A stretch of DNA of 47,617 nt, taken from positions 1 through 47,617 of the IMG/VR virus record IMGVR_UViG_3300042691_044065. The stretch is one strand, 5' to 3'. Of the stretch, positions 1 through 47,617 are shown one piece after another. Under the pieces are notes generated by a model. That model was not told where the DNA came from. It made no database searches and worked only from the letters and a program-made list of their open reading frames with translations. A program made the position numbers and the translations under genes. This stretch comes from a virus. The stretch's first letter is position 1, and each line of letters starts with the position of its first letter.

Positions 1-69
1 ATGCCATCTTCTGCGCCAAGCATTTTTGGCAGCGTCGCAATCGAGCCATTCAAAAACACATCTGCGGCG
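1..69. repeat. Terminal direct repeat, left copy (circular closure)
   Basis: Bases 1-69 match bases 47549-47617 exactly. The repeat lies inside the coding sequence of the giant virion protein gene, and that reading frame continues correctly when the ends are joined. This shows the contig is circular or circularly permuted with a unique length of 47,548 bp. Since it sits in coding sequence at the very contig edges, it is more likely an assembly overlap than the packaged terminal repeat of the virion DNA. Confidence 0.95.
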
Positions 70-3000
70 CCGTGGCCCATCGAGTTGTTAAACCTGTCGA
101 CCACCGTGCTGGAGCCATCGTAATTTTCCATGAACATGCCAGTGTACATGTCCCAGCCCGGCAACGATTCCGCCCCGAACAAACTCGCCTGCATACCAGC
201 CTGCCACATACCAGCCTTGGCAGACTTCGTTTCCACCATGCCAATGATACGCTGCCAGTAGTTCCACATGTAGGTTGTAAACAACCCGAGCGGCATACCA
301 GCCGCGCCCGAGAAAATCGCAGGACGGTTGCCCGGTCGGAAATCCGCAATAGTGTTGTTCGCCTGTTGGTGTGCAAACAGCATGGCTGCATTGTCTTGCA
401 GGCCCAGGCCATCACGACCAATCTTGTAGAACGTGGAGAATGCAATCGTGCGGGATTCCCGTTCCGTCCAGTCGGTCCACATGGAAGCCTTGTTCGAGAA
501 ATCACGCAGCTTGCCAACCAGAAACGATTCACCCGTACGTGCCCAGATTTCCGTTTGTTCGTAAGCAGCTTGGTCCAGGAAGCCACGCGAGCGGGCGCGG
601 GCCATGACCTCTTGGCCTTCCTTCGTATTCCGGAATGCAATCCCTGTGATGCTTGCCTTAACCGGCGAGAAGAAAGCTTTGCCTTTCGGTGTCACCGTCC
701 CATACACGCCGATGCGAGTCAGATGCGCGGCATCGGTTTCCCCAGGCCGTTTGGCAATCGCTGCAACAACCGGTGGCAACGTGGCCCCGAGCGACATTAA
801 GTTGACCACGCCCATGCCGATATCAAACGCGCGCAAGGAAAGCGTGGCCGTGACTTCGTTCAACAGCGCAGCATGTTTCCGCAACGTCGGTGCTGCGCCC
901 GTCTGATTTGTGCGCACCAGATAATCTTCAACCGAAGCAAACGGTTTGAACGTGCCAAGCAATTCCTTTTCCAGTTTGCTGTAATTCGTCGTGGCACGCC
1001 GGTTATCACGGGATGTGAAATCACCAATCTCACGCGCAGCCAATTTGCTGTCGTGCATGGCCTGCACAAATCTGTCGTACACCTGTTCCGTGGTGGTCAG
1101 GATTTTGCCAACCGCTGTATTCTGGTCTACGTTCTGCGTGCCAGACAACGTGTTGATAAGCTCGTCGTAAGCCGTGCGCGTGGCGTTGTCAATCCCGGAC
1201 GAGTTCTTCATCATTTTCAGATACTGGATTTCCGGGTCCAGCATTTGCATTCGCATCGACCGGCCAATATCCGAGTACCCACGCAGAATGCTTTCCAGCA
1301 TTTTGTTGAACTCGTTTGCGCCCGTGCGAATCGTGCCGCCAAATGACGTGCCTTTCGCCTGTCCGGTTTGCCGGGTCGGCCGCGAGTAATCCGTCATGCC
1401 GAAAAACGCTTCTGCTTTCGAGCCCTTGTACCGTTCCACGTCCGCCTCGGTCAAAGAAACCAGCTTGCCATTCGAGGCTTCGATTTCTTTTTTAACCAAG
1501 GATGCCAATTCACCTTTGGTGTCGGCACCAATCACGGTCACCGGGTTGCCGGCATGGTCGAACAGATACTCTCGATACGTGCGTGAGAAATCGATTGGCG
1601 GCAAATGGAATTCTTTTCGCGGTGGCGGCTTCATACCAATCGAACGATTCTTTGCAGCTTCCTCACGCCACAATTGCTGGGAAAGCCGGTTCATTTCAAC
1701 CGCACCATCCAGCGCCTGCTGCGTCAGCACCACCGGTGTCCGCTGTCCGGTGCGCGGATCAATCAATGGCAGAAAGACCTGTTCGCCAACCGGCATCTCC
1801 TCACCCGGAAACATGCGCTTCCAGATTTCCTTGTTCCGGGCAGACTTGCCGTTCAAAACAACATTGTAAACCGGCTGCTTGGTGTTGACGTTACTGGCGA
1901 TGGGAACGAATGCATCACGCGTGATATCCCAGCCAGCGCCCAGCGCATGACGGAATGTGAAGAACGAGTCCTGATGCGCCTCGTTGCCATTCGCGACAAG
2001 CTTGTTGAACACTTGCTGAATCGACATATTCGGATTGTTCCGGCTTTTCGTTTTCAGCATCTTTTCGATTTCTTTGTCCGTGCGCTTTTCGGACACGTCT
2101 GCAATCAGCCTTGCCGCCTGGAATGCTGGGTCGTCACGAAACCGGAATGCCTGTTGTGCGATGTTCCGTTCGAACGCGCCGAACCCTGAAATGCCATGCA
2201 CCGTGTTCTGCAGATTCTTTTGAAAATTCGCAACCACGTCTTTCAGGCCGTCCAGTTCCTCCATGACGTTTTTCACAATCAAAGTGCCATTTGCCCGGCG
2301 AAGCACCCCGGCCTGCTGTGCACGCATGGTTGCCACTGCGGTCCGCAAATCCTCCGACGAGAGTGCCGCGCGGTTCTCCGTGTTGCGCATGACGGCCAGC
2401 ACCGGTTTGCGGTCGCGGTGCAAGTTTAGCATCGAGCCTTCATACCGCATGCCAGCGAGCGCCTCGGCTTCCGGAATATCTGAGAAAACCTTGATTGCGG
2501 ATTCCAGGCCCTGCAGGTTTTTGACCACCGGCTTCAGCTTCATCGTCACATTTTCATTCGCAACACGCAACGATTCGAAGAAATGTACCAATGGCAAATC
2601 CGTGTTCGGCAGATTCAATGCACGAGCCACGTTGTTCAAATCGCCATAGATGTGCGTGCCACTGGTATCTTTCGTAGCCTGATTCCGCAAACCCTGAAAC
2701 GCTTCAAACTTGGATTCAAGGCTCGCAAAGCGCAGCTCATCGATGTGCGTCACGCCGTTGATTTTCTTCAGCGCCTCACCTTGCGTGCGTTCCACAATGT
2801 TGGTGAGATAATCCAGCTGCGTGAAATGCGCGCCAGCCTTCACTTCCACGCCAGCCCAGGTTTCGATATTCAGTCGTTCTGCAGATGATTGCAAAGCGTC
2901 AAAGCCAGCCGTGCGCTGGAGATGTGTCAAACCTTTCCACACTTGCGGGGTCATCTGTTCGACCGACGACAGAATGTTTCCCGCGTCGTCAAGGTCAAAT

Positions 3001-4520
3001 GACACGTTCTTTTTCATCGGGCCAAAAGTCATGGACCCGTCGAAGCTGGCAAGCAGCATCTTGCCGTCAACTTCCACGCCCGTGCCAACCTTGGCAAAGT
3101 TAATCACGTCGCGATTGCCATCCTGAAACATGGTTGCGCGACGGCTCATCGCGGTCTGCGTGCCATCGATTTCGATAACCGTGCCCGTGGTCGACAGAAC
3201 ATCGTCGTATTCTGCCTGCCACTTGGTCAGCTTGTTCCGCATTTTACGGAGCTTTTTCTGTTGCGCGGTCGACGGGTTTTTCAGCCCGGTGAGAAAATCA
3301 ATCTCGGCCTGGCCTTCCTTGAAGGAAACTTGCAGCTTGGCAACCTTGGTTTCAAACCGTTCCTTGAATCCAACGTTGGCATCCTGGTCAAAGATTTCCA
3401 GCGAACGCAGGCCGAATGCCATGTTCGGATCTTGGTCGTATGCAGCCTGCATGGTTTTCAGGAATGGCGAGAACTTGGCTTCGCCGGCTTTAAACGCGAA
3501 CGAACGCGTCACACCTTCGATGGGCGAATCTTGGAATGCAAACCGTGAAAGCTCGGCCAGCCGGGTTTGGATGCCAGTGATTTCCTCGCGGGCTGCCGTG
3601 ATGGCCTCGCCTTCCGCCGCCGCAGTCGCAATTGTGAGCCGGCTTTTCGCCTCGTCCAAAAGTACGGAATGGACAGCGATGGCAGCGCCACGCATACCCA
3701 CGATATTGGATGGCGACATCTGGGCCACGAGATCGGCCTTGGTGCCAGCCGCCGTTCGCCCCGCCGCGTACGCCTCTCGAACCCCGGTTTTCATAACCTG
3801 TTTGGCAATTAGTCCTGCACCTGCTGCCACCACAGCGTTAGTGCCGGCAAACCAGCCGAGGTTGTCCACCAGTGACATTTCATCCGGGAACAGGAAATCC
3901 GAGCTGTTCATTGATAGCGCGATTGCAGCATCGGCTGCCACGCCTTCGATAACGGTATCTGCCACTGACCTGCCAATTGCCTTGCGGCGGGCCGTTGTGA
4001 AACCCAGGCTCGGGTTGTCCAGATTTTTGATGCGCGTCTGGCCGAGCATTTTCGCCCGGTCGAAGTTCGCTTTGAACAGCGCCTGATTGCTTTGCCCGGT
4101 GGAGAAAAACCGGGATGCCTTATTGCCGAAAATCTTGGTGGCATTCTTTTCGAGAAAACCGCCCACGCGAACCGCCTTGCTGGCAAGCATCGCTGGAATC
4201 AACAAGCCACCAATGTCGCCTACCATCTGCGTGGTTTCACGCGTGCGCGAGAACGATTCGCCGAAAGCCCCTGTATATTTGTTCAGGAAGTTTTCCATCG
4301 AGTCATCGCCGAGTGCGCCAAAGCTTGTCAAAAACGTGTCTGCAATTGACAGCACAGTCGCCGGGGCAAACGCAAACATATCTGTGGCACGGTCGATTGA
4401 GCCCACAGCGTCCAGCGTTTCTTTCTGTGCCAATCGCATCTGTGTAGTGGCAGATGTTGGCAGCATCAAATCAGTTCCGGCCGAGATGACCGGGTTGGTA
4501 TTTCGCAGAGGAATTGCCAT
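1..4520 (-). CDS. Giant internal virion (ejected) protein, N-terminal 1,506 codons; continues at 46924-47617
   Basis: The gene starts at ATG 4520 and reads leftward off the window edge without a stop. Joined through the 69-bp overlap it continues to a TGA at 46924, giving 1,714 aa. It is the last and largest gene of the late leftward arm, directly after two other internal-virion-type genes, as expected for a podovirus protein ejected into the cell with the DNA. The sequence is long, polar and helix-rich. Hydrophobic or Gly/Ala-rich patches lie near residues 93-115, 215-240 and 1227-1256, and an aromatic segment near 1400-1460 contains LFTTYMWNYW. That segment resembles a motif I associate with large polyvalent phage proteins. 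I see no lysozyme or RNA polymerase motif. The start follows an AAAGG sequence about 11 nt upstream. The exact biochemical role is unknown; ejection is inferred from position and size. Confidence 0.8.
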   Translation of the reverse strand, partial: MAIPLRNTNPVISAGTDLMLPTSATTQMRLAQKETLDAVGSIDRATDMFAFAPATVLSIADTFLTSFGALGDDSMENFLNKYTGAFGESFSRTRETTQMVGDIGGLLIPAMLASKAVRVGGFLEKNATKIFGNKASRFFSTGQSNQALFKANFDRAKMLGQTRIKNLDNPSLGFTTARRKAIGRSVADTVIEGVAADAAIALSMNSSDFLFPDEMSLVDNLGWFAGTNAVVAAGAGLIAKQVMKTGVREAYAAGRTAAGTKADLVAQMSPSNIVGMRGAAIAVHSVLLDEAKSRLTIATAAAEGEAITAAREEITGIQTRLAELSRFAFQDSPIEGVTRSFAFKAGEAKFSPFLKTMQAAYDQDPNMAFGLRSLEIFDQDANVGFKERFETKVAKLQVSFKEGQAEIDFLTGLKNPSTAQQKKLRKMRNKLTKWQAEYDDVLSTTGTVIEIDGTQTAMSRRATMFQDGNRDVINFAKVGTGVEVDGKMLLASFDGSMTFGPMKKNVSFDLDDAGNILSSVEQMTPQVWKGLTHLQRTAGFDALQSSAERLNIETWAGVEVKAGAHFTQLDYLTNIVERTQGEALKKINGVTHIDELRFASLESKFEAFQGLRNQATKDTSGTHIYGDLNNVARALNLPNTDLPLVHFFESLRVANENVTMKLKPVVKNLQGLESAIKVFSDIPEAEALAGMRYEGSMLNLHRDRKPVLAVMRNTENRAALSSEDLRTAVATMRAQQAGVLRRANGTLIVKNVMEELDGLKDVVANFQKNLQNTVHGISGFGAFERNIAQQAFRFRDDPAFQAARLIADVSEKRTDKEIEKMLKTKSRNNPNMSIQQVFNKLVANGNEAHQDSFFTFRHALGAGWDITRDAFVPIASNVNTKQPVYNVVLNGKSARNKEIWKRMFPGEEMPVGEQVFLPLIDPRTGQRTPVVLTQQALDGAVEMNRLSQQLWREEAAKNRSIGMKPPPRKEFHLPPIDFSRTYREYLFDHAGNPVTVIGADTKGELASLVKKEIEASNGKLVSLTEADVERYKGSKAEAFFGMTDYSRPTRQTGQAKGTSFGGTIRTGANEFNKMLESILRGYSDIGRSMRMQMLDPEIQYLKMMKNSSGIDNATRTAYDELINTLSGTQNVDQNTAVGKILTTTEQVYDRFVQAMHDSKLAAREIGDFTSRDNRRATTNYSKLEKELLGTFKPFASVEDYLVRTNQTGAAPTLRKHAALLNEVTATLSLRAFDIGMGVVNLMSLGATLPPVVAAIAKRPGETDAAHLTRIGVYGTVTPKGKAFFSPVKASITGIAFRNTKEGQEVMARARSRGFLDQAAYEQTEIWARTGESFLVGKLRDFSNKASMWTDWTERESRTIAFSTFYKIGRDGLGLQDNAAMLFAHQQANNTIADFRPGNRPAIFSGAAGMPLGLFTTYMWNYWQRIIGMVETKSAKAGMWQAGMQASLFGAESLPGWDMYTGMFMENYDGSSTVVDRFNNSMGHGAADVFLNGSIATLPKMLGAEDG

Positions 4521-4549
4521 GTTATCGTTGACCTTTGTGGCTATGACGT

Positions 4550-6763
4550 TTAGTAGCTGATGCTATTAATCGTGGAATTGAAGTCCGCCTTTTCCTGCGT
4601 CTCGTTACCATTGCCGCGGGTGGCATCCTGCATACGCGTCAACGAATAGTTTTCCGCATACTGTTCATTCTGATTGTTGAACAACAGTTTATTGTACGCC
4701 GCGATGATGTGACCGTTCTCACCGGTTGGCGTCATGAGTTTGCGTGCAGAGATCTTTGAAGCCTCTCGCAGCTTTTCCATGTACTCGGAAACATTCACGC
4801 CCTGCTTCTGCAGCGCCGTTACAATCTGGCGTTCATCCAAGATGTTGTCGGTGAAGAACCGGCCCTGTGAGATTTCACGCGCCGTATCTTTCAGCCCCAT
4901 CGCTGCCAGCGTTTGCACGTGCGCATCCGTGACCACCCCGGCCACAATGCCAGCTGCCATCTCAGCTTGAATGTCTGGCGATGTCGCGTTCATGGCAGCC
5001 AATTCCGCCGGCGTGTAATCCTTGGCACTGAGCGCCGCCATCAGATCCTTGGTGTTTTCCGCCGAACTTTCCATTGTTGTGGCCGCCATCGAGCCGCGCA
5101 GTGCAGCTGTGGCGCCATCATACAACGGATTGTTCGTGGGCTCATCGACTACCGCGACCGTGGCTGCGATTGGCACGCTTTTTTCAATCGAGGAAATTAA
5201 CCCGCGTTCGATGTATTCTTGCATACCCGGACGATTGGCGGCACCCGTGCCTTCCAGTCGACGTGCCAGCATTGATTCACGTGTTTTATTAATCAGCTCG
5301 ATTGACTCACCCAGCATTTGGTTTGAGGAATCCGCCGGCAGTTTGCCACCCTTGGCCGCCTTGTACTTTTGCTGGATGATTTCCAACCCAGTCCGCGTTT
5401 CCGGATCGATATCCTGTCGATTGAGAATGGCGTTCATCCGATCTTGCACTGTGGCATCACGTGACAACTCAGAATCAACACCGAGCATACGTTCGACTTG
5501 GCTTACGTTTGTGATGATGGCAGACTCGCCCACAATCCCGCCAGCCTGGACCAGTGCATTGTTGACCTGCACGTCCTTCTGGAGTTTCATGTGTGCAGCG
5601 ACCTTGCTAGCCGGCACCTTAATCTCAATGCCATCCTTGTTTTTAAAGATTGCCAAACCAGTGCCTTCGCCGGCCTTGAGCGCGGCTTCTTGCATTTGGA
5701 TTGTAGAGCTTTCCAATACCAAATCACCTGCCTGCGCCGCATGTGCCGCCGCATTCATCTGTGCCCGATTGCGATCTTCCGCATTCTTTTCTTTTTGCAG
5801 CTTACGCTGTTCAAGCGTTTGTTCTGCAGCAAATGGCGTCATCCCGCTTTTGCCTTCTGCACCAGCCGCTTTAACCTGCGCGTCCGTCATCGTGTCAGCG
5901 GCTTCCGCACGCGCGGTTGCAGCTTCTGCCATACGCTGTGCATTCCAAGCCATGCCTTCCAGTGACCGACGGCGCAATTCATCTTTTATGAATTGCGGGG
6001 GCAAGCCTTTGGTCTGATTTGGGTCTCGCAAAGCGTCATCGCTAAGGCTCGTAATTTTCGCTTCTTGGAGCTGGTAATTTTGAAGGACCGCTGCGTTCTT
6101 TTGCGATTGTAAGCTAAGCGCTTTGGAAGCACGAACCTGTGTTTCTTCTTTATACCGCTGCTCCGAAATGACTCCATTTTTGGCAAGCAATCCAAGCTGC
6201 TCATCGGTGGATTGCGCAATGGAATACTCCTTGATTTCTTCCGAATCCAAGCGGAGTGATTTCAGAATCCCCATCTGTGCGGCCAGGCCCTCAACGTCGC
6301 CGGTTTCCAGCAACAGTTTGGCATCAGCCGCAGCAGCCTTGGCATTGATCTCGTCGCTCTTGGCTTTCAGCCCCTGCGCAGCAAGTTCATTACGGGTCAT
6401 GGAAGTCTGCAACGCAGCTTCTTCAATCGCCGTATCTTTCATCAGCAACTTGGTGGAATAGTTTTTAATTCCAAAACCGGTTGCCAGGCCATCCACGGCG
6501 CGCAGCATCCACGAGTCCTGAATCTCGTTTACCCGAGACAGGTTGGCATCCATCTGGTCAAGATGCACGGTAGCGGATTCCGCCGTGTTCTTGGCAACCT
6601 CTTGCGCACCCTTTGCCAATTTGACCTTCTCGGCCGCCAGCCGCATGACTTCGCTGTCACGTGCCGAGCGTGCCGCGTTGGCTTCTTCCTGCTCTTTCAG
6701 CAGAGTTTTGCCAGCAGCCTGAAGATCGTTCAGGGCGGTTAAATCGAAAGAAAAATCAGCCAT
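4550..6763 (-). CDS. Internal virion protein, 737 aa, helix-rich
   Basis: A 737-aa protein very rich in Ala, Glu, Gln, Lys and Met, with long heptad-like helical stretches over residues 1-130 and 200-350 and no membrane segment. Between the 259-aa upstream gene and the giant gene downstream, it occupies the middle slot of three internal-virion-type genes at the end of the late operon, like the gp14-gp15-gp16 series of T7-like podoviruses. I infer that it is a core or ejected protein that helps carry DNA across the envelope. No enzymatic motif is visible. The gap to the giant gene is 29 nt and the gap from the upstream gene is 13 nt, consistent with cotranscription. Assignment rests on position and composition, not on recognised homology. 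Confidence 0.7.
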   Translation of the reverse strand: MADFSFDLTALNDLQAAGKTLLKEQEEANAARSARDSEVMRLAAEKVKLAKGAQEVAKNTAESATVHLDQMDANLSRVNEIQDSWMLRAVDGLATGFGIKNYSTKLLMKDTAIEEAALQTSMTRNELAAQGLKAKSDEINAKAAAADAKLLLETGDVEGLAAQMGILKSLRLDSEEIKEYSIAQSTDEQLGLLAKNGVISEQRYKEETQVRASKALSLQSQKNAAVLQNYQLQEAKITSLSDDALRDPNQTKGLPPQFIKDELRRRSLEGMAWNAQRMAEAATARAEAADTMTDAQVKAAGAEGKSGMTPFAAEQTLEQRKLQKEKNAEDRNRAQMNAAAHAAQAGDLVLESSTIQMQEAALKAGEGTGLAIFKNKDGIEIKVPASKVAAHMKLQKDVQVNNALVQAGGIVGESAIITNVSQVERMLGVDSELSRDATVQDRMNAILNRQDIDPETRTGLEIIQQKYKAAKGGKLPADSSNQMLGESIELINKTRESMLARRLEGTGAANRPGMQEYIERGLISSIEKSVPIAATVAVVDEPTNNPLYDGATAALRGSMAATTMESSAENTKDLMAALSAKDYTPAELAAMNATSPDIQAEMAAGIVAGVVTDAHVQTLAAMGLKDTAREISQGRFFTDNILDERQIVTALQKQGVNVSEYMEKLREASKISARKLMTPTGENGHIIAAYNKLLFNNQNEQYAENYSLTRMQDATRGNGNETQEKADFNSTINSISY

Positions 6764-6776
6764 GTTTGCTTACCGC

Positions 6777-7556
6777 TTAATTCGACATGAACGGTTCGAG
6801 AGATTTACCGATACGGCCAATCAGACCGCTGCCATCATCCACCGTGCCAGAACCTTTGGTGAGGGCCTTAATCAGTTCTTTCACCGTTTCCTCGGCCGTC
6901 ACATTTGTGGTGCTGGAACCCGTCTCACTGGCATTCGTGGTGGCCGTGGCACCCTTCAACACGTTGACAAGCTGAGAAATCGCGGCCGTGCTTGTGGCCT
7001 CGCCAGCGATCCCCGATTGCAAGGCGTCGATGGCAGCCTGGAATTCCGTAGTTGCCACTCCGCGATTCTGCTGAGCAAACGCAGCCGATGCCGCAGCCAA
7101 CTGCGATTCCAGCGCCGCCTGTGCCTCAGCCGTGCCGCCCGTAACAAACGTGTTTGCTTTCGAGCCGCCAGCAGCCTGTGCCAAGTCAGCTTGCAAACGA
7201 TCAACTTCGCGGGTACCGGCCCGCCGCGCCTCACCGATGATGGCATCTGTCTGCGCATTCAGCGCGTTTTCGGCCCCCTCGGCGCGGGAAACCAGAAACG
7301 ATCCCAGCTCTTTCAGCTGATCTTCTGGCGTCATCTTTGTGCCATCGCCCTTCTCCTGCACCATGCCGAGAAGGAAATCGTTCAACGTATTCTGCACATC
7401 GTCACGAAGAAGTTTCGTGGTGCTGTCAGCCTTGGTCAACGAATCAGTTTTCTGCGTTGACTTGGCCGTGGTTGTGCTGTCACGATTCTGCGTCGTTTCA
7501 TTTTGTGTTTTGGATTTGGTTTTCCCCGACCCAAAAAGCGAATCAAACAAACCCAT
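6777..7556 (-). CDS. Small internal virion protein, 259 aa
   Basis: A 259-aa protein beginning MGLFDSLFGSGK, with a low-complexity Ser/Thr/Lys/Gln-rich region over residues 10-48, then Ala/Gln-rich helices, then another Thr/Ser-rich linker. An N-terminus of the form MGLF-x3-FG is common in phage internal-virion or ejected proteins. It is the first of three such genes. Its ATG overlaps the stop of the Rz gene (TAATG), so translation is probably coupled to the lysis cassette. I see no catalytic motif or true transmembrane segment. Its role in the ejectosome is inferred from position only. Confidence 0.6.
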   Translation of the reverse strand: MGLFDSLFGSGKTKSKTQNETTQNRDSTTTAKSTQKTDSLTKADSTTKLLRDDVQNTLNDFLLGMVQEKGDGTKMTPEDQLKELGSFLVSRAEGAENALNAQTDAIIGEARRAGTREVDRLQADLAQAAGGSKANTFVTGGTAEAQAALESQLAAASAAFAQQNRGVATTEFQAAIDALQSGIAGEATSTAAISQLVNVLKGATATTNASETGSSTTNVTAEETVKELIKALTKGSGTVDDGSGLIGRIGKSLEPFMSN

Positions 7557-8101
7557 TATTGCTTCTCCTGCGGCAACGATTTAACGATTTCCAGCAGCCC
7601 CTGGCACTGGAGTTTCATGGTCCGGAATTTGGTGTAGTTCACGGTGATGGTACGTCCGACGTCAGCGAGTCCAATTCCGGGAGCGGCATCAGCAACTCGG
7701 CCGGAATCGAAGGGTATTTGCAAACCACTTCTTGCCGCTTCGTGCAACCACACAAAACCGTTATTAATAACGCAGCGATCCGCAGCTTCTTGTGGAACAT
7801 ACACCGGTACCTTTTTGATGATGTTTTTACCTTGCTTTTCCACGACCTGGATTTGCGGCACAATCGTGTACTTCACATGCTCAACAATTTTTTCAACACG
7901 CATGAACTCAACGCGTTCGGTGAGCTTACGAACTTTTTCCTGCGTGTCCCAGTTATTCTGTACGTGACTCATACCTTTGACATAGCAAAAGCCTGACCAC
8001 GAAACGATGACAAGCATAATTCCCACTGGCTTCACCCACGCCGGTAAAGCCAATGAAAATAGACTTGTTGCCAACTTACTTATTGGCACTGTGCGAAGCA
8101 T
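7556..8101 (-). CDS. Rz: Rz-like inner-membrane spanin
   Basis: From ATG 8101 the protein is 181 aa. It has a single N-terminal membrane segment at about residues 24-42, followed by a charged helical region (about residues 50-78) that looks like a coiled coil. A second lysis gene with a lipobox is nested in another frame inside it, which is the classic Rz/Rz1 arrangement. Spanins fuse the inner and outer membranes at the last step of lysis of Gram-negative hosts. The first 26 nt overlap the preceding small gene. The start is not certain: the nearest purine-rich site (GAGGCGG) is rather far upstream, and the frame stays open to a possible start at 8167. The C-terminal part beyond residue 100 is longer than in many Rz proteins and has no match I recognise. 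Confidence 0.75.
   Translation of the reverse strand: MLRTVPISKLATSLFSLALPAWVKPVGIMLVIVSWSGFCYVKGMSHVQNNWDTQEKVRKLTERVEFMRVEKIVEHVKYTIVPQIQVVEKQGKNIIKKVPVYVPQEAADRCVINNGFVWLHEAARSGLQIPFDSGRVADAAPGIGLADVGRTITVNYTKFRTMKLQCQGLLEIVKSLPQEKQ
7639..7800 (-). CDS. Rz1: Rz1-like outer-membrane lipoprotein spanin, nested in Rz
   Basis: A 53-aa protein read in a different frame entirely inside the Rz gene. It starts MFHKK, has a hydrophobic signal segment (LLITVLCGC) ending in a lipobox with Cys19 as the probable lipidated residue, and then a short Pro-rich mature region containing IPAELLMPLPEL. Lipoprotein signal, tiny size, Pro-rich body and nesting inside an i-spanin gene are all diagnostic of Rz1. 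The in-frame extension to an upstream Met at 7863 would place 21 polar, basic residues before the signal peptide and is less likely. Confidence 0.8.
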   Translation of the reverse strand: MFHKKLRIAALLITVLCGCTKRQEVVCKYPSIPAELLMPLPELDSLTSDVPSP

Positions 8102-8315
8102 GCAGTTTTTCTGCCGCCTCCGCAATTCGACTGAGCGCCGGTGACAGCTCTTCCAACGTCTTGTCAAAATGGCTCACAGTTTCCCGTAGGTCGGCCGTGG
8201 CTTGAATGTTTTGATTCACAGCTTTTATCGCCCTGCTGCAAGGCCGCAGCCCATCCAGCCAAACAAGAAATTTCCCTGTCTTTGTCAACAATTCCGATTT
8301 GGTTTCGTCAGTCAC
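8076..8315 (-). CDS. Small coiled-coil protein in the lysis cassette, 79 aa
   Basis: A 79-aa gene with a GTG start at 8315 preceded by GGAGAAG at good spacing. The GTG overlaps the TGA of the upstream holin candidate (GTGA). The protein is mostly helical and charged, with an Ala/Glu/Leu-rich C-terminal half, a short hydrophobic stretch (FLVWLDGL) near residue 18 and no full membrane span. Lying between the holin candidate and Rz, it may be a lysis accessory protein such as an antiholin, but nothing in the sequence proves this. Confidence 0.6.
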   Translation of the reverse strand: MTDETKSELLTKTGKFLVWLDGLRPCSRAIKAVNQNIQATADLRETVSHFDKTLEELSPALSRIAEAAEKLHASHSANK

Positions 8316-8515
8316 GGTTTCTTCTCCACGATAATGGCGAGTTTTTCAAAGGCACTTTTCATCTCGATTTTGGCTTGCGTGTCAGCAAGAAATGCGTTCA
8401 TGATTGTGGTTTGCAAATCGACAACGCGCTTAAAAAGATACGAGGCCACCACCCAACCCAGGCCCAGCGGGCCGTAGACCGTAAACAGCTTTTCCATCAT
8501 TCCCACTTCTTCCAT
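8312..8515 (-). CDS. Holin candidate, single membrane segment, 67 aa
   Basis: A 67-aa protein starting at 8515, with AGGAG placed 6 nt before the ATG. One hydrophobic segment spans about residues 10-28 (YGPLGLGWVVASYLF), followed by a charged helical C-terminus ending EKKP. Size, a single N-terminal membrane helix, a basic tail and location between the endolysin and the spanins fit a small single-span holin that would let the endolysin reach the periplasm. Holins share little sequence, so this is a positional call. Confidence 0.65.
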   Translation of the reverse strand: MEEVGMMEKLFTVYGPLGLGWVVASYLFKRVVDLQTTIMNAFLADTQAKIEMKSAFEKLAIIVEKKP

Positions 8516-8543
8516 TTCAAACTCCTAAGCTTATTGTTTTTCA

Positions 8544-9047
8544 TTAAGAATGCGAGGTCGGGAGTTCAAAATGTGGACCGTCGAGAAAGGGCTTTTCTTT
8601 CTTTGCCCGTTTGCGTTCGATGTAATTCAGCTGGGCGGCCTGGAGATTGTCAACCTCGTTCAACACAAACCAGCCATTCCCCCAACGAATTGGAATCATG
8701 CAATCCAGTGCTGCCAGCCGCATCGCCTCGGCAATTGTAAAGTAGTCCTGCATGTGCCACGAAACATCCCCGTCATCCTCGATGGCAACCAAGTCAACGG
8801 CGCGTGAAAGCCCGTCCGTGGGATGCGCCATGTGCCGCGAATTCATGGTCTTACTCGCACCTCGGGCGACAAGCTCCTTCTGCCGTTCAACAGTTCGCAC
8901 GCCCTCAGTAATTTGAAAACTCAGGCGATGCACATGGTGGGAGTCCGTCATAATCTGATGGGCTCTCAAAACCACCACCTGCAGATCCTTGTGAACCGTG
9001 TCCAATCGACGAAGCGACGGTGCGGTCAGATGGAATTTGCTTGTCAT
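8544..9047 (-). CDS. Endolysin, M15-type D-Ala-D-Ala / L-Ala-D-Glu peptidase
   Basis: A 167-aa protein with the signature of peptidase M15 (VanY / L-alanyl-D-glutamate endopeptidase family). Residues SRH at 70-72 are followed by G79-x3-A83-V-D85, and a late GPHFE places His159 as the third zinc ligand. The inferred zinc site is His72, Asp85 and His159. Such enzymes cut peptide stems of peptidoglycan and are common phage endolysins. There is no signal peptide or SAR segment, so release should depend on the holin candidate just downstream. The first 143 nt overlap the upstream gene in another frame. A GAGGCG sequence lies just before the ATG. Confidence 0.88.
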   Translation of the reverse strand: MTSKFHLTAPSLRRLDTVHKDLQVVVLRAHQIMTDSHHVHRLSFQITEGVRTVERQKELVARGASKTMNSRHMAHPTDGLSRAVDLVAIEDDGDVSWHMQDYFTIAEAMRLAALDCMIPIRWGNGWFVLNEVDNLQAAQLNYIERKRAKKEKPFLDGPHFELPTSHS

Positions 9048-9348
9048 TTAACGCCTCGATAAAGTCAGGATTGTTTCTCAAAACATGAATCAACTTTTGC
9101 CCTGTTTCGGCAATAGCATTTTTTGTAGCAACAACGTTATCAACGACAAAGCGGGTGTTGTTCAACCGCTGGATTTCGAAATGTTTGGCAGCCGCCCGCC
9201 CGCACTGCTCAACAATCCGCGCCTCACCCTTTTCATTTTTCTCCTCCCAGCGCCACCAGTCCGGGCAGCCGGTTTCATCATCCGTGCCCGGGCAGCGTTT
9301 GCAGTTGAACGCGTTTTTGTAGTTCTGCTTGCGGATTACACGCTCCAT
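8905..9348 (-). CDS. Cys-rich small protein, 147 aa, upstream of endolysin
   Basis: A 147-aa protein of unknown function. The N-terminal third has CKRC and CPDWW motifs plus a further Cys in EQCG (residues about 16-50), suggesting a zinc-binding fold. The C-terminal third is Gly/Ser/Pro-rich and overlaps the endolysin start by 143 nt in another frame. The gene begins 13 nt inside the end of the tail-fibre gene, so it belongs to the late operon. The long overlap means either this C-terminus or the exact endolysin start deserves caution, although the endolysin's catalytic part lies outside it. Confidence 0.65.
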   Translation of the reverse strand: MERVIRKQNYKNAFNCKRCPGTDDETGCPDWWRWEEKNEKGEARIVEQCGRAAAKHFEIQRLNNTRFVVDNVVATKNAIAETGQKLIHVLRNNPDFIEALNDKQIPSDRTVASSIGHGSQGSAGGGFESPSDYDGLPPCASPEFSNY

Positions 9349-10103
9349 GCTGACCGGCTCAGAACGAGAACTTTAACGAAGTTGGGTCGCCAGCCACCAC
9401 CAGAAGAAACGTTTGTCGTGCTTGGGCCACCAGTGTTTCCGGCATTGCCAGTAAACGTGTAACCTTGCGGATTGTCGGCCCAATAATAACCGTTTGAACC
9501 AAGCGCACCAGAACCCTGCGCCCACGTCTGCGTGTCTACGACAGAACCCGTTGGCGTAAACCCGTGCGAGTGCGAATCAGCGGTAAGCCCCGTGATCGTC
9601 CAGCCACCACCCGTATTGGCACCCTGTGCCTGAGTAGTTTCAACAATCGGCACACGGTCATCGAAGCTGGTATCCAGCGTCCAGCCTGTGGGAATGGTTG
9701 CCTGATAAAACGACAACAGCACCGGCTCGGTGTTCCGAGCAAACCGGCCGAGTTCTAGGTTTGTAATTTTACCTTCTGCAATCGTCAGATCACCATCAAC
9801 CGCAGCAACCGCCGCAATCCGCGCAGCCGTCTCAGCAGCGATAGCCGCCGCGTTGACCACATTGGCAGCTGTTGCAGCATCAAGTTGCAGCACCTGCGCA
9901 ATCGTCATTCGCCCGTTTTGCGAACCGGTGGCATTTTGAATGTTGGACGCGTCGGCACGCCCCAACTCAAATCCGCCCTCCGTAACCCCGTCATGTACAT
10001 GAACTGAGTTGTTCGTCAGGTTGACAATCATCTCACCGACGAGGCCAACCAATGTGGCCATGACCGTGCGCGAAACACGGTAGCGTTGTACTCGTTTAGC
10101 CAT
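9336..10103 (-). CDS. Tail fibre / receptor-binding protein, collar-like, 255 aa
   Basis: Residues 1-50 contain a pattern of the type GEM-I-VN...VHVHDGVTEGGFEL, like the N-terminal virion-attachment segment of Mtd-type and other short fibres. Residues 70-110 form an Ala-rich helical stalk. The C-terminal half resembles phage tail-collar and microcystin-dependent-type tips: PTGW, then HSHGFTPTG with a Gly/Thr/Asn-rich region, then GGWRPNFVKVLVLSR near the end. I infer a short trimeric fibre that contacts the host surface. Its ATG overlaps the stop of the nozzle gene (TAATG). The identification is by pattern; the receptor is unknown. Confidence 0.7.
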   Translation of the reverse strand: MAKRVQRYRVSRTVMATLVGLVGEMIVNLTNNSVHVHDGVTEGGFELGRADASNIQNATGSQNGRMTIAQVLQLDAATAANVVNAAAIAAETAARIAAVAAVDGDLTIAEGKITNLELGRFARNTEPVLLSFYQATIPTGWTLDTSFDDRVPIVETTQAQGANTGGGWTITGLTADSHSHGFTPTGSVVDTQTWAQGSGALGSNGYYWADNPQGYTFTGNAGNTGGPSTTNVSSGGGWRPNFVKVLVLSRSAWSV

Positions 10104-12031
10104 TAGTGCAAATGCCCCGCGTTTGCGATGTTTGCCCGGAGAACCTTCAAATGAAAGGTCTCACCAATATTGTTTGTGGAAATCTCAACGAATAGATACA
10201 TGCCGGAAACAACTTCCGCGACATGCTTGTTCCGGCCGTTTTGCGAAATCAGGGCCGGAACTTTGGCCTGTGTAAAGTTGTTTGCAATCCAGGTGCGGTA
10301 GCCGTCAAGCGTTCCGATAAGCCGGACAGAATATTCTGTATTGTTCCCGGAACTTTCGCCCCAATCTTCCACACCTGTCATTGTCAACCAATCTTCAATC
10401 ACTTCCGTGTCGACATAATCCTCAATGTAATCTTCAAACTCATCCTGGAACCCGGATTCCAACATCGAAATAATGAGCTCTTGAAACTGAGAAATTTGAT
10501 CGATCTTGTCGGCCTGGCCTTTGATGGGCCCGATAAGAATCGTGGCCTCAAGTGGCAACTCCGTTTGGGTGAGCGGCAGCACAATCAAATCGATGATGGC
10601 TGCCTGAATCACAAGGGCATCCGCGAAGATAAGTGGTGTGCCAGACAAGTCCATAAGTTCTTCTGGCATCACTGATGGCACTGGCGAAATGCCTTCCGCA
10701 AACTCGAACGCGCCATCGTAAACGCCAGGTGCAGTAATCCGGCTCAAGTCGTTCGCGGTTACAATCACCTGGTCATTGAAAATGCTGGTCCCGGTTGCCA
10801 TGAGCTGCGCGAGGATATCGGCAGGCTCTTTGTAATCAATACCAAAAAACGGCAGCACGGGATAGGCACGGTCCGAGTCTGTAAAACTGAACCGCCAGAT
10901 TGTGCCATTCGTGTCGCACATGCCGAAATGCATCCCCTGGAACGGCCCGGCATTCAACGCAACCTGGCCGAACCCGGTATGCGATTTGTTAAAGCTGCCC
11001 CATTCGCCAGCCGTTTCGTAGTACACCAAGGCGTAGGCGTAAAGGTGCTCACGCGAGTCCGGCGAAATCGAAAGCGTGAACCAGCCGCTGTCATCGTTGT
11101 AATGCACGCGCGTGGTAAACTCACCTTCACGGTGGTCAATCGCGGGCAGAATATTCCGATGCAAACCTTCGCTGGTAAGCTGCTCCCACACGACCGGTTT
11201 CTCATCACCAAACGTGGTGTAGAAACCCCGATGCGAAAGGTACACATGCTGGTCGCGTTGCTGGCCACCGATACGCGTAATCACCCACGGATTCAGCGGA
11301 TTTTCAGACCGCGTTAGCACCCGGAAACGAAACGGGTTGGCAGCCTGCACATTCTCAAACTTGCAAACCCCCTGATTCGTGTATGCAATAAACCCATCGG
11401 CATACGGCAACGGAAGAAATGGGGTCAGCTTGCCAGCGATAATTGACAACGCCTGTGCACCAGCGCCCGTAGCAGTTGACGGCGCGAATCCCGCATTGCT
11501 TCCATCATCAATTTCGGACCAACTAGCTCGTGCAACGCTCCCGTCGCTTTCGGACCCCAATAAAACAAGCCGTCCGTATGCCTCACAGCATCCGTATACA
11601 ACAGGCGGAATGTTGGCTCCAGAGACAACTGTCCACAATCCAGTGAGAGGATTTCGTGACAGCAGTCCAACTTCCTTGTTTGCAAAATATTGCACCCCGC
11701 CGACCGAGGCTGTCGACCACGGCCAGAACTCTACCCGAACATTGTGTGTGTAGATCGGATAAAGCTGCCGCGTTTCCACGTCGTAAACGGCAAGGCAATC
11801 CTCAAGGCAATAAAACACCTGGCGGGAATTAATGCATTCCAGGGTTTGAAAGCCGCGAATTTCTTCTATTCCCTGATAGTCAATCCAGGTGCGGCCGAAA
11901 ATGCTAACCGGACCATCCAGGTCCACAATGAAGTTTTTCCCGTCGACAACATAAGGTTCTGCCATCCGCTTACGGTCAAGCGGAAGCAGAAGTCCCTTAA
12001 ACTGTTTGTATTCAACCGCGTCGACAGGCAT
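10103..12031 (-). CDS. Tail nozzle / tail tubular protein B-like, 642 aa
   Basis: A 642-aa protein with many short beta-strand repeats rich in Gly, Trp and aromatic residues across residues 1-400, consistent with the beta-propeller nozzle of short-tailed phages (T7 gp12 / P22 gp10-like position). An acidic helical segment near residues 500-540 (FQDEFEDYIEDYVDTEVIEDW) and a final beta domain follow. It lies downstream of the head-tail adaptor and beta-rich structural genes and directly before the tail fibre, which is the expected place for a distal tail component. Its start follows the previous gene's stop by 14 nt. Function is inferred from size, composition and gene order. Confidence 0.65.
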   Translation of the reverse strand: MPVDAVEYKQFKGLLLPLDRKRMAEPYVVDGKNFIVDLDGPVSIFGRTWIDYQGIEEIRGFQTLECINSRQVFYCLEDCLAVYDVETRQLYPIYTHNVRVEFWPWSTASVGGVQYFANKEVGLLSRNPLTGLWTVVSGANIPPVVYGCCEAYGRLVLLGSESDGSVARASWSEIDDGSNAGFAPSTATGAGAQALSIIAGKLTPFLPLPYADGFIAYTNQGVCKFENVQAANPFRFRVLTRSENPLNPWVITRIGGQQRDQHVYLSHRGFYTTFGDEKPVVWEQLTSEGLHRNILPAIDHREGEFTTRVHYNDDSGWFTLSISPDSREHLYAYALVYYETAGEWGSFNKSHTGFGQVALNAGPFQGMHFGMCDTNGTIWRFSFTDSDRAYPVLPFFGIDYKEPADILAQLMATGTSIFNDQVIVTANDLSRITAPGVYDGAFEFAEGISPVPSVMPEELMDLSGTPLIFADALVIQAAIIDLIVLPLTQTELPLEATILIGPIKGQADKIDQISQFQELIISMLESGFQDEFEDYIEDYVDTEVIEDWLTMTGVEDWGESSGNNTEYSVRLIGTLDGYRTWIANNFTQAKVPALISQNGRNKHVAEVVSGMYLFVEISTNNIGETFHLKVLRANIANAGHLH

Positions 12032-12045
12032 GTGAATTACTCGGT

Positions 12046-12534
12046 TTAGTTCATGTACAAACGGTATTGCACAACGCGGCTCTGGCCGGATACCAACAGC
12101 AGAGGGGAAACCAGCGGCCCGGAGATGGAATACAAAATGCCTGCCGTGCCCGATGCCTGGTCGGTCAAAAACAATCTGCTAAACGCCCGTGAGAAGTTGG
12201 CACCAGACGCCGTGAACGTGACCCCGGCAGACGTGATGCATTTGTGGCCGTTGATCGTGGCGACCGTGGGCCAGCCCGTGGTGTTCCTGGCAACTGACTT
12301 TCGCGAGTAAGTGCCAGCGGACGTGGGTTCCGTGGTAATCGCGGACAGCGTCAGAGTTTCCGTCGGCGTTTCATCCAGCATCCCAATGAAAAAGTTGGCG
12401 CCGCCGGCAACCGCAGAAACGTTCTGCATGATCATTTTCAAAAACTCTTCTTCCCCGGTATCTGTCACCAGATTGGGGAGGATGAGCGGGGCCACGTCTT
12501 TCGCCGGGTCCCAAATCAGATATTCACCGCGCAT
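12046..12534 (-). CDS. Structural protein, 162 aa, unknown
   Basis: A 162-aa protein beginning MRGEYLIWDPAKD, rich in Thr, Ser, Gly and Ala with alternating hydrophobic residues typical of beta-sandwich virion proteins. No recognised domain or catalytic motif. It lies in a run of similar-sized beta-rich genes between the head-tail adaptor and the nozzle, with gaps of only 11-14 nt, so it is probably a tail or head-decoration component made with the rest of the virion. Confidence 0.6.
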   Translation of the reverse strand: MRGEYLIWDPAKDVAPLILPNLVTDTGEEEFLKMIMQNVSAVAGGANFFIGMLDETPTETLTLSAITTEPTSAGTYSRKSVARNTTGWPTVATINGHKCITSAGVTFTASGANFSRAFSRLFLTDQASGTAGILYSISGPLVSPLLLVSGQSRVVQYRLYMN

Positions 12535-12545
12535 GGCAAAGCTCC

Positions 12546-13196
12546 TTAAACCGGGGTAATTTCGGTCCAGTCAAACGAAACAGAAAGCTGCCATGTGCCG
12601 GCCGCATCCATCGCAACTGGATTACGAATGCCAATCAACTGGCCAGCGCGCAGAATCAGCGGATGACATTCATGTACAGAGAACTCCCACAGCTGTTCAA
12701 AAAACGCACCAGCTGCGCCAACATGTGAAAGTGTCATTGTGCGGAACGGGTCAGTTTCAAAAGTAATACCAGTCACCGTAAGCGCAGCCGTGGTCGCGAT
12801 TCGCATGTCACCACCGATGCCAGGTGCAAACCCCGTATCTGCAAGGATGGTATCTTTCTGTGCGTTCGCGGCAACAGCGGCGAGCGCGGCACCACCAGAC
12901 GCGGCTGCGCCGGCACCACGAAACAAAGCAAGGCGGCGACCGGCAGTAACCGGCGTGGTAAATGCCACAAGCGTGGTAAACTGCAAACGCAGCCGTTCGA
13001 TGATGGCGATTCTGGCTCCTGCCGAAGGATTGTAACGGGCAACAAACACGGAACTGTTGGCAGCTAACGCCGCCGCAATAGTTCCAGTTACACCACTGAC
13101 GCCGTAGCCGTCACCGCGAGGCAATACAACCGTGTGCGCTTTCTTTTGTTCAATCGATTGATCAAGACTGTTGCTGCTATGACGCAAACTTGCCAT
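12546..13196 (-). CDS. Structural protein, 216 aa, beta-rich
   Basis: A 216-aa protein with a polar N-terminus (about 30 residues, Ser/Gln/Lys-rich) and an Ala/Thr/Gly-rich body with alternating beta pattern, ending SFDWTEITPV. No enzymatic motif. It neighbours two other beta-rich virion genes in the late operon. I infer a virion surface or tail component; the exact role is not visible. Confidence 0.6.
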   Translation of the reverse strand: MASLRHSSNSLDQSIEQKKAHTVVLPRGDGYGVSGVTGTIAAALAANSSVFVARYNPSAGARIAIIERLRLQFTTLVAFTTPVTAGRRLALFRGAGAAASGGAALAAVAANAQKDTILADTGFAPGIGGDMRIATTAALTVTGITFETDPFRTMTLSHVGAAGAFFEQLWEFSVHECHPLILRAGQLIGIRNPVAMDAAGTWQLSVSFDWTEITPV

Positions 13197-13207
13197 GCCA
13201 AATGCTC

Positions 13208-13894
13208 CTAAGAATACTGGTAATTAATTTTACGGCGCCCGGAAACAGGCCCCGGAATCGCCCGAACATAAAGCGTGAACTGGCCTGTGCCAGCGACTGC
13301 CGCCATCAACAGCGAATCCATTTCCGCTTCATCTTCATCATTTGTAGACGAGGCTTCTGCGGACGGAACAACGATGATGTTGTGTGTTGCCACAATGGCC
13401 GCGTCGATTACGGTGATAACAAAGTCGTCATTCGGATCGGCACCAAGATCGATTTCAGCTTCTGTAACCGACAGTGCGCCATTCGTACCGTTGGTGCCAG
13501 CCGCCCCTGTGTTGCCAACACCGACTTCAACCCCGCTGGCATTCAGCACTCGGAAGCCGGCCCCGTCGACGTACTCAACCTTGAAGCCAACTGCCAGCGA
13601 GCCGCGCCACAGGATGCGTTCTGTGCCCGAAACATCGAGCTTAATCGTGACCGTGGCAGCCGCCGTGTCAGCATTATACACACTGACGTAATCAATCAGC
13701 CGTTGCGTGGAAGCCCCAGGCGCTGGCACCAGATTTACATCAGAGGTATTATTCGTGTTTATCGGCGTGTTGCCAGGGACGTAGGTGGTCGTGGTCACAT
13801 CACGCCAAGACGAAAAGCACTGAAGCTGGTTCGTGGCAACAGTTCCACCAAGCACAGCTTGCAACGTTTCTGACGTGGCTTGCAAAACAATCAT
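13208..13894 (-). CDS. Structural protein, 228 aa, with collagen-like turn
   Basis: A 228-aa beta-rich protein. A short Gly-x-y stretch near residues 127-137 (GAAGTNGTNG) resembles the collagen-like linkers of phage fibres. An acidic segment follows near residue 190 (STNDEDEAEMD). Its ATG overlaps the TGA of the preceding gene (ATGA), giving tight coupling. Likely a minor tail or head-decoration protein; no function can be proved. Confidence 0.6.
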   Translation of the reverse strand: MIVLQATSETLQAVLGGTVATNQLQCFSSWRDVTTTTYVPGNTPINTNNTSDVNLVPAPGASTQRLIDYVSVYNADTAAATVTIKLDVSGTERILWRGSLAVGFKVEYVDGAGFRVLNASGVEVGVGNTGAAGTNGTNGALSVTEAEIDLGADPNDDFVITVIDAAIVATHNIIVVPSAEASSTNDEDEAEMDSLLMAAVAGTGQFTLYVRAIPGPVSGRRKINYQYS

Positions 13895-14313
13895 GCGCCG
13901 AGGGTCCGTGCCAGAACCTGTGCCTGCGACAAACCACCGCCACCACCCGAAGGTGTTTGCCAGCCTTTCACACCACTGCCATTCGTGCCGTAAACCTTGT
14001 CATTGCCCGGGTTGGTCACATCATTTACAAGCTTCAGACCGCTGGCATCCGAATCCAAACTCATCTGCACGATGGCATCCAAGACAAGCGTATTTAATCC
14101 GTCGTTGTAGGTGAACCCCACCGTGTCGCTGTTCTGGATAAACGTGGCAAACTGGTCCATGATTTGTTCGAACGTGAGCCCACCACCACCACCACCACCG
14201 GCAGCAAGCAGCTCTTTTACCCGAATAAAATTCTCTACCAAATAGCGAATGGTTTGCCGGTCCAGCGTGTTCTCTGGCGGCGTCAAATCAATATCTTCTA
14301 CCGTGACAGCCAT
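13891..14313 (-). CDS. Structural protein, 140 aa, with poly-Gly linkers
   Basis: A 140-aa protein whose N-terminal helical part (about residues 18-37) is followed by a run of seven Gly near residue 40, a middle domain, and a second run of five Gly near residue 125 before a short helical tail. Poly-Gly hinges like these are typical of flexible virion attachment proteins. The start codon overlaps the stop of the head-tail adaptor gene (TAATG). No domain recognised. Confidence 0.6.
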   Translation of the reverse strand: MAVTVEDIDLTPPENTLDRQTIRYLVENFIRVKELLAAGGGGGGGLTFEQIMDQFATFIQNSDTVGFTYNDGLNTLVLDAIVQMSLDSDASGLKLVNDVTNPGNDKVYGTNGSGVKGWQTPSGGGGGLSQAQVLARTLGA

Positions 14314-15023
14314 TAGCGGTTAAACCCCGTATACGCAGTCGTTTCACCAGACTGTATAACACGCTTCTGCCGCTCGAAAAACGAAAACGAAGCACCGGCA
14401 CGCGAATCATCCACGAGTTTGTAAACCTTTGCCAGCGTGCCTTCAATGATGACGTCAAACCAGTTGAACAACACCCAGTTGGAAACAAGCCGGCGCGCGG
14501 TTTCCCGCGTCGTGGCATCCAAATCGTAGCTGGCTTCGTAGATCCAGGTTTCCGTGACGTCATCGTAAATTGCAGGCCGAGTTGCCTGCGTTGCAAAGTA
14601 CTGAAAGCTGCGCGAATATTCCAGGTACGCAATGTTGATGGCAATAGCTCCGCCGGACCGGCCATCGTGGCCGACGAAAACATGGCTATCACCACTGCGG
14701 TAATAATAGTATTCCTCTCTCAACTGCCCCTTGCCAAGCTCTTTGTACTTGGCATAAATCGGGTTGCCCTGCTCATCCGAGATGTTGTTGTACTGCACGG
14801 ATAGCATGGCACGAAACGCGGCTGGTGTCAGCCACACGTAAGGATCAACCGTGACCCCCGAAATCTGGTCCTCGATTACATCCTGCTGAAACTGGCCCAG
14901 TGATTGAATCTCCCGCACAGTCAAACGCGCGTAGGAAATAATATCGTTCAGCCGGTCAAAGCGGTTGGCTCGTGCCAAACACGTATCGATAAGCGAGGAA
15001 AATGTGTTGATCTCGGAGGCCAC
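14313..15023 (-). CDS. Head-tail adaptor (gp11/gp4-like), 236 aa
   Basis: A 236-aa protein with a helical N-terminus (SSLIDTCLARANRFD, LNDIISYARLTVREIQ), then a mixed alpha/beta body rich in Tyr, and a helical C-terminus. This pattern, the size and the location downstream of the capsid gene and upstream of the nozzle match the adaptor that binds under the portal in short-tailed phages (T7 gp11 / P22 gp4 type). I do not recognise a named domain, so the assignment is by architecture and gene order. Confidence 0.65.
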   Translation of the reverse strand: MASEINTFSSLIDTCLARANRFDRLNDIISYARLTVREIQSLGQFQQDVIEDQISGVTVDPYVWLTPAAFRAMLSVQYNNISDEQGNPIYAKYKELGKGQLREEYYYYRSGDSHVFVGHDGRSGGAIAINIAYLEYSRSFQYFATQATRPAIYDDVTETWIYEASYDLDATTRETARRLVSNWVLFNWFDVIIEGTLAKVYKLVDDSRAGASFSFFERQKRVIQSGETTAYTGFNR

Positions 15024-15035
15024 GGTATTGCCTTT

Positions 15036-15578
15036 TTAACGGAGCTTGAGCGGCGAACGAAAAACCGGGGACGGGTGCGTGGCTTCCGGCGGAACGTCAG
15101 ACACCACCGACTGCTTGATTTCCGTAATCAGCAAATCATTGTGCGCCAAGTCATCTGCAAACTTGGCAAGCTCTTCCGGATTGTTGGGCGCGGCTTCTGC
15201 CAACGACTGCCCGGAAGCCGCACGAGCTTCGTTGCGCAGTTGCTGAATGGCACCAGAATGAAATCCACCTTTGACAGCGGCGCCACGGCCAGCGCTGGCA
15301 GCATGTTCTTTAGCCAAACGAATCGCAGCTTCACGGTCCAGCTTGCGAACGAGCTGGTAAAGTCCGCCAATCTGTTCGTTAATACAACGATCAAATTCTT
15401 GCGCAACAGGCCCATCAACCTTCGCCACACCACGAACAAATTGAGTTTCTACGTCTTTGCCACCAACCACGACACGCGTCCGCAAATTCGGCGCGCGAAT
15501 GGCAGCGTATTCGTGCACGGTGCCAACAGCGTAGGGATCGGCCGGTGGAGGTACTTTAGCCGTATTTTCATCAGACAT
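15036..15578 (-). CDS. Head protein, 180 aa, unknown
   Basis: The start at ATG 15578 is chosen because AGGAG lies 8 nt upstream; the open frame extends further, but the extension has no ribosome site. The 180-aa protein has an N-terminal Pro-rich tail, a central charged helical part (about residues 70-110) and a helical Glu/Asp-rich C-terminal region. It lies two genes after the major capsid protein. I infer a head-completion or minor capsid role; none can be proved. Confidence 0.6.
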   Translation of the reverse strand: MSDENTAKVPPPADPYAVGTVHEYAAIRAPNLRTRVVVGGKDVETQFVRGVAKVDGPVAQEFDRCINEQIGGLYQLVRKLDREAAIRLAKEHAASAGRGAAVKGGFHSGAIQQLRNEARAASGQSLAEAAPNNPEELAKFADDLAHNDLLITEIKQSVVSDVPPEATHPSPVFRSPLKLR

Positions 15579-15642
15579 TTCGGATTCTCCTAAAAGACGG
15601 GGCCAGTCTCCCAGCCCCGTTTGTTTCTCCTGATTTTGTTTC

Positions 15643-15897
15643 TTAGGTGGCAGCCGCGATTCGCGCTCGCAACGCTGCCAGCTCTTCCCGGTATGACCGG
15701 GCAAGAAACGGATCAACGGTGTCGTATTCCGGAATGGCACCACTCACGCCCTGCACAGTGGCAATCGTGGCATCGACATTCGGAATCAGCGCGATGAACT
15801 TGTCAAGTTCAACCAGCACAGCTGCACGCAGGTTGGCAAAGTTGCCAGAGACCGCAATGGCAGCATAGCCACCAACAGGAATTTTCGTAACGGGCAT
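15643..15897 (-). CDS. Small head protein, 84 aa, unknown
   Basis: An 84-aa gene starting at ATG 15897, with AAGGAG placed 9 nt upstream. The protein is Ala/Val/Leu-rich, mostly helical, with the C-terminal segment YREELAALRARIAAAT. It sits directly after the major capsid gene (13-nt gap). That position often holds a decoration or head-stabilising protein, but nothing in the sequence confirms this. Confidence 0.6.
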   Translation of the reverse strand: MPVTKIPVGGYAAIAVSGNFANLRAAVLVELDKFIALIPNVDATIATVQGVSGAIPEYDTVDPFLARSYREELAALRARIAAAT

Positions 15898-15910
15898 TTC
15901 GGCGTTCTCC

Positions 15911-17083
15911 TTAGGTTGCCGCAGCGGTGTCAATGCCAGTGTAGTAGCCGCCGGTTTTTTCTGCCTTGTAGGTGACAGAAACTTCCGTGGTCACAACACC
16001 GAAATCCGCATCAGCGCCAGCGCGCGAACCGGACTTGTCGTAGTTGTCCTCCGCAGTACGCCGCAGATAACGGAATTCCACGGCCGCCGGATGAAGAACA
16101 ACCATGTCCTCCGTCCACACCGGATTTTCCACCATCAGCGGATGCCGCAGAAGATTGATGTCACCAAACGGCGTACGCAGCCGGGTGATCTTCATGCCAA
16201 ATTCCGTCTGGCCCGGGCTGAGGTTGACGGTTCCATCCAGGAGGGCAATCTGATCGAGAACCGCGAGAACCGAGTTGCCGCAGAACGCAATGCGCTCGTT
16301 GGGCTGGCCCTTGATGTTCACGGAGAACACATTCTGGAAGAAATTGCGCAGATCGGCCCACTTGGTATTCGTCACCTGCGTGGCCAGATTGCTGGTCAGC
16401 TGCGCACGAACGCCATCCATCATGCGAAACGGTTTGCCATTCTGCTGGCCAATCGCCTTCACACCCCAGATGGCCGAACGCTCGATATCTTCAGCGTGGA
16501 ACAGCGCCGCATCGGCCTTGTTCTTCGCCACGATATCACCGGTGTAAAACTCCAGCGCACGCGCCGTACCGGTAACGTCCCAGGCATTCCGGAAAATCTG
16601 CATGTAGTTCATCCGGGGGAAACCGAGATTGGCAAATGCCGTCGGCTTGGACGAACCTTCTTCGTACGCAGTACCCACACGCTGCATCGGGCGCGGAGTG
16701 CCGGAACCGTCAACCGCAGTTGCAGCCACCGGACCAAGCCCACGCGTCACCGTGAGGGTGCTGCCACTTACGCTTTCAACGTAAATGTATTCACCTGTGA
16801 GGTGGACCAGATAGACCTGTCCGGTGACAACCTGGGTGGCGTCATCAACAACCATCGAAGTGCCGGTGCCGGCATTGTTCGTGATGTTGATTTGGCCGGT
16901 CAAATGGTTTTCTTCAAACCACGTGACAATCGTATCCATCGCGTCGCGCGAAGGCATACCCGAGCTGAGTGCAAGAAACGGCGCGGAACCATCCGGCGTA
17001 GTTTGCAGCAAAGCCGAGGCAAAGTCACCTTTGCGAGTACCGACGATGTTCTGGTTGGAGGCGAAAACGCCTTTAACTGCCAT
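15911..17083 (-). CDS. Major capsid protein, 390 aa
   Basis: A 390-aa protein directly downstream of the scaffold gene, starting at ATG 17083 with a TAGGAG ribosome site. The N-terminal arm is followed at residues 65-130 by an inserted beta domain with the pattern GTSMVVDD...G-x-Y...LTVTRGLGP. This resembles the SU10-like (DUF5309-type) capsid family of the HK97 fold. The remainder is mixed alpha/beta, ending in a beta segment (SVTYKAEKTGGYY). Size, position and pattern agree with the shell-forming protein. Confidence 0.85.
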   Translation of the reverse strand: MAVKGVFASNQNIVGTRKGDFASALLQTTPDGSAPFLALSSGMPSRDAMDTIVTWFEENHLTGQINITNNAGTGTSMVVDDATQVVTGQVYLVHLTGEYIYVESVSGSTLTVTRGLGPVAATAVDGSGTPRPMQRVGTAYEEGSSKPTAFANLGFPRMNYMQIFRNAWDVTGTARALEFYTGDIVAKNKADAALFHAEDIERSAIWGVKAIGQQNGKPFRMMDGVRAQLTSNLATQVTNTKWADLRNFFQNVFSVNIKGQPNERIAFCGNSVLAVLDQIALLDGTVNLSPGQTEFGMKITRLRTPFGDINLLRHPLMVENPVWTEDMVVLHPAAVEFRYLRRTAEDNYDKSGSRAGADADFGVVTTEVSVTYKAEKTGGYYTGIDTAAAT

Positions 17084-17110
17084 CGTTAAATCTCCTAGTT
17101 GAAAGTCAAA

Positions 17111-17914
17111 TTAGGCGGCCGCGGAATTGGCGTTTCCACCATTGCCGCCAGCCTGCCCGTTGTTGCCACCGTTACCGTTTCCCGAAGCGTTTTGGGAATC
17201 TGCCGTAACATGGCCGGAAGTAAGGACGTCGAGCCAATCCATTTCTTTGGGCTGCCCATCGTCGGTATTATCGTTTTGCTGCATTCGAGAATCGTTGAAC
17301 CCACGCTGGCCTGGACGCAGATCATTGTTCGGCGGTGCCATTCCGAACTGAGAACCCGTGGCCAGTGCGAATTCCTTAAAGTACTTTTCCACGTTGTCCA
17401 GCGCGGTATCGGCATTGTCGCCACGCGCCAGAAAACCATTTAGCACCTGCTCGGCCACCGGTGCAATTGCCGGGTCACGCGTGAAACCAAGCCGGTTGTT
17501 CATTTCTTGCACGGCCAGATTCGTGTGCGTGACAGCGGTTGCCCGCGTAACCGATTCTTCCATGGCCTTGGTCATCTTGGCAGTAGCCAGTCGATCGGCA
17601 CCTGCCATTGCAACCCGGGCCGTGGAAATCATCGAGTTCATGAAAAACTCCGATGCCTTTTCCGCATCACCCTCGCGAACAGCGGCAACAAACCCGCCGA
17701 GATCAAGATCTTCAAACATGCCTTGATCACGGCAGAATTTCATAAACGCTGCATTCGGATCGCCAGGGTTCTGATTGGCGGGCGGTGCATTGTTTTGCTG
17801 CTGATTGCCGTTGCCGTTGGCATCATTATTAGCCGGTTTGCCAAACGGGTTCAAGTTACTATCTATGTTAGCCTTTCCGGTTGAGTTTTTGCCGGAACGA
17901 AAATTCCACTTCAT
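17111..17914 (-). CDS. Scaffolding protein, 267 aa
   Basis: Starts at ATG 17914 with GGAG 6 nt upstream; a longer in-frame start at 17938 would put that site inside the coding region. The protein has Asn/Gln/Gly/Pro-rich disordered ends (residues 1-60 and 215-267) around a helical, charged middle, the usual make-up of capsid scaffolds. It directly precedes the major capsid gene. It would guide procapsid assembly and be lost or cleaved before DNA packaging. A hairpin at 17954-17975 lies just upstream. Confidence 0.78.
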   Translation of the reverse strand: MKWNFRSGKNSTGKANIDSNLNPFGKPANNDANGNGNQQQNNAPPANQNPGDPNAAFMKFCRDQGMFEDLDLGGFVAAVREGDAEKASEFFMNSMISTARVAMAGADRLATAKMTKAMEESVTRATAVTHTNLAVQEMNNRLGFTRDPAIAPVAEQVLNGFLARGDNADTALDNVEKYFKEFALATGSQFGMAPPNNDLRPGQRGFNDSRMQQNDNTDDGQPKEMDWLDVLTSGHVTADSQNASGNGNGGNNGQAGGNGGNANSAAA

Positions 17915-17953
17915 TGTCGCTTCTCCAATTATTTTCAATTAATTTTAACTCGC

Positions 17954-17975
17954 GTGGGTTATCAATCTAACCCAC
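17954..17975 (-). promoter_or_regulatory. Hairpin upstream of the scaffold gene
   Basis: A 7-bp perfect inverted repeat (GTGGGTT and AACCCAC with an 8-nt loop) lies in the 126-nt gap between the deacetylase-like tail gene and the scaffold gene. It is not followed by a T tract in either direction, so a full terminator is unlikely. It may be an RNA processing or mRNA-stabilising hairpin that raises scaffold and capsid expression relative to the upstream tail genes. A TATACT box (minus strand, 17980-17985) just upstream has no clear -35 partner. Confidence 0.35.
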
Positions 17976-18040
17976 ATCAAGTATACGCGCGGCCATCAGT
18001 CATCTGTTGTCGCAATTCACTAAACGTAACTACATCCATT

Positions 18041-19540
18041 TTAGGCGCGGTATCCGGTCTGACTCGCGCAGGAGGCGTGCCACTCTGAAACTGACATGGC
18101 GTCAATGAGGCCGGCGCGCATTCTGGTGGCGAGTCCGTTGATGAAATTCGTGAACTCCGGCACGGTGATGTCGCCGCCGGTCCCGATGTTGTGGCCGTAA
18201 ACGTTGATCGATGCACCAAACTCGATGGCGCGGTCTACTGCGGTCAGAATCTGGGCGCCCGTGGTTCCCGGCCCCATCCCGAATACCGGGGTGTTGAAAA
18301 AATCCATGTTGGGCGAGGCCATTGTCAGGCAGTTGGTAAACGGCCCATGCGCCCGCCCCCCAGTGGCCCGGCCGCTGACAAAGCCCATCGCACGCAGACG
18401 CGCAATGACGTCGTTGTTGTAGTTGCCGTAGGTGTACGCAAAATGTCTCGCGCCTCGCGTCCACCCGTTTGCCAGGATGAAGTTTTGACAGTCATGCACG
18501 GATGACTGCCATCGGTCATACCAGGTCTGAATGACGCCGCCCACGCGGATCGGCGTCAGCGTTTGCTGGCCGATAGACGACGGCAAGGAAGCGTCACATG
18601 CAAACTGTACGGTACCAGCTCCGACGTTGGTGACCACTTTCTGCCCGCAATACGAAAACGGGTCTGCGCCGTCGATTTGGATAACATCGCCCGGTGCAAA
18701 CGTCGGCAGCCAGACATTGGCGTCAGGCGTTGCCGTCGCGACGCCGCCAGTCTGGGTAATTTGCGCGCCCATCGGGAATGTCGCGGAGATGTGGTTTGCG
18801 GTGTGATTGCAAACGTCCCAGCCGGCCTCATACGTGGTCTGCAACTGTGCGCGGGTCATCTTCCCAGAGCCGTCAACGCTGTTGCTGTTGATGTAGTTTG
18901 TGCCGGGAATCCCGCGCGGCTGCATCAGCGGATATGCGGTGTTGAACACGTCCGCGCTGTTGTCGTCGAACGAAATGACAATCTTCGGGCGAGCGCGAAA
19001 GTTAGTGAACACGTTGTAGAGGCGCAGACGGTGACCCGACGGATAAGTATCGGATGTCATGCGAATTTCAATTCGCCGGATGTTTGACCACGACGGCGAG
19101 CCGACCGTCGTGCCCGCAGACCGGCGTTGTGCCCACGTAAACCGCCCGCGCTTAGAAACGTTCTGCAGTTGCGCGTTGAAATCGTAGTAATCCGCGCCGA
19201 GCGCACCCTGTGTGGTGCCGAGCAAAATGCGCAGCCTGTTAGCCGGCACATCCGTCTGGAACGGCTGCCCACCGGGGGACACCTCGCCAAGCTCAAGCCC
19301 GAACAACGAATCTCGCGAGAAATCCCACGGGGTTGCGCTGTTGATGATGACCGCCGCGTAACCGCTGCCGGCAGTCGTGGCCGTATAACCGAACTCGACG
19401 AAATCTCCGCCAGTCGTCAATGTCGGGCTACTGGCATTTGCACTTCCCAGCGTCGGGCTGAACGCGAGCGGGTTGATGATCCCGATGCCTGGCATCCGGT
19501 TCGCGATGGTAAGGCCGGCACGGCTGATTAGGTAGGACAT
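18041..19540 (-). CDS. Tail protein with polysaccharide deacetylase (CE4/NodB)-like domain, copy 2
   Basis: A 499-aa protein. Residues 1-180 form a beta-rich N-terminal region, probably for virion attachment. From about 186 a NodB-type deacetylase domain starts: SFDD (Asp192, Asp193), then HTANH (His246 and His250 as metal ligands), then FAYTYGNYN at 367-375 in place of the usual R-x-PYG loop, and a late YGHNI near 448. A beta module is inserted between motifs 2 and 3 (about 260-322). CE4 enzymes remove N- or O-acetyl groups from polysaccharides. As a tail protein it would modify host capsule, exopolysaccharide or O-antigen during adsorption. It is a clear paralogue of the gene at 19639-21144. 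GAGGAG precedes the ATG. Catalytic competence is inferred, not shown. Confidence 0.75.
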   Translation of the reverse strand: MSYLISRAGLTIANRMPGIGIINPLAFSPTLGSANASSPTLTTGGDFVEFGYTATTAGSGYAAVIINSATPWDFSRDSLFGLELGEVSPGGQPFQTDVPANRLRILLGTTQGALGADYYDFNAQLQNVSKRGRFTWAQRRSAGTTVGSPSWSNIRRIEIRMTSDTYPSGHRLRLYNVFTNFRARPKIVISFDDNSADVFNTAYPLMQPRGIPGTNYINSNSVDGSGKMTRAQLQTTYEAGWDVCNHTANHISATFPMGAQITQTGGVATATPDANVWLPTFAPGDVIQIDGADPFSYCGQKVVTNVGAGTVQFACDASLPSSIGQQTLTPIRVGGVIQTWYDRWQSSVHDCQNFILANGWTRGARHFAYTYGNYNNDVIARLRAMGFVSGRATGGRAHGPFTNCLTMASPNMDFFNTPVFGMGPGTTGAQILTAVDRAIEFGASINVYGHNIGTGGDITVPEFTNFINGLATRMRAGLIDAMSVSEWHASCASQTGYRA

Positions 19541-19638
19541 GATCGTCGGCTCCTCAGTTTTCGAATTGCGGTGCTTTGGCTTTGCGCCTTTGACTGCTGG
19601 CCCTGCACGTATGTTGAGGGTGGGTAAATCATGTTTTG

Positions 19639-21144
19639 CTACAGCAGAGCGTCGGCAAAACGGGCTTTATTCACTACATCGCAAAGCCCGAGATTCCGAA
19701 GCGTTCTTACGCCATCTAGGAATGCCGTAAATTCCGCCAGCGTGATGTCTCCGTTGTCGATCTGATGGCCGTAAATCTCGCACGCACACCCAAACGGAAT
19801 GCCGCCGAATGGTGCCGGTCCATTTGTCAGCGTTTGCAGAATGGCCGCGCTCGTCGTGCCGTTTTGCATAGTGAAAGCCGGCAACCTTAGCCTGTTATTT
19901 CTCCAGTTCCCTGTGCTGTAAATCATGCCGCCCGCCGACATATACGATCCGGTCTCGGTGGTTCGACCGATTTTGATGCCTAGCCCAGACAAAACGTTCA
20001 CCACAAAATCCGAAAAAGCTCCGTTGGTGTACGCAAACACGTCCGGGCGAATGTTTGGGCCGGTTAAATTTCGATTCATTGCGGCAACGACGTCTAAGAA
20101 ATTTGCGCGAATCTGTGCTTCGGTCCACCAATCCACTCGCGGATAACCGTTTGCGGTCGTATTTACCGGGGCCAATGCCTGTGCGTAAGTAAAAGTATTC
20201 AGCCCTGTGACCGTGATCGGAAATGTTCCGTTATATTCCGGCTCGTAGGCGTGCCGAATTTGTACCACTTGCCCTGTGTTAAACCCGTGATTAAGCCCAA
20301 CAGATGCGACAGTTGCAGTGACAACGCCAGCGGACCAAGTAAGGTTTAGAGGCAACGTGTAGTTGTCGTGATTCATCGGATGCGACCCGATAGTCCAACC
20401 CGCATTTGCTAATTCCTGCAGTTGCGCCCAAGTCATTCGCCCAGACGCACCGACCGCTTGCGGCTGCACATACATCGTGCCGACCATGCCCCGCGCCTGC
20501 ATCAACGGCCATGCGGTCGTGTAGATGCTGCTGTACTGATCGTCGAAACCAATAGCGACAACCGGGCGGCTCCTTGCGCGCTGCCACACTCGCTGAACCT
20601 TTACGCGGTGGAGTGCTGTCGGTGATCCCGTTTGAGTGTTAAAACGAATTTCGATTCGTTTCACTGCGCGAGGGTTGAACGTTCCGGCGCCTGTGATGAT
20701 GTTGGCCGGATTCGTCATCAACGTCATCGGGCCGGGAAGCTTGCTAAATCCAGAACCCAAATTTGCGAATCTGGCCCAATTTGTATAAGCCGTTCCAGCG
20801 TCGTTGACTAGCTGAATTTCCGGGTAAACGAACCTGCTGCCAGTTCCAGCCCCGCCGACTGCCTCGCTGCTCATCCAATCAAGATCAATGGCAAGGAATA
20901 AATCAGATAAATCCCAGGTGCCGGTCGGGTTCTCGTACTTGACGCCAAAGTGCGCCCCGTTGGTGCCGCCAATGGCGGAACAAATAACGCCGTCGGATAC
21001 TTGCGCAATAGCGGCAGACGGCGCACTTGCGAACGTGTTTAGCGCCGGCACAACCGACGCGAAATTAACAACCAGCGAGGCTCCGCCCTGCGTTTGCCCG
21101 AATCCAAGCCTAGCCACCCGATTCGCAAGGCCGCGAAGAGGCAT
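19639..21144 (-). CDS. Tail protein with polysaccharide deacetylase (CE4/NodB)-like domain, copy 1
   Basis: A 501-aa protein whose ATG at 21144 overlaps the stop of the upstream gene (TAATG), which fixes the start. Residues 1-190 are a beta-rich N-terminal region. The catalytic domain has GFDD (Asp201, Asp202), HPMNH (His255, His259) and FAYTNGAFS at 370-378. The beta module at about 268-328 (NHGFNTGQVVQI then NGTFPITVTGLNTF) interrupts it between motifs 2 and 3. It aligns with the gene at 18041-19540 along the whole domain (shared PLMQ-x-RG, MT-x-AQLQ and AGW). It probably acts on acetylated surface polysaccharide. The two copies differ strongly in loops, suggesting divergence in substrate. 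Confidence 0.75.
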   Translation of the reverse strand: MPLRGLANRVARLGFGQTQGGASLVVNFASVVPALNTFASAPSAAIAQVSDGVICSAIGGTNGAHFGVKYENPTGTWDLSDLFLAIDLDWMSSEAVGGAGTGSRFVYPEIQLVNDAGTAYTNWARFANLGSGFSKLPGPMTLMTNPANIITGAGTFNPRAVKRIEIRFNTQTGSPTALHRVKVQRVWQRARSRPVVAIGFDDQYSSIYTTAWPLMQARGMVGTMYVQPQAVGASGRMTWAQLQELANAGWTIGSHPMNHDNYTLPLNLTWSAGVVTATVASVGLNHGFNTGQVVQIRHAYEPEYNGTFPITVTGLNTFTYAQALAPVNTTANGYPRVDWWTEAQIRANFLDVVAAMNRNLTGPNIRPDVFAYTNGAFSDFVVNVLSGLGIKIGRTTETGSYMSAGGMIYSTGNWRNNRLRLPAFTMQNGTTSAAILQTLTNGPAPFGGIPFGCACEIYGHQIDNGDITLAEFTAFLDGVRTLRNLGLCDVVNKARFADALL

Positions 21145-21584
21145 TAGATCGGCCTCCAGTCCACGACAACAAAATCGCCATCCGCAGCGACCGAAAGCGT
21201 CATCGTGCAGCCATTGGACATGACGCGCGCGTTGCCTGGTGGCAGCACCTGCCCGACCGTGCCAATGGGAAGAACCCAGCTTTTTGCTGTGCCGGCCGGG
21301 TCTGTTAGGCCAACGATCGTCAGCGTACCGGTCAATGCTGTGCGGATCTGAATGCCCATCAGAAAAATCGGCGTTGTGCCACCCGTGCCGATGTTCTGAG
21401 CCGTTGCCACGTTCTGCAGGATGTTGCTGTTGCACTCATGCTTGACGACGTCGTAGTTGTTCGTGGGACTCGTCGTATTCCGCTCGCCGCCGATGGAGCC
21501 TTGTTCGAGCGTATGTCCAGCTCCGTTCGTGCCCCTTTGGCTTTCTGCCAGGCCGGCGGCATTTGTTACGTGCATTTGCGTCAT
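21144..21584 (-). CDS. Small tail-module protein, 146 aa
   Basis: A 146-aa beta-rich protein of unknown function, rich in Thr, Gly, Val and Asn. The middle (SNILQNVATAQNIGTGGTTP) and the C-terminal beta segments resemble virion surface proteins. Both its start (ATGA with the 92-aa gene) and its stop (TAATG with the deacetylase-like gene) overlap neighbours, so it is translationally locked into the tail-enzyme module. It may connect enzymes to the tail or act as a chaperone; nothing decides this. Confidence 0.55.
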   Translation of the reverse strand: MTQMHVTNAAGLAESQRGTNGAGHTLEQGSIGGERNTTSPTNNYDVVKHECNSNILQNVATAQNIGTGGTTPIFLMGIQIRTALTGTLTIVGLTDPAGTAKSWVLPIGTVGQVLPPGNARVMSNGCTMTLSVAADGDFVVVDWRPI

Positions 21585-21859
21585 GTGTCTATCTCCATAT
21601 TTGTTCTATCAAAATTCGTTTTGGCAATCGCCACAAGTTCTGCCAGCGTTTCCGCCCGCGAGCGTTGCACCTGCAACTCAGCAACAAACTGCTGGCATTT
21701 GGCAGGATCTGCAAGGCTCGGGGTGGTCAGCTCCTGGACGGAATGTAAAAGCTGCTGGGCAGCCTGCTCCAAAAACGACAGCAAAATGGGGTGGCACAAA
21801 AGCTGCGCCACCTCAAACTGCGCCGAACGTGGAAGCGCGGAAAATGTTTTTGTGATCAT
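21581..21859 (-). CDS. Small helical protein in tail module, 92 aa
   Basis: A 92-aa protein, helical throughout, rich in Gln, Leu, Ala and Glu with two Cys and no membrane segment. It begins MITKTFSALPRSAQFEVAQLL. It lies between the esterase and the 146-aa protein, with an 11-nt gap upstream and an ATGA overlap downstream. I recognise no family. A tail-fibre assembly chaperone or a packaging accessory are the reasonable guesses from position. Confidence 0.55.
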   Translation of the reverse strand: MITKTFSALPRSAQFEVAQLLCHPILLSFLEQAAQQLLHSVQELTTPSLADPAKCQQFVAELQVQRSRAETLAELVAIAKTNFDRTNMEIDT

Positions 21860-21870
21860 TGTGGTTAAAC

Positions 21871-23568
21871 TTAGCGAACACGCACATAGGCAGGACGGCC
21901 CATGTCAACCGTGAGAGCAGACCCTGCAGCGCCATTAAACAGAAAACGAATATTGAACTGATTTCCTGCCACACCAACAGGAACAGTCACGCGCATCGGC
22001 AAACTACGAAACATGTACGTGCCATCCGCGGAGGGCAGATTTCCAACGAGCGTGCCAATTTCCATATCTTCAGTCGTCGTTGCGTTGTTAAACGCCATAT
22101 GATTATACGCATGTGCAAATGCACTTGCTGGGTCAACAAAGTTAACTTGCATCCACACAGACAGTGCGCGCAGCCGCGAACCAAGCAGCCCAGTAAATCG
22201 AATTGGCACTCGAATTTCGTATTCACCACCAATTACCAAACGTGAATGAATGGTATCGGTACAACGAATCCAAGGGTTAAAAGCCTCAGCCGCTGACGTC
22301 ATGACAAGTCGAATATTTTGCCCATTCGTATCACCATCAGCCGCCACTGTGCGCGCAACAACCGATGCCACGCACGTAGAAAGTGTGCCAGCATCAAGCC
22401 GTGCAAGCGCCCAATTTGCTGGCAATGTGCCGGACAAACCAGAGCCAGTAACCGTGCCCCCGGTCGTGGTCCAGATGCCGCTGTCAATCAAGTTTGGCAG
22501 CTGCGGATTTGCGCCGAAATTGTCAATACTTGATACGCTCAAAAAATCAGCAGGAGCAAATTTACCCAAACGGTCAGCGATCGCTTTGCCAACGATACGA
22601 TTGCCAATTTTTGAGATATGGATGTTATCGGGCTGCAGAACGGGCGGCGTGGCATAGGCAGCTCCACCGTTCCAATTCGTCAAATACTGCGCGGTATCGA
22701 TACACAGATAGCCGGTGGCGATACCAGCATTGCTTTTAATCAACGCATTCAGCGCATTCGCTCGGGCTTGCACCGTCGCAAAGTTTGCAATACCAGATCC
22801 AAATGGCGGAATGGTGAGAATAATCGGAACCATTTTATGACGAAACAAGATCTTCTGCGCACACGCAAGCAGCGCTTGGTAAATCTCAAGAATCGATCGC
22901 GCAGTTCCTGTCGCATCATTGCAATCATTTGTACCATGCATGATAAAACAAACTTGCGCGTTGATACCTGTAAATTCATCATCAACACGATCAACCGCAG
23001 ACTGCGTGTAACTAACATTAATCAGGCGTTCACCACCAAGCGCCCCATTGCGCACCCAATTAATTCGGCCACCAGCGTAAGCATTTGCCCACGCCATCCA
23101 GCCATCAACAAGCGCCGGCTCATCAGCAACCGATAGCATGTTTGCCGAAACATTAACACCGACAGCGGTAGTCGCACCCGGCGGCACAGGCGTAACAAAT
23201 TCGGTGGCAGAATTAATCCGCGTAACAGTGGTTCGGCCAGCAAACCCACGCAACGGCGTTGACGTGCCAGAAATATAAATTGGCTGCCCAGTGTAAAAAT
23301 TGTGCGCTGTCGTCGTCCATGTAGCAAGGCCGTTTGCCCATGAAACGCTTGTCGGTGTGATTGTACGATTATTAAGCCGCACGTTTGAATCACCAAAAAC
23401 ACAAGCGTAAATCTCAGCACCAGGAAGTGCGAGAGTGGCAAACAATTCTGATGCAAGTCTTGACATTGCCACGCGCATCAAACCTTTATCTCCGCTATAG
23501 CCGAGAAAAAAGTCTGGCTGATTATCCAGTATATTCGTTAGCGGCAAATCATTTACATTTATATTCAT
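21871..23568 (-). CDS. Tail protein with SGNH/GDSL esterase domain, 565 aa
   Basis: All key SGNH-hydrolase blocks are present: GDS at 59-61 (nucleophile Ser61), block II Gly in NGALGG (174-179), block III GTND at 212-215, and DNIH giving Asp314 and His317. This is the fold of acetylesterases that strip O-acetyl groups from sugars. A beta module (about 70-130) is inserted between block I and block II. After residue 330 comes a beta-sandwich-like C-terminal half (330-565), possibly carbohydrate-binding. The gene follows the portal and precedes two deacetylase-like genes, so the tail carries an esterase plus two deacetylase-like enzymes. By eye the gene is more AT-rich than its neighbours, consistent with exchange of host-range genes. 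GAGG precedes the ATG. Confidence 0.8.
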   Translation of the reverse strand: MNINVNDLPLTNILDNQPDFFLGYSGDKGLMRVAMSRLASELFATLALPGAEIYACVFGDSNVRLNNRTITPTSVSWANGLATWTTTAHNFYTGQPIYISGTSTPLRGFAGRTTVTRINSATEFVTPVPPGATTAVGVNVSANMLSVADEPALVDGWMAWANAYAGGRINWVRNGALGGERLINVSYTQSAVDRVDDEFTGINAQVCFIMHGTNDCNDATGTARSILEIYQALLACAQKILFRHKMVPIILTIPPFGSGIANFATVQARANALNALIKSNAGIATGYLCIDTAQYLTNWNGGAAYATPPVLQPDNIHISKIGNRIVGKAIADRLGKFAPADFLSVSSIDNFGANPQLPNLIDSGIWTTTGGTVTGSGLSGTLPANWALARLDAGTLSTCVASVVARTVAADGDTNGQNIRLVMTSAAEAFNPWIRCTDTIHSRLVIGGEYEIRVPIRFTGLLGSRLRALSVWMQVNFVDPASAFAHAYNHMAFNNATTTEDMEIGTLVGNLPSADGTYMFRSLPMRVTVPVGVAGNQFNIRFLFNGAAGSALTVDMGRPAYVRVR

Positions 23569-23581
23569 CTATATGTCCTCT

Positions 23582-25525
23582 TTACGACAAAGTTGGTTGC
23601 TGACCGGCTGAGCTGCCAGCCTGTGCCTGCTGTTGCTGTGCCGCGTATTGTTGCAGCAACTGGAATGCCAAATTACGTTGATCAGCCGGAAGTTGGTCAA
23701 GCGGCGAGGCAACTTTGAACTGACGGAAATCAGTGTTGTCGCCGAGCATCGAAGTCCAGTAATTGATAACACCAACCACATCAATCTGTGCCGAAGCTTG
23801 CTGTGATTGCAGAATCGAGTTAAGGACTTCCTTAATATTCATTGTGAGGGCCAGGCGATCGATGCCTTTCAGCCCGTCACTGATATCGAATTCGAGTTTG
23901 ATTTCGCGGAACTGTTTCGGGTCCACATCCACGACCGTGCCGCCATCTGTCAGAATCTGCACGCTTTGCTGCTTCTGCTGAATGTTTAGCATCTGCATTC
24001 GGCGGCCACGCTGCATCGCCTGGGAATCGATGATTTTGCCAAGTTTGAGATTCCGGCGAGACGCGGATTGAACGACAGCGGCAGCTTGGTACTGCGTGGC
24101 CCGGTCCAGGCCCGCCACCTGCTGTTGCATCTTGGTTGGCATAATGTCTTGCATCAGCTCACCAACCAAGGCAATGTTCTGCAAGGTACCGGTGGTATCC
24201 GGACCGTCAGTAAACTGCTTGATAAGCTTATTAATGTCCACATCTTGCCCGTTGCTGTTGAACGGGATCTTGCCACCTTCCATGTCAACGTTGTCTTGGC
24301 CAAGCAACGGGATGCGCTGGCCATCATAAAGCGTCAAGCCATACAGCCGCTTTCTTGTCGCGCGCTGGTGGGTGTTCATCACAAAGGATGCAAACTGCTG
24401 GTGAGGAACCAGACGTTCGGCCGCGCCCTTGGTCTGCCAACCAAAATTATCCTCATATGGCATTGCGATGTTGATCGGCAGCATCCCGTGCGCGTTGTCC
24501 TGATGCTGAACAGAAAGAATTGTCTTATCCCCGCCAAGCACGACTTTCCAAATCTCGTAATTCTTCGATGGCGACAAACCGAATTTCGAGGGAATCAGCC
24601 AGAAGAACGCGGTTGTGATCTCAAACCCTACGGACGATTCTTTCGCCTCCGTATGGTAAGATAGCACGCTAAACCAATCAGTCCGCATATCAACCACATC
24701 AGACGAATCGTTGCGCACAAACGGTTTCGTCTCGTAGTACGGCCGATACACATTCTGGTTTTCAACTTTAGTGTAATCGTCAACGTTGAACAGCTCGCCA
24801 TCCATGGCAGCTTTGCGCAAGCGAAATTCGGTCGTAACGTCCACCACGCCAAAGTATTCACCGGATTCTGGCATGTCGACCGGGTTCACGCTGGGATCCA
24901 TCAGCGTGTTGTACGGGTCAAAACTGAGCACTTCGTTGCCCATTGCAACCACGGTTCGCCGGATTTCGGGCTTGTTAAACTGATCGTTGGCAACTTGATT
25001 GCCATACCGCTCGTTCCAATTCACGCCAAATGCGCCGAAATTATACTTCATGGTGGACAGTATAAACATGGCATAGTGGCGGAAGTGACCGAAGATTTTA
25101 GCGTGGTCGTTCATCAGCTTGGCAAACCCGGATGCCACCTGCTGGTGTTCCTTCGCTGCCATTGCAGTGTAGAGCGCCTCATCCGGTGCCAGCACGGACA
25201 GCAAGTACGTGGCAGCTTCATCGATCTGCGAAAACAGCATCGAGAGTTTCTGGTCCACGGGTTTGACCCCGATGCCACGCTGATTGTCACGCTGCCGTTT
25301 GCGGTCATCGGCATCACGCTTCAGCCAGCCGTAGTATTCGCGGTCGATGTTCTTGAAAATCTCGATGTACCGACCCCGCTGCAATTTTGCCAGGTCGAGC
25401 CGGCTAGTGCAGTGCTTCAGCAGCGCGTGGTAATTGTCATTACTCAGCGTGATGTCTTTGTTGACCTGCCATTTGGCACCACGGTTTAGCTGCGCATGCC
25501 TGGCTTGTCGAATATTGATTGCCAT
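23582..25525 (-). CDS. Portal protein, 647 aa
   Basis: Start is taken at ATG 25525 (MAINIRQARH): GAGGTG, the last codons of terL, lies just upstream and only 4 nt separate the terL stop from this ATG. The open frame extends further upstream, but only antisense-like sequence lies there. The 647-aa protein has the size and layout of podovirus head-tail connectors: helical N-terminus, long mixed domain, and a Gln/Ala-rich C-terminus (LLQQYAAQQQQ) typical of portal barrels. It directly follows terL, the standard arrangement. It forms the dodecameric ring through which DNA is packaged and ejected. Confidence 0.85.
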   Translation of the reverse strand: MAINIRQARHAQLNRGAKWQVNKDITLSNDNYHALLKHCTSRLDLAKLQRGRYIEIFKNIDREYYGWLKRDADDRKRQRDNQRGIGVKPVDQKLSMLFSQIDEAATYLLSVLAPDEALYTAMAAKEHQQVASGFAKLMNDHAKIFGHFRHYAMFILSTMKYNFGAFGVNWNERYGNQVANDQFNKPEIRRTVVAMGNEVLSFDPYNTLMDPSVNPVDMPESGEYFGVVDVTTEFRLRKAAMDGELFNVDDYTKVENQNVYRPYYETKPFVRNDSSDVVDMRTDWFSVLSYHTEAKESSVGFEITTAFFWLIPSKFGLSPSKNYEIWKVVLGGDKTILSVQHQDNAHGMLPINIAMPYEDNFGWQTKGAAERLVPHQQFASFVMNTHQRATRKRLYGLTLYDGQRIPLLGQDNVDMEGGKIPFNSNGQDVDINKLIKQFTDGPDTTGTLQNIALVGELMQDIMPTKMQQQVAGLDRATQYQAAAVVQSASRRNLKLGKIIDSQAMQRGRRMQMLNIQQKQQSVQILTDGGTVVDVDPKQFREIKLEFDISDGLKGIDRLALTMNIKEVLNSILQSQQASAQIDVVGVINYWTSMLGDNTDFRQFKVASPLDQLPADQRNLAFQLLQQYAAQQQQAQAGSSAGQQPTLS

Positions 25526-25529
25526 TTGC

Positions 25530-27020
25530 TTACACCTCGGCCATGCCAACGAGGCTCTGGGCGCTGCCGTCGGATGTGAACTCAAAATCGCGCATGATCT
25601 CTCCAATATGGCGCTCAATCATGAAAACCCCCATCGCGCAGGCATCGATAACGTCGTCATCGTTGTCTTTTTTCTTGGGTTCGTAGTTGAGCAGCTGCTG
25701 TGTAATGACAAAATCCCCATAAGGGAGTGAATATTGGGCGCGCCGCGTGGGCGTTTGCTTTAATAGCGAAGCCCACGCGGCGATTCGAACAGACTTGGCA
25801 ACGTTTCCAGAGGTGATGGGAATAAAATTGAACTGCTGGACGTTGAAAATGCCCTGGAGAAACATGAAAACTTTGGTGAGAGCAGACTGCATGGCTTCGG
25901 ATTCAACACCGATGTTCCGGAATCCCCATCTGGACGCCATTTCGATTGCGGCCTTAAATAAATCGATCGGATCCTGCCCATATTCATAGCAGGCCTCCAC
26001 AATCTGCCATTGTTCGTGCTCTGTCACCCACGCATGTGCGATGATTGCCGCTCGATCGCCCCAGGCATTCGCTGTGGTCGCCGGGTCGATGGTGATAAAC
26101 CCGTATTTTACCGCGTCGCGCAACACCGGTGGCATGTAGCAGATTTCCTCTGCTTTGATTAGGCCACCGCCAGCCGCTGTTGGTTGGTTCATCATTTCTG
26201 CAAACCACCGTTCGGCCATCCCAGCTTCTTGGTATTCCAAGTAATCCTGGGTCAGTTTTTCCAACGGCCACAAATCTGGCCACAGGGGCTGGCCATCACG
26301 CTTGATTGCGCCGTACAAATAACTCCGCCAACGATCTGACGTGAGAAGCTTATACAGCACAGAGGTTTTTGCAAGTAAGTTTCCTGATACTATGATTTTA
26401 TTCTTAAACTGGTTAAGACACTTGAAGAACTGTCCGTAGAACCATTTGAGATGTTTCTTATGGACGATGTCATTTTCGACGTCCTCGTCGTTTTCGATAT
26501 CATCGCATATCGCGAGCTGGGGTCTTTCGTTGTCAACGTTGATGCCTCGAATGCGCTGACCAGCACCCAACCCTCGGAGAATGCAAGTCTTTCCAAGGCT
26601 CGGTATTTTGAATTTGTATACACCGATACCATCCTGTTTCTTTAGCCAGATGACTTCGCCGAACACAGCCGTAAAATTCTCAGACGCAAAAAATCCAGCG
26701 ATATCGTTAACATAAGGAACGACCAGATCGTGAGACCCGGATACATACAGAACAAAACGAAAGTCAGAAAACAAAAGGTACCAAACACATGCAAGTTTGG
26801 CCAGAGTCGTTTTCGCATGTGCACGAGGTATTGCCAACACCAGCCTATCAATCTCATCGTGCGTCATCTCGAAGAAAATGTCCTTGTGGAACGCTGGCAC
26901 ATCGTGTGACAACTGGTCTGCAAGGAAGAATTGAATGAAGAACTCCGGGTCGTGCCGGAGGGCCTCACGCAGTTCAAGCTGCGAAACTTGTACCTGCGTG
27001 AGTGTTTCTGAAATTGACAT
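25530..27020 (-). CDS. terL: Terminase large subunit, 496 aa
   Basis: An ATPase and nuclease protein. The ATPase part has a terminase-type Walker A at residues 65-72 (PRAHAKTT) and Walker B with acidic pair at 171-174 (ICDD). The nuclease part has TIDPATT followed by GDRAA near residue 320, VESEA, and a late DDDVIDA, which fit the three acidic positions of RNase H-like terminase nucleases. It lies 8 nt after terS and 4 nt before the portal. It packages DNA into the procapsid and cuts it. The sequence type is that of short-tailed phages that often use defined ends, but the ends cannot be read from this sequence. Confidence 0.92.
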   Translation of the reverse strand: MSISETLTQVQVSQLELREALRHDPEFFIQFFLADQLSHDVPAFHKDIFFEMTHDEIDRLVLAIPRAHAKTTLAKLACVWYLLFSDFRFVLYVSGSHDLVVPYVNDIAGFFASENFTAVFGEVIWLKKQDGIGVYKFKIPSLGKTCILRGLGAGQRIRGINVDNERPQLAICDDIENDEDVENDIVHKKHLKWFYGQFFKCLNQFKNKIIVSGNLLAKTSVLYKLLTSDRWRSYLYGAIKRDGQPLWPDLWPLEKLTQDYLEYQEAGMAERWFAEMMNQPTAAGGGLIKAEEICYMPPVLRDAVKYGFITIDPATTANAWGDRAAIIAHAWVTEHEQWQIVEACYEYGQDPIDLFKAAIEMASRWGFRNIGVESEAMQSALTKVFMFLQGIFNVQQFNFIPITSGNVAKSVRIAAWASLLKQTPTRRAQYSLPYGDFVITQQLLNYEPKKKDNDDDVIDACAMGVFMIERHIGEIMRDFEFTSDGSAQSLVGMAEV

Positions 27021-27028
27021 GGCGTGGG

Positions 27029-27604
27029 CTACCGGGTGGCAGCAACAACCTCGCCAACCGTGGCCGCGTTAAAAATCTCTGCCACATCGTTTTTCGTCTG
27101 ATGCATAAGCTCTTGCACGCGGGAAACATCCAGCGCGTCCACACGCTTGGCCGCACCATTGATAAACTCGGCGCCATCTTCCCCACGGCCGCGCATCATC
27201 TGCAGCTTCTTAACAAAGACTGCATTGAGCTGGATAACCGCTGCGGCCTGAACGCCACCGTTAATTGGCACATTGCTATGCGCGCCACGTCGCTGTGCTT
27301 TGTTTGCCATTGCTGCTGCCCTCAACGCGTACTCAGGATCTGGCCGCGTCATAAGATATTCCAACACGTGACCCATCGCAGTTTCTTCAACCGCGTCCCA
27401 GCCATCGTTTAAAGTTTCGTGCGTGTCGTATTTTTTAAGCTGTTGTGCCGAGAATTGATCGCGAAATTTGGCTGATGCCATCAGGACTTCGAGATCGGCT
27501 TCGTCCATTCCCACGGCCGCTGCAATTTGATGCGCTGGCACTTCCATGCTTTTCAGCTTGGCGATGCGGGTCAGGACGTCTTGCTTGATTTCTTCTGGCA
27601 ACAT
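27029..27604 (-). CDS. terS: Terminase small subunit, 191 aa
   Basis: ATG 27604 is preferred over a GTG 9 nt upstream because AAGGTG then sits 6 nt before it. The protein has an N-terminal helix-turn-helix-like segment (about residues 22-45, HQIAAAVGMDEADLEVLM), a central helical part with many Ala and Arg, and a C-terminal helical region. Size, HTH and the position right before terL identify the DNA-recognition subunit of the packaging motor. Confidence 0.8.
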   Translation of the reverse strand: MLPEEIKQDVLTRIAKLKSMEVPAHQIAAAVGMDEADLEVLMASAKFRDQFSAQQLKKYDTHETLNDGWDAVEETAMGHVLEYLMTRPDPEYALRAAAMANKAQRRGAHSNVPINGGVQAAAVIQLNAVFVKKLQMMRGRGEDGAEFINGAAKRVDALDVSRVQELMHQTKNDVAEIFNAATVGEVVAATR

Positions 27605-27624
27605 AAATAACACCTTACTAACGT

Positions 27625-27652
27625 TTTATAACGCGAGTGCGTGGCGGGTCAG
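27625..27652 (-). promoter_or_regulatory. Candidate promoter of the late operon, upstream of terS
   Basis: On the minus strand a CTGACC element (27647-27652) is followed after 16 nt by TATAAA (27625-27630). This predicts a start close to 27618 and a very short leader before the terS ribosome site. Agreement with the sigma-70 consensus is moderate. Confidence 0.35.
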
Positions 27653-27918
27653 TTCAGAAACAGTAACGCTTTCCGTGGCCCATTGCAAGCGGTTTACGCG
27701 GCAAATGCTAATTTGTTTTCACAACCCGTCATTTCTGTTAGGAATTTGTTAGTCGAGTTTTTAAATTTTTAGAAAGTTTGGGGAGGAGGTATTTTATACG
27801 GGGGAGGGGGCGACTGGCTTTGGGGGTTACGTACCCCCCACTTTTCTGTGACCACACGCACGCTGATCTTCTCTTGCGAGACACGACGTCGAGCTAATTA
27901 GCGAGGAACGAGCGACAA

Positions 27919-27940
27919 GAGTCATGGATGACTCATTTTT
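27919..27940 (+). terminator. Possible intrinsic terminator, plus strand
   Basis: A 6-bp stem (GAGTCA with loop TGGA and TGACTC) is followed by ATTTTT. It could stop rightward transcripts before they run antisense into terS. The stem is short and no plus-strand gene ends here, so an operator palindrome is an alternative. Confidence 0.3.
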
Positions 27941-28145
27941 CCCGAACGAAGTGAGGGCGCCGTGCAAAATTGGTGCAATGCAACAGTGTAGCAAGGATGG
28001 CATCGAAGGCACGTCGCCGAATGGCAGTGGCAGTGCAGAGCAGGATGGCATCGGCGATGCGGTGCCGGAGAGGTTGCTACTGGCAGTGCGGTTACAGCTA
28101 CCAGCAGCGGGTCAGATGGCAGGGAAGGAAGCGGCAGAGCGTACC

Positions 28146-28433
28146 TTACCCGGTCGGATTGCCAATCACTTTGTGAAGCGTGGCGCGGTCGGCGCGGGTT
28201 CGCTGAGTGTGCTTGGCGTGCAAAGAGAGCAACGCCAGCAACGCCAAGCAAAGCGGTTCGTTATAGTCTTGCGCTGCGCGCTGCAACGCGGCTTTCAGTT
28301 CGCGTCGAACGGTGGCAGGGGAGGATGGTGCACAGACTGTCAGCACGGCGATACCGTGCGCGCTTTCGACGTTGCCGCGTGAGCGAATGGCAGCCGGGCG
28401 TGAGGCCGGGAGAATTTCGAGTGTGGCAGGCAT
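28146..28433 (-). CDS. Small protein, 95 aa, unknown
   Basis: Starts at ATG 28433, one base after the stop of the 51-aa gene. A strong ribosome site (GGAAGGAGG) is located inside that gene's end, which decides the start. The protein is basic, Ala/Arg/Pro-rich in the first half and helical (VRRELKAALQRAAQDYNEPLCLALLALLSLH) in the second, with no domain I recognise. The pair is probably an early or control cassette in front of the packaging genes. Confidence 0.6.
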   Translation of the reverse strand: MPATLEILPASRPAAIRSRGNVESAHGIAVLTVCAPSSPATVRRELKAALQRAAQDYNEPLCLALLALLSLHAKHTQRTRADRATLHKVIGNPTG

Positions 28434-28434
28434 G

Positions 28435-28590
28435 TTAGCGGGCCTCCTTCCAAGTGTGATGACAGAGCGCGCACCAAGCGGCAAACTGCGAAGAGAAAAG
28501 ACCGCGCAGGTAACGCGGATCCGTTCCGTATGCCAGTGCGGCGGTTGAATAGAGTTCGTAGCGGTCGGTGGTCGGGTTGTAGACGATCAT
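28435..28590 (-). CDS. Small protein, 51 aa, unknown
   Basis: A 51-aa reading frame from ATG 28590 to TAA 28435, beginning MIVYNPTTDRYELYST and ending CHHTWKEAR, with two Cys and two His near the end (CALCHH). It is tightly coupled to the 95-aa gene, whose ribosome site overlaps its last codons. The composition is protein-like. Its own ribosome site is weak (AAAGG, about 12 nt away). The CxxCHH cluster hints at metal binding. No homologue recognised. Confidence 0.5.
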   Translation of the reverse strand: MIVYNPTTDRYELYSTAALAYGTDPRYLRGLFSSQFAAWCALCHHTWKEAR

Positions 28591-28621
28591 GGTTGCCAGT
28601 GCCTTTGTGGTTTCGAGTTAA

Positions 28622-28637
28622 GTGGACAAGGGTCCAC
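28622..28637. promoter_or_regulatory. Operator-like palindrome near a possible minus-strand promoter
   Basis: A perfect 6-bp inverted repeat GTGGAC / GTCCAC with a 4-nt loop (AAGG) lies about 30 nt upstream of the 51-aa gene. On the minus strand it sits at the expected transcription start after a weak sigma-70-like pair (TTGTGC, 17 nt, TATGGT). A repressor or regulator could bind here, or it could form a hairpin in the leader. Confidence 0.35.
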
Positions 28638-28686
28638 CATACCAGAAAAAAAGAAAAGGCACAACAAGCAAAAGGGAAGGGGTGAA

Positions 28687-28722
28687 GGCAAATGCCATCA
28701 AGGCAAAAAAGGCAAATGCCAT
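28687..28722. repeat. Two copies of GGCAAATGCCAT
   Basis: The 12-bp sequence occurs twice, 24 bp apart start to start. Each copy contains the inverted repeat GGCA-AA-TGCC. The spacing of just over two helical turns would suit cooperative protein binding on one face of the DNA. The core belongs to the TGGCA/TGCCA family enriched in this region. Confidence 0.6.
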
Positions 28723-28892
28723 TAAACCGATTCTAAGGCGTTTTGGGAGGGTCTAGCGGCTGGCAATAGCAAGGCCAAGGGTGACCCGAAAAAATCGATT
28801 CTGCGCAATTGGCACAGAAATTGATTTTTGAACGATCGTTCAAATTGGCAGGATTCGACCTGGGGGAAAATTGGCAGACTTTCCGCCAGGGC

Positions 28893-28926
28893 AAAAAAAA
28901 CCCCGACAGGGCGAACCATGTCGGGG
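28893..28926 (-). terminator. Intrinsic terminator of the 247-aa gene
   Basis: On the minus strand a perfect 8-bp stem CCCCGACA / TGTCGGGG with a 10-nt loop is followed directly by eight T. It lies 29 nt after the stop codon of the 247-aa gene, so that gene forms its own transcription unit, separate from the packaging and virion genes beyond. Confidence 0.88.
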
Positions 28927-28954
28927 CGGTTGCTGCGGCGGCTGCCGCTAGGGG

Positions 28955-29698
28955 TTAAAGGTTGTCGAGCGCTTCGAGGTCGAAATCATCCGCGCCGATG
29001 GTGGTCTCGGTCCGAGTCTGTTTCCAGACTGCCATGATGCCCGGGTCAAGGCTCTTGGTCTGGGCCTTGGCGATCATCTTGTCCAGCAGCGCCGCCCATT
29101 TGGCATCCGGGATTTTCGGGAACTGTTGCGAGGCAAACGCGGATGAGGAAAGCACCTGCCGTAGGAGCGTCGGATTCATCGCCGCGAGGCCCGCAGCCTT
29201 CAGGCCCTTGATCCATTCGGCAGCCTCGGTTCGGAAGGTGGCCAAGCCCTGATCGCGAGTCGCGGCGATGATGAAGTCATCAACCGAAAGCGGGACCGAG
29301 AGCGGGCCATCCGTCTTTTTCTCGGACGGGCGCACGGCGTTGGCAAGCTTGCTGATACAGGCATCCGCGATTTTATCCTGAATCCACGCCGTCCCCTTGT
29401 CGTGGCTGGCGATGACTTCGAGGCTCGGGATCGCCGCAATCCAGAGCGCGACCGGCACATTGCCAGAGGTTTCGGTGCGCTTCGTGACCGGCACGATTGC
29501 AACGTCGTAGCCCTCGGGCATCGGCTCCGATTCGGCCTTCCAGTTGTAGGAAACCGGGAGGTTGTGCGCTTCGGCAATCGCGAGCGCTCGCGCTACGGCG
29601 GTTTCAGCGTTCGGGTTCGAGGCAGCGAAGTAGGCGCGGGACAGGTCCTCGAGGGAAAGCTTGTCGGGCGGGGTCTTGGCTTGGGTCTGGTCGTTCAT
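28955..29698 (-). CDS. Unknown protein, 247 aa, first leftward gene
   Basis: A 247-aa protein of unknown function with its own promoter candidate (29765-29792) and its own terminator (28893-28926), so it is probably expressed early and alone. It is soluble, without a membrane segment. Residues 1-35 are helical and Ala-rich, a mixed alpha/beta part follows (50-110), then helical segments to an acidic end (DDFDLEALDNL). The gene looks clearly more GC-rich in its codon third positions than the rest of the genome, which may mean a recent origin from another source. GGAG precedes the ATG at 10 nt. A host-takeover or anti-defence role would fit a monocistronic early unit, but this is speculation. 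Confidence 0.7.
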   Translation of the reverse strand: MNDQTQAKTPPDKLSLEDLSRAYFAASNPNAETAVARALAIAEAHNLPVSYNWKAESEPMPEGYDVAIVPVTKRTETSGNVPVALWIAAIPSLEVIASHDKGTAWIQDKIADACISKLANAVRPSEKKTDGPLSVPLSVDDFIIAATRDQGLATFRTEAAEWIKGLKAAGLAAMNPTLLRQVLSSSAFASQQFPKIPDAKWAALLDKMIAKAQTKSLDPGIMAVWKQTRTETTIGADDFDLEALDNL

Positions 29699-29764
29699 GG
29701 TGTGTCGTCTCCGGTTCGTTAGTGGTTTGCCATCCTGCCATCAAAGTGAATGGCAGGAGAGTTC

Positions 29765-29792
29765 ATCATAGTGTGCGGGGGTACGCTGTCAA
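29765..29792 (-). promoter_or_regulatory. Leftward sigma-70-like promoter
   Basis: On the minus strand a perfect TTGACA (29787-29792) is followed after 16 nt by TATGAT (29765-29770). It lies about 67 bp upstream of the 247-aa gene and is the best leftward promoter in the window. Confidence 0.6.
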
Positions 29793-29942
29793 GTACTATT
29801 TGCGGCTGCCATCCGCCAGCGCGTGCCTCATTTTCGGCGAGAATGCCAAAACTCATGCAAAATCAATCACTTAGGCTCGTTCGCGCCAGGGCTTGCCATG
29901 CCGCGCGGCAATCGGCTGCCATCGGCTCGGCTGGCACTGGGT

Positions 29943-29997
29943 TATAATACGGGTTGGAAAACTGTCTGGCGCGGGGCAAAATGCATTCTAGTATAAT
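29943..29997 (+). promoter_or_regulatory. Tandem TATAAT boxes with shared flanks
   Basis: TATAATACGGGTTG (from 29943) and TATAATACGCGTTG (from 29992) are near-identical and both run on into GAAAACT-type sequence. They could be tandem rightward promoters lacking good -35 elements, or a repeated binding site. A third TATAAT at 30218 is followed by a different sequence. Confidence 0.4.
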
Positions 29998-30414
29998 ACG
30001 CGTTGAAAACTAACGGGGGAAATAAAGTAACTAGTAACTAACAAAAACCCCGCGATGGCCCCCCACGTATCCGGGCGCTGGGCTCCGCCCCTATCCATCC
30101 TACCATCCGCCACGCCATACCCTAATGCCATCACCCATATTCCCCGTACTTATTCCAGCCCCCCTGTTTCTAAATGCCAATCAATTTATATTCATCAAGA
30201 ATTTTTTAGACGGGGGGTATAATAATTGGTAACGACTAATGCATATGGCAAATGGCAACAGCTTTGCAGGAAGGGCCAGCGCGGGAATGGCAGGAGGGCC
30301 ACTTTCGGGAAAATGTTAGTTAGGTGTTATGTTACTTTACACCTACCAATGCCATTCAAGAATTTATACTAACCATTTACTAACAGATACTTCCACCTGC
30401 CACTGCTAAACTGC

Positions 30415-30444
30415 TTGACACGAATCCCATTTTCGTGCTAGTAT
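30415..30444 (+). promoter_or_regulatory. Rightward early promoter
   Basis: A perfect TTGACA (30415-30420), 18-nt spacer and TAGTAT (30439-30444) stand about 80 bp before the first gene of the replication arm. The same TTGACA plus TAGTAT pair occurs at 35731-35759, supporting a real promoter class used by host RNA polymerase. Confidence 0.65.
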
Positions 30445-30460
30445 GCATTCTTGTTTACAG

Positions 30461-30499
30461 ATCGGTCTAGCTAGCCGATTTACATTGTCCTGAGACAAT
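30461..30499. promoter_or_regulatory. Two palindromes in the early leader
   Basis: Directly after the rightward promoter lie ATCGG...CCGAT around a CTAGCTAG core (30461-30479) and ATTGTC-CTGA-GACAAT (30484-30499, perfect 6-bp arms). They could be operators or leader hairpins regulating the replication arm. Confidence 0.45.
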
Positions 30500-30526
30500 C
30501 AATTGCAATCGAAAGAGTAAACACAG

Positions 30527-31633
30527 ATGGCAACCGACAATCGACAAATGACAAAATGGCAGTCGCGGCAAGAAAAACTCTTGCGGGCGACGACGATAAA
30601 TTCTCTGAAGCCTGAAGCGTGCATGGTACGGGCACGGTACGCTGCCGCCGCGCGTGATGCAGCCTACGGTGAAACGCTGATAAACAATCAGGAAGCCGCA
30701 CTTTATTGTGCGCGCACGGGATCGTATCTCGCGACCGTGAACAATTTCATTTTCGCTGAGCTAGCGCAATTGCCAGCCGACATTACCGGCGAGATGGCAG
30801 ATAACTTTGCGCGGCGCAAACTGTATCATCCGGCCTGGGTCAACCTGAGCCCGGAAATCCTGACCCAATTGCAACGCCTATTTCCCTGCGAGTTTGTTAT
30901 CTATGCTGCGCACGAATTGCAGCATGATAATGACACAACAAACGGAGAGGCTCGGCACGACATTCTGGAATTAGTCAATCTGTGCCGTCTTGAATTGGTT
31001 TGTGAAACCGCTGAACTGTTGCGCCGAATTCTCGCCCTGATTGGCAATTATCAAAACCTCCGCCAATCACCGCTTGCAAACCGCAACGCCGCCGGCATCG
31101 ATCCTGAGATTGCAGCGGCACGGACAACATCTGCCACAATCCCGGCCATCGCCGACTACTTTGGCATCGAAACGCAAACGGCAGATTTAAACAGCGCGAT
31201 GCTCACTTACATTCAGGATTTGAAATCCTATTTTGCAGCGGCGGTCAAACGTTCGCAGGCAGAATACCACGTGCAATCTGCATTCCGCGCGCGGCAGGTT
31301 ACGCTGCAAGATATCAAGCGCGTTACCGTTTCGCTCGGCCGCCAGCAATTCAAGCTCGCCCGCGAAAAAACACCGAACATCGACAACGCAACATTTTACG
31401 ATATCGCTGAACTGTTTGCAGATGAATCCGATCTGACAATGGCAATTACTGCCAAGCAAATGGAAAACACTGAAGTCCGCCGGTATTCTGGCAGCGTGCA
31501 TCACACAAGCAACAGCCAGGCGGGAGCAACACCGCCGACAACCGAACAAACATCAAACGACATCCCGGCCGACGCAACTGCAAGCAATTTGCCGCCCGCA
31601 CCGTTCGCCCTAAAAATCCGGCTTTTCAAATAA
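30527..31633 (+). CDS. Unknown protein, 368 aa, first gene of the replication arm; C-terminal LKIRLFK tail
   Basis: A 368-aa protein of unknown function. It is mostly helical (residues 1-280), with YAAHELQHDND near residue 125 recalling a metal-type HExxH-like stretch, though the spacing is not a true HExxH and I do not call a peptidase. Residues 315-358 are a Thr/Ser/Pro/Ala-rich disordered linker ending in the tail LKIRLFK. The same tail ends the glycosylase-like protein at 34353-34838, and similar L-F-basic motifs end two more replication proteins. The gene is first behind the rightward promoter and 18 nt before the helicase, so a replication or early regulatory role is likely. Confidence 0.75.
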   Translation: MATDNRQMTKWQSRQEKLLRATTINSLKPEACMVRARYAAAARDAAYGETLINNQEAALYCARTGSYLATVNNFIFAELAQLPADITGEMADNFARRKLYHPAWVNLSPEILTQLQRLFPCEFVIYAAHELQHDNDTTNGEARHDILELVNLCRLELVCETAELLRRILALIGNYQNLRQSPLANRNAAGIDPEIAAARTTSATIPAIADYFGIETQTADLNSAMLTYIQDLKSYFAAAVKRSQAEYHVQSAFRARQVTLQDIKRVTVSLGRQQFKLAREKTPNIDNATFYDIAELFADESDLTMAITAKQMENTEVRRYSGSVHHTSNSQAGATPPTTEQTSNDIPADATASNLPPAPFALKIRLFK

Positions 31634-31651
31634 TCCCAAGGTAAAACGAAA

Positions 31652-33445
31652 ATGGCATTCGACATCAAAAAAGCAATCAGCGCGGCCAAGGCCAAAAACC
31701 TTGCAGCGGCGCCCGACAAACCCGCGGCCGTGGCCGACAAATCCGCAGCCACGCGCTCTATTCTATTTGGCACCGGCTTTACAAAGCGTCTTGCAGAACA
31801 GGCGCAAAACGCTGCCGAAAAGCAATCCGAGCAATCCAGCACAATCGTGGCAAAAACTCCAGATGTTGACACGCCGGACAGCCCGGATTTTTTGCATCTC
31901 ACTTTGCCGGACACGTTGTCATCATCGGCAATCGTTCTCGACCCTTCGCAGCAAACCGCAGTTGACGGGCTGATTAACCAGCAATTCGGCTGCCTGATTG
32001 GTGCTGCTGGCACGGGCAAAACAACCACAATGAAAGCTTTGCTTGCCGCACTCATTCGACAAGCCAACGCCGCCGAAAAAACAATCACGGTTGCATTCTG
32101 TGCTTACACCGGCCGCGCCGTCCAGCAAATGAAGCGCGCATTGCCAATCGAGTTTCACAAATACTGCGACACGATACATGGCACGCTGGAATTTGCGCCA
32201 GAAACCATCGAGCAGGAAGTCACAATCGATGGCGAGATTCACATTCAAAATCTCTGGCGTTTCATCGAGCATCGCAATGAAGCAAATCCCTTGGATTGCA
32301 ACGTGCTTATCATCGACGAAGGCGGCATGGTGCCAATCGAATTAATCAACAAGCTTTTCCTCGCTTGCAAGCCCGGCACACGCGTGTACATTCTCGGCGA
32401 TATCAATCAGCTGCCACCGGTTCACGGCCGCTCGGTTCTTCCCTTCGCCATGCTCAAATGGCCGACGTTCGAACTCAACCGCATTCACCGTACCGAAGAA
32501 AATGCAATCATCGACGGCGCGCACGCAATCTTGAACGGCAAAATGCCATCCTCAGTTGACGGTCGCGTGGTCCTGTTGCCAGCGTCCGACGATTCCATCA
32601 AAACCTTTCAGAAAACTGTCCAAGCGGTGCAAACTCTCTCCAACGCTGGCAAGTTTAACTGTCTGTCCGATGCCATCATCGTTCCGCAAAATCGTGGCAC
32701 GCTTGGCCAGGAACATTTCAACGAGCGGCTTTGCTCATTCTTCAACCCAACGCAATACGAAGAAAATCTTCCTTTGAACCCGCGCACCATTATCACGGCC
32801 GGCTCGTTCCATATGTCTTTTGCCGCCGGTGACAAGGTGATGGCCACGAAAAACGACCGCGAGCAAGGCATCACAAATGGCATGATTGGCGTCATCCAAT
32901 CAATCATTTTAAATCCTCGGTTCCGTGGCCAAGTTATCGGCGACCTTGCCGGTGCTTGCCTTGCAGATGATTTCGAACTCGATATCGAGGCCGTCGACGC
33001 CGCTGCTGCCATTGTCGATGCAGCCGATGCAAACGAACTCGCGCAGCAACAGGCATCTCACATCGTCCGTGTCAAATTCCAAAACATCGACGAGCCAATC
33101 GACTTCTCAACAACCGGTGCGATGAACACGCTCAAGCATTCCTACGCGTTCACCTGCCACAAATCACAGGGCGGCGAATATCCCGTTGTGATGATTGTTG
33201 TGCATTCTGCCAACCTGAACATGCTCACGCGCGAATGGTTGTACACCGCGTGGACACGCGCCAGTGGCAAAATCATCCTCATCTACAATTCTCGTGGCAT
33301 CCAGCACGCGCTGAACCGGCAGGCAATCAAAGGTGCCACCCTGGCCGACAAAGCCAAAGTTTTCCTCGAACTCATGGACCGGCAACTCAAGGGCGAAAAA
33401 ATCGAAACGCCGAATCTTCCCGAACCCGTGGAAATCAAGGAGTAA
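31652..33445 (+). CDS. RecD-like SF1 DNA helicase, 597 aa
   Basis: A superfamily 1 helicase of the RecD/TraA type. Residues 1-90 are a disordered Ala/Pro/Lys/Ser-rich region that includes RSILFG (35-40). The motor follows: Q-like motif LDPSQQTAV (97-105), Walker A GAAGTGKTTT (117-126), DEGG of motif II, GDINQLPPV of motif III, and C-terminal TCHKSQGGEYP and YTAWTRA motifs of the UvrD_C_2-like part. It would unwind duplex DNA 5'-3' during replication or recombination. It lacks the N-terminal barrel of full-length RecD2. Neighbouring Cas4-like nuclease and Sak4-like ATPase support a recombination-linked replication module. Confidence 0.88.
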   Translation: MAFDIKKAISAAKAKNLAAAPDKPAAVADKSAATRSILFGTGFTKRLAEQAQNAAEKQSEQSSTIVAKTPDVDTPDSPDFLHLTLPDTLSSSAIVLDPSQQTAVDGLINQQFGCLIGAAGTGKTTTMKALLAALIRQANAAEKTITVAFCAYTGRAVQQMKRALPIEFHKYCDTIHGTLEFAPETIEQEVTIDGEIHIQNLWRFIEHRNEANPLDCNVLIIDEGGMVPIELINKLFLACKPGTRVYILGDINQLPPVHGRSVLPFAMLKWPTFELNRIHRTEENAIIDGAHAILNGKMPSSVDGRVVLLPASDDSIKTFQKTVQAVQTLSNAGKFNCLSDAIIVPQNRGTLGQEHFNERLCSFFNPTQYEENLPLNPRTIITAGSFHMSFAAGDKVMATKNDREQGITNGMIGVIQSIILNPRFRGQVIGDLAGACLADDFELDIEAVDAAAAIVDAADANELAQQQASHIVRVKFQNIDEPIDFSTTGAMNTLKHSYAFTCHKSQGGEYPVVMIVVHSANLNMLTREWLYTAWTRASGKIILIYNSRGIQHALNRQAIKGATLADKAKVFLELMDRQLKGEKIETPNLPEPVEIKE

Positions 33446-33721
33446 ATGCAAGTGCGTTTTCAAATCCGCGAAACTTATTATAACAAAGCCGGCAAAAAGT
33501 GTTTCATTCACTACAGTGCCACCTATCCAACACGCGCTGATGCCATTGCGCAAGTGTTTGAATTCATGCGCGGCGACCGGAATTTCTTCGCGCTCGAATA
33601 CAGCGACCCCGAATCAGCCGCCGAAATACAAACCTGCACATACACCGTGCTTTCTCATGATGACGCCGGCTGGCGTTCATTTGTTCCTCGTCTCAACAAC
33701 AACCTGAGCATCCTCATATGA
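33446..33721 (+). CDS. Small protein, 91 aa, unknown
   Basis: A 91-aa protein with AAGGAG just before the ATG (the site overlaps the helicase end) and an ATGA overlap with the next gene, so it is firmly part of the operon. The sequence is beta-rich (MQVRFQIRETYYNKAGKKCFIHYSA type pattern) with a helix near residues 30-45. No family recognised; no catalytic motif. Confidence 0.7.
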   Translation: MQVRFQIRETYYNKAGKKCFIHYSATYPTRADAIAQVFEFMRGDRNFFALEYSDPESAAEIQTCTYTVLSHDDAGWRSFVPRLNNNLSILI

Positions 33722-34203
33722 TTGACAACGACAACGACGCGGGTGATTTTGGTAACATGGGCGTCAACCTCATGCACGTTCCCGAATCCACCGCTTACAT
33801 TTTCACGTTCGAAATCAACAACGCTTTCAAATCCTACAACGCATATGGCAGCACCGACGACGCCGGCCGCATCCGTATGTATTCCTTTGAAAAGGTCTAC
33901 TTCATCCAACTCATCCGTGTCTTGCTCAACGGCTGCGGTTTGAAGGAAGCTAAGGACTTGGTTGAAAACGGTGGTCAGCCCCACGTCCGCGCGCGTGACC
34001 CGGAAACCGGCGAAGATTGGCACATTTTTACCGTTCGCATCAACAATGCGGAAACTGCCATGCGCATCATGTGTTTCCTGCTCAAAATCATAACCGCGCA
34101 CAACCGTGACGAGGCCATGCGCACGGAACTCAACCAGAATTTCAACATTCGCAACGTCAAGATGCAGACGCTCAAGAACCTGGACTATTTCACCATCGGG
34201 TAA
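33718..34203 (+). CDS. Unknown protein, 161 aa
   Basis: A 161-aa protein starting in an ATGA overlap with the 91-aa gene and followed 41 nt later by an intrinsic terminator, so it ends the first early transcription block. It has an acidic N-terminus (MIDNDNDAGDFG), a mixed alpha/beta body, and helices near residues 60-80 and 110-130. No recognised domain. Confidence 0.7.
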   Translation: MIDNDNDAGDFGNMGVNLMHVPESTAYIFTFEINNAFKSYNAYGSTDDAGRIRMYSFEKVYFIQLIRVLLNGCGLKEAKDLVENGGQPHVRARDPETGEDWHIFTVRINNAETAMRIMCFLLKIITAHNRDEAMRTELNQNFNIRNVKMQTLKNLDYFTIG

Positions 34204-34244
34204 GCTGCCCGGCGGTTCGCCGTTCTCATGTCGATGCCATCTTT

Positions 34245-34272
34245 GGGGAGCCACGTGCTCCCCGCTTTTTTT
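34245..34272 (+). terminator. Intrinsic terminator after the 161-aa gene
   Basis: A 7-bp perfect stem GGGGAGC / GCTCCCC with a 5-nt loop is followed by GC and seven T. It separates the helicase block from the repair and Cys-rich small-protein block. As no clear promoter follows, it may act as a partial attenuator. Confidence 0.82.
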
Positions 34273-34285
34273 AGAAGGAGAACAA

Positions 34286-34435
34286 ATGCGGTTCCTGCGC
34301 GGTTCCGGACTCCCTAATAACACCATTACAATTTACGAGACAATTGCCAGCCATGCAAACTTTTCTTCCGTTCCCAAATTTTCAAGCTTCCGCCCGCGTG
34401 CTCGATTCCACGCGTCTGTGGAAGCAACTGCTTGA
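34286..34435 (+). CDS. Possible 49-aa leader-type ORF overlapping the glycosylase gene
   Basis: ATG 34286 has an excellent ribosome site (GAAGGAG, about 5 nt spacing) right after the terminator. The frame runs 49 codons and overlaps the first 83 nt of the glycosylase-like gene in another frame. The glycosylase ATG itself has no ribosome site. This ORF may therefore be a coupling peptide whose translation opens the downstream start. Its amino-acid sequence is not distinctive after residue 25. Confidence 0.35.
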   Translation: MRFLRGSGLPNNTITIYETIASHANFSSVPKFSSFRPRARFHASVEATA

Positions 34436-34838
34436 GGCGCGCCAGATTTTCACGGCCCTGTCGAATCCCACATACGGATGGCAACATCATTCCGCAGTCC
34501 AAATGTGGCGCGGCTACCGTGGTGGATTGCATCGTTATGCAGCCCAGATTTATTACGAGTGCATCCAACGTGGCATCGACGCCGGTGAGGAATTTGGCAA
34601 GTTCACCGCGCTCGTTGTCGACTACGGCATCATCAAACACGCCGATTACAACGAGCAGCCATTCTGGCTTGGCCGCGAGGAATTCCATCGTTCCCACCAG
34701 TCCAACCTAATCCGCAAAGATCTTTGTTTCTACCGGCCCCTGTTTCCCGGCGTGCCAAACGATTTGCCATACGTCTGGCCACACCCGCTTACCAAACCTG
34801 ATGGCACCTACGAACTTAAGATAAGGTTATTCAAATGA
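34353..34838 (+). CDS. Pyrimidine dimer DNA glycosylase-like protein (MSMEG_6728 type), 161 aa
   Basis: The start MQTFLPFPNFQASARVLD with RLWKQ, then YGWQHHSAVQMWRGY and a following Tyr-rich helix, is the pattern of MSMEG_6728-like proteins, annotated in the pyrimidine dimer DNA glycosylase (T4 endonuclease V-like) family. Such enzymes would start base-excision repair of UV lesions. ATG 34353 fits this family's N-terminus better than an in-frame TTG three codons earlier. The classical catalytic Thr2 of T4 endonuclease V is not at that position here, so activity is uncertain. The extreme C-terminus, YELKIRLFK, matches the tail of the 368-aa protein. The next gene starts in an ATGA overlap. Confidence 0.75.
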   Translation: MQTFLPFPNFQASARVLDSTRLWKQLLEARQIFTALSNPTYGWQHHSAVQMWRGYRGGLHRYAAQIYYECIQRGIDAGEEFGKFTALVVDYGIIKHADYNEQPFWLGREEFHRSHQSNLIRKDLCFYRPLFPGVPNDLPYVWPHPLTKPDGTYELKIRLFK

Positions 34839-35023
34839 TCTGGTATCTCATCGTCCACTCCCTGATTTCCGTCTCTCCCAACACGCCGGCGCAACCCACG
34901 TGGACACGGCTGGGTCCCTACACCTACGAAACGTGTGACAAATACGCGCAGGAATTGCTGGCGCAGAAGAAACTCATTCTTCTCTCCGAACCTGTCTGCG
35001 AAATGGAACCGATTCCGGAGTAA
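34835..35023 (+). CDS. Small protein, 62 aa, possible secreted or membrane-associated
   Basis: A 62-aa protein starting in ATGA overlap with the glycosylase-like gene. The first 14 residues are hydrophobic (MIWYLIVHSLISVS) and could be a weak signal or anchor. The rest is polar with two Cys (ETCDKYAQELL, PVCEMEP). No family recognised. Confidence 0.65.
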   Translation: MIWYLIVHSLISVSPNTPAQPTWTRLGPYTYETCDKYAQELLAQKKLILLSEPVCEMEPIPE

Positions 35024-35028
35024 AACAG

Positions 35029-35433
35029 ATGCCCCGCGCCTTCCACACCGGCTATCTTTTCCGCACATGCCAGCGATGCTACAACATTGGTCATTGCAAA
35101 GCGTCAGCCACAAACTCGTGCGAAACGCTCAAGCGCGTCTATGTTTGCCTCACTTGCAAGCATCGCTGGCATACTGTGGAAATCCGTGTCGATTCTTATA
35201 ACGCTGACCCGTCCATTGTGCCTATCGCAATGACAACGGCATTCAAACTTTCATTTAAATACAAAGGATATGACCTATCCCTCATCCCAATCGGTGACTA
35301 CATGACAATTCCATACGACATGTGTAAACGTTCTGGATTGGAAAGCAAGCAAACCAAAATTAATAAAACTGGGCTCATGCGCATCCGGCTGCGCTACATG
35401 ACCACCGGCATTCGAGTACACCGCGATGCGTGA
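35029..35433 (+). CDS. Cys-rich (zinc-ribbon-like) protein, 134 aa
   Basis: A 134-aa protein with a Cys-rich N-terminal third: CQRC near residue 14, further Cys at about 23 and 31, and CLTCKHRWHTVEIR at about 40-53, a classic zinc-ribbon strand. The remainder is basic and ends with a helix-strand segment (MRIRLRYMTTGIRVHRD). Zinc ribbons often bind DNA or polymerases, so a transcription or replication factor is possible. GGAG precedes the ATG. It overlaps the next gene by 8 nt. Confidence 0.7.
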   Translation: MPRAFHTGYLFRTCQRCYNIGHCKASATNSCETLKRVYVCLTCKHRWHTVEIRVDSYNADPSIVPIAMTTAFKLSFKYKGYDLSLIPIGDYMTIPYDMCKRSGLESKQTKINKTGLMRIRLRYMTTGIRVHRDA

Positions 35434-35734
35434 TTATTTTGACAGAGCCACATTTTCCGACAAGCCGCGTCTGCCAATTTGCTGTGACCGTTGCCGTATT
35501 ACAATTGGCTGGGCCACATACGACGACTCAACCGCTTGGCCCAGCATCATTTGCAACCTGTGTCTTGCCGACGAAGCCAACCTCTGCACAATCTTTGGCA
35601 TCTACGCCACGCACTTGTATGCCAACCCCATCGCGTCCGAATCTCACAACAACGAGATGCGCGCCCGAATCGAGGCTTCCAGCCGGTTATTGGCAATGCT
35701 GAATCACATTGAGATTCTCCTCAAAACCGGTTGA
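35426..35734 (+). CDS. Second Cys-rich protein, 102 aa
   Basis: A 102-aa protein with CCDRC at about 19-23 and CNLC at about 43-46, giving a probable four-Cys zinc site, followed by a helical half (residues 70-102). It overlaps the 134-aa gene by 8 nt and ends inside a promoter (35731-35759). It does not align obviously with its neighbour, so two independent small zinc-binding candidates lie side by side. Function unknown. Confidence 0.68.
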   Translation: MRDYFDRATFSDKPRLPICCDRCRITIGWATYDDSTAWPSIICNLCLADEANLCTIFGIYATHLYANPIASESHNNEMRARIEASSRLLAMLNHIEILLKTG

Positions 35735-35759
35735 CAACACGTAACTAACACGATAGTAT
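35731..35759 (+). promoter_or_regulatory. Internal rightward promoter
   Basis: A perfect TTGACA (35731-35736), 17-nt spacer and TAGTAT (35754-35759) stand 27 nt before the next ATG. Same element pair as the early promoter at 30415-30444. It would drive the nuclease, Sak4-like and ssDNA-binding genes separately from the helicase block. Confidence 0.7.
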
Positions 35760-35785
35760 CACGTTATTCCCGTGGAGCCACTTTA

Positions 35786-36151
35786 ATGATTGCCAAACAA
35801 CGTCTTATCGAATTCCTGCGAGCAGCGCGCACGCAGCCAGACACGCCATTCACTTTCACACTCGACATGCAACCGCATGATGCCAAGGTTTACATTCATC
35901 GTATGCGTGTCGAACTCGGTCGCTTTCGTTCCGCGTTGCAAGAACGCGGCGAACGCTTGCGCCGATTCAAAATGCTGGTTCGCGAAGTCATTCCCGATTC
36001 TCTCGAACCAAACAAAACCCACGTCACGCTGCAATATTATCTTCACGGCAGCCGCACCAAACTCGACAACGACATCTCCGAAGTTTTCGAGTTGGTTGCA
36101 ACTGGTGACAAACGACTTGCGCCCGAGGTGACAAATGTCAAAACTCAGTGA
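35786..36151 (+). CDS. Unknown protein, 121 aa
   Basis: A 121-aa protein, first behind the internal promoter. It has a helical N-terminus (MIAKQRLIEFLRAAR), a beta part, a strongly basic helical middle (RMRVELGRFRSALQERGERLRRFK) and a C-terminal mixed part. The basic helices suggest nucleic-acid binding. It overlaps the next gene by 17 nt. No domain recognised. Confidence 0.7.
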   Translation: MIAKQRLIEFLRAARTQPDTPFTFTLDMQPHDAKVYIHRMRVELGRFRSALQERGERLRRFKMLVREVIPDSLEPNKTHVTLQYYLHGSRTKLDNDISEVFELVATGDKRLAPEVTNVKTQ

Positions 36152-36713
36152 TTTGCTAGCGAAAAAAGCCGCAGCCCCGAACCTTGCCGAGCCTGGCAGC
36201 CCCGCCCCTGCCCCTGCTGCCAAACCAGTTTCGTTTGCTGACAAATTCAAGCAGACAGCCGCCGTTGCCAAACATCAGGCGCAGCTCGATGCCAGCCAAG
36301 CCTTATCCGCCGGCATGTCGAATCAATACGTGCCGCCACCGTCTGCACCGCTGGAAGATTTCCAAAACTTCGAAGTCGAATTGACTGCCGATGTGACCAC
36401 GTGGCCGGATGATGGCAGCAACGCGTATCCCGACAAGCAACAGGCCGCGCTTCGCCAGCATCTCGCATACGTTGGTAAGTGTCTAAACACGGATGAGATT
36501 TCCGACGCGCTCATTCGCTGTATGCAATTCATCCACGAAAACCCGGCCATGAAAGACTTGCTTTTGCCGGCCGATGTGGGCCTTTTGGTTCAGGCTCTCA
36601 GCTCGTCTGCCAACGTGGTTGTTGCACGCAAGAATGAGAACAAGTCCACGGCCACCAAACGCAAAGCCATTGCCGCCGAGGTGATGAATGACCTCGCTGA
36701 TCTCGGATTCTAA
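36135..36713 (+). CDS. Unknown protein, 192 aa, in the recombination block
   Basis: A 192-aa protein with a Pro/Ala-rich disordered region (residues 10-60), a central acidic part, and a helical C-terminal domain ending NDLADLGF. The acidic tip ending in Phe is reminiscent of SSB-type C-terminal tips, but the resemblance is weak. It lies 12 nt before the Cas4-like nuclease. Function unknown; a DNA-replication accessory is likely by location. Confidence 0.68.
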   Translation: MSKLSDLLAKKAAAPNLAEPGSPAPAPAAKPVSFADKFKQTAAVAKHQAQLDASQALSAGMSNQYVPPPSAPLEDFQNFEVELTADVTTWPDDGSNAYPDKQQAALRQHLAYVGKCLNTDEISDALIRCMQFIHENPAMKDLLLPADVGLLVQALSSSANVVVARKNENKSTATKRKAIAAEVMNDLADLGF

Positions 36714-36725
36714 AGGCAAGCAAAC

Positions 36726-37682
36726 ATGGATTACAACCTTCCATTCCTTGCTCTCTCAGATTCCTCCGTTAATTCTCGTTATCGGTCTTGCCGGCGCAAG
36801 TTCGAGTTTAACAAACTCTACGGTCATAAACGAGCCGAGCGAGAGGACTCCCTTCCTGCCGACGCGGGGTCCGCATTGCATCGTGCCTGGCAAGCCTACA
36901 TGGCAGAGAAATCCAAAGCACGGGGAATTGAAGAACTCCTTTTTTCTTACCCCGTCCACCTGCAAAAATCCTCCATGCAGGAGCGGTCACTCGAAGCCTG
37001 TTACACGACATTCTTAGAGATGGTTGCCAATCCTTTGCACGGCCGCTACGAACTGGCGACCGTTAAAGTTGGCAACGAGATCAAGCCGGCCGTGGAAGTC
37101 CCGTTTCGCATTAACATTGCAAACGTCAGCCTGTCCCACGATCGCATGGTTCCGATTTACTGGGACGGTTTCATCGATGCCATCATGTGGGATACGCTCG
37201 AACTCCGCTATGTTGTGGTCGATTTGAAAACCACCCGCAAAAACGAGCGTGATTACACGGCCATGTTTGGCAACGACCCGCAGACATTGCCGTATGCTTA
37301 CGTTGTGGAAAAAGCCACCGGCCAAACCGCCGCATCCGGGCTCGATGTAATCTATCTTGTTGCATACGTGGACCATTTGTTTCCGCGCGTCCAGCAACTC
37401 CCGCTCCACAAAACCGAGCACGATATTTCTTCATGGGCATTCGGTTTGGCAATGGATATTCAGGCCATCCGTCACATGGCAGATATCGGATTCTTTCCCA
37501 AAGACGGGAAATCCTGTGTTGGTTACGGCGCCTGCCAGTACCTTGATGTTTGCAGCTACACGGAGCCAGCTGCCATTCGTGAGTGGCTGGACCTGCGATA
37601 CGGTCCGCCCGACTACGAAACCGTGCTTGCCGATTTCCAACCCTGGTTTACCATCGACCTTACAATCACAGGTTTATCATGA
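36726..37682 (+). CDS. Cas4/RecB-type PD-(D/E)XK nuclease, 318 aa
   Basis: A PD-(D/E)XK exonuclease of the PDDEXK_1 / RecB-Cas4 type. Motifs in order: AGSALHRAW (His52), VEVPF (Glu124), GFIDA (Asp151), VVDLKTT (Asp166-x-Lys168) and QTLPY (Gln186, Tyr190). Cys22, Cys264, Cys270 and Cys276 match the four-Cys layout that holds an iron-sulphur cluster in Cas4/AddB-like nucleases. It probably resects DNA ends to give single strands for the Sak4-like and ssDNA-binding proteins downstream. The next gene starts within its stop (ATGA). Confidence 0.88.
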   Translation: MDYNLPFLALSDSSVNSRYRSCRRKFEFNKLYGHKRAEREDSLPADAGSALHRAWQAYMAEKSKARGIEELLFSYPVHLQKSSMQERSLEACYTTFLEMVANPLHGRYELATVKVGNEIKPAVEVPFRINIANVSLSHDRMVPIYWDGFIDAIMWDTLELRYVVVDLKTTRKNERDYTAMFGNDPQTLPYAYVVEKATGQTAASGLDVIYLVAYVDHLFPRVQQLPLHKTEHDISSWAFGLAMDIQAIRHMADIGFFPKDGKSCVGYGACQYLDVCSYTEPAAIREWLDLRYGPPDYETVLADFQPWFTIDLTITGLS

Positions 37683-38104
37683 GCAAAAATCCTGCTGGCC
37701 CAATTTCCATCAACCCCGATCTTATTTCGGATGATGCGAAAGCATTGATGCAGAAGAAAGATTTCCATTTCGACTGCCCGGTGTTCAAAGACTACATTAT
37801 CCCGAACGGTTTCCTCACCCGTGACGCGGCTTGCCACGCGTTGTTTTATTACGCCGTGTTGGCGCGCCGCGCATACGAAGAAAACGTGGAAGGCTGGGCC
37901 ACACAATACGAAGGGAACCTTTCCAACACAACCGATTTCTTCCAGCTTTACCTGTCGATTGCATTCATGTACGGCGTCACGCCCGAAGCGATGCAGCGCC
38001 ACTGGTCCAATGTCGATATGCAATTCACGGTCTTGCAGATTCCAGCATTGCCAAAAGAAAACCGTTACCGGCACGACAGCGTTCCGGAATTCAAAACACA
38101 GTAG
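37679..38104 (+). CDS. Unknown protein, 141 aa
   Basis: A 141-aa protein; ATG 37679 in ATGA overlap with the nuclease stop fixes the start. Mixed sequence rich in aromatic residues (FHFDCPVF, ALFYYAVLARRAYEE, FFQLYLSIAFMYG), largely helical. No domain recognised. Probably an accessory of the recombination genes, based on coupling only. Confidence 0.7.
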   Translation: MSKNPAGPISINPDLISDDAKALMQKKDFHFDCPVFKDYIIPNGFLTRDAACHALFYYAVLARRAYEENVEGWATQYEGNLSNTTDFFQLYLSIAFMYGVTPEAMQRHWSNVDMQFTVLQIPALPKENRYRHDSVPEFKTQ

Positions 38105-38114
38105 GAGAACCAAA

Positions 38115-38357
38115 ATGAAATTCAGATTGAATGTGATATTTCTTCTTGACGTTCCGACGGAAGATTACGATTTTTCTACGCATGACACGGAACAAACGGC
38201 GGAAGAATTCATGCTGGAAATCGAACGCGAAAACATTATGGAAAACGGTATTGCCGAATACGTGACTGACGTGGCATGTGCATTTCCTGTTGAACTGTGG
38301 ACGCTCGAACCGGTTGTCGATGAGAATGATGCCGCGCCGACAACGGTGGACGAATAA
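38115..38357 (+). CDS. Small acidic protein, 80 aa
   Basis: An 80-aa very acidic protein (many Asp and Glu), with AGGAG 7 nt before ATG 38115. The pattern is beta-helix-beta with an acidic tail (DENDAAPTTVDE). Small acidic phage proteins often mimic DNA or inhibit host enzymes, but no homology supports this here. Confidence 0.65.
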   Translation: MKFRLNVIFLLDVPTEDYDFSTHDTEQTAEEFMLEIERENIMENGIAEYVTDVACAFPVELWTLEPVVDENDAAPTTVDE

Positions 38358-38361
38358 TCCA

Positions 38362-39372
38362 ATGCCATCCGCCAACCAATTCCTTGCCGAGGACGACGTG
38401 CTTCGCCTCTTTCTGTACGGTCCTGCCAAATCACGCAAAACGTGGTGGGCATTGAAGGCAGCAGAAGCCGGCTTCCGTGTTCTTTTGTTCGACTTCGAAC
38501 GCGGTGCCAGCATCGTCACGCAAATCGATCCGAAGGCTCGCGAAAACATCTTCATCATTGGAGCCCACGATGCGCCGACAGACGCCTACGCAATCATGTT
38601 TGCAACAGCCGCGCTCAAAACTCACGAGTTCTACTTCGATGAGGCCACGCGCCGAGTATCCTTTAACAAAGGAAAGGGACTGGCCCGCTGTGATATGCGC
38701 GAGTTTGGCCGTGATACTGTTGTTGTGTTTGATAGTTATACGTCACTCGTTGTAAGCGCGGCCAGGCAATTCGCATTTCAAAATGCCATCGACCTGTCAG
38801 ATGCCAGCAAGCAATCGTGGGAAGGCTACCGCTGGTGCGGTGCGTTGATGACGTGGTTGCTCACGCAAATCAAACTCCTCAACTGCCACACGATTACCAT
38901 CGGCCATGAAACGCAATACGAGAAATTCAAAAAGCACCCGACGGATCCGAATAAACAAGGCCCGCTTGAGTGGTCGCGGCGGCAGCCAGCATCCGTGTCC
39001 AATCCCCACGGAATGGGAATCACACAGCATTTTACAGACATTCTGTACTTCCACGTGGCAGGTCGAACTGCTAAAATCGATACTCGTGGCAATAAGCTTG
39101 AAGAAGCCGGTGGCCGTCATATCCCGCCTGCCGAGTATGAGTGGGAAAAGCTTAGCTTTGCAGACGTATGCGAAATGTCAGGCTTTGGGCTACCTTCCCA
39201 CGTCGAACCTTTCAACTTCCCAATCGAAGAAGGATTGCAAATAGGAGGTGCCAAACCACAAACCCAAAACGTTCCCGTAGCCCCGCAACCACCAATCATT
39301 CCTGTTTCCACACAAGCGGAAGTGCAACCGCTGTCCAACAAACGCACATCAATCCTGTTCAAAAAATCGTAA
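38362..39372 (+). CDS. Sak4-like RecA-fold ATPase (AAA_24 type), 336 aa
   Basis: A 336-aa single-domain RecA-like ATPase. The P-loop at residues 20-27 is GPAKSRKT, with Arg replacing the usual Gly before Lys. VVVFDSY is the Walker B region. The pattern LLFDFERG after the P-loop and the size are typical of Sak4 / AAA_24 phage recombinases, which load on ssDNA and anneal or exchange strands. Residues 290-328 are a Pro/Gln/Val-rich linker ending with TSILFKKS, one of several L-F-basic tails in this arm. The probable ssDNA-binding partner is two genes downstream. Confidence 0.82.
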   Translation: MPSANQFLAEDDVLRLFLYGPAKSRKTWWALKAAEAGFRVLLFDFERGASIVTQIDPKARENIFIIGAHDAPTDAYAIMFATAALKTHEFYFDEATRRVSFNKGKGLARCDMREFGRDTVVVFDSYTSLVVSAARQFAFQNAIDLSDASKQSWEGYRWCGALMTWLLTQIKLLNCHTITIGHETQYEKFKKHPTDPNKQGPLEWSRRQPASVSNPHGMGITQHFTDILYFHVAGRTAKIDTRGNKLEEAGGRHIPPAEYEWEKLSFADVCEMSGFGLPSHVEPFNFPIEEGLQIGGAKPQTQNVPVAPQPPIIPVSTQAEVQPLSNKRTSILFKKS

Positions 39373-39383
39373 GGAGAACTGTC

Positions 39384-39593
39384 ATGCGTGTTCGAAGCCT
39401 CATCAAGTTGCTGATGGATTGTGAGATGGATGCCGCAGTTGTCGCCGTCAACCAGAATGGCACCGGCGATGAATTCATGGATCCCACCAACGTTGCAAAG
39501 CTGGTGACAGACGCGATGAATCTTGACGACGGCAGCGTTGTCATCTACTTTGCGGGGGAGCCGTCCGACAGCGATGATGCCGACGCCGGCTAA
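39384..39593 (+). CDS. Small acidic protein, 69 aa
   Basis: A 69-aa protein with AAGGAG 7 nt before ATG 39384. It is acidic, with a helix at the N-terminus (MRVRSLIKLLMDCEMD) and an Asp/Ser-rich end (GEPSDSDDADAG). Pattern suggests a compact alpha/beta fold. Function unknown; it is sandwiched between the Sak4-like and the ssDNA-binding candidate genes. Confidence 0.65.
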   Translation: MRVRSLIKLLMDCEMDAAVVAVNQNGTGDEFMDPTNVAKLVTDAMNLDDGSVVIYFAGEPSDSDDADAG

Positions 39594-39599
39594 GTTCAA

Positions 39600-39619
39600 A
39601 ACCAACCAACCAACCAACC
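39600..39619 (+). repeat. Five tandem AACC units in the leader of the ssDNA-binding gene
   Basis: AACC is repeated five times just upstream of the 188-aa gene. A complementary GGTTGGTTG lies at about 40242-40250, just after the same gene and before its terminator. The two could pair in the mRNA, bringing leader and trailer together. Confidence 0.7.
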
Positions 39620-39647
39620 AATCTTTTCTTTCTTTAGGAGAATACAA

Positions 39648-40214
39648 ATGTCCGACGAATTGCTTTCGATTATCATGGCCGGTGAGACGGCCGCTGTCAG
39701 CCTCGAAGATCTGCTGAGCATCGACCTGAACGATGTTGAAGAATTTCGTGGTGGCGAAACGCTGCCGGAAGGCATCTTCGAGTGGCGCATCAAGACGGCG
39801 ATCATGGACGTTGCCGAAGTGAATGACAAGGAGCTCGGCCAGAAGGTTCGCCGCGCGCGTGTCATGTTCACGCTGGAAGCGATTGCTTGCCGGCAGGTCA
39901 AGGACATGGCAATCGACAAGGACTCGCTGGTTGGCGCCGAGTTCAGCGAACGCTTCTTCATCAAGGATGCGCTCAAGGATATCGGCCGCGTGAAGTCGTT
40001 TCTTGTTGACATTGGTATGCAGGGTTCCGGCCCGCTGCAGCAGCTGCTCGATGCTACCATTGGCCACGAGTTCGTTGCCGGCATCAAGCACACCAAGGAC
40101 AAGAATGACACGTCCCGCGTGTATGCCAACCTGGACCAGAAAACCATCAAGCCGCTGGGTGGTGAAGCCGCGGCCCCTGCCCCCGCGAAGCCGGCTCTGT
40201 TTGGCAAGAAGTAA
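39648..40214 (+). CDS. Probable ssDNA-binding protein (DUF669-like), 188 aa
   Basis: A 188-aa protein with a strong ribosome site (AGGAG) and its own terminator, suggesting high expression. The body has the feel of DUF669-type phage ssDNA-binding proteins: an EGIFEWRIK strand, VMFTLEAIACRQV, a central LKDIGRVKSFLVDIG segment, and a late GHEFVAGIKHTKDKNDTSRVYANL. The end is a Pro/Ala-rich linker followed by PALFGKK, a short tail like those of other proteins in this arm. It would coat single-stranded DNA for the Sak4-like ATPase and the polymerase. Family assignment is by pattern, not certain. Confidence 0.7.
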   Translation: MSDELLSIIMAGETAAVSLEDLLSIDLNDVEEFRGGETLPEGIFEWRIKTAIMDVAEVNDKELGQKVRRARVMFTLEAIACRQVKDMAIDKDSLVGAEFSERFFIKDALKDIGRVKSFLVDIGMQGSGPLQQLLDATIGHEFVAGIKHTKDKNDTSRVYANLDQKTIKPLGGEAAAPAPAKPALFGKK

Positions 40215-40261
40215 ACCAAACTTCTAAACGATCAAGCGCTGGTTGGTTGCCAGCTACCTTT

Positions 40262-40299
40262 GCCCGCAGCTCAGTTAAATCTGGCCTGCGGGCTTTTTT
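40262..40299 (+). terminator. Intrinsic terminator after the ssDNA-binding gene
   Basis: A perfect 8-bp stem GCCCGCAG / CTGCGGGC with a 16-nt loop is followed by six T. It ends the recombination block and probably adjusts how much transcription reaches the polymerase genes. Confidence 0.9.
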
Positions 40300-40314
40300 A
40301 TAGGAGGGCTCAAT

Positions 40315-40545
40315 ATGAAAACCTATCAAGTCAGATTCTTTAGTCGCAGTGAAAGTGGTACATGGCAGCCGGTTAGTGGCGTTATCGAATGCACACGGCA
40401 GGACTTGGAAACAGCGGAGCAAAACAAATACCGCGATGCCAAGCTCAGCAGCTTTGTGTCAAAAATTCCCCAGCTGCCTGTGTCAATTCATTCTCTGCGG
40501 TTTGTTAATGGCGATGAGTGGGATTGCATCAATGGATTCCGGTAG
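40315..40545 (+). CDS. Small protein, 76 aa, unknown
   Basis: A 76-aa protein directly after the terminator with a strong ribosome site (AGGAGGG). It is beta-rich at the N-terminus (MKTYQVRFFSRSESGTW) and helical in the middle, and it ends CINGFR. No domain recognised. It opens the polymerase operon. Confidence 0.68.
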   Translation: MKTYQVRFFSRSESGTWQPVSGVIECTRQDLETAEQNKYRDAKLSSFVSKIPQLPVSIHSLRFVNGDEWDCINGFR

Positions 40546-40558
40546 GCGATACGGGCCA

Positions 40559-40660
40559 ATGAGTTTCTGGTCGTTTCTCTGGCGAACCACGCTCTATTGG
40601 CTCGGCATTTCCTGCCTGTTCGCCCTTGTTCTCCATATCCTTGGCATCATAATCATATGA
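40559..40660 (+). CDS. 33-aa membrane peptide coupled to the DNA polymerase start
   Basis: A 33-aa ORF, almost wholly hydrophobic and aromatic (MSFWSFLWRTTLYWLG, then a Leu/Ile-rich end), predicted to be a single membrane helix. Its TGA overlaps the polymerase ATG (ATGA). As the polymerase start has no ribosome site of its own, reading this peptide probably allows polymerase translation. Its own ribosome site is weak. Either a functional membrane miniprotein or a translational coupling device. Confidence 0.5.
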   Translation: MSFWSFLWRTTLYWLGISCLFALVLHILGIIII

Positions 40661-43236
40661 AAATTCTATATCTCCACGACGCCGGGTTCACGCCCGGTCT
40701 GCAAGGAGTGTTCAAAGAATACGCGAAGAAAGCCCAGCTGGATTGGCAGCCGTTTGAGTTTGCCAATCTCACGCATGGGATGGCAACCCAACCGACCAAG
40801 ACCAAACTCATGGCGAACCCGCTTCGCCGCAACGAATTCTTTTCCCGGCTCACCCAGGCAATTGCCAGCCTCCAGCCAAAGTTGATTGTAATCAACGACT
40901 GGGTTGCGCTGGAATACATCACGACAACCTACCGGTCCCTCGACACCACGCGTGGCGGCGTTTACTTTGTGAATGGCATCCCGGCCATCGTGCTCGATTC
41001 GTTTCGAACCACGGGCGGCGGCTCCAAAATCAAAGCCGTACCACACATGGGATGGTTGATGTTGCAGGACTTGAAAAAACTCAAGAGGTGGTTCAGTGGA
41101 ACTCAACGAAGAGAACCTGTCTTTGATTATGAGACGGTGGATACTGTCGAGTCATTCAGATCATTTGCCAATGATTTCCGGAAAAGTGTATGCATTGGCA
41201 TGGACATTGAAACATCCGGACGTGGTACGGGCTGCATCATTACGTGCTCGGGTTACTCTTTGTTGCAGCCTGATGGACGCATCCTTTCACGGACCGTTCC
41301 ATTCATGGACCCCATTGCTCCAAATGGTGCTCACTGGTCAGCCACCGAATTTCATTACATTCTCACAGAACTCGCGGCACTCCACCGATTGCCAATCCCG
41401 AAGGTAATGCAAAATGGAACATACGACGCACACCATTACGTCCGTTATCGTATGCCGCCGGCTCACTACCTTTTTGACACGGCTAATGCGTTCCATGCAC
41501 TCTGGCCTGAAGCTCCGAAGCGTCTCGATTTCATCAGTTCTATTGCCTGGGACCACTATCGGTTCTGGAAAGATGAAAATAAAGCCGATGAAAAGGATGA
41601 CAATCAGACTGACCGAGTCCCTAACACTGCAGATGGATGGTTCCGATACCTGCGATATTGTGGTCTCGACTGCCATTATACACTGGGTTCTGCCGTCTAT
41701 CTTTTTTCGATCCTTGCGGCAGTCCCCTGGGCAATGGAAAACTTTCGGCAGAGCTTCAGACAATCCATCGGGCCAGGCCTTGCAATGTCGCTTCGTGGAG
41801 TACGAGTAAACAAAGAAATCCAAACCGGGTTTGAGTACCACAATATTTCCGAATCTGAGAAAGCCAAACGTGATATGGCTGCCATGACCCCGGGCTTGGA
41901 CTTCAATCCGAACTCGCCGGCGCAGGTTGCCAACCTTATCTATGATATCTGCCGGGCTCAGCCGCTTCCCAAGCGTGGAAAAAATCGACCTACAAAACGT
42001 GAAAAGAAACCTTCCGACGAGAACCGTTCCACGAACGAGAAAGACTTGGAAGTTATCACCACGCAGCATCCGTTGCTTGACGTGTTGATTAATCAGATTT
42101 GGGATTGCAAGAAGCCTGCGAACAACGCTTCGAAGTACGGGCGCAACGGCCTTCAACTTATGAATGACAGATGGATGTACAAGCTGTCGCCAATCGGAAC
42201 TGAAACCGGGCGATACGCTTGCAAGGCATCCGACTTCTGGGTGGGCACGCAAATCCAAAACGTTCCCTACGAAATGCGCCCGATGGTCGAGCCAGACCCG
42301 GGCTACATTCTTTTCGATTTCGACTATTCCAAAGCAGACTTCTGGCACACGGCATTTGCATCCGGCGAGCCAGACATGATTAAGGTAGCCTCCGATGCCG
42401 AACTCGACGTCCACTGCTACCATGCCAGCAAATTCTTCTCGAAGCCATATGACGAAATATATTCGGGCTATCGAAAGAAGGAACCGTGGGTTGTCGACTC
42501 CCTCCACGGAGTCCGCCAAAATGCTAAACGAATTGTTTATGGCGCTAACTATCTCATGGGTGGTTATACACTATTCATCACTATGGGTAAACAAGCAGTT
42601 GACGCAACAGCTATCGCGATGGGGCGAAACATTGCCAACTGGAGTATTAAAGACTACTCACTATTTTGCCAATCGTTGCTGGACTTTTACTTTGAACAGA
42701 TGTATCCCCGTCTCCTCTCTTGGTTAGAGGAAACCGTTTCAGCCGTATCCCGCCGAGGGAATCTGGCCGTTTGCTGCGGGGGACGCACTCGAAGTTTCTT
42801 TGCCGATCTTATCACGGACAAAGGTTCCCAGCGAGAACTCGCTGCATTTTACGGCCAGGGTGGTACTGCCTGCACCATCAATACCGTACTCGACAACGTT
42901 TACTACGAACGAAAAGACAGCCAAGATTTGATGTTGCTGTTCCAGGTCCACGACTCCGTGGTTGGGCAGGTTCGCGAGGACAAATTGCATCTTCTCAAAG
43001 ACTTGCGCAAATCGATGATGATTGAGAATAAGATTAACGAACACAAGTTTACCATTCCGGCAGAAGGCGCAGTTGGTTATGGATGGGGATATCGCATGAC
43101 CGACTGGCATGAAAACATTACTCTTGAAGAAATCAAAAAGGCGGATGAAAAATGGAGAAGCAAGAATACACACCTGTTGTCATCCTCATCGCAGGATACG
43201 CACGAGCTGGAAAAGATACGGTTGCTGGTTATCTAG
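40657..43236 (+). CDS. Family A DNA polymerase with 3'-5' exonuclease and UDG-like N-terminal domain, 859 aa
   Basis: Start at ATG 40657, overlapping the stop of the 33-aa ORF. Residues 1-165 resemble a degenerate uracil-DNA-glycosylase-fold domain (PKLIVINDWVALEYIT, TRGGVYFVNGIPAIV, WLMLQDLKKLKRW). The 3'-5' exonuclease follows: DIE (Asp183, Glu185), NGTYD (Asp257), YCGLD (Tyr334, Asp338). Polymerase motifs are A (Asp556 in DYSKAD), B (Arg620, Lys624, Tyr628-Gly629) and C (His765-Asp766-Ser767, where most family members have HDE). This is the replicative polymerase. Its last 85 nt overlap the kinase gene. No 5' nuclease domain or separate primase gene is visible. Confidence 0.92.
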   Translation: MKILYLHDAGFTPGLQGVFKEYAKKAQLDWQPFEFANLTHGMATQPTKTKLMANPLRRNEFFSRLTQAIASLQPKLIVINDWVALEYITTTYRSLDTTRGGVYFVNGIPAIVLDSFRTTGGGSKIKAVPHMGWLMLQDLKKLKRWFSGTQRREPVFDYETVDTVESFRSFANDFRKSVCIGMDIETSGRGTGCIITCSGYSLLQPDGRILSRTVPFMDPIAPNGAHWSATEFHYILTELAALHRLPIPKVMQNGTYDAHHYVRYRMPPAHYLFDTANAFHALWPEAPKRLDFISSIAWDHYRFWKDENKADEKDDNQTDRVPNTADGWFRYLRYCGLDCHYTLGSAVYLFSILAAVPWAMENFRQSFRQSIGPGLAMSLRGVRVNKEIQTGFEYHNISESEKAKRDMAAMTPGLDFNPNSPAQVANLIYDICRAQPLPKRGKNRPTKREKKPSDENRSTNEKDLEVITTQHPLLDVLINQIWDCKKPANNASKYGRNGLQLMNDRWMYKLSPIGTETGRYACKASDFWVGTQIQNVPYEMRPMVEPDPGYILFDFDYSKADFWHTAFASGEPDMIKVASDAELDVHCYHASKFFSKPYDEIYSGYRKKEPWVVDSLHGVRQNAKRIVYGANYLMGGYTLFITMGKQAVDATAIAMGRNIANWSIKDYSLFCQSLLDFYFEQMYPRLLSWLEETVSAVSRRGNLAVCCGGRTRSFFADLITDKGSQRELAAFYGQGGTACTINTVLDNVYYERKDSQDLMLLFQVHDSVVGQVREDKLHLLKDLRKSMMIENKINEHKFTIPAEGAVGYGWGYRMTDWHENITLEEIKKADEKWRSKNTHLLSSSSQDTHELEKIRLLVI

Positions 43237-43781
43237 AGGATATGATTGACAAGAAGTATCCGCCATACACCGGTTGCCTTGAGAAATTCGCCGCGCCGTT
43301 GTACGACATGCTCCACGCCATGTTTGTAGAAACCGACCACGCGTTTTCAGACGGATTGGAGAATCACAAAAATGACATCCTCCCATACTCGCCAAATGGA
43401 ATTACGATTCGCAAAGCCCTCCAAACGCTTGGCACCGAGTGGGGCCGTGATATCGTTGGTGAGGGGATTTGGGCTAATCTGCTGTGTGCTCGAATTAACG
43501 CCACACATGAAAACTACCGGAACGCCGGCTCAAAATTCAATCCGGTTTTCATCGTTAGTGACGCTCGTTTTGTCAGCGAAGCCAAAGTTGTCTATGAAGC
43601 GTTCTCCAAAGTATACACCATTTATATACAAAGAGAGGCCTCAACTCCGCAAACCCATCACCGCAGCGAACAAGAACTCGGCGAGCTTGAAGCCGGTGCA
43701 AGCTTCGTTGTTCCAAACAACGGAAGTTTAGAGGCGCTGGCAACCGAACTCGAATGGGTTTTGAAAAAAATCTTTGCATAG
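43152..43781 (+). CDS. Deoxynucleoside monophosphate kinase, 209 aa
   Basis: A P-loop NMP kinase like T4 gp1. Residues 15-23 are GYARAGKDT, followed by a LEKFAAPLYDML segment (substrate-binding region of dNMP kinases), ALQTLGTEWGRD, and a VSDARF motif typical of the family. It would phosphorylate dNMPs from degraded host DNA to feed phage replication. AGGCGG lies 7 nt before the ATG. Its first 85 nt overlap the polymerase end in another frame, and its P-loop is coded within that overlap. Confidence 0.85.
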   Translation: MEKQEYTPVVILIAGYARAGKDTVAGYLEDMIDKKYPPYTGCLEKFAAPLYDMLHAMFVETDHAFSDGLENHKNDILPYSPNGITIRKALQTLGTEWGRDIVGEGIWANLLCARINATHENYRNAGSKFNPVFIVSDARFVSEAKVVYEAFSKVYTIYIQREASTPQTHHRSEQELGELEAGASFVVPNNGSLEALATELEWVLKKIFA

Positions 43782-43790
43782 GAGCAGGCC

Positions 43791-45092
43791 ATGAGCTTGG
43801 ATTTCGACAAGCTCTCAAACCCGTTCCTACGTTTGCATTTACGATATGTTGAGAAAACCGAGCCACCACGAATCTTCCACGTGTGGTCCGCAATCACAGC
43901 AATATCAGCTGCAATGCAGCGGCATGTATATCTAGATCTGGGGTTTGGGCGGCTGTATGGGAACTTGTACGTGTTGCTTGTGGGGCCACCCGGCACCCGT
44001 AAGTCAACTGCCATCAAGTTTGCAACTAAAATTTTGCGGAACTCCACCAGTGTGCGATGGGCGCCGGATGACACAGGTGGACAGCGGCAGGGTTTGATTG
44101 CAGCCTTGACAGAAGATGATGACACGGTGGAAGGCATGGACGTGGCAGATGCGTTGGATATCGAGAAGCTGATGAACGCGCAGGTCACGCTTAAAAATGT
44201 TGACCAGCATGTCATGTTTGTGGAGGCCGGCGAGTTTGGAAGTTTCATCGGCCAGAACAGTTTGGACCTGACTCGCTTTCTCATCAAGATGTGGGACGGC
44301 GAGGATTACGTTTACCGTTTGAAAACCTCGCGGCATGTGTTGAAGGATAACCTGATGACGCTTCTCGGGGGTACCACGCCAACCGATATTGCCAGCCTTC
44401 TGCCAGCCGAGGCGATTGGACAGGGTTTCATGTCGCGATTTGTTTTGGTCTACGCGCCAGCGAAAGAAAAGCAGGTGCCGCCATCCGAAGCAATGGTTGA
44501 CGTCGACGTGGAATCCCCGCTCGGTAGCATATATGCCAACGTGTTTTACAACATGAATGGCGGCATGACCCTGGCGGCGGATGCCCAGCGACTCCTTGAC
44601 CAGCTCTATTTGCACGAGGTGAAAATCCACGACACGCGGTTTATCTATTACGCGGAAAGGAGGCAGACCCATCTTCTAAAGACGTGTATGTGTTTGGCAG
44701 TTGCACGCGGCTCGATGAAAGTTGAGATGGTTGACGTGGAAGAAAGTCAGCGGATTCTGCACGCGACCGAGCAGCGAATGCCGGAAGCGTTGGGAGAGTA
44801 CGGGCTTTCCCCGGTGGCAGTTGCCCGGCAGAAGATGCTGGAATATCTGCGCCACGCAAATGAGCCGATAAGTGAGCGCGTGTTGTGGGTGGTGATGCAG
44901 CGGGACATGAAGCTGATTGATTTTAAAAACAGTCTGTCGGCTTTGATTTCTGCGGATAAAGTTTCGCCTCTCGACACGCCCAGCGGCCGCATGTACCTGT
45001 ACAATGACGGCGTGAAAAGGCTGTTGGCATCCATGGATGAAAACGTGCTGGACGCGTTAATCGGGGATGAAGAATCGAGGACATTGCAATGA
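43791..45092 (+). CDS. DUF3987-type replicative helicase-like ATPase, 433 aa
   Basis: A RecA/AAA-type ATPase. The start region has FHVWSAITAISAAMQR. The P-loop at 65-72 is GPPGTRKS, with Arg in place of Gly before Lys, and the Walker B is VMFVEAGEF (Glu). LLGGTTP is a sensor-like motif, and GFMSRF near residue 220 is a possible arginine finger. A C-terminal region (about 340-430) looks like winged-helix DNA-binding. These features fit DUF3987-family phage proteins, thought to be helicases. As no DnaB-like helicase or primase is present, this may be the fork helicase. AGGAG precedes the ATG. Confidence 0.75.
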   Translation: MSLDFDKLSNPFLRLHLRYVEKTEPPRIFHVWSAITAISAAMQRHVYLDLGFGRLYGNLYVLLVGPPGTRKSTAIKFATKILRNSTSVRWAPDDTGGQRQGLIAALTEDDDTVEGMDVADALDIEKLMNAQVTLKNVDQHVMFVEAGEFGSFIGQNSLDLTRFLIKMWDGEDYVYRLKTSRHVLKDNLMTLLGGTTPTDIASLLPAEAIGQGFMSRFVLVYAPAKEKQVPPSEAMVDVDVESPLGSIYANVFYNMNGGMTLAADAQRLLDQLYLHEVKIHDTRFIYYAERRQTHLLKTCMCLAVARGSMKVEMVDVEESQRILHATEQRMPEALGEYGLSPVAVARQKMLEYLRHANEPISERVLWVVMQRDMKLIDFKNSLSALISADKVSPLDTPSGRMYLYNDGVKRLLASMDENVLDALIGDEESRTLQ

Positions 45093-45292
45093 GCACAGAG
45101 GTTGAGGACAGTGAGGAATATGTGTTTGATTTTGGTCAGCATATTGGAAAGAAGATTTCAGATGTGCCGTCCGCCTATCTCCAATGGATTGTGTTGAAGT
45201 TGGAAGATGTGAAAGGTTCGACGAAGTCGGTAAAGGAATGCGTGGACGCGGCAACAGAAGAACTTTACGAACGAGGTGAAGATTATGATTGA
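45089..45292 (+). CDS. DUF3820-type small protein, 67 aa
   Basis: A 67-aa protein starting in ATGA overlap with the helicase. The pattern YVFDFGQHIGKKISDVPSAYL, then QWIV, matches DUF3820-like domains (G-x2-G-K-x-I-x-D-x-P-x2-YL-x-W), found in small phage proteins and at the C-terminus of some exonucleases (exodeoxyribonuclease X type). A DNA-end or replication accessory role is inferred. Confidence 0.72.
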   Translation: MSTEVEDSEEYVFDFGQHIGKKISDVPSAYLQWIVLKLEDVKGSTKSVKECVDAATEELYERGEDYD

Positions 45293-45863
45293 ACTCTGGC
45301 AGATGGCCATCCCGCCAATTTGGTGTGCGGTGGCAGACCGTGTGCGCGGTGGGTTTCCGGATGACAGCTTTTGGCCTGCCGATGATTGGCAGTACATTGA
45401 GTTTGACATGAAATACACTCCACCGGAATGGAAAGATGACATGCGAACTGTCATCAAATTCACCTACGGCATGGCCCTCGTCTTGCCGTTCACCACGGTC
45501 TGGTGGCAGGTGCTTGTGGCTGGTATCACGTGGAAGTTTGGTGAACAGATTGCAGGTGACTTTGGCGGCACGTTCAGATACATAGCGGGGAAAACGGGAT
45601 GGTTCAAGAATTTACTCCGTGTGGGCCTGATGTGGCCTATTGCGACTGTTGTGGCTCTATTCTACGTGTGTCAACCGATCGTGATGCTGTTTGGCGTTTC
45701 TTCCTTGGCTTGCGTGTTCAGTGCTTTATGTGCAAAACAAATCTGGTACACGCCGAACGTACCAACCTGGATGTTGCAACTGCAAACCCCCGGCGCTTGG
45801 CAGGAAGCACTGCGAGGATTTATTAATGGCACGCTGGCAGTGATTGTCGGCGCGAATCTTTAA
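45285..45863 (+). CDS. Multi-pass membrane protein, 192 aa
   Basis: ATG 45285 is chosen because GAGGTG lies 7 nt upstream; a GTG three codons before overlaps that site. The protein has hydrophobic segments near residues 60-85, 110-140 and 143-160, giving two to four membrane spans, and polar, Trp-rich ends (SFWPADDWQYIEFD). It overlaps the DUF3820-type gene by 8 nt. I recognise no family. Superinfection exclusion or membrane-anchoring of replication are possible roles for a membrane protein in this arm. Confidence 0.7.
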   Translation: MIELWQMAIPPIWCAVADRVRGGFPDDSFWPADDWQYIEFDMKYTPPEWKDDMRTVIKFTYGMALVLPFTTVWWQVLVAGITWKFGEQIAGDFGGTFRYIAGKTGWFKNLLRVGLMWPIATVVALFYVCQPIVMLFGVSSLACVFSALCAKQIWYTPNVPTWMLQLQTPGAWQEALRGFINGTLAVIVGANL

Positions 45864-45875
45864 CGGAGAAACAAA

Positions 45876-46781
45876 ATGTCAGACTCTGGATTACCAATCA
45901 TCTTCTTCTACCACGCCAACTGCATGGATGGTTTCACTGCCGCGTATGTTGCGTGGAGGCGGTACAAAGATACCGTGTATTACCATGCGCTTGATTACAA
46001 AGATGTAATCCCGCTTGACCTTATCACGAACCGCCAGGTGTACATGCTTGATATGTGCTTGGATGAAAAACGGATGCGCCACATTGCCGAGGTTTCCAAG
46101 CATCCGGTTTTCGTACTCGATCATCACATCGGAATGCAGGAAACGTTTTTGAAACTGCAGGAAGAACATGTTGTGTACGGTTCTTTTGATTTGCAGTTTT
46201 CAGGTGCCGGCCTCGCGTGGAATTGGTTCAATGCCCCGGATGCTGCACCGTGGCTGATTCAGGCTGTCGAAGATCGCGACCTGTGGAAGTTCCACCTTGC
46301 CGATACGAAAAGTGTATTGGCGTATGTGGCCGCCCACGATTTCGATTTCGAAACCTGGCGCAGCTTTGCCGTCCTTCTTGAGTACCCCGCGAACCGACGT
46401 GATTTTGCATCGCGTGGCAACGCCATCTTGCAGTATCAGAACAAACTGATTCGCAGCGCGGTGAAGAACAAGGTAATCCACAAGCGGATTGGCGAACACA
46501 GCGTGCCCTGCCTGAACCTTGACTACTCGATGGCATCCGAAGCTGGACACATCATGGCAGAGCATGCGCCGTTTGCTGCCATTTACAATGACGAGCCGAA
46601 GGGCCGACGGTATAGCTTGCGGTCAAACAAGAAAGGTGGCGTGGACGTGTGTGCGATTGCCAAGCAATACGGTGGCGGTGGGCACGCGAATGCGGCTGGC
46701 TTTTTTATCCCGTGGTCACGGATTGCGGAAGTTGAAGCAGGGTTTGCATTCAACGTGCTGTCAGGATTTGGTGAGAAATAA
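45876..46781 (+). CDS. DHH/DHHA1 phosphoesterase, 301 aa
   Basis: A DHH-family phosphoesterase. Motif I is HANCMDGFTAAY (His13, Asp18), motif II LDMCLD (Asp59), motif III VLDHHIG (Asp82-His83-His84), and the DHHA1 signature GGGGHANAAGF starts near residue 266. The family cleaves short oligoribonucleotides, pAp or linear and cyclic dinucleotides using Mn. In a lytic phage it may recycle nucleotides from degraded RNA, or break nucleotide second messengers made by host defence; the sequence alone does not separate these. It is the last gene of the rightward arm, with GGAG before the ATG. Confidence 0.85.
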   Translation: MSDSGLPIIFFYHANCMDGFTAAYVAWRRYKDTVYYHALDYKDVIPLDLITNRQVYMLDMCLDEKRMRHIAEVSKHPVFVLDHHIGMQETFLKLQEEHVVYGSFDLQFSGAGLAWNWFNAPDAAPWLIQAVEDRDLWKFHLADTKSVLAYVAAHDFDFETWRSFAVLLEYPANRRDFASRGNAILQYQNKLIRSAVKNKVIHKRIGEHSVPCLNLDYSMASEAGHIMAEHAPFAAIYNDEPKGRRYSLRSNKKGGVDVCAIAKQYGGGGHANAAGFFIPWSRIAEVEAGFAFNVLSGFGEK

Positions 46782-46796
46782 GAAACAGAAACAATC

Positions 46797-46832
46797 CCGC
46801 TCCCTAGAATTCCGACGGCTTCTAGGGAGCGG
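46797..46832. terminator. Long perfect hairpin between converging arms
   Basis: A perfect 13-bp inverted repeat (CCGCTCCCTAGAA and TTCTAGGGAGCGG) with a 10-nt loop lies 16 nt after the phosphoesterase stop and about 90 nt after the giant gene's stop on the other strand. Neither side has a strict T tract, although the minus-strand side is U-rich. It probably terminates or stabilises both converging transcripts. Confidence 0.6.
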
Positions 46833-46868
46833 TGAACCAATACTTAGTTCAAAAGGGAGGGAACCACC

Positions 46869-47246
46869 GTGAAAGAAATCGACAAAACCTTTTGGCGTCA
46901 GCTGCTTAACGAAGAAGCTTTCTTCAATCCCTTGAAAGATATATCAACCTTCCAATCCGTCCTTCGTCGATGCTTCCGCGAAGCGCGTCCACAATTTCTA
47001 GATCCAATTTGTTGGTGGATGCTCGCAGAACCTGTGACTGAAAAAATCTCCGAAAACTTTCAGCATTTCCGCCAGCTCGCACATAGTGCTCCAAGCTCTG
47101 CTCAACATCTTCATTGCTTAGTTGGCCGTTGCGAATTCGAGACTTCAAATTCTCTGCGAGTCGATCTTTCAATTCTGCTTGTACACGATCTGTCGCTCGA
47201 TTTCGGACATTTTCTTGTCGTAGTTCATCCGACATTAAAGGCTTGA
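46869..47246 (+). CDS. Possible 125-aa ORF, antisense to the giant gene end
   Basis: A GTG start with a strong ribosome site (AAGGGAGGG, about 8 nt) opens a 125-codon frame. The first 18 codons lie outside other genes and look protein-like (MKEIDKTFWRQLLNEEAFF). The rest runs antisense through the last 320 nt of the giant virion gene. Either a genuine small gene whose true end is different, a leftover start after recombination, or chance. The signal before the start is too good to ignore. Confidence 0.3.
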   Translation: MKEIDKTFWRQLLNEEAFFNPLKDISTFQSVLRRCFREARPQFLDPICWWMLAEPVTEKISENFQHFRQLAHSAPSSAQHLHCLVGRCEFETSNSLRVDLSILLVHDLSLDFGHFLVVVHPTLKA

Positions 47247-47617
47247 AGCCAGCGACCCGAGATGCCACGCCGATGAATGTGCGGGTGTCATCCTCAATCA
47301 GCCCGCCGGAATAGTCGACTGTGTGGCCCAGTGCCAGGTCGATTGCATTTGACAAACCCTTGTTCAGATTTGCTGTTGCCAGCACCTCAGCCACACGTGA
47401 TGGTGAGATGCCTTCCTGCTCGATGGCACTGTCGTACAGCTGGCCCACCGTCGACCCAACCCTCGTTAGCATCCGCAAACCAGCTACGCTTTGTGCCCCG
47501 AATCCACTTTCAAATGGCACCCCGACCGAGGCGCGCGGCCCAATCGAAATGCCATCTTCTGCGCCAAGCATTTTTGGCAGCGTCGCAATCGAGCCATTCA
47601 AAAACACATCTGCGGCG
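46924..47617 (-). CDS. Giant internal virion (ejected) protein, C-terminal part
   Basis: This is the C-terminal end (about 230 codons including the duplicated 69 bp) of the gene that starts at 4520. The frame is open from the window edge to TGA at 46924-46926. The tail is strongly charged and predicted helical, rich in Arg, Glu, Gln and Asp, and ends in YLSRD. It contains no start of its own that fits a separate gene; a short ORF beginning at 47607 is simply an internal Met of the larger protein. Just downstream is the convergence point with the rightward arm and a strong hairpin at 46797-46832. Confidence 0.85.
   Translation of the reverse strand, partial: AADVFLNGSIATLPKMLGAEDGISIGPRASVGVPFESGFGAQSVAGLRMLTRVGSTVGQLYDSAIEQEGISPSRVAEVLATANLNKGLSNAIDLALGHTVDYSGGLIEDDTRTFIGVASRVAGFKPLMSDELRQENVRNRATDRVQAELKDRLAENLKSRIRNGQLSNEDVEQSLEHYVRAGGNAESFRRFFQSQVLRASTNKLDLEIVDALRGSIDEGRIGRLIYLSRD
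47549..47617. repeat. Terminal direct repeat, right copy
   Basis: Exact copy of bases 1-69. Joining the two copies keeps the minus-strand giant gene in frame (5,145 nt, 1,715 codons including stop), which independently supports the closure. Confidence 0.95.

Follow-up and report, generated by a model that had tools for sequence, protein, structure and literature searches.

Early proteins of this phage end in short hydrophobic-plus-basic peptides, a class of tag that recurs in its relatives, the PaP2/Tiera-like phages (mostly IMG/VR records). These peptides are not a product of chance, are concentrated in a few early families and are kept despite sequence divergence, while unrelated proteins within one phage tend to spell them alike. 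Judging from the sequences, we consider it probable that the tails are linker-tethered docking peptides which recruit early proteins to one common partner.

In the window, that is, the whole stretch of 47,617 nucleotides analyzed here, four proteins carry such a tag at their C-terminus:

30527-31633, plus strand: 368-aa protein with a conserved [IL]YCxxTG near its N-terminus; family encoded upstream of the helicase
31610-31630, plus strand: C-terminal tag LKIRLFK of the 368-aa protein, after a Pro/Ala-rich linker
34353-34838, plus strand: pyrimidine-dimer glycosylase-like protein (PF03013) with an 18-residue C-terminal extension
34815-34835, plus strand: C-terminal tag LKIRLFK of the glycosylase, the same peptide as at 31610-31630 in other codons
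38362-39372, plus strand: Sak4-like RecA-family ATPase (single-strand annealing) with a Pro-rich C-terminal linker; AAA_24, 2.5e-8
39346-39369, plus strand: C-terminal tag TSILFKKS of the Sak4-like ATPase
39648-40214, plus strand: OB-fold ssDNA-binding (SSB)-like protein with an Ala/Pro-rich C-terminal linker; AlphaFold pLDDT 90.7
40191-40211, plus strand: C-terminal tag PALFGKK of the SSB-like protein

The first-pass annotation had reported a shared motif on five proteins of DNA metabolism, and four C-termini of that set stand exactly as described: the translations of the 368-aa protein (ending PAPFALKIRLFK) and the glycosylase (ending DGTYELKIRLFK) both close on LKIRLFK, while the ATPase ends in NKRTSILFKKS and the SSB-like protein in PAKPALFGKK. 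A Pro/Ala/Ser-rich linker, said to precede the motif in most cases, is present in the 368-aa protein, the ATPase and the SSB-like protein, whereas the glycosylase has a short extension only (HPLTKPDGTYELKIRLFK). All four tags are basic, ending in K or S, and none is an acidic tail of the SSB-Ct type. Within the last 8 residues, LF[KRG] occurs in 4/22 early but 0/30 late proteins of the window; set against a background of 0.69% in related phages (19 of 2770 proteins), the four early C-termini with LF[K/G] have a binomial P of 1.5e-5.

The fifth member of the proposed set was a segment near the N-terminus of the helicase:

31652-33445, plus strand: Dda/RecD-like SF1 helicase with a disordered N-terminal linker; Pfam AAA_30 and UvrD_C_2, PHROG Dda-like helicase at 8e-60
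31754-31771, plus strand: RSILFG, helicase residues 35-40, at the start of a conserved xGTG[ILF]TK block

We rejected this segment as a further copy of the tag. Helicase homologues read DDILYGTGITKR, VDLRGTGITKR, VNLRGTGLTKR, TSILHGTGLTK or DALYGTGLTQR at this position; that is, GTG-x-T is kept and the F of RSILFG is not. In related phages, segments of the tag class do occur at helicase N- or C-termini, after disordered linkers.

The two LKIRLFK copies (copy A, CTA AAA ATC CGG CTT TTC AAA; copy B, CTT AAG ATA AGG TTA TTC AAA) are the sole case of an exact 7-mer common to two C-termini of the same locus among 27,719 pairs, bar one apparent tandem gene duplicate. The pair is not among the families listed in the repeat search, and since the copies differ at 6 of 21 nucleotides, always synonymously, we rejected a plain DNA repeat or regulatory element as its explanation. 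The only-synonymous differences instead indicate constraint at the protein level. They thereby also speak against a reading that we consider improbable, namely that LKIRLFK was duplicated in an ancient recombination event and that the tails do no docking at all, their Lys-rich, slightly hydrophobic ends protecting against proteases or reflecting composition or chance. Many bacterial proteins do end in Lys, and the tail sequences are degenerate, as such a reading would have it. Against it stand late and other early proteins, whose ends are equally disordered and show little or no excess of the motif (see below), and the appearance of the same signal at N-termini.

On the glycosylase, the tag appears to be an addition. 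The PF03013 domain scores 64.7 bits (cut-off 23), and of the viral loci compared, 53/54 gave a readable match; the 18-residue extension is missing from these homologues, most of which stop 1-5 aa past PYVWP. Because none of the 53 has LKIRLFK, we regard the tag as an add-on, which suggests a captured enzyme that gained the local tag.

For the other proteins, the fate of the tails in homologues could be followed once alignments were used, as single-protein scans had given no SSB or Sak4 relatives. The ATPase has the RecA-fold core and Walker A expected of Sak4-like annealases; its kinship to PHROG 124 ('Sak4-like') comes from homologues L005 and L094 (8e-25 and 3e-8), the window protein itself giving only a weak match, to PHROG 1366. 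Its nearest homologue (domain 59% identical) ends in PSILKS, and other relatives end in DLFKK, SLFKKG, LLFGK or GLIKK. We did not score the LFK of tailless Sak4 homologues (PSLLELFK) as a tag, since there it closes the folded domain. Homologues of the 368-aa protein end in GADLFKKKES, NMLFAKKES, GLQLFRKL, LTALFSKSK and GLSFLAKKKAS, among others. The searches found no Pfam, PHROG or PDB relative of the 368-aa protein, and its DNA-metabolism label derives from position and tag, no known family being recognized.

The predicted OB fold of the SSB-like protein has its best PDB matches by Foldseek in PrgE (2.1e-4), RPA and SsbA, which makes the protein a predicted ssDNA-binding-like one. Tails similar to PALFGKK are confined to near relatives (GLAGIRR in L008, GLAIGGRK in L222); across SSB homologues the tag is mostly missing (1 observed vs 1.1 expected), and most inspected SSBs of the related phage group are also without an acidic tail. 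PDB sequence searches with profiles of the SSB, the 368-aa family and the 192-aa family introduced below returned no significant functional match.

In relatives, short hydrophobic-plus-basic segments follow disordered linkers at the C-termini of the Sak4 and 368-aa families, and the same class of tag occupies the N-terminus of a fourth family, represented in the window as follows:

36135-36713, plus strand: 192-aa protein with a disordered, tagged N-terminus and a small helical core; family present in nearly all relatives
36135-36173, plus strand: N-terminal tag MSKLSDLLAKKAA; homologue equivalents MGLAEILAAKKAKA or MSLKNLLALQKQK
36222-36254, plus strand: second tag-like segment KPVSFADKFKQ; homologue equivalent KPLTFAEKMALKK

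Among homologues, the class recurs in the Sak4, 368-aa, helicase and 192-aa families, but not in the glycosylase or most SSBs. The tagged families exceed shuffles roughly 3- to 30-fold; late and other early proteins show slight enrichment at most. For a hydrophobic-basic plug at the C-terminus after a disordered linker, observed over shuffled counts were 15/2.2 for Sak4, 6/0.6 for the 368-aa family and 4/1.1 for the helicase, against 7/5.6 for other early and 2/1.9 for late proteins. The N-terminal linker motif was seen 30 times (1.0 shuffled) in the 192-aa family and 39 times (3.1) in the helicase. Similarly, a motif in low-hydrophobic context gave 27/3.7 for the helicase, 20/1.5 for the 192-aa family and 15/1.8 for Sak4, the control classes giving 14/11.6 (other early) and 18/12.1 (late). 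Such an excess over same-class shuffles, not seen in the control classes, is what a shared short linear motif should produce. The tags are degenerate, and the patterns had in part been derived from the same phages as were counted; loci L221-L298, collected after the patterns, show the same kind of tail. An unbiased EM search for motifs across all termini settled on a generic helix N-cap pattern and proved uninformative, and we found no description of the motif in the literature.

Spelling agrees within a phage and differs between phages (permutation P=2e-4, 363 cross-family pairs), a result to which individual family pairs contribute mostly weakly, only 3/15 falling below 0.05. Sak4 tails and 192-aa family linkers agree at P=1e-4; Sak4 and the 368-aa family, in the wide set, do not significantly. 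Against the whole proteome of its own phage, the Sak4 tail gave P=4.5e-4 overall, driven by phages with SLAEKLALKK tags, and the window phage itself did not stand out. An illustrative example is locus L288, five proteins of which carry SPFQDLFKK, NPFAGIF, PAFAGMGN, NPFANLAKAL and PSFADLL.

Which partner, then, might the tails address? The first-pass annotation had favored the host beta sliding clamp, and one way to read the tails would be as degenerate motifs for this clamp, on which the family A phage polymerase would then rely as well. Indeed, SILF, IRLF, GADLF, GLQLF and QDLF have an x-L-F core similar to the clamp pentapeptide, the clamp consensus QL(S/D)LF is said to tolerate variability (PMC9690074), and no phage clamp gene was recognized among the early proteins searched. 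However, the tags match neither the pentapeptide Q-[LM]-x-[LM]-[FL] nor the hexapeptide Q-[LM]-x-L-x-[FL]; Q-[LMI]-x-[LM]-[FL] was found in 0/276 tails or termini (128 Sak4 tails, 109 helicase termini, 39 368-aa family tails), and in 112 polymerases the Q-anchored motif is rarer than expected (2 vs 9.8). Many relatives have spellings that lack LF altogether (SLAEKLALKK, KLNIGK, FVFGRK), and spelling that changes phage by phage is not what one would expect a strongly conserved host pocket to favor. Docking on the host clamp therefore seems unlikely to us. With Q-L-x-L-F absent from all tails, and phage-specific spellings not expected of a conserved host pocket, a phage-encoded partner is more likely, so that the phage hub named in the annotation as the alternative would appear to fit better.

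By analogy, the tags would be a variant of known replisome docking codes. Like beta-clamp motifs, they are short tethered peptides with an x-L-F core, placed at the ends or in the linkers of DNA enzymes that are not related to one another and would share one hub; unlike these, they are never Gln-anchored, often lack LF in relatives and are spelled phage by phage. T4 gp45 provides a phage-encoded hub common to several enzymes, with peptides on the gp43 polymerase and RNase H, and the PIP box is defined as Qxxhxxaa with two aromatics (PMC3012046). By inspection, the tails hold no such box; nor is a phage clamp recognized here, and it is helicase, annealase and repair proteins that carry the tags, not the polymerase. 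SSB C-terminal hubs (E. coli DDDIPF, HK620 NDYPPF for Sak4, the T4 gp32 acidic domain) likewise gather annealase, helicase and repair proteins through short terminal peptides, HK620 Sak4 depending on the six C-terminal residues of its SSB (PMC5928155). Here, in contrast, it is the partners that carry the peptide, which is mostly basic-hydrophobic.

The 192-aa family brings up another arrangement, in which the segments would be amphipathic helices binding one another or the 192-aa helical core, forming a cluster that needs no separate receptor. Tags of the SLAEILAAKKAA type are predicted as helices, AlphaFold rendering the tag segments of the L019 homologue as isolated helices, an outcome that also fits tethered docking peptides. 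Moreover, the family combines up to two tags and a helical core with, often, an acidic end (the C-terminus commonly is acidic-hydrophobic, usually with a hydrophobic final residue). The TFIIS N-terminal domain (TND) would be a precedent for one small helical domain as receptor of disordered motifs, and TND sequences weakly resemble the family profile (E 0.1-0.3); this match is not significant, and designed helical bundles are interspersed among the hits. A stable coiled coil needs more length than the shortest tails (PALFGKK, SILFKKS) have, the model of a 192-aa homologue holding both tag and core reached a pTM of 0.43 and thus does not support docking of the tag on the core, and a fold search with the homologue model gave no significant match for the core. 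We therefore doubt this arrangement.

Returning to docking on a common partner, flexible linkers would tether the short peptides, and the tags would recruit the Sak4-like annealase and the 368-aa and 192-aa proteins, in relatives the helicase too, to the site of phage replication and recombination; in the window phage, the SSB and the captured glycosylase would be recruited as well. We infer that the tags bind, that they share one partner, and that this is a phage protein changing along with them rather than a conserved host protein. Candidates would be the polymerase at 40657-43236, the DUF3987 primase/helicase at 43791-45092, the SSB core and the 192-aa family's small helical core. The common recruiting code that the first-pass annotation had suspected is thus supported and broader than proposed, with tags on homologues and in four core families, agreement within phages and an addition to the glycosylase.

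More tentatively, and somewhat short of an even case, PaP2/Tiera-like phages and their relatives may run a phage-specific address code in which one phage receptor, drifting together with the tags, gathers helicase, annealase, two core proteins and repair enzymes, and new enzymes gain the local tag. If true, the assembly of replication, recombination and repair in these little-studied phages, including the Pseudomonas PaP2-like ones, would come down to a single receptor plus a peptide code that can be read off the sequence. Tails could then assign uncharacterized early proteins such as the 368-aa and 192-aa families to the replisome, the glycosylase would show how a seven-residue tag wires in a captured enzyme, and the phages would offer a natural set of peptides and receptors that vary together, in which the evolution of interaction codes could be studied.

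The right arm of the window (30.5-46.8 kb) carries early DNA-metabolism genes on the plus strand, the remainder lying mostly on the minus strand. Its polymerase is 27-28% identical to those of distant relatives (Polaromonas phage Tiera, EBPR podovirus 3, Pseudomonas phages PaP2 and 119X) and 39-54% identical to those of closer IMG/VR relatives (loci L008, L009, L010 and L062). Gene order is largely conserved: helicase, 192-aa family, PD-(D/E)XK nuclease, Sak4-like ATPase, OB-fold SSB, family A polymerase, DUF3987 primase. A 161-aa protein (33718-34203) has a weak match (3.6e-4), falling short of the curated cut-off, to the C-terminal domain of ribosomal protein L7/L12. All homologue comparisons cover phage records, with genes called by a simple codon-usage script.

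Window proteins carrying, or proposed to carry, the tags
30527..31633 (+), 368-aa protein; LKIRLFK at 31610..31630
31652..33445 (+), Dda/RecD-like SF1 helicase
34353..34838 (+), pyrimidine-dimer glycosylase-like protein; LKIRLFK at 34815..34835
36135..36713 (+), 192-aa family protein
38362..39372 (+), Sak4-like RecA-family ATPase (Sak4), ending TSILFKKS
39648..40214 (+), OB-fold ssDNA-binding-like protein (SSB), ending PALFGKK

The first-pass annotation had proposed an L-F-[K/G] motif shared by five of these proteins. Four C-terminal motifs are real and beyond chance: LF[KRG] falls within the last eight residues of 4/22 early but 0/30 late window proteins, against a background of 19/2770 in related phages (binomial P=1.5e-5 for the early set). 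The fifth proposed carrier, the helicase with its RSILFG, was ruled out, since homologues read DDILYGTGITKR, VDLRGTGITKR, VNLRGTGLTKR, TSILHGTGLTK or DALYGTGLTQR at this position and the conserved element is therefore a GTG-x-T block.

LKIRLFK is identical at the C-termini of the 368-aa protein and the glycosylase; among 27,719 within-locus C-terminus pairs, only one further 7-mer is shared, in an apparent tandem gene duplicate of PaP2. The two LKIRLFK coding stretches differ at 6/21 positions, all synonymously, so that the peptide appears to have been the target of selection. In PaP2, two adjacent called ORFs (L005:12488-12991 and 13035-13538) have identical last 12 residues (NHRVSNVVAIPQ), and its SSB-like gene may be tandemly duplicated. 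The window polymerase has a Ser-rich C-terminal extension, absent from the nearest relative L008, that ends ELEKIRLLVI (43152-43236), reminiscent of YELKIRLFK; because this end overlaps, in another frame, the start (P-loop) of a dNMP kinase gene at 43152, the likeness may be accidental.

To judge from its relatives, the glycosylase tag is an add-on, a widespread repair enzyme having been fitted with the heptapeptide of a core protein of the same phage. Relatives are encoded in 54 viral loci, and hits from 53 have a readable C-terminus: most end 1-5 residues past the conserved PYVWP, a minority carry other, unrelated extensions, and none ends in LF. The window protein reads on as HPLTKPDGTYELKIRLFK.

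The same class of tails is kept on homologues of two other carriers. The 19 other 368-aa family members found by iterated profile end in GADLFKKKES, GNMLFAKKES, GLQLFRKLTD, LTALFSKSK, TAFFKKVE, GLSFLAKKKAS, PAFLLKKATS, FTSFGKKGA, DFGKKN and others, a few lacking such a tail; LF.?[KR] occurs in 5/37 members of the family plus its PaP2 gp56 branch (0.3 expected by shuffling). Sak4 tails include PSILKS (L008, nearest), GLSGLFKGG, GLGGLIKK, TLAGLIKK, SLFKKG, SPFQDLFKK, TLLFGK, SFLAGLKKK (PaP2) and PLSLKEKLALKSQ (Tiera). Between the window and L008, Sak4 folded domains are 59% identical and the linkers give no BLAST alignment, yet both proteins end SIL(F)K(K)S. In the partial record deposited for EBPR podovirus 3, the Sak4-like gene (L006:9344-10041) is interrupted and bears a misc_feature annotation. 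The SSB tag is local, with GLAGIRR ending the L008 homologue and GLAIGGRK that of L222, and such a tail is absent from most SSB homologues.

The carrier set is larger than first proposed. Under a strict C-terminal pattern (tails classed disordered by composition), observed counts, with shuffled-sequence expectation in brackets, were Sak4 15 (2.2), 368-aa family 6 (0.6), helicase 4 (1.1), SSB 1 (1.1), other early 7 (5.6) and late 2 (1.9). The N-terminal linker motif occurred 30 times in the 192-aa family (1.0) and 39 in helicases (3.1). Anywhere in a protein, in low-hydrophobic context, counts were helicase 27 (3.7), 192-aa family 20 (1.5), Sak4 15 (1.8) and 368-aa family 4 (1.1), against 14 (11.6) and 18 (12.1) for the control classes, other early and late; all these motif patterns were drawn up with some of the phages already in view, which makes the counts partly in-sample. 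By eye, loci L221-L298, fetched later, have tails of this kind too.

In related phages, helicases bear equivalent segments at the N-terminus (MANLAALLAKSQAAK, MSLAFLKKQ) or the C-terminus (SLAFLMAKKKG, GLGFLMKKKV, SIGALLKKQ). Two helicases (L089:1841-4813, L092:2188-4767) reach 860-990 aa through a large additional region at the N-terminus, after which come several tag-like segments. The 192-aa family (homologues, e.g., L014:4079-4396, L006:6791-7078), present in nearly every related phage, matched no known family beyond PHROG 14764. Its members bear N-terminal segments such as MSLKNLLALQKQK and MGLAEILAAKKAKA, with KPLTFAEKMALKK inside the linker; the window protein has MSKLSDLLAKKAA and KPVSFADKFKQ. 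AlphaFold places helices in the L019 member at residues 3-14 (LAEILAAKKAKA), 50-59 (within PLTFAEKMALKKQQ) and 198-207 (within FSNPEEVQAVFDEL), with 10-residue mean pLDDT of about 64-81, 79 and 79-85, the rest being disordered chain and helical core. Such predicted helices are typical of segments that fold upon binding; the model (pTM 0.43) gave no support for tags docking on the helical core. After the K-rich linker the C-terminus is often acidic, and its last residue is L, F or I in 89/111 members; given such ends, which resemble SSB or T7 gp2.5 tails, the family may be a second adaptor. The protein Tiera_039 (L004:9156-9593) is tagged at its N-terminus (MTTFKEKLAAKLAG), while its C-terminal DDMDDDIPF is a copy of the SSB tail of bacteria.

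Tag spelling varies from phage to phage and tends to match inside one phage.

Tag spellings in four related phages
L288: SPFQDLFKK (Sak4), NPFAGIF (368-aa family), PAFAGMGN (SSB), NPFANLAKAL (192-aa family), PSFADLL (helicase)
L093: AFKFG, KFVFGRK, FTSFGKK
L291: FKLNIK, IKLNIGK, LKLNK, KFKLG
L094: GLSFLAKKK, GLGFLMKKK, SLAFLKK, GLSGLFKGG

In the window clade (363 cross-family pairs), spellings within a phage were more alike than expected by permutation (P=2e-4). In a wider set, the Sak4 tail was closer to its own phage's 192-aa family linker than to the linkers of the other phages (n=31, P=1e-4); comparisons were weaker for the helicase (P=0.037) and not significant for the 368-aa family. Shared spellings that change together on unrelated proteins would be expected of a common receptor undergoing change itself, and we infer that they point to one.

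The host beta sliding clamp, proposed at first as the docking partner, fared poorly: its binding consensus is QL(S/D)LF, with variation tolerated (PMC9690074), the signature is absent from the tags, and a phage-encoded partner is favoured. On these data four candidates stand level: the polymerase, the DUF3987 protein, and the cores of the SSB and of the 192-aa family. In HK620 the SSB recruits Sak4 through its acidic tail (PMC5928155), whereas most SSBs here lack an acidic tail and the peptide is carried by the partners instead. Shorn of the clamp and of RSILFG, the idea of a common recruiting code is supported by tags that recur on homologues and tend to agree within a phage; it is likely, though unproven, that these tethered tails would serve one partner as a docking code.
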